A stretch of 33,035 bases of DNA from Micavibrio sp. GTDB lineage: Bacteria > Pseudomonadota > Alphaproteobacteria > Micavibrionales > Micavibrionaceae. Location of the stretch: contig NZAJ01000017.1 of NCBI GenBank assembly GCA_002687495.1, positions 1-33,035 of the forward strand, given 5' to 3'. The translations under genes were made by a program, and so were the position numbers. The notes under the pieces were generated by a model. The model saw only the letters and a program-made list of their open reading frames with translations. It was not told where the DNA came from and did no database searches. Positions 1 to 33,035 of the stretch are shown here, in pieces. Positions within the stretch are counted from its first letter, which is position 1; each line of letters opens with the position of its first letter.

Positions 1-551
1 AAAAGCTGCTGCGTTATCACATAAACGCAATAGACCAGCAGCATATACCCCCACAAGAACTTATCATTTCTAACTTGATCTTTATGGCGCATAAAAAAAC
101 CAAACAGTGCTATAGTTACGCCAACTGATCCATAATCAAAAATAGCGCCAGTAGGGAAAAACACAAAACCCGTAAAAAGCGTAAATATCATCACACGCGA
201 GGCATTGCCGCACATAACCTTCACTATATAATCGAGTGACAAGCGGATCAGAATAAGACTAAACAAAATATTTAGAGTAAAAACCGGCACCCCAACAATG
301 AAGTTTGCAACCAGCATAATAAAGGCTGCCGCCAATAAACGCACCGGCACATGCCTGGTTTTCGCATAGCCTATCAGAAAAAGCCATATCGGCGCAGACA
401 AGCGCCCCACAGCCCTCATCCAACTCTCATCAATGAACACAAAAGCGCCAAGATGATCAATAATCATCAAAATGATCGCCACAGCCTTAAGCAGGTCATA
501 AGAGGTAATTGCAGAAGGGTAAGCTTTCTCATTCATCATCGCAGTACTCAT
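1..551 (-). CDS. TraX-family integral membrane protein, partial (3' end beyond left edge)
   Basis: The minus-strand reading frame is open from an ATG at 551 to the window edge, giving about 183 residues without a stop. The protein begins MSTAMMNEKAYP and continues with ITSYDLLKAVAIILMIIDHL, GRLSAPIWLFLIGYA and several hydrophobic segments. These match the neighbouring gene almost motif for motif, so the two are tandem paralogues. TraX-family proteins are polytopic membrane proteins; the F-plasmid member N-acetylates pilin, but chromosomal members are mostly uncharacterised. The start overlaps the stop of the upstream paralogue as ATGA (548-551), so translational coupling is likely. The TraX assignment is from motif memory; the membrane nature and paralogy are seen directly. 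Confidence 0.8.
   Translation of the reverse strand, partial: MSTAMMNEKAYPSAITSYDLLKAVAIILMIIDHLGAFVFIDESWMRAVGRLSAPIWLFLIGYAKTRHVPVRLLAAAFIMLVANFIVGVPVFTLNILFSLILIRLSLDYIVKVMCGNASRVMIFTLFTGFVFFPTGAIFDYGSVGVTIALFGFFMRHKDQVRNDKFLWGYMLLVYCVYVITQQL
382..410. repeat. 29-bp identical block shared by the two TraX paralogues (copy 1)
   Basis: The block coding for the GRLSAPIW motif is identical over 29 bases to 1254-1282. This supports a tandem duplication or gene conversion between the two genes, because the surrounding DNA has diverged. Confidence 0.8.
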
Positions 552-1408
552 AAAAACTTCACTATATCTTCCCAAATAGCATCCGTAGTAAGGCGCAAGT
601 GAAACCACTCAACATCGCCTCGACTAACCGCCGCCGCATATACCCTTAAAACAGCAATATGGATGACATATATTTCCAGAGTACGGCGCCCACACAACTG
701 AATTAGCCACACAAGTAACGCTGACATCTTTTGAGATACCCCCTCATAAGTAGCAGGCTGAAACCCGATCAAACACACAGCCAAAATCGGCAAGCTGGCT
801 AAAACGAATATTTTTTGCTCATCACCAAATGAAAACGATAAAATCTGCATAACAGCAAAAACAATCGCCACCCCCAGCGCATTTAATATTAAACCATTAT
901 CAAAACGTATAAGCTTACGCCCAGCTAGCGCAGCCGCTTGCACCTTTTCATGCTGCGCGCGCACCAAATAGCCCAGCCCTGCAAACATAAATCCATGCAC
1001 ACCATATTCGAAAACAACCTTACTCGGCAGCGCCAGAAATATCACACACAGCCAGACCAAACATTTAGCACCGGCATTATGCTGATAAAATGACATAACC
1101 TTGTCGATAATCATCCTGATGAGTAGAAAACTCCCCAAAATGTTAATCGGTAAAATCGTATAGCCAATCAGCATATCAACAAGAATTAAGACGCCCATGC
1201 CTATCCATAAACGCATATCAAGATCGCGACTACGCGCAAAACCGATTAAAAAGAGCCATATCGGCGCAGACAAGCGCCCCACGGCTCTAAGCCACATTTC
1301 ATCCGCCATCACATAAGCACCAAAATGATCCACCAGCATTAACAACAATGCCAATGCCTTTAAAAAATCATATGAGGTAAGTGATGATGGAAGCTCTCTA
1401 ACGCGCAT
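548..1408 (-). CDS. TraX-family integral membrane protein
   Basis: A 286-residue, strongly hydrophobic protein with roughly eight predicted membrane segments. The N-terminal part has SYDFLKALALLLMLVDHF followed by GRLSAPIWLFLIGFARSRD, the TraX-type pattern of a conserved Asp-His near the end of the first helix and a Gly-Arg-Leu-Ser-Ala-Pro block in the next. The C-terminal part has LCGRRTLEIYVIHIAVLR, recalling the Tyr-x-x-His motif of membrane acyltransferases. The TraX of F plasmid acetylates the pilin N-terminus; here no pilin or conjugation gene is nearby, so the substrate is unknown. No Shine-Dalgarno is evident before the ATG. The gene ends in a 4-bp ATGA overlap with a paralogue downstream, which suggests a duplicated two-gene operon. 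Confidence 0.8.
   Translation of the reverse strand: MRVRELPSSLTSYDFLKALALLLMLVDHFGAYVMADEMWLRAVGRLSAPIWLFLIGFARSRDLDMRLWIGMGVLILVDMLIGYTILPINILGSFLLIRMIIDKVMSFYQHNAGAKCLVWLCVIFLALPSKVVFEYGVHGFMFAGLGYLVRAQHEKVQAAALAGRKLIRFDNGLILNALGVAIVFAVMQILSFSFGDEQKIFVLASLPILAVCLIGFQPATYEGVSQKMSALLVWLIQLCGRRTLEIYVIHIAVLRVYAAAVSRGDVEWFHLRLTTDAIWEDIVKFL
1254..1282. repeat. 29-bp identical block shared by the two TraX paralogues (copy 2)
   Basis: Second copy of the block at 382-410, at the equivalent position of the upstream paralogue. Confidence 0.8.
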
Positions 1409-1483
1409 GAGCTATACAATAGCATGGTCTTTAGCAAAAACAAACGCAGTTACAACGATCATATATGGCCAGTATAATGAAAG

Positions 1484-1518
1484 ACAACAAAAAGCCGAAA
1501 GCATTTAAGCTTCCGGCT
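1484..1518 (-). terminator. Rho-independent terminator of the 188-residue hypothetical gene
   Basis: On the minus strand AGCCGGAAGC pairs with GCTTTCGGCT (one G-U pair) around a 6-base loop and is followed by TTTTTGTTGT. It lies 18 bases beyond the stop codon at 1536. Confidence 0.85.
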
Positions 1519-1535
1519 ATTCATATATAAAATAC

Positions 1536-2102
1536 TTACAAGCTAATATTTTGTTGAACATATGTCCTATTTATAGAGGCAGCACCATGCTGATAAGGCG
1601 CGCGTATATCACGCAATCTTAAAGCCCCCTCACCAAGATCATTATCAAATTTAAGAGCAACATATCCGAGCCCATCACCATTCAACAAGCTGTCATCAAG
1701 CTTATAAAATCCATCACTCAGATATTTATAAGTATTACCCAACCTCTTAAAGCCAGGTTCTGCCGGAAGAATAATCTCAGCCAGTTCTTTATTAAGATCA
1801 ATTGAATGTCCAGCCGCCGTTTTAAAATTAAGCTCAACATAGTGGATCCTAGATCCCGCTTCACCATTGCCCTTAGGCAATAATTCGGCGACAAAGATCC
1901 TATCATCATCCAGTATCACACCATCAAGAACTTGTAATTCCGCACTATCATCTCCCAAACGTTTTCCATGCGGTTGATGAATACCTAAAAACCTTTGCTT
2001 AATACCCGCACTCCTTCGTGGCTCTGCGCCCTCTGGAACAAAAGTAACAAGCTCAAAGTCTCGTTGAAGTTGGATAGTTTGTTTAACATTAGATTGTGTC
2101 AT
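1536..2102 (-). CDS. hypothetical protein, 188 residues
   Basis: I do not recognise this protein. I chose the ATG at 2102 (MTQSNVKQTIQL) because an AGGAG sits about seven bases upstream; a start 13 codons earlier at 2141 would put that ribosome site inside the gene. The product is soluble, with no signal peptide or membrane segment, and looks beta-rich, with repeated acidic turns such as LDDDRIFVAELLPKGNG and LGYVALKFDNDLGEGA. It stands alone, with its own terminator downstream and a palindromic element upstream (2143-2275). The gene is monocistronic by layout. Function unknown. Confidence 0.75.
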   Translation of the reverse strand: MTQSNVKQTIQLQRDFELVTFVPEGAEPRRSAGIKQRFLGIHQPHGKRLGDDSAELQVLDGVILDDDRIFVAELLPKGNGEAGSRIHYVELNFKTAAGHSIDLNKELAEIILPAEPGFKRLGNTYKYLSDGFYKLDDSLLNGDGLGYVALKFDNDLGEGALRLRDIRAPYQHGAASINRTYVQQNISL

Positions 2103-2142
2103 AGTTTTTCTCCTATTGCGTTTAAGTGTTTCAAAACGCACG

Positions 2143-2275
2143 AAGAAAAGATCAATATATGTGGTGAAATCTAAAACCCTTGTTTGGTTGTCGCTTTCGA
2201 CCGCATCTCTCAGAGCTTTTCTAAGAAACCACCTTGCCCAAGGAGGCAGGTTGGTAAAGATTGAAATCTTTTCTT
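2143..2275. repeat. Intergenic palindromic element F
   Basis: A perfect 10-bp inverted repeat (AAGAAAAGAT at 2143-2152, ATCTTTTCTT at 2266-2275) encloses GTCGCTTTCG at 2190-2199 and a bulged hairpin at about 2227-2256 (ACCACCTTGCC against GGCAGGTTGGT). An inner AAAGAT-tgaa-ATCTTT overlaps the right arm. The GTCGCTTNCG core recurs in the gaps after priA and before the transaldolase gene. The rest of the 2103-2371 gap is AT-rich and holds only the promoter at 2337-2366. Confidence 0.5.
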
Positions 2276-2336
2276 AATGCTGAAATAAGACTAGCAGATA
2301 AAAATCATATTACAATGCAAAATATCAACTTTATAC

Positions 2337-2366
2337 TTGACATAATCTAAAAGCTTATTTATTAAA
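2337..2366 (+). promoter_or_regulatory. Candidate sigma-70 promoter giving a leaderless transcript
   Basis: TTGACA at 2337-2342 matches the -35 consensus exactly. TATTAA at 2361-2366, 18 bases on, is a 4/6 match to the -10. Transcription would start at or next to the ATG at 2372, and no Shine-Dalgarno is present. Inferred from sequence only. Confidence 0.5.
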
Positions 2367-2371
2367 GCCTA

Positions 2372-3106
2372 ATGAGTGACAGATATAAATACTTATCACC
2401 AAACGAAATTGACGCTGAGCTACGCACAACATATACACTCGCGCAGCGCTACAATTTGCTGGCTGCTCAAAATGCGCCAGAGATAAATGACTGGGCTGAA
2501 TTAAATATAAAGCAGGTACAGACTGTTAAGGATTTCACCCCAATTCCTCATAAAAAACCCTATGCATATCTGCCTAATGATCTACGAGGCATTACATGCC
2601 CCATCCCAGATACGCTCAACATAACCCCTTCACTCATAAAAAAGATCCGAAGGGCCATAGAGAGCGTCACACCCTCTGATCTATGCAAAGAAGGCTTTGT
2701 AGAACACCCAATAGATCTATATGAAAGAGAGACAAAAAACCAAGCCTTATTCAAACTACCACATAGCGGCGCATCACAATTAAAACTCGCATTACCGCAA
2801 GAACTAAACATGATTGTAGATTTAGTCCAAACCGCTTTTAAAAAAGCCATTACCACCCCTCCAAAAGCCGGCACACATGATGATCTATTACTTAGACTAG
2901 ATTCAAATCAACATAAAAGCCCTGCTACACACAGACCAGCAGCCATCGTTAATATAGGTGACGGTGATACAACAATCATCTACAAGACTGATGAAGACGG
3001 TATAATCACCGGTAAAAAAGCCTCCCTCACAACTCAATTACAGTATTCACAGCAATGCATGCCGCACCTGGCACACATACTGAAAGAACAAATGTTATAT
3101 ATTTAA
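2372..3106 (+). CDS. hypothetical protein, 244 residues
   Basis: I do not recognise the family. The protein starts MSDRYKYLSPNEIDAELRTT and is soluble, with a helical N-terminus (residues 1-50), a proline-rich middle and a C-terminal segment GDGDTTIIYKTDEDGIITG that looks like a beta hairpin. There is no signal peptide. The start at 2372 lacks a ribosome-binding site, but a promoter with an exact TTGACA lies immediately upstream, so the mRNA may be leaderless. It is convergent with priA, and the gap between them holds palindromic element A. Codon use and the AT-rich third positions resemble the other orphan genes in this window. Confidence 0.7.
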   Translation: MSDRYKYLSPNEIDAELRTTYTLAQRYNLLAAQNAPEINDWAELNIKQVQTVKDFTPIPHKKPYAYLPNDLRGITCPIPDTLNITPSLIKKIRRAIESVTPSDLCKEGFVEHPIDLYERETKNQALFKLPHSGASQLKLALPQELNMIVDLVQTAFKKAITTPPKAGTHDDLLLRLDSNQHKSPATHRPAAIVNIGDGDTTIIYKTDEDGIITGKKASLTTQLQYSQQCMPHLAHILKEQMLYI

Positions 3107-3175
3107 GAACCCACGATATATAATACTCAAACCCTCACCCATTTCGAAAAGATCAAAGCTAACATAGCGAAGAGA

Positions 3176-3254
3176 TTTTTGCCGTGACTATAGGCCACGA
3201 GAAACGCCGCGTATAAATATACGCAAGCGACGAGTAACAACGTCACGGTAAAAA
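3176..3254. repeat. Intergenic palindromic element A, between convergent genes
   Basis: Arms TTTTTGCCGTGAC (3176-3188) and GTCACGGTAAAAA (3242-3254) pair over 13 positions with one G-U. Nested inside is a perfect 6-bp hairpin, GCGTAT (3209-3214) with ATACGC (3219-3224). The core CGCAAGCGAC (3222-3231, the complement of GTCGCTTGCG) and the box GCGACGAGTAACAA (3227-3240) recur in other gaps; a second near copy, GCCACGAGAAAC, is at 3194-3205. It probably folds at the mRNA ends of both priA and the convergent gene. Confidence 0.65.
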
Positions 3255-3262
3255 GATCGAAG

Positions 3263-5512
3263 CTAAAAAAAGGATTGGGGGTCGATGTCTATATAAACCC
3301 GCACCGTCGAAGGTACTTTCACACCGCCAACCCAGTGCGCGAGCGTTTTTTGTAAATTAATACCCTTATCGGCCTGTACGAGCAAACGATAGCGGAATTT
3401 CCCACGCAACCGCGCATAAGGCGCTGGTGCTGGGCCCAACGTATGCAGCCCCTCAGCTTGCGGCGCTGTTTTCCCGAGCGCTTTCGCAACTTCTAATGTC
3501 TGCCCATTATCTCTCCCGGAAACGATAATCCCAGCCAAACGGCTAAAGGGCGGCATATGCGCCATTTCACGCTCCGATGCTTCTACTTCTAAAAAGGCAT
3601 CACGCCCCGCCCCATGGCCGCTTTCACACAAGGCTTGCATGATACGATGATCTGGCATAAAGCTTTGCAACAGAACACGGCCCTTTTTCTCCGCACGTCC
3701 TGCACGCCCTGCGACCTGATGTAAGAGCTGATAAACGCGCTCAGAGGCGCGCAGCTCTCCGCCTTGCAAGCCTAAATCCGCATCAACAACCCCAACCAAT
3801 GTCAAATTCGGAAAATGATGCCCTTTAGCAATGATCTGCGTGCCGATAATAATATCAACCTCACCCTCTCGAATTGTTTTAAGCATTTTCTTTAGCTCAT
3901 CAGGATGCTCCGCCGTATCACTCGCCAGCAACATCACACGCGCTTCAGGGAAATATTCTTTAGCCTCTTCAAAGACGCGTTCTACACCGGGGCCACAAGC
4001 CACCAATGTATCAACCTCACCACATTCCATACATTTTTCAGGCGGCCTCATCGAAAAACCGCAATGATGGCATTGCAATGCCCCGCCGCGCTTATGCTCT
4101 ACAAGCCAAGCCGTACAGCGCGGACACTCATATTTATGCCCACAATGCCGGCACAGCGTTAAAGGAGCATAGCCCCTGCGATTTAAGAACAACAAAACCT
4201 GCTCACCACGCTCTAACGTCTTTTCCATCTCATCACGCAAAGCCAGCGACAAGAAATGCCGCGCATCAAGTTTTTCCCTACGCATATCAATCGCTGAAAC
4301 TTCTGGCATACGCGCCCCACCATAGCGATCAAGCAAGCTTAAATGCTCATATTTGCCCTCCCAGACATTATTCATCGTCTCCAAGCTTGGCGTCGCAGAA
4401 ACTAGCGTAATAGGTATCTGCCCCATATGTGCACGCACAACCGCCATATCCCGCGCATGATAAATCACCCCGTCTTCTTGCTTATAGGCTTGCTCATGCT
4501 CCTCATCGATCACAATCAGCCCCAGATCAGAAAACGGCAAAAACAGCGCCGAACGCGCTCCAATCACAACTTTCGTATCCCCCTTAGCCACGCCGCGCCA
4601 TGTATTAGAACGCGCCCCCTTTGAGAGATTGGAATGCCAAAGCGCTGGCGCACAGCCAAAGCGCGCTTGAAACCGCTCTAAAAACGCATTGGAAAGCGCA
4701 ATCTCGGGAAGCAAAATCAAAACCTGCCGCCCCTTCTTCAGCGCCGTAGCCAGCGCCTCGAAATAGACTTCCGTCTTCCCTGCGCCTGTCACACCATCCA
4801 GCAAAGCACAATGATAAGCCTTATGCTCAACCATCTCGCACAGCCTATCCGCAGCCATCTGCTGACTTTCAGAGAGCTGCGCGCGCTCACGATAAGGATC
4901 GGGCTTACGGCAAGGCGCAGGGTTATAAATATCGACCTGTTCAACCAACCCTTTAGACAAAAGCCCTTTAACAACACCCGCGCTCACATCAGCGATCTCT
5001 GCGATCTCACTCGCGCGCCGTGGCAAACCATCCTGCAAAGCCTCCAGCACTCGTCCTTGCTGCGCAGTCAACTTGCTCGATTTTATATCCGTTTTCTTAT
5101 ACCCCTTCGCTAGCGCAGGCGCCTCAAATGCACCAGGCGCAGACAGACTCATTTTCAAAACAAACCCAAGCGGCGACATACAATATTTAGCTAGCCACGC
5201 GATAAAATCACGCTGAACCTTCCCCATAGACGGGAGATCATACGCCATAATCACAGATTTGAGCTTCGCGGAGCTCACATCACCCGCAGCCTCGCCCCAA
5301 ACCACACCAACAACTTCGCGCCTACCAAGTGGCACCAGCACATAATCACCCGCTTCAACCGAAAGCCCTTCAGGGATAAGATAGTCATACGCTTTATCGA
5401 CTGGATACGGCACCAGCACCGCCATAGCGTGCCCAGACACTGAACCACCCTGACCCGAATCCGCCCCAGAAACAGGATTCGTTATCTGTTCATCACTGAA
5501 CAAGTCACTCAT
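3263..5512 (-). CDS. priA: Primosomal replication restart helicase PriA
   Basis: PriA is the 3'-5' DNA helicase that recognises stalled forks and reloads the replisome. The 749-residue product has the full family layout: N-terminal DNA-binding domain, winged-helix segment near 140-200, Walker A GVTGAGKT (about 240-247), DEEH box (about 336-339), the SAT motif LVSATPSLET, eight zinc-binding cysteines in four CxxC pairs between about 454 and 497, and the motif V/VI region GTQIIAKGHHFP to HQVAGRAGRAEK. I chose the ATG at 5512, which has GGGG about six bases upstream; a GTG at 5527 would add five residues. The gene is divergent from the DUF2147 gene. In many alphaproteobacteria priA neighbours fsa/tal and the recombinase gene, as here. 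Confidence 0.97.
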   Translation of the reverse strand: MSDLFSDEQITNPVSGADSGQGGSVSGHAMAVLVPYPVDKAYDYLIPEGLSVEAGDYVLVPLGRREVVGVVWGEAAGDVSSAKLKSVIMAYDLPSMGKVQRDFIAWLAKYCMSPLGFVLKMSLSAPGAFEAPALAKGYKKTDIKSSKLTAQQGRVLEALQDGLPRRASEIAEIADVSAGVVKGLLSKGLVEQVDIYNPAPCRKPDPYRERAQLSESQQMAADRLCEMVEHKAYHCALLDGVTGAGKTEVYFEALATALKKGRQVLILLPEIALSNAFLERFQARFGCAPALWHSNLSKGARSNTWRGVAKGDTKVVIGARSALFLPFSDLGLIVIDEEHEQAYKQEDGVIYHARDMAVVRAHMGQIPITLVSATPSLETMNNVWEGKYEHLSLLDRYGGARMPEVSAIDMRREKLDARHFLSLALRDEMEKTLERGEQVLLFLNRRGYAPLTLCRHCGHKYECPRCTAWLVEHKRGGALQCHHCGFSMRPPEKCMECGEVDTLVACGPGVERVFEEAKEYFPEARVMLLASDTAEHPDELKKMLKTIREGEVDIIIGTQIIAKGHHFPNLTLVGVVDADLGLQGGELRASERVYQLLHQVAGRAGRAEKKGRVLLQSFMPDHRIMQALCESGHGAGRDAFLEVEASEREMAHMPPFSRLAGIIVSGRDNGQTLEVAKALGKTAPQAEGLHTLGPAPAPYARLRGKFRYRLLVQADKGINLQKTLAHWVGGVKVPSTVRVYIDIDPQSFF

Positions 5513-5609
5513 GCTGCACCCCAGCACAAAATCACACTTTTTCTTTTAACATCCATAGCAAGCACACTAAACTGAACACACATAAAAGAGAAGTTCCAAG
5601 GGGAGAAAC

Positions 5610-6080
5610 ATGAAATTATTACCTGCATTATTTTTAACAGCCATAACCACACTCACCATATCCATGACCAGCCCGCAAGCACACGCGAAACAACAAGCCA
5701 GCCCGCTCGAAGGCTCATGGCTCACAGAAAATGAGCGCGCCATTATTAAAATAGAGCGCTGCAACGATAATAATCTATGCGGCTATGTAGATTGGATCAT
5801 CGAAGGCGGCCTACAAAAAGACATTCACAACGAAGACGAATCTTTACATGAGCGCCCAATTTGCGGCTTAAAAATCCTCGGTGATTTCACCCAAGAAAGC
5901 CCAACGGAATGGGAAGACGGCTTTATATATAAGGCAGATGATGGCGACACCTACAACGCTAATCTAGAGCTTACAGAGCCAGACACCCTAAAATTACGCG
6001 GCTATATAGGCATCTCATTGCTCGGCAAAACTCAATACTGGACTCGCACCGATAAATCATCCTATAAAGCTTGCGAGTAG
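5610..6080 (+). CDS. DUF2147 periplasmic protein
   Basis: A 156-residue protein with a clear signal peptide: MK, then a hydrophobic stretch LLPALFLTAITTLTI and a cleavage site near QAHA-KQ (about residues 26-27). The mature part has the DUF2147 signature: GSWLTENERAIIKIERC, CGYVDWIIEG, RPICGLKILGDF, WEDGFIYKADDGDTY and RGYIGISLLGKTQYWTR. Four of its cysteines lie in the pattern NNLCGY and PICGL, as in the family. DUF2147 proteins are lipocalin-like beta barrels whose ligand is generally unknown. A strong ribosome site, AGGGGAG, lies six bases before the ATG. It precedes the transaldolase gene by 117 bases with palindromic element B between them. Confidence 0.9.
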   Translation: MKLLPALFLTAITTLTISMTSPQAHAKQQASPLEGSWLTENERAIIKIERCNDNNLCGYVDWIIEGGLQKDIHNEDESLHERPICGLKILGDFTQESPTEWEDGFIYKADDGDTYNANLELTEPDTLKLRGYIGISLLGKTQYWTRTDKSSYKACE

Positions 6081-6098
6081 CACCCTTGCTCTTTGCGC

Positions 6099-6197
6099 GC
6101 TTAATCTTGCTTTTGACTAGGCGTAAGCGACGAAGAGTAGTAAACCTGATTTTGGAGCGAACAAGCGCCCCTAAAAAGTGAAAGAAAGTGATTAAGC
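6099..6197. repeat. Intergenic palindromic element B
   Basis: GCTTAATC (6099-6106) and GATTAAGC (6190-6197) form an 8-bp inverted repeat whose right arm abuts the transaldolase ATG at 6198. The interior contains CGTAAGCGAC at 6122-6131, the complement of GTCGCTTACG, which matches elements A and F at all but the variable base. Inner arms TAGGCG and CGCCCCTA may also pair. Folding could occlude the start codon; that is inference. Confidence 0.45.
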
Positions 6198-6854
6198 ATG
6201 AAATTTTTTGTCGACACAGCCGAAATTGATGAAATCAAAGACCTTGCCGATAGCGGGCTTCTAGATGGCGTAACAACAAACCCATCCCTTATTGCTAAAT
6301 CTGGCCGTGACTTCAAAGAAGTCATCCTAGAAATCTGCAAAATCGTTGACGGCCCTGTATCCGCAGAAGTGGCCTCAACCGATTATGAAACAATGCAAAA
6401 AGAAGCAGACAATATCGCAGGCTGGGCAGAAAACATCGCTGTTAAAGTGCCCCTCACAGAAGCTGGCCTTAAAGTATGTAAGAACCTCTCTGATAACGGC
6501 ACCATGGTTAATGTCACACTTTGCTTCTCAACAGGCCAAGCAATTCTAGCTGCAAAAGCAGGCGCAGCGTTCATCTCACCTTTTGTTGGCCGCTTAGATG
6601 ACATTTCCCAAGATGGCCTACAGCTCATCTCTGACATCGTGCGCATTTACGATAACTATCCGGACTTCCACACAGAAGTTTTGGTGGCCTCTATTCGTAA
6701 CCCGATGCACATCATTGATAGCGCGAAAATGGGCGCACATGTCATGACAGCGCCCCCTAAAGTAATCAAGCAGCTTTATAAGCACCCCCTCACAGAGAGC
6801 GGTCTTGCAGCTTTTGTAAAAGATTGGGCAGAAACAGGACAATCAATCCTTTAA
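6198..6854 (+). CDS. tal: Transaldolase, TalC/FSA-like small type
   Basis: A 218-residue class I aldolase. Sedoheptulose-7-phosphate and glyceraldehyde-3-phosphate are the expected substrates in the non-oxidative pentose phosphate pathway. Visible residues: Asp6 in [10 protein letters not shown], Asn28 in GVTTNPSLI, the Schiff-base Lys83 in NIAVKVPLT, and the phosphate-binding end VLVASIRNP. The family contains both fructose-6-phosphate aldolases and transaldolases. The residue equivalent to Tyr131 of E. coli FSA is Phe129 here (SPFVGR), as in true transaldolases, so transaldolase activity is more likely. The ribosome site is weak (GTGAAAG). A strong terminator follows at 6882. In alphaproteobacteria this gene is often annotated fsa and sits near priA. 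Confidence 0.93.
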
Positions 6855-6881
6855 GCGCAACAACAAGCAATAAAGATAATG

Positions 6882-6908
6882 AAAAACGGCTAATTCAGCC
6901 GTTTTTTT
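6882..6908 (+). terminator. Rho-independent terminator of tal
   Basis: AAAAACGGCT and AGCCGTTTTT pair around a 5-base loop (aattc) and run into a tract of eight T. It lies about 28 bases after the tal stop. Confidence 0.93.
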
Positions 6909-6996
6909 TACATCCGCACACCCAATTAACATAATTTTAATCACCCTGCTCTATGATTGTCTTAACAAAACAGATATCGCAGCAAGGCAGGGAAAC

Positions 6997-7311
6997 ATGA
7001 CAACAAATTATGACGATGTAAAATTTGACAAAGAACAAATAAGGCAAGACGCACTCAACCTCACACAAGAAGAGCTTGGTGAACAAATTGAAAGATTAAA
7101 AAACGTCGCTGGAGATTCTGACAACCTAAATAAAGCTATCGAATTCCTATCGGATATCTATTATAAAAATTACTGCTCATCAGCAACTCTAGCTAAAGCA
7201 CCAGCTTGCGGCGCTAATTTTGCTGCGGCAGCAATAGATCCCAATTCAATTGAGGATTACACAATCACAAACCCAGCTAAGACATACGCACCCGATCCAT
7301 CAGCAATGTAG
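6997..7311 (+). CDS. hypothetical protein, 104 residues
   Basis: A small soluble protein that I do not recognise. The ATG at 6997 has an AGGCAGGG ribosome site, which supports translation. Residues 10-55 are helical and charged (KEQIRQDALNLTQEELGEQI and following); the C-terminal 45 residues are Ala/Pro-rich with two cysteines (NYCSSATL, PACGANF) and end PAKTYAPDPSAM. There is no signal peptide or membrane segment. The gene follows the tal terminator, so it needs its own promoter, and it ends 22 bases before a convergent hypothetical gene. Confidence 0.7.
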   Translation: MTTNYDDVKFDKEQIRQDALNLTQEELGEQIERLKNVAGDSDNLNKAIEFLSDIYYKNYCSSATLAKAPACGANFAAAAIDPNSIEDYTITNPAKTYAPDPSAM

Positions 7312-7333
7312 AAAGGCTATATAAGAAATCGAG

Positions 7334-7783
7334 CTAATGGAAACTTTTAGGAATTGGTATATCCGCATGTAAAAATGCATCTACCTCATCAACATAATCA
7401 GCGTCATTGTCATGCACACTCCTTGAAGCAGAATCCTTCATAGATATTAATTTTCCATACCCCTCACGTATTGATAATGCGTTAAAGGCGCGCACAGCAT
7501 GAGGCTGCCCTGAAAATTCCTGACAAAATGCGTGCACTTCCTCAGCAGAGCTAAGATCAGCCGTCCAAGTTGCTATAGCATTTTCATATAATTGACGCAG
7601 CGTTTTACGCATCTCCGCTCCACGCCCCTCTGACTTAGCCCTCTCCAACAGCCCCTCAACCAAACCAATAAATTTACTTGCCTTATCCTCACTGTGCGGC
7701 ACCACCGATAAATAGTTCTCAAGCGTAGCCCCTTTAACAGCATCAAAATCAGCTTTAGATGTATTTTTCTTTTTACGGCTCAT
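7334..7783 (-). CDS. hypothetical protein, 149 residues
   Basis: An unrecognised soluble, mostly helical protein. The N-terminus is very basic (MSRKKKNTSKADF), and the C-terminus is acidic (HDNDADYVDEVDAFLHAD). The central part, EVHAFCQEFSGQPHAVRAFN, holds the only cysteine. No signal peptide. The ATG at 7783 has no convincing Shine-Dalgarno, but a promoter with a 5/6 match at -10 lies about 45 bases upstream (7827-7855). It is divergent from the DUF484 gene and convergent with the 104-residue hypothetical gene. Function unknown. Confidence 0.7.
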   Translation of the reverse strand: MSRKKKNTSKADFDAVKGATLENYLSVVPHSEDKASKFIGLVEGLLERAKSEGRGAEMRKTLRQLYENAIATWTADLSSAEEVHAFCQEFSGQPHAVRAFNALSIREGYGKLISMKDSASRSVHDNDADYVDEVDAFLHADIPIPKSFH

Positions 7784-7826
7784 AAAACAACAATACCCGG
7801 TTACAAAACAATAATATTAATGCACT

Positions 7827-7855
7827 GTTATAGAAAAATAATACGTAAAAAGCAA
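7827..7855 (-). promoter_or_regulatory. Candidate promoter for the 149-residue hypothetical gene
   Basis: On the minus strand TTGCTT (7855-7850) and TATAAC (7832-7827) are separated by 17 bases. The -10 matches 5/6 and the -35 3/6. The predicted start lies about 40 bases before the ATG at 7783. Confidence 0.45.
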
Positions 7856-7876
7856 GAATGTAACTAAAATTCATCT

Positions 7877-7905
7877 TTGCCGATTCATAATTCCCATGCT
7901 AGAAT
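7877..7905 (+). promoter_or_regulatory. Candidate promoter giving a leaderless DUF484-xerC transcript
   Basis: TTGCCG (7877-7882), a 17-base spacer and TAGAAT (7900-7905, 5/6) place the start within about three bases of the ATG at 7915. No ribosome site is present before that ATG. Confidence 0.5.
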
Positions 7906-7914
7906 CTCTATATT

Positions 7915-8628
7915 ATGAGTGAATCTATTGCTGAGAGCCCCCAAATTACTGATCTATCAAAAAACGATATACTGGATTTCTTGAAAAACAACCCTGCTTT
8001 TTTACAAGAAAACCCAGATGTCTTAGAAGCCCTTATTCCGCCTAAAAAGCGCCCTATGCGCGGCAAGCCTGCTGATTTTCAAGCCTATGTCATTGAGCGC
8101 CTACGCGCAGACAAACAAGAAATAAGCCAAACTGCGGAAGAGCTTATCCAGAATGCGCGCGCCAATATGAACAATCAAAGCCGCATCCATGAAGGCGTTC
8201 TACGCCTCCTTGAAGCACAGCGTTTTGATGATTTCATCCATGCTATGACTATGGATTTACCAAGCATCCTTGGCGTAGATATGGCCGTATTCGTAGTCGA
8301 AGCCGATGGCGAGCAAATTCCACATATCCAAACAACAGGCATTCGCGTGCTACCGAGTGGAACCATCGATAAATGGATGGAAGGCAAAGACGTTCTTCTC
8401 CAAGATAATATCAGCGGTATCGAAGCCATCTATGGCGGTGGCGCAACGCTTGTGCGCTCTCAAATTTTACTGCGCATCGGTATCTCTATGGATACGCCGC
8501 CAGCAATCCTTGCATTTGCCAGCCGCGAGCCTGATATGTTCAATGAACACCAAGCAACAGACCAAATCCTCTTCCTGGCCCGCGTCATAGAGAGATGTTT
8601 CCGCACATGGCTGAATATAAGAGCATAG
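7915..8628 (+). CDS. DUF484 family GAF-like protein
   Basis: A 237-residue DUF484 protein. The N-terminal segment DILDFLKNNPAFLQENPDVLEAL (about 18-40) is the family hallmark. A helical linker with a basic patch (PPKKRPMRGKPADFQ) and a coiled helix (55-95) follow, then a GAF-like domain from about 100 to 235 (FDDFIHAMTMDLPSILGVDM, AVFVVEADGE, ILAFASREPDMF). The role of the family is unknown; the gene is regularly placed just before xerC in proteobacteria. Here the coding regions overlap by 34 bases (8595-8628), which implies one transcript and translational coupling. No Shine-Dalgarno precedes the ATG, which fits the leaderless promoter proposed above. Confidence 0.93.
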   Translation: MSESIAESPQITDLSKNDILDFLKNNPAFLQENPDVLEALIPPKKRPMRGKPADFQAYVIERLRADKQEISQTAEELIQNARANMNNQSRIHEGVLRLLEAQRFDDFIHAMTMDLPSILGVDMAVFVVEADGEQIPHIQTTGIRVLPSGTIDKWMEGKDVLLQDNISGIEAIYGGGATLVRSQILLRIGISMDTPPAILAFASREPDMFNEHQATDQILFLARVIERCFRTWLNIRA

Positions 8629-9569
8629 AACTTAGCCTGCTTGCGAGCTGCGCCCCTAATTTAGAGAAAATCCTGCATCAATGGCAAGATTACCTCAAAA
8701 TCGAAAAGCGCGTCTCACCGCATACTTACCGTGCCTATTGCAGCGATGTTAGCCACTTCATCGGCTTCCTGCTTAAGCATCATGGTGGCGAATCCCCTTC
8801 TCTACGCACCCTCGCCGATCTAAAGATTAGCGATTTCCGCAGCTGGATGAGCAAGAAAGCCATGGAAGGCACAGCCAACGCTAGTCGCGCCCGCTCACTC
8901 TCTGGCGTTAAAAATCTCTATCGCTGGCTTGATAGGCACGGCACTTTGCACAACCCTGCAATCAACACGCTCTACACCCCCAAATTGCCGCATAAACTGC
9001 CCAAACCTTTACATGAAAACCAAGCCATGCGCATTTTAGAAAATGCCGACCTGCTCTGCAAAGAAGACTGGATCGGCCAACGTGATCGTGCCCTTTTCAC
9101 ACTCCTTTATGGCTGCGGCCTGCGTATCGACGAAGCCCTCAAGCTCAATATAAGCGACCTCCCCAACCAAGACGATAAATTCCTACGCGTTCTAGGGAAA
9201 GGCTCAAAAGAGCGCATCGTGCCGTTCATCTCCATCGTGCGCGAGAGCATAGAAGCCTATATACAGCTCAATCCTTACCCCATTGATAAAACCCGCCCGC
9301 TTTTTATCGGCGCCAAAGGACAGCGCCTACATCAAGGCGTCGCGCAAAAAGCAATGCGCGCCTTACGCTCAACTTTAAGCTTACCGGAAACAGCAACGCC
9401 CCACGCTCTGCGCCACAGCTTTGCCACGCACCTGCTGCAAAACGGCGCAAATTTAAGGGAAATTCAAGAGCTCCTCGGCCATAGCTCTCTCTCAACAACA
9501 CAGCGCTACACAGAAGTAAATGCCGAAGAACTCATGCGCGTCTATAAATCCGCACACCCCAGAGCTTAA
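8595..9569 (+). CDS. xerC: Tyrosine recombinase XerC
   Basis: Site-specific recombinase that, with XerD, resolves chromosome dimers at dif during division. The 324-residue product has an N-terminal SAM-like core-binding domain (about 22-118) and a catalytic domain with Arg177 (GCGLRIDEAL), Lys202 (LGKGSKERIVP), His270 and Arg273 (HALRHSFATHLL), His296 (LLGHSS) and the nucleophile Tyr305 (TQRYTEV). All catalytic residues are intact. The start is uncertain: 8595 follows a GAGAG very closely, while an ATG at 8607 is four codons downstream. It overlaps DUF484 upstream and, by 4 bp at its stop, the convergent patatin gene. XerC rather than a phage integrase is supported by length, partner gene and high similarity to the Xer motifs. 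Confidence 0.93.
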   Translation: MFPHMAEYKSIELSLLASCAPNLEKILHQWQDYLKIEKRVSPHTYRAYCSDVSHFIGFLLKHHGGESPSLRTLADLKISDFRSWMSKKAMEGTANASRARSLSGVKNLYRWLDRHGTLHNPAINTLYTPKLPHKLPKPLHENQAMRILENADLLCKEDWIGQRDRALFTLLYGCGLRIDEALKLNISDLPNQDDKFLRVLGKGSKERIVPFISIVRESIEAYIQLNPYPIDKTRPLFIGAKGQRLHQGVAQKAMRALRSTLSLPETATPHALRHSFATHLLQNGANLREIQELLGHSSLSTTQRYTEVNAEELMRVYKSAHPRA

Positions 9570-10591
9570 ACCTCAAGTCGGCGATATTGATATTGCGGCT
9601 CTTCAATTGCCAGCCACTCTTTTGCATCCGCTTCGCCCATTGCACTGAGCTGCGTAAGCCAACTGCTATCATTATTCATACGGCTCGTATCATCCCAGCG
9701 AGGATCAACATCAAGGCCGATTGTATGAACTCGGATATGAGGAAAAGCATCCCTTATATGCGCAATATGATGATGCACCTCGGCTGTCACCATTCGTTTT
9801 CCACGCTCAGCCCCTGAGGCACGTTGAAATTCATCTTGATGCTTCGCACGTATTGGCCCTTTTGGCTTTCTTTGAAGCGTAACAACAAGTAACTCCTCAA
9901 CATCCCCCTTCAATACATCATCCGTACAAGGGTTGCGCGCATAAGCACCATCATAGAAAGAACGACCATCAAAACTATGAGCGCCAAATTCCTGCAAAGC
10001 GGTCGATGCCACTACTGTATCAACATTTGATTCCGAAGGGTCAAAAACAATATGGCGATGCGATTTATCTGGCATAACCTCCACAGCATTCGTGAAAAGC
10101 TTCACCGGCCCGTTTCTAATCGCATCCCAATCCTTAATATTAGACTTTAATGTCGATTTAAGCGTCGGAAGAATAGAATGGCTCAAAAACGACCCCGCAA
10201 ATTCTTCCATTGGGTGCAAGTTTGGATATGCGCTTGTTTTATAAAATGAAAAACGCCCCACATCCTTCCAAAACTTATTCATCTGACTGATCGCGAGATC
10301 ATACCCACCAGCATTAAGCCCTGACACACACAGCGCTCCATTCATCGCCCCGGCACTTGTTCCCGCAATAGAGCTCAGCTCAACACGGCCCGATCTAAAC
10401 ATCTCAGACTCAAACAGCGTCGTCAAAACCCCTTTAGTATACGCGCCATACGAGCCCCCGCCCTGCAACGCAATAGCCATTTTTCTTGGCGTCTGCACAG
10501 TTTTTGCATTCGCAACATGTGAATGCGGAATCTCAACAATCCTTTTAAAATTTAAGACATTATTTTTCTTAGGGTCTGCGGGTAAGTTCAT
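9566..10591 (-). CDS. Patatin-like phospholipase
   Basis: A 341-residue patatin-domain protein, predicted lipid acyl hydrolase. Visible are the oxyanion hole GGGSYGAYTKG (about 44-54), the nucleophile Ser79 in GTSAGA, and the catalytic Asp214 in YDGAYARNP, so the Ser-Asp dyad is complete. The first 35 residues are a polar extension with no signal peptide, so it is cytoplasmic, peripheral, or exported by a non-Sec route. The C-terminal half includes HHHIAHIRDAFPHIRVHTIGL, typical of bacterial patatin-like proteins related to those near poly-hydroxybutyrate metabolism. It converges with xerC with a 4-bp overlap. The ATG at 10591 has no clear ribosome site. Substrate unknown. Confidence 0.9.
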   Translation of the reverse strand: MNLPADPKKNNVLNFKRIVEIPHSHVANAKTVQTPRKMAIALQGGGSYGAYTKGVLTTLFESEMFRSGRVELSSIAGTSAGAMNGALCVSGLNAGGYDLAISQMNKFWKDVGRFSFYKTSAYPNLHPMEEFAGSFLSHSILPTLKSTLKSNIKDWDAIRNGPVKLFTNAVEVMPDKSHRHIVFDPSESNVDTVVASTALQEFGAHSFDGRSFYDGAYARNPCTDDVLKGDVEELLVVTLQRKPKGPIRAKHQDEFQRASGAERGKRMVTAEVHHHIAHIRDAFPHIRVHTIGLDVDPRWDDTSRMNNDSSWLTQLSAMGEADAKEWLAIEEPQYQYRRLEV

Positions 10592-10730
10592 GTCAATATT
10601 AATGCATTATCGAAACATCACAGACAAGAAAAAGACATAACGCACCGCACAATAACAGCGCTTAATGAAAAAACTTGCATTACATAATATACACCCATAC
10701 TATGCTTTTTTTCATAAGGGAGGAATAAAA

Positions 10731-10973
10731 ATGAAAATAACAATAGACGTAAGTCCGGAAGAAGTGTTGGAGTTCGCACAAAACAACATGCAGTTAACAC
10801 AAATGTTTATGGATTATGCTGTAAAAAATGCAGATAACCCTGCAGTAATAAACCTTACAAAAACATTTGCACAAGCTTACGCTATAACATATTTTGAAAT
10901 GACACAAAAAATGAGCTTAGAAGCTATCAAAAAGCACCCTTTCTACTCATTAATGGAGACCTTCATACCTTAG
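10731..10973 (+). CDS. hypothetical small protein, 80 residues
   Basis: The ATG at 10731 is preceded by a strong ribosome site (AGGGAGGA, ending about five bases before it); a longer frame from 10665 would place this site inside the gene. The product, beginning MKITIDVSPEEVLEFAQNNM, is a soluble amphipathic helical protein rich in Met, Phe and Ala (QLTQMFMDYAVKNADNPAVI). I do not recognise it. It is divergent from the patatin gene and convergent with lpdA, and element C separates it from lpdA. The good ribosome site makes it a likely real, well-translated gene. Confidence 0.7.
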   Translation: MKITIDVSPEEVLEFAQNNMQLTQMFMDYAVKNADNPAVINLTKTFAQAYAITYFEMTQKMSLEAIKKHPFYSLMETFIP

Positions 10974-11044
10974 ACAAAATAAATACTTAACGATCGCAAA
11001 TAAATAAGGCGAAAAAGATAAAGCCTATCCCGTGAAGGTTAATC

Positions 11045-11129
11045 AAAAAGAATTGCGATGTGACGAGGAACCAGCGACAGCAGGTAGTCAAACTACCTGC
11101 CGAGCGCAGTGACACTGTCTACAACGCAA
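11045..11129 (-). terminator. Palindromic element C; likely lpdA terminator
   Basis: Outer arms TTGCGATGT (11053-11061) and ACAACGCAA (11121-11129) pair 8/9. Inside is a perfect 9-bp hairpin GCAGGTAGT (11080-11088) with ACTACCTGC (11092-11100). On the minus strand the structure is followed by TTCTTTTT, so it can terminate lpdA, whose stop is ten bases away. The 5' side carries GTGACGAGGAACCA (11060-11073), which resembles the box of elements A and D. Confidence 0.65.
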
Positions 11130-11139
11130 TTATTGAAGA

Positions 11140-12528
11140 TTAAATGTGGATTGGACGCTTATGAACAGCCAAACCTGCTTCCTTCACAACCTCTGTCAAA
11201 GTTGGGTGAGCGTGGCATGTACGAGCAATATCTTCCGCTGTGCCTTCAAATTCCATTACAGACACAACTTCTTGCACTAAATCACCAACATTTGGCCCAA
11301 TCATATGCGCACCTAAAACGCGATCAGTCTTCGCACAAGCCAAGATTTTCACAAAACCATCAGTACAGCCCATTGCGCGTGCTCGGCCATTCGCCATGAA
11401 TGGAAACTTACCAGCATTATAAGCAACACCAGCCTCTTTAAGCTGCTCTTCTGTCTGACCAACAGAAGCAACCTCTGGCCATGTATATACAACGCCCGGA
11501 ATGCAGTTATAATCGATGTGACCAGACTGACCAGCCAGCATCTCAGCCAAAACAACGCCTTCATCTTCCGCTTTATGCGCGAGCATAGGGCCTTTAATCA
11601 CATCACCAATTGCGTAGATACCCTCAACAGAGCTTTCAAAGAACTCATCAACCTCAACGCGGCCGCGCTCATCAAGCTTCACGCCGACCTCTTCCAAGCC
11701 AAGCCCTTCAGTATAAGGCTTACGGCCAACAGCCATAAGAACAACATCCGCGCGCACCTCTTCCGCTTCGCCGCCAGCAGCAGGCTCAACCATCAACTTA
11801 ACGCCAGTAATCCCCGGCTTAGCCGATGTAACCTTAGATGAAAGCTTGAACTTAATACCTTGCTTAGAGAAAAGCTTATTCGCTTCTTTACGAACCTCGC
11901 CATCCATACCAGGCAAGATTTGATCCATAAACTCAACAACTGTCACTTCTGCGCCCAAACGACGATAGACAGTACCAAGCTCAAGGCCAATCACGCCGCC
12001 GCCAATCACAACCATGCTACGCGGCACTTCTGGCAACTCCAACGCACCAGTAGAAGACACAATCTTTTTCTCGTCAATTTCAATGCCCGGTAATGAAACA
12101 ACATCCGAACCAGTCGCGATAATAATATTGTCAGCCTCATAAACTGTGCCATCAACATCAACTTTACCAGCGGCTAAAATCTTACCAGTTCCTTCAAGGC
12201 GCGTAACTTTGTTCTTTTTGAAAAGAAACTCGATACCTTTTGTATTGGCTTCAACAACACCATCCTTGAACGCCATCATTTTCTTCAAATTCAAACGCAC
12301 TTTGGCATCAATACCGATCTCTGCAAAATGGTGCTCCGCCTCTTCAAATTTCTCAGAAGACGACAGCAAAGCCTTTGAAGGAATACAGCCCACATTCAAA
12401 CATGTACCACCTAATGTCTTACGCTTTTCAACACAGGCCGTCTTAAGGCCAAGCTGCGCACAACGCACCGCTGCTACATATCCACCAGGGCCCGCACCAA
12501 TAATAATTACATCGAATTTTTCAGACAT
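11140..12528 (-). CDS. lpdA: Dihydrolipoyl dehydrogenase (E3 of 2-oxoglutarate dehydrogenase)
   Basis: FAD-dependent E3 that reoxidises dihydrolipoyl groups on SucB with NAD+. The 462-residue product shows the FAD fold GAGPGGYVAA (about 11-20), the redox disulfide Cys43-Cys48 in GGTCLNVGCIP, an NAD fold VVIGGGVIGLELG, the second FAD motif YAIGDV, and the C-terminal His441-Glu446 dyad in HAHPTLTE. I chose the ATG at 12528 (MSEKFDVIII), which has GGATGA upstream; a start five codons earlier has GTGG too close. It is the last gene of the TCA series but is separated from sucB by two plus-strand genes, so it is transcribed on its own. Element C lies just downstream. Confidence 0.96.
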   Translation of the reverse strand: MSEKFDVIIIGAGPGGYVAAVRCAQLGLKTACVEKRKTLGGTCLNVGCIPSKALLSSSEKFEEAEHHFAEIGIDAKVRLNLKKMMAFKDGVVEANTKGIEFLFKKNKVTRLEGTGKILAAGKVDVDGTVYEADNIIIATGSDVVSLPGIEIDEKKIVSSTGALELPEVPRSMVVIGGGVIGLELGTVYRRLGAEVTVVEFMDQILPGMDGEVRKEANKLFSKQGIKFKLSSKVTSAKPGITGVKLMVEPAAGGEAEEVRADVVLMAVGRKPYTEGLGLEEVGVKLDERGRVEVDEFFESSVEGIYAIGDVIKGPMLAHKAEDEGVVLAEMLAGQSGHIDYNCIPGVVYTWPEVASVGQTEEQLKEAGVAYNAGKFPFMANGRARAMGCTDGFVKILACAKTDRVLGAHMIGPNVGDLVQEVVSVMEFEGTAEDIARTCHAHPTLTEVVKEAGLAVHKRPIHI

Positions 12529-12632
12529 TAGAATTTCATCCACATATTTAGTTTTATAAGAATTAAACGCTATTACACATAGAACAAACCGCTTTAAAAC
12601 ACCACCCCCAAAATTATTACCATAACAAAAAC

Positions 12633-12662
12633 TTGCAATATATATTTAAAGCCTGATATAAG
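12633..12662 (+). promoter_or_regulatory. Candidate promoter for the 379-residue orphan gene
   Basis: TTGCAA (12633-12638), an 18-base spacer and TATAAG (12657-12662, 5/6). The start would be near 12669, leaving an AT-rich leader of about 68 bases before the ribosome site GGAGA and the ATG at 12737. Confidence 0.45.
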
Positions 12663-12736
12663 GGCATAACGGTTTAGATTTAATAATAATAAAAAAATAC
12701 ATTTTGAAATAACAGGACACTTAAACGGAGAAATTT

Positions 12737-13876
12737 ATGAGTCACACTGTATTTACTGAGATTGAGCTTAATACGCTCATCCACACATCGAACATACTCA
12801 AAGTCAAGGAATATGAAAACTACGAAATTCCGAGTATAATCTTGCCTAATGGTGAGAAAGCCCCATGGGAACCAGAGGAAAGTATCGCCTTCATAAACCC
12901 ACACGCCTTACACGGTGTCAAAAACGCCTTCGCCGAAATGGAAGACATCCATATCATTCCAGGCTTTCGTGATTTTTGCTACCTAACAATGGCCTATCCA
13001 GGTTTAGAAGGATTTATCAAACGTGAGAGAATGAACTTTTCTCTAGATGAAACAAAGAAATGGCTAAACAAGAATGGCTCGCCGCAAGCGACACGAAAAT
13101 TCACAGATCTAGCCGTATGTTTCAAAACGTCTGGCAAGGACTCCTCCACACGCCAAGAATGGGAAGTTCACGTAAAAGACTTTAAAACAGCGACAGCCAT
13201 TCAAGCCTTTAAAGAAACTTATCCGAATATTCCTGACGAACTCATTACCCACTTGCAAAATAACCAATTCACACCGGCAAATATGCTCGTGAAACGTGCC
13301 GGCTTTAATGCTGCACATACCGTTAAAGATGGTATCCACACACATGTGGTTCATCACGCTAATTCTGCTGATATAGGAAGAATTCTAACAGGAAATCTAT
13401 CCGCAACAAACAAAACTGGCACAAATGTATTAGGCTATCATACTGAATTTGAAGGTGAAGTTTCAGGAGTATCTTCGACAGCCACAGGCATGACGGAAGA
13501 AGATTTGCGTGCAATAATCGAAAGCTCTCTAAGTAATGTGTGGAATAGGATGGCGAATTTTAATCTTGAGCACCAAAAACAAACAAGCATGAATAAAACA
13601 GAGACAATTCTACATGCGGCCAGAACTCAAATGAGCCCAGAAGAAATGATGTTAAAATCCGTGAAAGCAAAGGTTTACCAAGACGGAAAACGATTAGGCG
13701 CCCAGCAATCTTACACACAGGAATTTAATGACATTTGTAATGATATGCCTGATACAAGCTTTATACACGCTTACGCATCTGGCCATTCAACATCCCTCTC
13801 CCGCGTAGAGCCGTTCAGGCCAATCGAACAGCCTGCACAGATAATTCCATACCCACAACAACACGCAGCTTTGTAA
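12737..13876 (+). CDS. hypothetical protein, 379 residues
   Basis: I do not recognise the family. A GGAGA ribosome site precedes the ATG and a plausible promoter lies upstream, so it looks like a functional gene. The protein is soluble with no signal peptide or membrane segment. Notable parts: an N-terminal segment with EIPSIILPNGEKAPWEPEE, a His-rich stretch GIHTHVVHHANSADIGRIL (about residues 198-216), a helical region (about 250-330), and a proline/glutamine-rich tail PFRPIEQPAQIIPYPQQHAA. The tail resembles in style the ends of the other orphan proteins in the TCA gaps. It lies on the strand opposite to sucB and lpdA, between them, with the deaminase gene 45 bases downstream. Confidence 0.75.
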   Translation: MSHTVFTEIELNTLIHTSNILKVKEYENYEIPSIILPNGEKAPWEPEESIAFINPHALHGVKNAFAEMEDIHIIPGFRDFCYLTMAYPGLEGFIKRERMNFSLDETKKWLNKNGSPQATRKFTDLAVCFKTSGKDSSTRQEWEVHVKDFKTATAIQAFKETYPNIPDELITHLQNNQFTPANMLVKRAGFNAAHTVKDGIHTHVVHHANSADIGRILTGNLSATNKTGTNVLGYHTEFEGEVSGVSSTATGMTEEDLRAIIESSLSNVWNRMANFNLEHQKQTSMNKTETILHAARTQMSPEEMMLKSVKAKVYQDGKRLGAQQSYTQEFNDICNDMPDTSFIHAYASGHSTSLSRVEPFRPIEQPAQIIPYPQQHAAL

Positions 13877-13921
13877 CATCCCTACTAGCCAAGACGCATC
13901 GATTATTCTAGCTTTAAAGCT

Positions 13922-14869
13922 ATGAGAATCGATGCCCTTATCGCCTATATGCAAATGGCCGTTGATGCAGTCGCATCCAGCCCTCACCCAACAAATAAAA
14001 TCGCAGCCACAATCGCAGGCGGCAGCGAAAAAAGCGCGCCCTTCGCCATCACCCAAACCAATCACTGGCCGCAAGCCATAGCCAACACAATCGGTACAGG
14101 CCCTGAAATCGGCAATTCAAGCGGCACCCTTCATGCGGAAACAGCTTGTATCTTCGAAGCCCTTCGCCTACAGCGCCCAACCCAAAACGCTGCCATCTTC
14201 ATCACAGACCCGCCTTGCCCTAACTGCATGAAAAACCTCGCAGAAAGCGGCATCACAAAACTTTACATCGACCATAAAGGCTTTGATAAAGATTGGAGCA
14301 AACGCCGCGGCGAAAGCTTTGAGCAAATGTCACTGCGTATCGCTGCAAAAGCTGGCATCGACGTGCATGTCCTCTACCGCAAAGAATCCCGCTTTGAAAT
14401 CATCTCTAAACGCACCGCCGATTATAAACCCAACAATGAAAACCCGCCCCTTATTCACAGCGAACTAGAAAACTTCGAAAGCGCACTGAAGCGCGCCAAA
14501 AGCGCACATAACGGCGAAATATTCGCCCTAGCACTTGCACAGGATAGTGAAGAAAACCCGCTCACCCTTTCTGTCGGGATCCATCCGACAATCGGCTACA
14601 GCTATGAAAGCCTAGATGATCAGCAAAATAAATACAGCTTCCTGCTTCAACCACTAAACCGCCTGCTCATGATCGCAGCCCGCAATGGCTATAAACTCGA
14701 GCCCAACAGCATTTATAGCTCATCTTGCCCAACAGCCCGCGAGCTCGTCAATTTTGTGGGCGCCGGCTTTGAAATTCTGCATATCGAGCATGAAAAAACG
14801 GCTCGCGATCAATTCGGACCGCTCGCTTTAGCACAGCTTACAAAAGCCGGCATTCTTCAAAGCCTATAA
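13922..14869 (+). CDS. Cytidine/deoxycytidylate deaminase-like zinc enzyme, two-domain
   Basis: A 315-residue protein with a zinc-dependent CDA-fold deaminase domain in residues 1-160: His71 and the proton-shuttling Glu73 in GTLHAETA, and the zinc cysteines Cys99 and Cys102 in PPCPNCMKNL. The spacing fits the CMP/dCMP deaminase superfamily (HxE plus PCxxC). Residues 175-315 form a second part ending CPTARELVNFVGAGFEILHI and LAQLTKAGIL; it looks like a degenerate, non-catalytic second CDA domain, since it has no HxE or PCxxC. Substrate is unknown: a free nucleotide, nucleoside or modified base are all possible. No clear ribosome site precedes the ATG, although an AGCTTTAAAGCT palindrome abuts it. 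It may be co-transcribed with the 379-residue gene upstream. Confidence 0.85.
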   Translation: MRIDALIAYMQMAVDAVASSPHPTNKIAATIAGGSEKSAPFAITQTNHWPQAIANTIGTGPEIGNSSGTLHAETACIFEALRLQRPTQNAAIFITDPPCPNCMKNLAESGITKLYIDHKGFDKDWSKRRGESFEQMSLRIAAKAGIDVHVLYRKESRFEIISKRTADYKPNNENPPLIHSELENFESALKRAKSAHNGEIFALALAQDSEENPLTLSVGIHPTIGYSYESLDDQQNKYSFLLQPLNRLLMIAARNGYKLEPNSIYSSSCPTARELVNFVGAGFEILHIEHEKTARDQFGPLALAQLTKAGILQSL

Positions 14870-14894
14870 AAAAGCCCCTTAATAATAAGGAGCT
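14866..14894 (-). terminator. Rho-independent terminator downstream of sucB
   Basis: On the minus strand AGCTCCTTA pairs with TAAGGGGCT (one U-G pair) around a 4-base loop and is followed by TTTTTT. It lies 53 bases beyond the sucB stop and immediately after the convergent deaminase stop. Confidence 0.85.
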
Positions 14895-14946
14895 GATTTT
14901 AAAAATTATAATCACTAAAACTCGCCCAAAGGCAGCCTTGTATTTA

Positions 14947-16206
14947 TTAAACGTCAAGAACGAGGCGTGCTGGATCTTCTAACGCTTCCTTAATACGCAC
15001 CAAAGTCGAAACCGCTTCACGGCCATCAACAATACGATGGTCATATGAAAGTGCGAGATACATAATCGGACGCGCTTGGATAGAACCATCTTTCATCACA
15101 ACCGGACGCTGAACGATGTTGTGCATACCCAAAATACCAGATTGTGGGCGGTTCAAAATCGGTGTTGAAAGCATAGAACCGAAAGTACCACCATTTGTGA
15201 TCGTAAATGTACCACCAGTCATCTCATCCATGCCTAGCTTACCTTCACGTGCGCGTGTACCAAGATCGATAATCTTCTTCTCGATATCAGCCAAGCCCAT
15301 CTGGTCTGCATCACGGATTACAGGAACAACAAGACCTTGTGGAGTAGAAACAGCCACGCTAACGTCATAGTAGTTTTTGTAAATAATGTCATCGCCATCA
15401 ATTTCTGCATTCACAGCAGGAAATTCTTTAAGAGCATTCACAGCAGCCTTAACGAAGAAAGACATGAAACCAAGCTTAACGCCGTGCTTTTTCACGAACT
15501 TATCTTGATATTCTTTACGAAGATCCATGACATGCCCCATATCAACTTCGTTAAAAGTTGTAAGCATAGCCGCTGTATCTTGCGCTTCTTTCAAACGAGA
15601 TGCGATCACGCGGCGAAGTTTTGTCATTTTCACGCGCTCTTCACGAGGACCAGTTTCACGCGGAGCAGATGGCGCAGGTGCAGCCTTCTTCGCTGCTGGT
15701 GCCGCTGCAGAAGGTGCCGCCGCTGGTGCAGAACCTTTATTCGCATCGATAAAGGCTTGAACATCTTCTTTGCTCATACGATCACCAGTTACTGGCACGT
15801 TAGAAGCATCTAAATTATTATCGGCCAGCATCTTACGCACTGCTGGAGATGTCTTCACATCCTCATTTGGCTCAGCCGCGGCCGCTGGTGCAGCTGCAGG
15901 CGCTTCAGGTGCTTTTTCTTCAGCAGCCGGCGCTTCTTCTTTAGCAGACGCAGGCGCTGCAGTTGCTTCGCCACCTTCTGAAAGCTCACCAAGAATAGCA
16001 TCAACTTCAACTGTCTCGCCTTCCCCAACAATAATCTTAGCAATCACGCCATCTGCCGGCGCATTTACTTCTAAAGTCACTTTATCTGTTTCAAGCTCAA
16101 CGATAGGCTCATCCATTTTAACAGCTTCGCCTTCTTTTTTAAGCCATTGCGCAACTGTCGCTTCAGATACAGACTCACCAAGGGTAGGAACAACAATATC
16201 AGTCAT
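14947..16206 (-). CDS. sucB: 2-oxoglutarate dehydrogenase E2, dihydrolipoyl succinyltransferase
   Basis: The core of the 2-oxoglutarate dehydrogenase complex; it moves the succinyl group from SucA to CoA. The 419-residue protein has one lipoyl domain (1-77, lipoyl Lys42 in ETDKVTLEV), an Ala/Pro/Glu linker, a peripheral-subunit-binding domain (119-153, [12 protein letters not shown]), a second Ala/Pro linker, and the catalytic acyltransferase domain (about 190-419) with His390 and Asp394 in [10 protein letters not shown] single lipoyl domain and the catalytic end mark it as succinyl rather than acetyl type; the symbol odhB is also used. It stands alone between thiL and the deaminase gene, with its own terminator, instead of following sucA directly. 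Confidence 0.96.
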
Positions 16207-16373
16207 AATTATGCTCTTTAAATCTCTTTTCTTTGGTTTAAATTTCAGCCTTCGCTTTAATAAGGGCTATAAAAAATATACAAATAGCCTCTTCAATTCA
16301 TAAAGCAAATTGACTGTATCAGTTTCTACGCCTGCAAACCAGTAAAGGCAAGACTTGATTCAACAAAAATACA

Positions 16374-17321
16374 TTAAAAATGCTGCCAACCAGCTTTGTC
16401 TATGGCGATAGCTTGCCCTTGCCCGTCTACAACAGTAATCCCGCTGCCCTTTTCAAAACACCCAATCACTTGTGGATGAATGCCATGCAGCGCAGCATCG
16501 CTCATAAAATCGTCCAATTTCTCTGGCGCAATCGCCATCGCCAGCTCATAATCATCACCACCAGCCATAAGATCAAGCGCAGAGTAACGCCCCACATCAA
16601 TCTGTGCCTGAGCCGCATCTGAGAATTCCACAGCGTCCAAATCAATCCTACAAGCCAGACCACTGGCCTTGGCAATATGCCCCGCATCGGCAATCAAGCC
16701 ATCAGAGATATCAGCCGCCGCATGCACATTGGCTCTTAAAGTCTCAGCCAAAGCAACTCTGGGGGTCGGCTTACGATAGCATTCAAGCAAATAAGCCTCA
16801 TCCGCGCTCACAACATCATCACGCAAAATATCCAAACCAATGAGCGCATTCCCGACAGAGCCACTCAAAACAAGGACATCGCCGTCTTTAGCACCGCCGC
16901 GCTTAACGGCTTCACCTTTTGGCACTAACCCCATCGCTGTAATAGAAATGCTAATCCCTGATTTCGTTGAAGTTGTATCACCACCTAAAAGCTTCACATC
17001 AAACAAAGCCTGATCCTCGCTCAAAGCCTTAGAAAATGCAGCCAACCAACTTTCATCACACACGCTGCTCAATGCCAAACCGAGCTGATAACATAGCGGT
17101 TTAGCCCCCATCGAGGCCAAATCCGACAAATTCACTCTTAAAGCTTTATGAGCAATATAGTGCGGCGCTTCACCGAAGGGGAAATGCACCCCCTCATTCA
17201 GCACATCACTTGAAACCGCCAGCTCAAAGCCTTCCGGCACTGCTAAAACAGCCCCATCATCTTTAAGCCCGTCCATGGATAACGGCGCGAAATATCGCTC
17301 TATTAAATCAAATTCATTCAT
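16374..17321 (-). CDS. thiL: Thiamine-monophosphate kinase
   Basis: Phosphorylates thiamine monophosphate to thiamine diphosphate with ATP, the cofactor used by SucA. The 315-residue protein has the AIR-synthase fold motifs LKDDGAVLAV, SSDVLNEGVHF, LGGDTTSTKSG and AMGLVPKGEA, and MAGGDDYELAMAI in the second half. I chose the ATG at 17321 (MNEFDLIERYFAPL), the family's usual beginning; a frame open 26 codons further upstream has a non-family N-terminus. No strong ribosome site is visible. It follows thiE-thiD on the same strand but across a gap of 296 bases with element D. It is 167 bases upstream of sucB. Confidence 0.93.
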   Translation of the reverse strand: MNEFDLIERYFAPLSMDGLKDDGAVLAVPEGFELAVSSDVLNEGVHFPFGEAPHYIAHKALRVNLSDLASMGAKPLCYQLGLALSSVCDESWLAAFSKALSEDQALFDVKLLGGDTTSTKSGISISITAMGLVPKGEAVKRGGAKDGDVLVLSGSVGNALIGLDILRDDVVSADEAYLLECYRKPTPRVALAETLRANVHAAADISDGLIADAGHIAKASGLACRIDLDAVEFSDAAQAQIDVGRYSALDLMAGGDDYELAMAIAPEKLDDFMSDAALHGIHPQVIGCFEKGSGITVVDGQGQAIAIDKAGWQHF

Positions 17322-17450
17322 TACCAAAGGACTATATGTGAAGCCGCAGCTTATGTCATGCTTCTTGTAAGAGAATTGAAAATAGGATAAAATACCCAAA
17401 CATTAGGGGCTTTTTGTCTTTATCAAAAACAACACCCCCACCCCACCCCC

Positions 17451-17497
17451 GTTTTTACGACGAGCAATAAGACGAAGCTGGATAGCAGTGCAAAAAC
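17451..17497. repeat. Intergenic palindromic element D, thiD-thiL gap
   Basis: GTTTTT (17451-17456) and AAAAAC (17492-17497) form the outer arms; the interior begins with ACGACGAGCAATAA (17457-17470), 11/14 identical to the box of element A. Immediately left is a run of C-tracts (17433-17450), so the minus strand carries three G-tracts of 5, 4 and 5. The rest of the 296-base gap (17322-17617) contains a weak hairpin near 17548-17570 (GCGCAT-ctata-ATGCG) and no gene that I can support. Confidence 0.4.
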
Positions 17498-17617
17498 AAT
17501 ACCTTAACGGAAACCCCACCTAAGAGCCAGGCAAGTAAGATAAGAAAAGTGTAAGCGCATCTATAATGCGTGCACATTTTCAAAGGCGCAGCTTAACAAC
17601 GCTCATCATGTAGATTT

Positions 17618-18418
17618 TCAAGAAAAAGAGGTGATGTTGTGGTTGACTGGCCCATGCCCAGCCCCTACCTCCAACATATCAGCTGCTCGCAAAGCTTCGG
17701 TAAGATAATCCTTAGCGGCGGCAACGGCATGGGCTAGCTCAAGCCCTTTAGCTAAATTCGCCGCAATCGCGCTAGAGAGCGTGCAACCTGTGCCATGCGT
17801 ATTTTCCGTCTCAATACGCTCAGCACTATAACTTTTAACGCCGCCCTTATAAGCGAGATAATCAGTGCAATGATCGCCCTTTAGGTGCCCCCCCTTTAAT
17901 AAGGCAGCCTCAACACCTAAGTCCAGCAATTTTTCCGCCGCGAATTCCATATCCAAAACCGCCGCACGCATAAGCTTTTCGGCCTCAGGGATATTCGGTG
18001 TAATCACGCTCGCGAGCGGAAATAAACGCTTTTTCATCGCGGATAGCGCATCCATATCGATAAGCATATCGCCACTACTGGCGATCATCACTGGATCAAG
18101 AACAACATGCTTAGGAGAATAGCGCTCCAAGCAATCAGCAACAGCTTCGATAATCTCAGCACTCGAGAGCATACCAATCTTTACCGCTGAAACTTCGATA
18201 TCGTCAAAAACAGCCTCGATCTGATCACGCACAAAGCGCTCAGGGCTATTCACAACACTGCGAACACCTTGTGTATTTTGCGCGGTCAGCGCAGTGATTG
18301 CGGCCATACCATAAACGCCATGCGCCGCGAATGTTTTAAGATCAGCTTGTATGCCTGCCCCGCCGGAAGGATCAGAGCCTGCAATAGAAAGTACATTTGG
18401 AATTGAAGAGCCACTCAT
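17618..18418 (-). CDS. thiD: Hydroxymethylpyrimidine/phosphomethylpyrimidine kinase
   Basis: Makes hydroxymethylpyrimidine diphosphate for thiamine synthesis. The 266-residue ribokinase-fold protein has SIAGSDPSGGAGIQADLKTF (about 11-30), TALTAQNTQGV, VLDPVMIASSG, ITPNIPEAEKL, ALLKGGHL and the anion-hole motif NTHGTGCTLSSAI near residues 219-231, all intact. The start overlaps the thiE stop by one base (TGATG at 18420-18416), so thiE and thiD are translationally coupled. Thiamine pyrophosphate feeds SucA, whose gene is just upstream on the same strand. Confidence 0.95.
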   Translation of the reverse strand: MSGSSIPNVLSIAGSDPSGGAGIQADLKTFAAHGVYGMAAITALTAQNTQGVRSVVNSPERFVRDQIEAVFDDIEVSAVKIGMLSSAEIIEAVADCLERYSPKHVVLDPVMIASSGDMLIDMDALSAMKKRLFPLASVITPNIPEAEKLMRAAVLDMEFAAEKLLDLGVEAALLKGGHLKGDHCTDYLAYKGGVKSYSAERIETENTHGTGCTLSSAIAANLAKGLELAHAVAAAKDYLTEALRAADMLEVGAGHGPVNHNITSFS

Positions 18419-19044
18419 CAGCCATAAAGCTCCGCAAAAGCGCGTGCAGCCTCCTCAGGAGACGCCGCTTCACTCACGCTGCGCATCATCGCAACGCCGT
18501 TTGCCCCAGCGTCAATAACAGCTTTAGCATTTTCAGGCGTAATACCGCCAATCCCCACCACTGGCACAGGTGAGAGCTTCACAAGCTCTGCAAATTTCTC
18601 AGCACCTAAAACAGGCTTACCCTTATCAGTCTTGGTCGGGTAAAATGGCCCCGTGCCCACATAATCGATAACAGCAGGATCGACCGCCGCTAAATGCTCA
18701 GCCGTAAAAGCTGTTTGGCCGATAATCGCATCCTCACCAAGCTTAGCGCGCGCCTCTACAGGGGAAGAGTCCCCCTGACCCAAATGAACCCCAGATGCAC
18801 CAACAGCAAATGCCACATCCACATAGTCATTAATCAATAACGGCACACCTGTATCGCTCAACCACTCTTGCAGCATCGCCGCCTCTGCCAACACATCATT
18901 AAGCGGGTCAAGCTTATTACGATACTGAACCATAGTTGCACCACCCTTGATTGCCATCATGGTGACATCAACAATATCCCGCCCCCCACATAATGTCGGG
19001 TCAGCGATGAAATAAACAGAGAGATCGAGATTTTTACAGTTCAT
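18418..19044 (-). CDS. thiE: Thiamine-phosphate synthase
   Basis: Joins hydroxymethylpyrimidine diphosphate with thiazole phosphate to give thiamine monophosphate. The 208-residue TIM-barrel protein shows MVQYRNKLDP, LLINDYVDVA, GVHLGQGDSSP, IIGQTAFTAEH, YVGTGPFYPTKTDKGKP and VVGIGGITPENA, in family order. I chose the ATG at 19044 (MNCKNLDLSVYFIAD), which sits next to GGGGTGAG; a GTG two codons upstream at 19050 overlaps that ribosome site. The stop overlaps thiD by one base. The leader upstream holds two hairpins (see 19091 and 19119), but not a recognisable TPP riboswitch. Confidence 0.94.
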   Translation of the reverse strand: MNCKNLDLSVYFIADPTLCGGRDIVDVTMMAIKGGATMVQYRNKLDPLNDVLAEAAMLQEWLSDTGVPLLINDYVDVAFAVGASGVHLGQGDSSPVEARAKLGEDAIIGQTAFTAEHLAAVDPAVIDYVGTGPFYPTKTDKGKPVLGAEKFAELVKLSPVPVVGIGGITPENAKAVIDAGANGVAMMRSVSEAASPEEAARAFAELYG

Positions 19045-19090
19045 TCTCACCCCAAATTTGAGATCACTTCAAAATATTTTGGCGCGATGC

Positions 19091-19115
19091 CGCATAACGC
19101 CTTTATGCGATTTTT
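19091..19115. other. Hairpin in the sucA-thiE gap
   Basis: CGCATAA (19091-19097) and TTATGCG (19103-19109) pair perfectly around a 5-base loop; on the plus strand ATTTTT follows, though no plus-strand gene ends here. On the minus strand the hairpin lies in the thiE leader, about 47 bases before the ATG. Role unknown. Confidence 0.5.
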
Positions 19116-19118
19116 CTG

Positions 19119-19179
19119 CTGGGCTAGACACAGGGCGCGCAGCGAGGCGAAGCACGTCAGCGCCCCCTAGCAACCCCAG
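19119..19179. repeat. Intergenic palindromic element E, sucA-thiE gap
   Basis: CTGGG/CCCAG (19119-19123 and 19175-19179), CTAG/CTAG (19124-19127 and 19167-19170) and AGGGCGCGC/GCGCCCCCT (19132-19140 and 19160-19168) nest as alternative arms of one GC-rich palindrome around GAGGCGAAGCACGTCA. It lies 19 bases beyond the sucA stop and may end that transcript. It is markedly more GC-rich than the neighbouring gaps. Confidence 0.5.
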
Positions 19180-19197
19180 AGGAAAAAAAGTGTATAA

Positions 19198-22098
19198 TTA
19201 AACGCTTAGCGCTTCATCAACCAGCTTCGCTTGTTCATCTTTATGGCGGCTCATTAGACCTGTCGCAGGTGCTGCGGCTTCTTCACGGCCAACATAAACA
19301 GGGCGTTTTGCCTTAATATCGACCTCAGCCAAGACCTTCTCAATACGGCGATCAACAAAGTGCCAGTAACCCTGATTTTCAGGCTCTTCCTGACACCAAA
19401 CAACATCAGCATTCTTATAAGGTGCAAGCTCAATCGCAAGTGCTTTATCCGCAAATGGGTAAAGCTGCTCAAGACGTAAGATCACAACATCATTAATACC
19501 GCGATCACGGCGCTCTTGAAGCAGATCGTAATAAACCTTACCTGTACAAAGAACAACACACTTCACCTGATCTGCTGGCGCCAATGAATCACGATCATCA
19601 TCCCAAAGCACGCGGTGGAACGTACTACCCTCCGTAAAGTCCTCAGTCTTAGACACTGCCAATTTATGACGTAGCAATGATTTAGGCGTAAACACAATCA
19701 AAGGCTTACGGAAGTCACGATGCATCTGACGTCTCAAAGCATGGAAGATATTTGCTGGCGTTGTACAATTTACAACCTGCCAGTTATCTTCAGCCGCCAT
19801 CTGCAAGAAACGCTCAGGACGTGCAGATGAGTGCTCTGGCCCCTGCCCCTCATAACCATGCGGCAGAAGAACAGTCAGACCACTCATACGCAGCCATTTT
19901 GATTCACCAGATGAGATAAACTGGTCAAACATAACCTGCGCGCCATTAGCAAAGTCACCAAATTGCGCTTCCCAAATAACAAGCGTTTTCGGATCAGCCA
20001 ACGAATAACCATACTCAAAACCAAGCACAGCCATCTCAGATAGCGGGCTGTCATGCGCTTCGAATAAAGGCTGATCAGGCGCAAGGTTCTTCAAAGGATA
20101 ATATTGAGAGTTATCTTCTTGATCATACCAGATTGCATGACGGTGTGAGAATGTACCACGGCCAACATCTTGCCCTGACAAACGCACAGAATAACCTTCT
20201 TTAAGCAACGAACCGAAAGCCAAAGCCTCGCCCATCGCCCAATCATACCCCTCACCGCTTTCAAGCATCTGCTTTTTAGCATCCAAGATACGGCTTAGTT
20301 TTCTATTAATATTAAATCCTTCTGGAATATAGGTCAGAACTTTACCAAGCTCATCAACCATATCCTTGGAAATATCTGTCTTTCCGCGACGATCATCCCC
20401 ATGCGCAACTTTAAGACCATCCCAAGCGCCGCCAAGGAAATCAGCCGCATTTGGTTTAAAGGTTTTTGTTGCTTCAAAGGCATCTTCAAGCTCAGAATAT
20501 ACTGCATCCATATAGCCATTACCTTCATCTTCAGAGATAAGCCCCTCAGAGATAAGCTGCTTCATATATTTGATACGCGTAGAATCTTGCTTCGCAATCT
20601 GCTTATACATCAATGGCTGTGTGAATGCAGGCTCATCACCTTCATTGTGGCCATAACGACGATAACAATACATATCGATCACAACATCACGGCCAAACTC
20701 CTGACGGAATTCAGTCGCAATACGCGCAACATGCACAACAGCTTCAGGATCATCACCATTCACATGGAAGATCGGCGCTGATAACATCTTTGCGACATCA
20801 GTTGAATAAGGACCAGAACGTGAGAATTTCGGCATAGTCGTAAAGCCGATCTGGTTGTTAATCACAATATGGATTGTACCGCCTACGCGATAGCCAGGAA
20901 GCTCAGAAATCATCAATGTTTCAGCCGTAATCCCCTGACCGGCAAACGCTGCATCACCATGAAGAACAAGCGGCATAACAGCCGTATCTTGCGCGCCGCC
21001 ACGCTGCATTTGCTTCGCACGCACTTTACCGATCACAACCGGGTTCACAAACTCAAGGTGAGATGGGTTCGCCGTCAAAGACAAGTGAACATTATTACCA
21101 TCAAAATCACGGTCACTTGATGTACCAAGGTGGTATTTCACGTCAGCAGAGCCAAGCACATCATCAGGAATAGAGGACTGACCTTGGAACTCAGCAAAGA
21201 TCGTTGTAAATGGTTTACCCATAACGTTTGCCAGCACGTTCAAACGTCCGCGGTGCGCCATACCAATAACCATTTCCTTAAGGCCAAGCTGACCACCACG
21301 TTTAGTGATTTGCTCAATCAAAGGAATAAGAGCTTCACCACCATCAACACCAAAGCGCTTTGTACCAGGGTATTTCTTGTGCAAGAACTGCTCAAACCCT
21401 TCAGCAGCGGTAATGCGCTTCAAAATCGCTTTCTTACCTTCAGGTGTAAAATCTGTCTTGTTGCGTGGCTGCTCAATACGCTCTTGAACCCACTTCTTTT
21501 CTTCAGGGTCAGACAAATGCGTAAATTCCACACCAATCGTACCGCAATAGATTTGCTTCAAAGCCGCTATGATCTGATTACAGCTCGCGCTCTCCATACC
21601 TAAAACACCATTTAGATAGATAGGACGCCCCATATCTGCAGGGGTAAAGCCGTAATGCGCTGGATCCAGCTCAGGGAAGAGGCCTTTTTCTTTCATGCCT
21701 AACGGATCAAGATCAGCCATACGGTGACCGCGAGAGCGATAAGCACGAATAAGCATCAAAGCACGCACAGAATCTTCCGCCGCTTGCTTGACTTGCGCTT
21801 CTCCGATAATAGTACCGCCATTAGCAGCAGGCGCATCAACCTGATCATGCGCACCAACATCACCATCAGAAGGGTCTGTGCCAAATCCATGTGAAGTTCT
21901 GCGATTTTCTTCAGGCGTCCAACTCGCGCCAGATAGCTCAACCAACAAAGCTGCTTCATCATCCGCTAGATCGTTAAAAAACGCGCGCCAGCTCTCATCA
22001 ACATGTGATGGGTTCTTCCTATATTGCATATAAAGATGCGCGATATATTCGCCGCTTGGCCCTGATATAGCAGATAGATCCAGTGCTGTTTCACTCAT
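19198..22098 (-). CDS. sucA: 2-oxoglutarate dehydrogenase E1 component
   Basis: Thiamine diphosphate-dependent decarboxylase of 2-oxoglutarate that transfers the succinyl group to SucB. The 966-residue product has the N-terminal segment that contacts E2 (residues about 17-41, EYIAHLYMQYRKNPSHVDE), the conserved RAYRSRGH (about 118-125), the thiamine diphosphate motif GDAAFAGQG (381-389) through INNQIGFTT (413-421), GHNEGDEPAFTQP (483-495), and the transketolase-like C-terminal half with LPHGYEGQGPEHSSARPERF. Length matches the family. I chose the ATG at 22098 (MSETALDLSA) because AAGGG lies eight bases upstream; a frame open 20 codons further is unlike the family. Two small acidic paralogues lie upstream on the same strand. 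sucB is 3 kb away, beyond the thiamine genes. Confidence 0.97.
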   Translation of the reverse strand: MSETALDLSAISGPSGEYIAHLYMQYRKNPSHVDESWRAFFNDLADDEAALLVELSGASWTPEENRRTSHGFGTDPSDGDVGAHDQVDAPAANGGTIIGEAQVKQAAEDSVRALMLIRAYRSRGHRMADLDPLGMKEKGLFPELDPAHYGFTPADMGRPIYLNGVLGMESASCNQIIAALKQIYCGTIGVEFTHLSDPEEKKWVQERIEQPRNKTDFTPEGKKAILKRITAAEGFEQFLHKKYPGTKRFGVDGGEALIPLIEQITKRGGQLGLKEMVIGMAHRGRLNVLANVMGKPFTTIFAEFQGQSSIPDDVLGSADVKYHLGTSSDRDFDGNNVHLSLTANPSHLEFVNPVVIGKVRAKQMQRGGAQDTAVMPLVLHGDAAFAGQGITAETLMISELPGYRVGGTIHIVINNQIGFTTMPKFSRSGPYSTDVAKMLSAPIFHVNGDDPEAVVHVARIATEFRQEFGRDVVIDMYCYRRYGHNEGDEPAFTQPLMYKQIAKQDSTRIKYMKQLISEGLISEDEGNGYMDAVYSELEDAFEATKTFKPNAADFLGGAWDGLKVAHGDDRRGKTDISKDMVDELGKVLTYIPEGFNINRKLSRILDAKKQMLESGEGYDWAMGEALAFGSLLKEGYSVRLSGQDVGRGTFSHRHAIWYDQEDNSQYYPLKNLAPDQPLFEAHDSPLSEMAVLGFEYGYSLADPKTLVIWEAQFGDFANGAQVMFDQFISSGESKWLRMSGLTVLLPHGYEGQGPEHSSARPERFLQMAAEDNWQVVNCTTPANIFHALRRQMHRDFRKPLIVFTPKSLLRHKLAVSKTEDFTEGSTFHRVLWDDDRDSLAPADQVKCVVLCTGKVYYDLLQERRDRGINDVVILRLEQLYPFADKALAIELAPYKNADVVWCQEEPENQGYWHFVDRRIEKVLAEVDIKAKRPVYVGREEAAAPATGLMSRHKDEQAKLVDEALSV

Positions 22099-22206
22099 AA
22101 TTTTACCCTTCACATATGTGTCGTCTAATATTTGGTATAATGGACTTAATCCTATCAAACACGAAAATCAAGCCCATAGTGTACTGTAAAGCTTTAAGCT
22201 TGTTTA

Positions 22207-22764
22207 TTACTCATACTCACGCATTAATGTTTTCAGCTGAGAGATATTCTGGCTCTCAACCGAGCTAACATTCATAGGGTGATCCGCATCTTCTGCGCCC
22301 TTACCTAAAAATGTCGCCGTTATCTTGCCAAGCAAAGCCCCAAAAGCACTGCCCTCTTCCGGCTCTTCCTCATCATATTGGATAAACTCGCCATGTGCTT
22401 GCGCAACAGTGACAGCCACCTCATAAAGTGCAGCCTTATATTTCTTCAAATCATCTTTAGGCGCCTTATTCTTCATAAGAGCTAAAGCTTTACCGATCTC
22501 ATCACGCGGATCATAAACATCATCTGCCCATTCGTCCCACACATCTTTTTGAGAGAGCGTAAAACGAGCAATATCATCCACTAAACCAGGGCCATCATAT
22601 TTCTTTGCAACAGCACGAAGGCATGCGCCCAAAGCTCGCATCTCGCGAATATCATCTTCTTCACCCTCTAGATCTTCCGCGTAAGAAATCCAAACACCAG
22701 TTTTATACAGCGCAGAGGCCAGCAACAGCTTTTCTTCTTCTAAAAATATATCAAATTCACTCAC
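22207..22764 (-). CDS. hypothetical acidic protein, paralogue 2
   Basis: A 185-residue, strongly acidic, helical protein with no signal peptide. It is homologous along most of its length to the upstream neighbour: SALYKTGVWISYAEDLEGEE here against SLPYRVGYWISQSDTSGGDD there, and the helix YEVAVTVAQAHGEF here against MEVGEAVALAFREL. The tyrosine/Gly/Trp-Ile-Ser block near residues 18-28 is the best conserved feature. I do not recognise a named family; the acidic helical make-up faintly recalls TerB-like proteins, which I do not claim. The start is a GTG at 22764. It lies 14 bases after its paralogue and 108 bases before sucA on the same strand, so co-transcription with sucA is possible. Confidence 0.8.
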   Translation of the reverse strand: MSEFDIFLEEEKLLLASALYKTGVWISYAEDLEGEEDDIREMRALGACLRAVAKKYDGPGLVDDIARFTLSQKDVWDEWADDVYDPRDEIGKALALMKNKAPKDDLKKYKAALYEVAVTVAQAHGEFIQYDEEEPEEGSAFGALLGKITATFLGKGAEDADHPMNVSSVESQNISQLKTLMREYE

Positions 22765-22778
22765 CTTATAAGCCCCAC

Positions 22779-23339
22779 TTATATCGCGTAGTTAATATTG
22801 AGAGCCTTCGCCAGCCACTCAAGCGCGATACGCTCAGCAGGAGAAATATTTAAGAACTCTTCAAATGTCTTGTAATGCACACCACGTTTCTTCGCAGCAG
22901 ATTCCAACTTTCGATACTCCATCTTAAGCTTCATCTGCGCGATAAAAGAATGATCCTCTAATTCACGAAAAGCCAGAGCCACAGCCTCTCCAACTTCCAT
23001 TATATGCTGTTTGAAAGCGTTAACTTCTTTCTCATCAACCGCTTGCGTTAAAATATAAATCGCACGCTTACAATCCTCAGGCACATCACCCACATTTTCA
23101 CGCCATTTGGGCCACTGCTCCTGCGCGCGCACAGTATGGCTGATGATCACCTGCACAGTTTCACAAACAAAAATTTCGCCCGCATAGCCGTTTAGGATAT
23201 TTGATAGAGCCTGCAATTCCTCTTCATCTGAATCATCCCCGCCTGATGTATCACTTTGTGAAATCCAATACCCCACACGATAAGGCAAGCTGATAAGCAT
23301 TTCGCGATCTTCTGGCGATAAATTATGTAAGAAACTCAT
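22779..23339 (-). CDS. hypothetical acidic protein, paralogue 1
   Basis: A 186-residue helical protein, paralogous to the next gene. It begins MSFLHNLSPEDREMLISLPY and keeps the GYWISQSD block, an acidic loop (SGGDDSDEEELQAL), and a helical core with VQVIISHTVRAQEQWPKWRE. Its C-terminal third (KRGVHYKTFEEFLNISPAER) differs from the partner and is more basic. There is no signal peptide or membrane segment. A GGGTATGGG ribosome site precedes the ATG at 23339. The gene starts 131 bases downstream of the sucD terminator on the same strand. The pair may act as a heterodimer; that is inference. Function unknown. Confidence 0.8.
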   Translation of the reverse strand: MSFLHNLSPEDREMLISLPYRVGYWISQSDTSGGDDSDEEELQALSNILNGYAGEIFVCETVQVIISHTVRAQEQWPKWRENVGDVPEDCKRAIYILTQAVDEKEVNAFKQHIMEVGEAVALAFRELEDHSFIAQMKLKMEYRKLESAAKKRGVHYKTFEEFLNISPAERIALEWLAKALNINYAI

Positions 23340-23428
23340 AAAAACCCATACCCTTTTAAAAATCCAACCTGATTATCATACAATGAAATCACCCTCGCTT
23401 CAAACGCCCAGCACTAAAAACCAGCAAC

Positions 23429-23458
23429 AAAAAAAGAGCGCTTTAACAAGCGCCCTTT
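23429..23458 (-). terminator. Rho-independent terminator of sucD
   Basis: On the minus strand AAAGGGCGCTT pairs with AAGCGCTCTTT (one G-U pair) around a 4-base loop and continues into TTTTTTTG. It lies 32 bases beyond the sucD stop. Confidence 0.93.
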
Positions 23459-23489
23459 CAAATTCTTATAATATGCTAACAGCTCTAAA

Positions 23490-24365
23490 TTAAGCAGCCA
23501 TAGCTTTAAGCATTGCATCACCAAGACCCGCTGGGCTTTCTGATACAACAAAACCAGCATCGCTCATCGCTTTCATCTTAGCTGGCGCAGTATCATCAGC
23601 ACCAGAGATCAACGCACCAGCATGGCCCATACGCTTACCTGGAGGCGCTGTAGCACCAGCAATAAAGCCAGCAATCGGCTTCTTGTTAGACAAACCTTTA
23701 TAATATTCCGCAGCTTCAATCTCTGCAGTACCACCGATCTCACCGATCATAAGGATACCTTCTGTCTCTGGGTCTTCCATGAACAACTCGATACAATCGA
23801 TAAAGTTTGTACCATTCACTGGGTCACCACCAATACCGATACATGTTGATTGACCAAGACCAACTGCGCCAGTCTGTGCAACAGCTTCATATGTCAATGT
23901 ACCAGAACGTGAAACAATACCGATCTTACCGCGCTTATGGATGTGACCTGGCATAATACCAATCTTACATTCATCAGGTGTAATGATACCTGGACAGTTA
24001 GGACCGATAAGGCGTGTTTTAGAGCCCTGAAGCGCTGCTTTAACCTTAACCATATCCAAAACTGGAATACCTTCAGTAATACAAATCGCAAGCTCAACCT
24101 CAGCTTCAATAGCTTCAATAATAGCTGCTGCTGCAAATGGAGGCGGAACATAAATCACAGACGCATTACAGTCTGTCGCATCTTTAGCTTCCTTAACAGT
24201 GTTAAACACAGGCAGACCTAAATGCTCTTGACCACCTTTCTTAGGCGTAACACCACCAACCATATTTGTACCATAGGCAATTGCCTGCTCAGAGTGGAAC
24301 GTACCTTGCGCACCTGTAAAACCCTGACAAATAACTTTTGTATCCTTACCAACCAAAACGGCCAT
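23490..24365 (-). CDS. sucD: Succinyl-CoA ligase alpha subunit
   Basis: With SucC, converts succinyl-CoA to succinate with nucleotide triphosphate synthesis. The 291-residue protein has the CoA-binding Rossmann start [19 protein letters not shown], the conserved [17 protein letters not shown], and the phosphorylated His248 in [12 protein letters not shown] chose the ATG at 24365 ([12 protein letters not shown]), with GGAG about ten bases upstream; a frame open 14 codons further is not family-like. Unusually it is separated from sucC by about 1.4 kb that holds a plus-strand gene and a sucC terminator. It has its own terminator, so it is transcribed as a single gene. Confidence 0.97.
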
Positions 24366-24520
24366 TTCAATCTTTCTCCATATTAAGATTCGAATTCGTG
24401 GGCTCATTTAACGCCCTGCAGGATTCAAAATCAACCTATGAATACCGAAAAAAGCACTGAAATTAAAAAAAACTTCACTTTTAACGCTCATAATAACGTT
24501 GAAAGAAAAAAGCATTGAAA

Positions 24521-25579
24521 ATGAGCACACCTAAAGACCCAGTTTCGTCCCCCTTGGAATACCAAATCAAAGCGCTTTGGGATAAGGCTGCTGACAATAA
24601 ACTTGAAACGGGCATTCCGTATAAATATGGCGACAACCTCCCCACCGTACCAGCACACTTAAGAGCGCAAATTGAAGCTCACTGCATAGAAACAGGCATC
24701 CCTTATATCGCCGCAGTGAGCCTTATAGCAAGTGAAAGCGGTTTTAACGCTAAAGCCATAAGCCCCACAAAGGCAGCAGGGCTAGCACAAGCAAACTCAA
24801 ACACTTTATTTGAAACCCTATACAAACTCGCCCAAGACGGACTTTTAACAGAAGATCACAACGCTCTCATTTTAGATAATATAGAAAAATACAACTCCGC
24901 AGAACCAGGAAGGCCTTATTGGTGGAGCTACCGCATCAAAGATGACGGCGATGAAAAAGCCATCAGAGCCTTAGCACACGATGAAGATATCGGCCTCAAA
25001 GTCGCTTTCCACCATATGGAGTTCAGCATTAAAGAAGGCACACGCATATACAGAAACAATATCATAGGTCGAACAGATTGGATGGGCGAAAACGAAAAAA
25101 CAATTATCAAAGCTCTGCAAGAGCGCTCAGCAAGCTCACCCACTAACCCGACCTTGGAGCAAGCGGAAAAACACAATTCTGTTGTCACAAACGGCTTTAA
25201 CCGTATAGCAGAGCTAAACACACGCATTGATGCCATTAAAGATGAGCTTCACCGCACATTCACAGTTGCTGATTTAAAAGTTTTTTATGTGTGTGGATCA
25301 CAAGGCGGCGCAGGGCTCCTTGAAGCTCTAGCGGACCCAGTTAAGCGCGCACAAAGACATCGTGCAGCAGATTACGTCCCGAGAAATATCGTAGAGAGTA
25401 ACGAAGCTCTTTTTTACAAAGATTACCCCGAAAACAAAACATTTTTCGATGTCAGTGAGTTTTACGAAAACATCATTAACAAAGTTGGAACCACCCCACT
25501 ACCTGAGCATCTTATCACACGTATTAAACCAGAAACACCAGAACCCCCGCCCCTTCTACTCGACCCTAACAAGCCTTAG
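24521..25579 (+). CDS. Lysozyme-like (SLT) domain protein, no signal peptide
   Basis: A 352-residue protein with a transglycosylase-like segment at about 60-100: AVSLIASESGFNAKAISPTK followed by AAGLAQANSNTLFETL. It carries the catalytic Glu72 in the ESGFN motif and the SPTxAAGLAQ motif of lytic transglycosylases of the SLT family. Further on are KVAFHHMEFSIKEGTRIYRN and VFYVCGSQGGAGLLEALADP. The last 20 residues are proline-rich (PEPPPLLLDPNKP). I see no signal peptide or membrane segment, so a secretion route outside Sec is implied if it acts on peptidoglycan. I prefer the ATG at 24521; a TTG at 24515 would add two residues. It lies between sucC and sucD on the opposite strand. Domain call by motif only. 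Confidence 0.75.
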   Translation: MSTPKDPVSSPLEYQIKALWDKAADNKLETGIPYKYGDNLPTVPAHLRAQIEAHCIETGIPYIAAVSLIASESGFNAKAISPTKAAGLAQANSNTLFETLYKLAQDGLLTEDHNALILDNIEKYNSAEPGRPYWWSYRIKDDGDEKAIRALAHDEDIGLKVAFHHMEFSIKEGTRIYRNNIIGRTDWMGENEKTIIKALQERSASSPTNPTLEQAEKHNSVVTNGFNRIAELNTRIDAIKDELHRTFTVADLKVFYVCGSQGGAGLLEALADPVKRAQRHRAADYVPRNIVESNEALFYKDYPENKTFFDVSEFYENIINKVGTTPLPEHLITRIKPETPEPPPLLLDPNKP

Positions 25580-25674
25580 AAAAGCAAACCAATATAAGTG
25601 CAAAAGAACCTTAGAAGCACCTCAAACGCCTCAAACCGGCTCACACGATATACAACAGCAACCATAGCCACATA

Positions 25675-25708
25675 GAAAAAGCCCCACTCCAATATTAAGC
25701 AGGGCTTT
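25675..25708 (-). terminator. Terminator of sucC
   Basis: On the minus strand AAAGCCC pairs with GGGCTTT across a 17-base loop and continues into TTTTTC. It is 28 bases beyond the sucC stop and separates sucC from sucD transcription. Confidence 0.75.
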
Positions 25709-25735
25709 CAAATTCTTTAATGTAAAACGGCTAAA

Positions 25736-26938
25736 TTATGCAGCCAAAGCTTCACGAGTTGCTTGAACAACTTTCGTCGCAGCATCTTCTAGATCATCCG
25801 CTGCAATAATTGGCAGACCAGAATTCGCCATAAGCTCTTTACCTTTTTCAACATTTGTTCCTTCAAGACGAACAACCAAAGGCACGCTTAAATTCACTTC
25901 TTTAGCAGCCGCAATCACACCTTCTGCAATCACATCACATTTCATGATACCACCAAAGATATTAACCAAGATCCCTTTAACATTCTCATCAGAAAGAATG
26001 ATTTTAAAGGCTGTTGTCACGCGTGCTGCTGTTGCACCACCACCAACATCCAAGAAGTTAGCAGGCTCGCCGCCTTTAAGCTTAATGATATCCATTGTAG
26101 ACATCGCCAAACCTGCGCCATTAACCATACAACCAATGTTACCGTCTAGACGAACATAAGAAAGCTCATTATCAGCCGCGATCTTTTCATTTTCATCTTC
26201 TTCAGTTTCATCACGAAGCGCCGCTACATCCGCATGACGATAAAGCGCATTAGGATCGAAATTGATCTTAGCATCAAGCGCCATCACATCATCACCAACT
26301 GTAATCAGTGGGTTGATCTCCACGATAGAAGCATCAAGCTCGATATACATTTTGTATAGATTTTTGAAGAATGGGATCGCTTTTTCTGTCTTCGCTGCAT
26401 CGAACTTCAAGCCAGCCGCAACAGCCTTAGCATCTTCATCAGTCATACCAGCAACTGGATCAATCGCAACACGAACAATCGCATCTGGATTTTCATGAGC
26501 AACTTCCTCAATCTCCATACCACCTTCTGTAGACACCATGAATGTCACTTTTGATGTACCGCGATCAAGAACAACTGAACAGTAATATTCTTTATCGATA
26601 TCCACGCCATCAGTAACATAAAGGCGCTGAACTTCTTTACCCTCTGGGCCAGTCTGCTTAGTCACAAGCACTTTACCCATCATCGCCTCAGCGGCATCTT
26701 TAACTTCATCAATTGTCTTACAAAGACGAACGCCACCCTTACCTGATGGATTATCAGTAAAGTGACCCGCGCCACGTCCACCTGCATGGATTTGCGCTTT
26801 AACAACATAAAGAGGAATATCGCCGAGGTCTTTAGCCGCTTGCACAGCCTCACCAACGCTCATAGCTGGAATGCCTTTAGGCACAGCCACGCCATATTTC
26901 TCTAGTAATTCTTTTGCCTGATATTCATGAATATTCAT
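25736..26938 (-). CDS. sucC: Succinyl-CoA ligase beta subunit
   Basis: The nucleotide-binding, ATP-grasp subunit. The 400-residue protein begins [17 protein letters not shown], the near-invariant start, and has [12 protein letters not shown] (about 46-57), [23 protein letters not shown] and the signature [16 protein letters not shown] near residues 321-336. The ATG at 26938 has GGAGAG about eight bases upstream. It is usually followed directly by sucD, but here a terminator and a plus-strand gene come first. Upstream, towards mdh, the three-gene plus-strand module intervenes. In alphaproteobacteria this gene and sucD are usually consecutive in the TCA series. Confidence 0.97.
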
Positions 26939-27203
26939 CTGGTATGCTCTCCATTTCCGATGGAATCAATATAAAAACTCTTCACGATACTTACCCCCCT
27001 GCAAAGACGATTGCAACCCCGTATTTGGGATAAACACACGGAAATATATACAATGCCAATTATTATTAACATAAACTTAACCATTTCTTAAACCTTAGCC
27101 GTCATAATTCACGATAAGCACCCCCACAAGAGGTGTAAACGCACATATTAAACAAGAATAATAAACGCTAAAAATAGCGGATACTGAGGAGTAAGACAGA
27201 AGA

Positions 27204-29150
27204 ATGGCACCCCCAAACAGCACAATAGACAGCATCGCTTTCGCAGAGCAGCTCATCGCTGAAGGGGTTATCTCACGCGCTACATTTGATCGCCTAGCAA
27301 ATGAAGAAAGCGAAAAATTAAAAAATGCAGCCGATCTTTTTAGCGGCGCGTCAGACAATAGAGAACGCGCCTTCATACTCTATAACGAAGCTTTAGCCGG
27401 AATCGGCCACACAAACAGTGCATTTTCTCAAGATAGCAAAGAGCAAAAGAAACAGAAAAAAGAAAAAGAGCAAAAAGAGCAAGCCGCAAAAGTGCTTCTC
27501 GACATCATAGAAACAACAAGGCAAACGCAAGAGATCATCAACAAGGCAATCGCACGCCACCAAGCGAGCATTAAGCAAATTGAAATTATACAAAAGCAAA
27601 TCCAAGATGAAAAACAGCTCTTCTGCGATGAGTTAGAAAAGAAAGAAAAAAACGGAGACATAACCGCCCCAGAGCGTCAAGAAATAGAAGAAGAGCTAGA
27701 TCAAAAAATTGAAGAAGCCGATCTCTACCTTCAAAAAGCAACGGAACTAGAACAGCAAAATATTTCCATGCAAAATGAAATCTTCAGCAAGATGGATAAC
27801 CTCCCTGTCGAAGTTCAAAAGCTTTTCAATGAATCAATGGAAATTGGAACGCAGTTGGTCACAATACCTTTACAAATTGAAGGTGTGACGCAACAGCATC
27901 ATGTCGTACATCAAAACGAAGACGGCCAATTTTTCATTACGCACCCCGAAACAGGCCAGGCAATCTTCATCAAAGATGAAGCAGCGCAAGCAGCTATAAA
28001 AGCTTCACCAGATGGCAAACTTGGCAATAAAGCCCCTAAACTTGCAGAGAAATTTAACCAGAACTATCTAGACGCAATAAGCAAAGGTCGAAAGCTAGGC
28101 TATGGTGAGAACATTAAAGAAATAGCACAACTCATCACCAATATTCGTCAAAACGATATTGCTATTAAAATCCATAAAGATCAGGCCGAAAAATTCAAAA
28201 AGACATTGCAGGATTTAAGAGCAGAAATAAAAGACTTAACCCCAGAAGAAATTAAAGAAAAAATCAAGAATTCTGGCCATGAACTTAAAGCGCTAGAAGA
28301 TAGTATCAAAGAGACAGCCAAGACACTCAGCAAAAGCACCGACAAGCTAGAGCAAAGAACAGGTAAACTTGATGATCTTTTGAAAGAGCTTAAAAAGGCG
28401 CAACAAGCACAAGAAAACATCAAAGATGTCCATGCAGTGACAAGTAAATTTATCGGCGAATTTGAAAACCGCCATGACCAATTAGAAGATAAATATCTTG
28501 GAAAAATGCTGACATGGGCAAGTGCTATCATACCCGTCAATGAGACAACATCTTGGCTATACGCTTCCACATTCTCAAATAGTGAACTTGCACAAGCCTG
28601 GAAAAACCCGATCAGCCATAACGGTCAAGGTGTTTACCAAGATAATGAGACAGCTGAGCTATACACCTATACGGAAGAAGGCGGAAGAAAATACATCAAA
28701 GATCCTGAAGTTCTTACCGAACTTTATAAGCAAGCCTATCAAGATAAAAAATTCTTCGTTAATGAAACACCGCAAATGAATGATGACGAAGTACGTGATC
28801 CAAATAATACATATGCAATGACGAGCGAAGCGATGCTTGATCGTAAAAAAGCACTAGAGACAACAACGAAAACAACTGTTGAAGCAAGCGAAGAAAACTA
28901 CCAAAAAATCAAGCAGCGTTATCAAGAAGAAAAAGAGCGCGCACAAGCGCAGCAAAATACTACACCTCCGCTTAAAAACGACTTCACAGCTTCAGCCGTG
29001 CCGCAAGCGGATAAAAAGCCTGATAGTGAATATATCAACGCCTTTAATACACTTGTCACAGCCAAGCCAGACGCACAAACACCCGCCTCTCAGCCAGAGA
29101 ATAATACGCCTTCAAAAACACACCATTTTGAAGAACAGCGCATCATATAA
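27204..29150 (+). CDS. Long coiled-coil protein, first gene of a three-gene module
   Basis: A 648-residue unrecognised protein. Residues about 75-215 and 300-430 are highly charged heptad-type coiled coils (DSKEQKKQKKEKEQKEQ and following; KELKALEDS-like repeats). Between them lies a compact beta-rich part, HHVVHQNEDGQFFITHPETG, and after the second coil a globular segment with TWASAIIPVNETTSWLYAST, then GVYQDNETAELYTYTEEGG. The last 80 residues are low-complexity, Gln/Pro/Asn-rich. There is no signal peptide. GAGGAG lies about 12 bases before the ATG. Its two successors on the same strand (29274 and 30057) are close and look like an operon. The 265-base gap upstream holds no other gene that I can support. 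Confidence 0.75.
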   Translation: MAPPNSTIDSIAFAEQLIAEGVISRATFDRLANEESEKLKNAADLFSGASDNRERAFILYNEALAGIGHTNSAFSQDSKEQKKQKKEKEQKEQAAKVLLDIIETTRQTQEIINKAIARHQASIKQIEIIQKQIQDEKQLFCDELEKKEKNGDITAPERQEIEEELDQKIEEADLYLQKATELEQQNISMQNEIFSKMDNLPVEVQKLFNESMEIGTQLVTIPLQIEGVTQQHHVVHQNEDGQFFITHPETGQAIFIKDEAAQAAIKASPDGKLGNKAPKLAEKFNQNYLDAISKGRKLGYGENIKEIAQLITNIRQNDIAIKIHKDQAEKFKKTLQDLRAEIKDLTPEEIKEKIKNSGHELKALEDSIKETAKTLSKSTDKLEQRTGKLDDLLKELKKAQQAQENIKDVHAVTSKFIGEFENRHDQLEDKYLGKMLTWASAIIPVNETTSWLYASTFSNSELAQAWKNPISHNGQGVYQDNETAELYTYTEEGGRKYIKDPEVLTELYKQAYQDKKFFVNETPQMNDDEVRDPNNTYAMTSEAMLDRKKALETTTKTTVEASEENYQKIKQRYQEEKERAQAQQNTTPPLKNDFTASAVPQADKKPDSEYINAFNTLVTAKPDAQTPASQPENNTPSKTHHFEEQRII

Positions 29151-29273
29151 ATTAAGAGTTTCTTAAAAAAATATTAACCTTTTATCTATATATTCAGGGC
29201 ATGAACTGCATAAGGCTTTTTTGAAAGTTTTTTGCACTCAATACTAAGGATAAAACTAAGGGTATTTTTTTAA

Positions 29274-30011
29274 GTGAAAGACAGAAAAGACATTGGGGGT
29301 TTTGATTTTGAAGCGTATGAAAATAACGCTCAAAATAATGTCTCACTTTTCAGAGATAATATCCCTACTGACCTTCTCAATAATGCAAAAGATTTTGCTC
29401 TCGATAAAAACCCTGCTTTGGCCCAATATTTAGGCACTCTAAGTGTTGAAGATCGTGTAGCGGCTATAAAAAAATCAGTCGAATTTATGCAGCAAACTTT
29501 GCTTAAAAATAATCAGGAAAACACACCCCAAAAAAGCTCTAAATTATCGCAGCAATTTAAAAGCGCAGACCCACTAAAAGACAGCACAATAGATGACACT
29601 TTATTACTCGCTTTGCTGCACCAACATCAAAGCGTTTTGAACGATCAAAATAACGAAAACGGAGAGGATCTAGACAGCATAGATTTCCAACGCAATTTCA
29701 AATATGAAGAGCTTCAAGAAATCTTAGCAAGCTACCTTTCCGATCACTATATTCAAAAAGGAATATCTCCTATTTCTTTAAGTGATATTGAAGCAGATTA
29801 TGGCCATGAGTTAAGCGACTATGAATTTAAAATTGTAAAACAGCAGCTCGAATTAAATGGCATAGAACTGGGTGATGATTTTGAACTAAAAGCAAAAGAA
29901 ATAGAGCTCAAAAACAACCCTGAAGCTGTTGCAAAAATCGAAGATCCAAAACCGGAAGATTTAAATTACAAACCACCGCAGCAAACACCAAACACAAGCT
30001 TTATAGGCTAA
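29274..30011 (+). CDS. hypothetical acidic protein, second gene of the module
   Basis: A 245-residue soluble helical protein starting from a GTG at 29274; an AAGGG lies about 12 bases upstream and no ATG is near. The N-terminal part DIGGFDFEAYENNAQNN is Asn-rich, the middle is a long helical stretch, and the end KPPQQTPNTSFIG is a proline/glutamine tail like those of the other orphan proteins. It contains no cysteine that I can see, no signal peptide and no membrane segment. The gap of 123 bases before it is AT-rich with no convincing terminator or promoter. I do not recognise a family; a chaperone or adaptor role for its neighbours is inference only. Confidence 0.7.
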   Translation: MKDRKDIGGFDFEAYENNAQNNVSLFRDNIPTDLLNNAKDFALDKNPALAQYLGTLSVEDRVAAIKKSVEFMQQTLLKNNQENTPQKSSKLSQQFKSADPLKDSTIDDTLLLALLHQHQSVLNDQNNENGEDLDSIDFQRNFKYEELQEILASYLSDHYIQKGISPISLSDIEADYGHELSDYEFKIVKQQLELNGIELGDDFELKAKEIELKNNPEAVAKIEDPKPEDLNYKPPQQTPNTSFIG

Positions 30012-30056
30012 AAAAGAACAGAAAAAACGCATTAAAAACGTAGGAATAAATAAAAA

Positions 30057-31322
30057 ATGGCTGAAGCCGAAACAACAACACCAGCAGAAGAAAACATAAG
30101 CCCACCAACAGGTAGCGGCTTAAGTGCAACTGTAAATGCTGCAGCAAAAGGTGATGAAAAGCCGGCAGAAACGACTGCACAAACTCCTCCTAAAGACACA
30201 CCTGTAGAAACACCTGTAGAAACAGCAGAACAAGCTGAAAAAAGAAGAACAAGCGAAAAATTTAAAGCCGCTGCTGAAGCAAAAAGACAGGAAGAACTCA
30301 AACTTATCAATCAGAAAAAAAACGGTGGTCACGCGTATTTTTACGATGATAATGGCAACCGCGTTATCACCGGAGAAGAGCAATATGGCGATATAGGCGA
30401 CGTCCTCAATAGCTTCGTTCAAATGCTCTTTCAAATCTTCTCACAAGAAGGACGCGAATATCTCGCCATGATCTCTTATAACGAGAATTTAGACACTTAT
30501 GTAGATGAGGTGGAAAGAGCGAGCCGTGCAGCAGATCAAGCCAATGTGAACGCTAACGATCCTAACAGTAAAACACCAATAAACATCCTCACACCAGAAT
30601 CGCATTTAACAATAAGTGAAACTCAAAACGCGCTTCAAGCACTCTCACGCTTGGAAAATCTTATCATGGCTAATGAGTCTAGCGGTGATGCCAATGTGAT
30701 TTATGATTACAGAAGCCAGCTCCCAGCATTCGCGGGTAAAAACTATAACGGCCTTCAACCGGGCGACACCACTGCAGGAGGTCTGGTAGTGCCTGACATC
30801 ACAACGCTGTCTGTAGGCGAAGTTATTGAATGGCAGAAAAAATACATCCGAGAACAAAGAGATTATCATGATCGTGATTTCCCGGACGGCATCCCTATTT
30901 CGCTTGCAGCAGATAAGAGTGAAGAAAATAAACAGCGTTTAAACTCAGCTTCTGATCGCGCCCAAGGAATTTACCGCTCAAGTGCTGTGGGGCGATATCA
31001 GTTTACCTACAGCCGCTTAGAACAACTGGGTATCGATGAGAATATGAAGTTTGATGAAAACGGCCAGCGCTTGATAGCGCGCGCCAGCATGTGGGATCTC
31101 ATCAAGCATGAATCAAGCAAAGAGCAATATAAAAACGCCAGTGCCGAAGAAATATCCGAAGGGGTCACAAAGCGCCTCATGACCGAATGGGAAGGCCTAA
31201 AGAATGTAGATCCAAATGCTCTACAAAAAATAACAGCAGACCTTCTTAGAAACGCAAGCCAAGTCGATGAGCTAAAGATTGCCCACAATCAAAGCACAGG
31301 CGGCAACACGCCGAGCGTATAG
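30057..31322 (+). CDS. Muramidase-like protein with low-complexity N-terminus, third gene of the module
   Basis: A 421-residue protein. Residues 1-75 are an Ala/Thr/Glu/Pro-rich tail that includes two copies of a 12-base coding repeat (30198-30221). A short beta segment GHAYFYDDNGNRVI (about 91-104) and a helical region (110-200) follow. The C-terminal half resembles phage-type muramidase or lysozyme folds: Glu207 in MANESSGDANVIYDY (catalytic position of the Glu-Ser-Gly type), VGEVIEWQKKYI, and SSAVGRYQFTYSRLEQLG near 308-325, which matches the AAGRYQ hallmark of lambda-type and related lysozymes. No signal peptide. AGGA lies about 12 bases before the ATG. It converges with mdh, and the mdh terminator fills the gap. 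Family call is by motif only. Confidence 0.75.
   Translation: MAEAETTTPAEENISPPTGSGLSATVNAAAKGDEKPAETTAQTPPKDTPVETPVETAEQAEKRRTSEKFKAAAEAKRQEELKLINQKKNGGHAYFYDDNGNRVITGEEQYGDIGDVLNSFVQMLFQIFSQEGREYLAMISYNENLDTYVDEVERASRAADQANVNANDPNSKTPINILTPESHLTISETQNALQALSRLENLIMANESSGDANVIYDYRSQLPAFAGKNYNGLQPGDTTAGGLVVPDITTLSVGEVIEWQKKYIREQRDYHDRDFPDGIPISLAADKSEENKQRLNSASDRAQGIYRSSAVGRYQFTYSRLEQLGIDENMKFDENGQRLIARASMWDLIKHESSKEQYKNASAEEISEGVTKRLMTEWEGLKNVDPNALQKITADLLRNASQVDELKIAHNQSTGGNTPSV
30198..30221 (+). repeat. Two tandem copies of a 12-bp coding repeat
   Basis: ACACCTGTAGAA occurs twice in a row and encodes the TPVETPVET stretch of the low-complexity N-terminus. Such repeats can expand or contract in register. 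Confidence 0.85.
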
Positions 31323-31342
31323 CCTCTTGCATCATGACTAAT

Positions 31343-31373
31343 AAAAAAGGCGTAAAGCACTCGCCCTACGCCT
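31343..31373 (-). terminator. Rho-independent terminator of mdh
   Basis: On the minus strand AGGCGTA pairs with TACGCCT around a 12-base loop and is followed by TTTTTATT. It lies 27 bases beyond the mdh stop and 20 bases beyond the convergent module's last stop. Confidence 0.9.
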
Positions 31374-31399
31374 CTTATAAATAGCTTTAGATAAACGAA

Positions 31400-32383
31400 T
31401 TATTTCGCAAACAAGCTTTCAACTGCTGCGCGCTCTTCACGAAGCTCAGCATCTGTTGCATCCATTTTCGCGCGTGAGAACTCATTCACATCCAAACCTT
31501 GAACGATTTCATATTTACCGTCCTTACATGTACATGGATAGCCGTAAATCACGCCTTCTTCTATGCCATATGAGCCATCTGATGGCACAGCCATAGACAC
31601 CCAGTCACCTGCCTCAGTACCAAGCGCCCAATCACGCATATGATCAATCGCAGCAGAGGCTGCTGAAGCTGCAGAAGACGCGCCACGCGCCTTAATAATC
31701 GCCGCACCACGCTGCTGAACAAGAGGAATAAACTCACCCTCATACCAAGATTGCTCGACCTTGCTCATAGCCTCAGAGCCGCCAACTTGTGCATGATAAA
31801 GATCAGGATATTGTGTTGAAGAGTGGTTACCCCAGATTGTCATCTTAGTCACTTCTGTTGAATCCACGCCTGTTTTCTCAGCCAACTGAGAGATCGCACG
31901 GTTATGATCAAGACGCACCATCGCTGTAAAACATGATGGATCAAGATCAGGGGCATTTTGCTGCGCAATCAAAGCATTTGTATTCGCTGGGTTACCAACA
32001 ACCAAAACCTTAACATCACGGCTTGCATGATCATTCAACGCCTTACCTTGTGGGCCAAAGATACCGCCATTAGCCGTTAGAAGGTCAGCACGCTCCATGC
32101 CATCTTTACGCGGCATTGAACCAACAAGAAGAGCATAATCAGCATCTTTAAACGCCACGCTCAAATCATCTGTAGCAACGATGCCTTTAAGCAAAGGAAA
32201 CGCACAGTCATTAAGCTCCATCACAACGCCATTCAAAGCGCCTAGAGCAGGTGTAATTTCTAGCAAATGCAAGATAATAGGCTGATCCGGCCCTAACATA
32301 GCGCCTGAAGCAATGCGGAATAACAAAGCATAGCCAATCTGGCCTGCGGCACCTGTGACAACAACGCGTACTGGATCTTTCAT
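31400..32383 (-). CDS. mdh: Malate dehydrogenase, type 2 (SF1-like)
   Basis: NAD-dependent oxidation of malate to oxaloacetate. The 327-residue protein has the NAD-binding [16 protein letters not shown] (about 10-25), Glu42 at the end of the second strand (LHLLEI), which favours NAD over NADP, substrate arginines Arg92 and Arg98 ([13 protein letters not shown]), the [10 protein letters not shown] motif, Asp159/Arg162 (VRLDHNRA) and the catalytic His187 in [12 protein letters not shown]. The TGAAGQIGY and WGNHSSTQ motifs are those of the cytosolic/chloroplast-like subgroup, not the LDH-like malate dehydrogenase usual in alphaproteobacteria next to sucCD. An AAAGG ribosome site precedes the ATG. 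It has its own terminator. Confidence 0.95.
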
Positions 32384-32492
32384 AATGAAACCTTTCGATA
32401 GTGAAAAAAGAATAAGTAAAAAACTGCCCTAAAGGCTACACCCTTTGCTACGTCCCCGCAAGAGTCAAACATGCACTTATATTGCATAGAGC

Positions 32493-33035
32493 CTATGCCA
32501 GCTCCAAAAACTCAATCTGCCAGCGCAACTCTTCCTCAGTTAAAGGATAATCAGTTCCGCCACGCGGATAAAGCAGCTCTTTTGGTGGCACGTAACCCAT
32601 CTCCTTTTGAAGCTGCAACGCCATGCGCATAGAAAGCCCTGCCCTATAGCTCAAAGCCACAATCGGCTTAGCCGCTTTCATCTCGAATATGGACTCAACC
32701 TTCTCTAAAGAACTACTCGTTAGCTGCGCCAAGGCTAGAGACACGAACTCTTTATCACGCATCGCCAAAGCATCTGACACAGCCTCCTCCGTTAAAGCAC
32801 CATCCTTTACTAAGCGCTCTAGCTTTTTCATGGCTGGCTCAGCCTCCAGCTCATCGGCAAAATCAACGCGCCTGCGGAAAATAGAAGCAATCTCTTCTGT
32901 CATCACCTCATCAAAATCACCGCGTTTAACCAGCAAATCTCGTACAGAGGCATCAACAAATTCTGCCATTTCACGCGCCACAGAAAGCGGCAAAGATTTT
33001 CGCACAGCCATCGGCTTATGCCATTCAGGCATGCT
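32493..33035 (-). CDS. DUF2336 domain protein, partial (5' end beyond right edge)
   Basis: The frame is open through the right edge, so the N-terminal part is missing; about 180 C-terminal residues are seen. The text LPLSVAREMAEFVDASVRDLLV, followed by SLALAQLTSSSLEKVESIF and IVALSYRAGLSMRMALQLQ, matches the helical repeat pattern of DUF2336 proteins, which are common in alphaproteobacteria and usually about 350 residues or more. No known catalytic motif; no membrane segment in the visible part. A GCATAG-gct-CTATGC palindrome covers the stop region but lacks a U-tract. It is 109 bases upstream of mdh on the same strand. Confidence 0.8.
   Translation of the reverse strand, partial: SMPEWHKPMAVRKSLPLSVAREMAEFVDASVRDLLVKRGDFDEVMTEEIASIFRRRVDFADELEAEPAMKKLERLVKDGALTEEAVSDALAMRDKEFVSLALAQLTSSSLEKVESIFEMKAAKPIVALSYRAGLSMRMALQLQKEMGYVPPKELLYPRGGTDYPLTEEELRWQIEFLELA

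Follow-up and report, generated by a model that had tools for sequence, protein, structure and literature searches.

The window, a stretch of 33,035 nucleotides from a Micavibrio sp. contig, contains three adjacent genes. They are one form of a cassette that recurs across the Micavibrio aeruginosavorus family, usually between sucC and mdh. As judged from its sequence and a structural model, the third gene of the trio carries a lambda-type phage lysozyme domain, and the first encodes a coiled-coil-type protein. We propose that the cassette is a fast-evolving peptidoglycan hydrolase set with coiled-coil partners that may be used against prey walls. This reading entails a putative enzyme activity, partner binding, export and a role in predation, and we give it about an even chance. 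No account of the sucC-mdh locus was found in the open-access literature. Table 1 lists the features of the locus.

Table 1. Positions of the trio and flanking features in the window
Feature	Positions	Strand	Description
Possible associate	24515..25579	+	354-aa SLT-domain protein, between sucD and sucC
sucC	25736-26938	-	name agrees with Pfam domains
Divergent upstream region	26939..27203		common to sucC (-) and gene 1 (+)
Gene 1	27204..29150	+	648 aa, ATG start, coiled-coil-type protein
Gene 2	29274..30011	+	245 aa, GTG start, helical, Asn/Gln-rich
Gene 3	30057..31322	+	421 aa, ATG start, predicted lambda-type lysozyme domain near residues 193-415
Gene 3 lysozyme domain as modelled	30624..31319	+	residues 190-421
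Terminator-like stem-loop	31345..31376	-	14 pairs and T-rich tail, between gene 3 and mdh, just downstream of mdh
mdh	31400-32383	-	name agrees with Pfam domains

The first-pass annotation had described three open reading frames opposite to sucC and mdh, and all three were found with the lengths and coordinates it gave. None of the proteins has a signal-peptide-like start by a crude hydropathy rule, in agreement with its claim that signal peptides are absent, and of the motifs that it named in the gene 3 protein, NESSG begins at residue 206 and AVGRYQ at residue 310. The low-complexity tails ascribed to all three were found at the C termini of proteins 1 and 2, but protein 3 has a long low-complexity N terminus and only a short tail.

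In the upstream region common to sucC and gene 1, promoter-like sites were not above chance (7 found versus 8.1 in shuffles), and a promoter motif from upstream word counts was dropped, the counts being dominated by the sucC start. The terminator-like stem-loop was identified solely by a consensus scan, which gave 12 such sites in the region versus 5.8 in shuffles. The SLT-domain protein between sucD and sucC lies outside the span of the first-pass annotation; it has the orientation of the trio and no signal-peptide-like start. Genome G055 has a LysM/SLT-type protein between sucC and sucD, and genome G018 a 351-aa gene.

The locus was then compared across the family. From 104 genomes, 55 in which sucC and mdh lie close together were hand-picked; in the other 49, the two genes were on different contigs or far apart, or one was unfound. 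The sucC-mdh gap holds an insert of 1.5-8.1 kb in 53 of the 55 linked genomes, and in 43 of the 53 inserts all open reading frames of at least 200 aa are opposite to sucC and mdh. The trio layout is present in 7/7 genomes of the window's genus, and the genes co-occur in other genomes; the first-pass annotation had named their never doing so as a refutation. Since the two hydrolase-centred clusters are unrepresented in 19 of the 53 inserts (by clustering count), a hydrolase at exactly the sucC-mdh spot is not universal. When 142 genomes of the order were searched with lysozyme profiles A1 and A5, matches were found in the window's family only (35 and 40 genomes, respectively). The N-terminal module was found in 0 of 385 genomes of the class, a sample without any genome known to match, and this count does not establish that the module is missing outside the family.

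Domain tallies (Pfam, PHROG and NCBIfam) covered 109 of the 138 insert proteins (at least 140 aa), with 6 genomes, proteins of at least 800 aa and sequences containing X dropped. Among the best 25 of the 71 PHROG families listed, hydrolase-bearing families lead: phrog_90, a phage endolysin family, was matched by 13 of the 109 proteins (best 6e-28), and phrog_342 by 5. The G+C content of the insert is below that of sucC+mdh in 53/53 genomes, with a mean difference of -0.049. The low G+C content and the endolysin family of the lysozyme domain are what one might see if the inserts were domesticated or decaying phage lysis genes in an integration-prone gap, without a present role in predation. However, the Pfam search of the same 109 proteins (E 0.001) returned 12 families with no integrase, terminase or capsid among them, and the orientation and layout are constant in most linked genomes. 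Furthermore, comparison of related cassette genes between the members of four pairs of genomes gave dN/dS values of 0.05-0.29 (one coiled-coil gene pair was not computable), showing that the cassette genes are under purifying selection. We consider such a phage remnant quite improbable. Because of these dN/dS values and the layout in all genomes of the genus, the trio is more than a chance occurrence.

The lysozyme domain was recognized through relatives of the gene 3 protein. The protein alone (P0003) had no significant Pfam or PHROG match, and its divergence is such that neither the family profile A5 nor the N-terminal HMM picks it up at E 1e-6. Its sole match in genome_contigs (an Opitutales contig, residues 23-70) was a low-complexity match and was discarded. 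A catalytic profile built solely from the window's genus retrieved other lysozymes of the family, with E values down to 1e-16, and the relative in genome G024 (L018) matched phrog_90 at E 3.9e-19. The family profile found 213 relatives on viral contigs, and its best match among PDB sequences was lambda lysozyme (3d3d/1am7, E 0.003). No viral relative was retrieved with either the genus profile A1 or the L018 protein as query; among PDB sequences, A1 matched unrelated chains only (E 0.25 or worse, lambda lysozyme not among them) and L018 matched one chain (E 0.38). Glu207, which lies in the N-terminal helix of the domain and is the putative catalytic glutamate, is invariant in six aligned proteins of the genus (that of genome G053 is not among them). 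It is also invariant, together with S308, A310, G312 and Q315, between the gene 3 protein and 48 viral relatives.

When the lysozyme domain was modelled with AlphaFold2 using an alignment of 48 phage relatives (from 80 retained viral loci), the model had a pLDDT of 84.7 and a pTM of 0.80; the model made without an alignment had a pLDDT of 49 and was set aside. In VIA-align, the domain model scored highest against lambda lysozyme (1am7, 3d3d) and against 8kea, the baseplate protein of a cyanophage, with a Z score of 7.0 each. The 1am7 alignment, tied with that of 8kea, covered 130 residues at an rmsd of 4.6, and lytic transglycosylases ranked next (Z 4.9). A match to the baseplate hub of phage phiM12 was found in BFVD (E 2.3e-4). 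Foldseek against the PDB returned nothing that reached E 0.001, with 3d3d at rank 17 (E 1.7). The lysozyme fold that the first-pass annotation had anticipated at residues 195-400 was thus recovered in the model of the C-terminal part, although phage lysozyme relatives were part of the alignment behind the model, so that fold and sequence matches are not independent. The domain is predicted to cut peptidoglycan.

The cassette enzyme and lambda lysozyme/phrog_90 have in common the first-helix glutamate, an SxAxGxYQ-type motif, a C-terminal Trp motif and the overall fold. Unlike the phage enzymes, the cassette enzyme lies behind a long low-complexity, helical N terminus, at a fixed chromosomal locus beside coiled-coil genes, and the gene 3 protein has two long inserted loops compared with its viral relatives. 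An amphipathic/hydrophobic helix is found near residues 112-131 of its N-terminal part.

The N-terminal part of the hydrolase is joined to more than one type of catalytic domain. An N-terminal HMM built solely from lysozyme proteins matched three SLT-domain proteins at E 2e-11 to 3e-14, and the SLT domains of these three proteins, from genera g8 and g30, were matched at E 1e-19 to 2e-20. The hydrolase thus has an N-terminal module that stays constant and a wall-cutting domain that can be exchanged, a build known from polymorphic effectors. Within the window's genus, lysozyme/SLT exchange is only suggested by the protein of genome G053 (N-terminal profile E 0.0032; SLT E 0.002, below the cut-off).

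Pairs of coiled-coil proteins and hydrolases shape cell walls in other systems. The cassette hydrolase might likewise remodel the peptidoglycan of its producer during growth, division or assembly of a flagellum or pilus, with the coiled-coil proteins as a cytoskeletal or polar scaffold. A signal-peptide-like start in 13 of the 138 insert proteins, 12 of them in the SLT-type cluster, could allow these proteins to reach the periplasm by Sec. On the other hand, the trio proteins have no such start, and Sec would therefore not take the enzyme to the producer's wall. Machinery of this kind normally evolves slowly, while divergence of the cassette genes is mostly several times faster than that of the neighbouring sucC and mdh, as expected of prey-facing proteins. 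The exchange of the catalytic domain also speaks against remodelling of the producer's own wall, which we regard as unlikely.

Conservation in the gene 1 protein is seen in two small modules, at about residues 216-262 and 461-540; its C-terminal tail is disordered, and its profile matched 7/7 genomes of the window's genus at the same place. Gene 2 is the variable member of the trio: its protein is a singleton in phmmer clustering, and its positional counterparts range from 235 to 1122 aa within the genus. A small helical domain that gene 2 proteins seemed by eye to share at the C terminus was rejected after its HMM gave no convincing match outside the training set. An adaptor role of the gene 2 protein, which the first-pass annotation had thought possible, is conjectural.

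In podoviruses, internal core proteins form a channel across the envelope and a hydrolase opens the wall. By analogy, the coiled-coil proteins could form a channel or filament across the envelope for which the hydrolase opens the wall, as a self-contained device resembling an ejectosome. The composition of the trio (a long helical protein, a variable protein and a wall hydrolase, none with a Sec-type start) is like that of a phage ejection set, and the hydrolase domain matches virion-associated lysozymes, namely the phiM12 and 8kea proteins. Podovirus internal virion proteins with an endolysin domain (phrog_342) similarly place a hydrolase beside long helical proteins, but the likeness is one of composition only: no sequence relation of genes 1 and 2 to ejection proteins was detected, with no Pfam match for either gene and a weak tape-measure match of gene 1 in PHROGs (E 0.0018). 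Such a device seems to us improbable.

Export of the hydrolase was considered next. A search of 104 family genomes gave no T6SS sheath (PF05943), which the control detected in E. coli. The T4SS ATPase (PF03135) was found in 16 of 104, including G000 (partial, at a contig end), and was not found in the trio-bearing genus members G054, G055 and G056. The contractile-system sheath PF04984 was found in 3 of 104 genomes (2 over the cut-off), and not in G000. T6SS, T4SS and phage-type sheaths are therefore too rare or absent for a family-wide export route, and no export machine was linked to the cassette locus. Polymorphic and antibacterial effectors of T6SS, T4SS and similar systems share with the cassette hydrolase the lack of a Sec-type start and a constant N-terminal part with an exchanged catalytic domain. 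The cassette differs from them in the scarcity of these systems in its family and in having no evident immunity gene; the open reading frame list of the window contains no further plus-strand gene between the trio members. We infer that the trio may be a secreted effector or apparatus, as the first-pass annotation suggested.

In many first-gene proteins the tail contains F..A and, after it, a run rich in Pro. F..A alone occurs in 28 of 51 first-gene tails, where 1000 shuffles gave a mean of 10.0; among the other insert proteins 34 of 83 have it (20.8 in shuffles), as do 71 of 381 neighbouring open reading frames. A strict motif that also took in Pro content was present in 11 of 137 insert proteins versus 3 of 381 neighbouring frames. 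These figures are descriptive, the motif having been derived from the data in which it was counted. In 800 kb of the M. aeruginosavorus ARL-13 genome (about a third; 719 open reading frames), two proteins without a signal-peptide-like start had a Pro-rich F..A tail, neither of them convincing. The tail was rejected as a genome-wide export tag and kept as a cassette feature only.

In our preferred reading, the cassette would make a peptidoglycan hydrolase (in the window, a lambda-type lysozyme) and one or two long coiled-coil partners. The coiled-coil proteins would attach to the hydrolase, by way of its N-terminal helix or of the disordered tails, and serve to carry or hold it. Together they would leave the predator without the Sec pathway and cut the prey wall locally, and an epibiotic predator could then feed through the opening. 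A further reading, which we also rate as improbable, is a self-contained feeding-junction device of epibiotic alphaproteobacterial predators, independent of known secretion systems, in which coiled-coil proteins that export themselves or span both envelopes would carry an interchangeable wall-cutting head. In the literature covered here, predation is documented for M. aeruginosavorus only, and not for the window's genus.

In M. aeruginosavorus ARL-13 the cassette lies at about 639.1-643.5 kb and encodes proteins of 720, 340 and 325 aa; the 340-aa protein is a lysozyme, the one match of the cassette type in that genome. The paper on the ARL-13 genome gives lists of secretion systems and of hydrolases, and the words lysozyme, muramidase and transglycosylase do not occur in its main text as available. 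As far as the available description goes, the Bdellovibrio lysozyme DslA (PMC7511926) is likewise a predator lysozyme acting on prey peptidoglycan, as proposed here for the cassette enzyme, but it belongs to another bacterial lineage, and the cassette enzyme has no Sec-type start and lies in a coiled-coil cassette. How the epibiotic predator Bdellovibrio exovorus feeds through the envelope of its prey is mechanistically unknown, according to the available text of one report (PMC11055950). The locus described here is a named, concrete candidate, in a cultivable predator, for how the prey wall may be opened, and the cassette would provide naturally exchanged wall-cutting domains with which prey ranges could be compared.

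The trio comprises genes for a 648-residue coiled-coil protein (gene 1), a 245-residue Asn/Gln-rich protein (gene 2) and a 421-residue protein with a lysozyme domain (gene 3). The window is the entire contig C17 of a 1.97-Mb draft genome (94 contigs, 90.5% complete), whose genus falls within the same family as the alphaproteobacterial epibiotic predator Micavibrio; the genus itself is presumably predatory. A Pfam search gave no significant match for any of the three trio proteins, and the sole PHROGs match was a weak one of gene 1, the coiled-coil protein, to a tape-measure family (E 0.0018). The 354-aa gene for a lytic transglycosylase (SLT) domain protein separates sucD and sucC, which are normally paired; in genome G055 the same gap holds an SLT protein that also matches LysM weakly, and in G018 a 351-aa gene. 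The 185/186-aa pair has relatives at the same place in many family loci and had no Pfam match at E 0.0001.

Features of the trio locus and its surroundings in the window
Feature	Coordinates	Strand	Remark
Phage_integrase-family recombinase	8595-9569	+	Pfam E 1.1e-41; possibly XerC/XerD-like or mobile
sucA	19198-22158	-	Pfam domain agrees with name
185/186-aa protein pair	22207-22764 and 22779-23339	-	between sucA and sucD
sucD	23490-24407	-	Pfam domain agrees with name
SLT-domain protein, 354 aa	24515-25579	+	sucD-sucC gap; no signal-peptide-like start; trio orientation
sucC	25736-26938	-	Pfam domain agrees with name
gene 1 ORF	27204-29150	+	between sucC and mdh
gene 2 ORF	29274-30011	+	between sucC and mdh
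gene 3 ORF	30057-31322	+	between sucC and mdh
mdh	31400-32383	-	flanks the trio; Pfam domain agrees with name

The locus is conserved. The order sucC, gene 1, gene 2, gene 3, mdh was found in all seven genomes of the window's genus, with proteins of 646-753, 235-1122 and 363-421 aa, respectively, and three of the seven (G052, G055 and G056) carry a fourth, transglycosylase-type gene ahead of mdh. A single-sequence search with gene 3 matched 8 of 104 family genomes, the window's own counted, and a profile search matched 35 of 142 genomes of the order, every one in the Micavibrio family; both searches missed the third gene of G053. We searched the 104 family genomes for sucC and mdh, which in 55 are close neighbors on one contig. 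Of these 55 genomes, 53 have a gap of 1.5-8.1 kb between the two genes, with a median of 4.0 kb, and only G015 and G031, with gaps of about 200 bp, have no insert. Mechanical ORF calling on the 53 inserts gave 133 ORFs of at least 200 aa opposite to sucC and mdh versus 13 running with them, and 43 inserts were wholly one-directional. The insert of G049 differs in look and runs mostly in the reverse direction relative to the others.

Two types of lactate/malate dehydrogenase-family enzyme are found beside the insert across the family loci: one resembles the window's enzyme closely (mostly 70-89% identity), the other distantly (about 25-32%). Inserts adjoin both types, and G055 has the two adjacent (locus L016, 6524-7546 and 7689-8687). 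In the draft genome G051 (locus L015), the trio genes contain many ambiguous bases, giving X in the translations, possibly through strain variation or sequence quality at the locus.

Gene 3 encodes a lysozyme domain. A profile of the catalytic half alone from the window's genus matched other family lysozymes with E values down to 1e-16. The family-wide lysozyme profile had lambda lysozyme (3d3d and 1am7, E 0.003) as its best match among PDB sequences and 213 relatives in viral contigs; the window's own gene 3 protein is diverged and was not retrieved by it at E 1e-6. In an alignment of gene 3 with 48 viral relatives, Glu207, S308, A310, G312 and Q315 were invariant. With the AlphaFold2 model predicted from that alignment (mean pLDDT 84.7, pTM 0.80), the top VIA-align matches, all at Z 7.0, were a cyanophage baseplate protein (8kea) and lambda lysozyme (1am7, 3d3d), ahead of lytic transglycosylases at Z 4.9. 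Foldseek with this model gave no PDB match at E 0.001 or better and two among viral models, one to the baseplate hub of a Sinorhizobium phage (E 2.3e-4) and the other to an uncharacterized Lentibacter phage protein. A Z of 7 would be modest by itself; here it agrees with the sequence and motif evidence, although the phage alignment went into the model, so the two are not independent.

The catalytic domain is exchanged within the cassette. An N-terminal HMM built from ten lysozyme proteins was run on 855 ORFs from 69 loci and matched 17: the 10 training proteins, 4 further lysozyme proteins and 3 carrying an SLT domain instead. These three, from G021, G019 and G075, matched the HMM at E 3e-14, 4e-12 and 2e-11 and the SLT domain at E 1.6e-20, 1.3e-19 and 1.5e-19, respectively. 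Each is the second cassette gene, the place occupied by the lysozyme protein in genus mates (G020; G070, G071 and G079). The N terminus of the window's gene 3 did not match this HMM. G053, of the window's genus, may be a further case, given its weak matches to the N-terminal profile (E 0.0032) and to SLT (E 0.002, below the cutoff).

Among the insert proteins, the largest cluster (n=28) is centered on lysozymes, single linkage also drawing in SLT, M23 and peptidoglycan-binding proteins, and the second largest (n=23) is centered on transglycosylases; 34 of the 53 inserts have a member of one or the other and 19 have none. In 109 insert proteins, Pfam found SLT (8), M23 peptidase (5), PG_binding_1 (5) and CHAP (1) domains; PHROGs matches included, among the families listed, transglycosylase phrog_4067 (18) and endolysin phrog_90 (13); and an SMC coiled-coil model had six matches. 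In G035 (L065) and G100 (L060), a protein closely related to the lysozyme protein is encoded on a different contig instead. Profile comparison linked the window's gene 1 group, through small modules, to G018 (probability 98.6), gene 2 of G054 (94.5) and two groups of genus g11 (90.1 and 76.7). Because only 10 of 190 group pairs reached a probability of 60, it is position and look that suggest a shared origin for the first gene in most genera.

Further hydrolase genes were seen. The G025 insert (L061) has two different lysozyme proteins (5584-7164 and 8332-9249, both +) and a transglycosylase-cluster protein, and that of G079 has an extra member with a CHAP domain (L057, 10521-11324, +; E 9.6e-10). 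Outside the sucC-mdh locus, G052 of the window's genus encodes a 1010-aa protein with a lysozyme domain near its C terminus (contig C5; L070, 9618-12650, -).

Within the window's genus, identity to the window's proteins was 25-32% for gene 3 and 20-24% for gene 1 (n=5 proteins each), versus 77-83% for sucC and 82-84% for mdh. Between G070 and G071, the coiled-coil proteins were 38% identical and the sucC proteins 98%, and dN/dS was 0.16-0.29 in the cassette versus 0.03-0.07 outside it. Between Micavibrio aeruginosavorus ARL-13 and G038, dN/dS was 0.05 for the lysozyme gene and 0.09 each for the first cassette gene, the third one and a 374-aa gene on the other strand of the gap, versus 0.02-0.04 for four flanking genes. 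For G019/G021, excluding the first cassette gene (not computable), and for G091/G092, the cassette gave 0.17-0.27 versus 0.04-0.14 for sucC, sucD and mdh; a 312-aa gene that also flanks the cassette in G019/G021 likewise gave 0.17. One antisense ORF (dN/dS 1.12) was left out of the comparison. The dN/dS and identity comparisons thus identify the cassette genes as real proteins under purifying selection, mostly changing several times faster than their neighbors.

By a crude hydropathy rule, none of the three trio proteins has a signal-peptide-like start; 13 of 138 insert proteins do, and 12 of these 13 belong to the transglycosylase cluster. Among the 104 family genomes, a type VI secretion sheath was found in none, a type IV secretion ATPase in 16 and a phage-type sheath in 3, so none of these three machines can serve the whole family. 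The ARL-13 genome paper (PMC3189940) credits this strain with type I and II secretion systems and found no sign of type III or IV. Candidate routes are type I secretion, the flagellar export apparatus, vesicles, cell lysis and a path that the cassette itself would provide.

The open-access journal articles searched, supplements aside and including passages of PMC3189940, PMC11055950 and PMC5430801, yielded no description of the sucC-mdh cassette. The locus is best read as a cassette in which fast-evolving peptidoglycan hydrolases are paired with coiled-coil proteins; the enzymes would be active, bind these partners, be exported and serve against prey walls in this predator family. In Bdellovibrio exovorus, an epibiotic predator like Micavibrio but of a different lineage, massive disruption of the prey wall is reported not to occur (PMC11055950). 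Local wall cutting by the cassette would, by analogy, fit that report.
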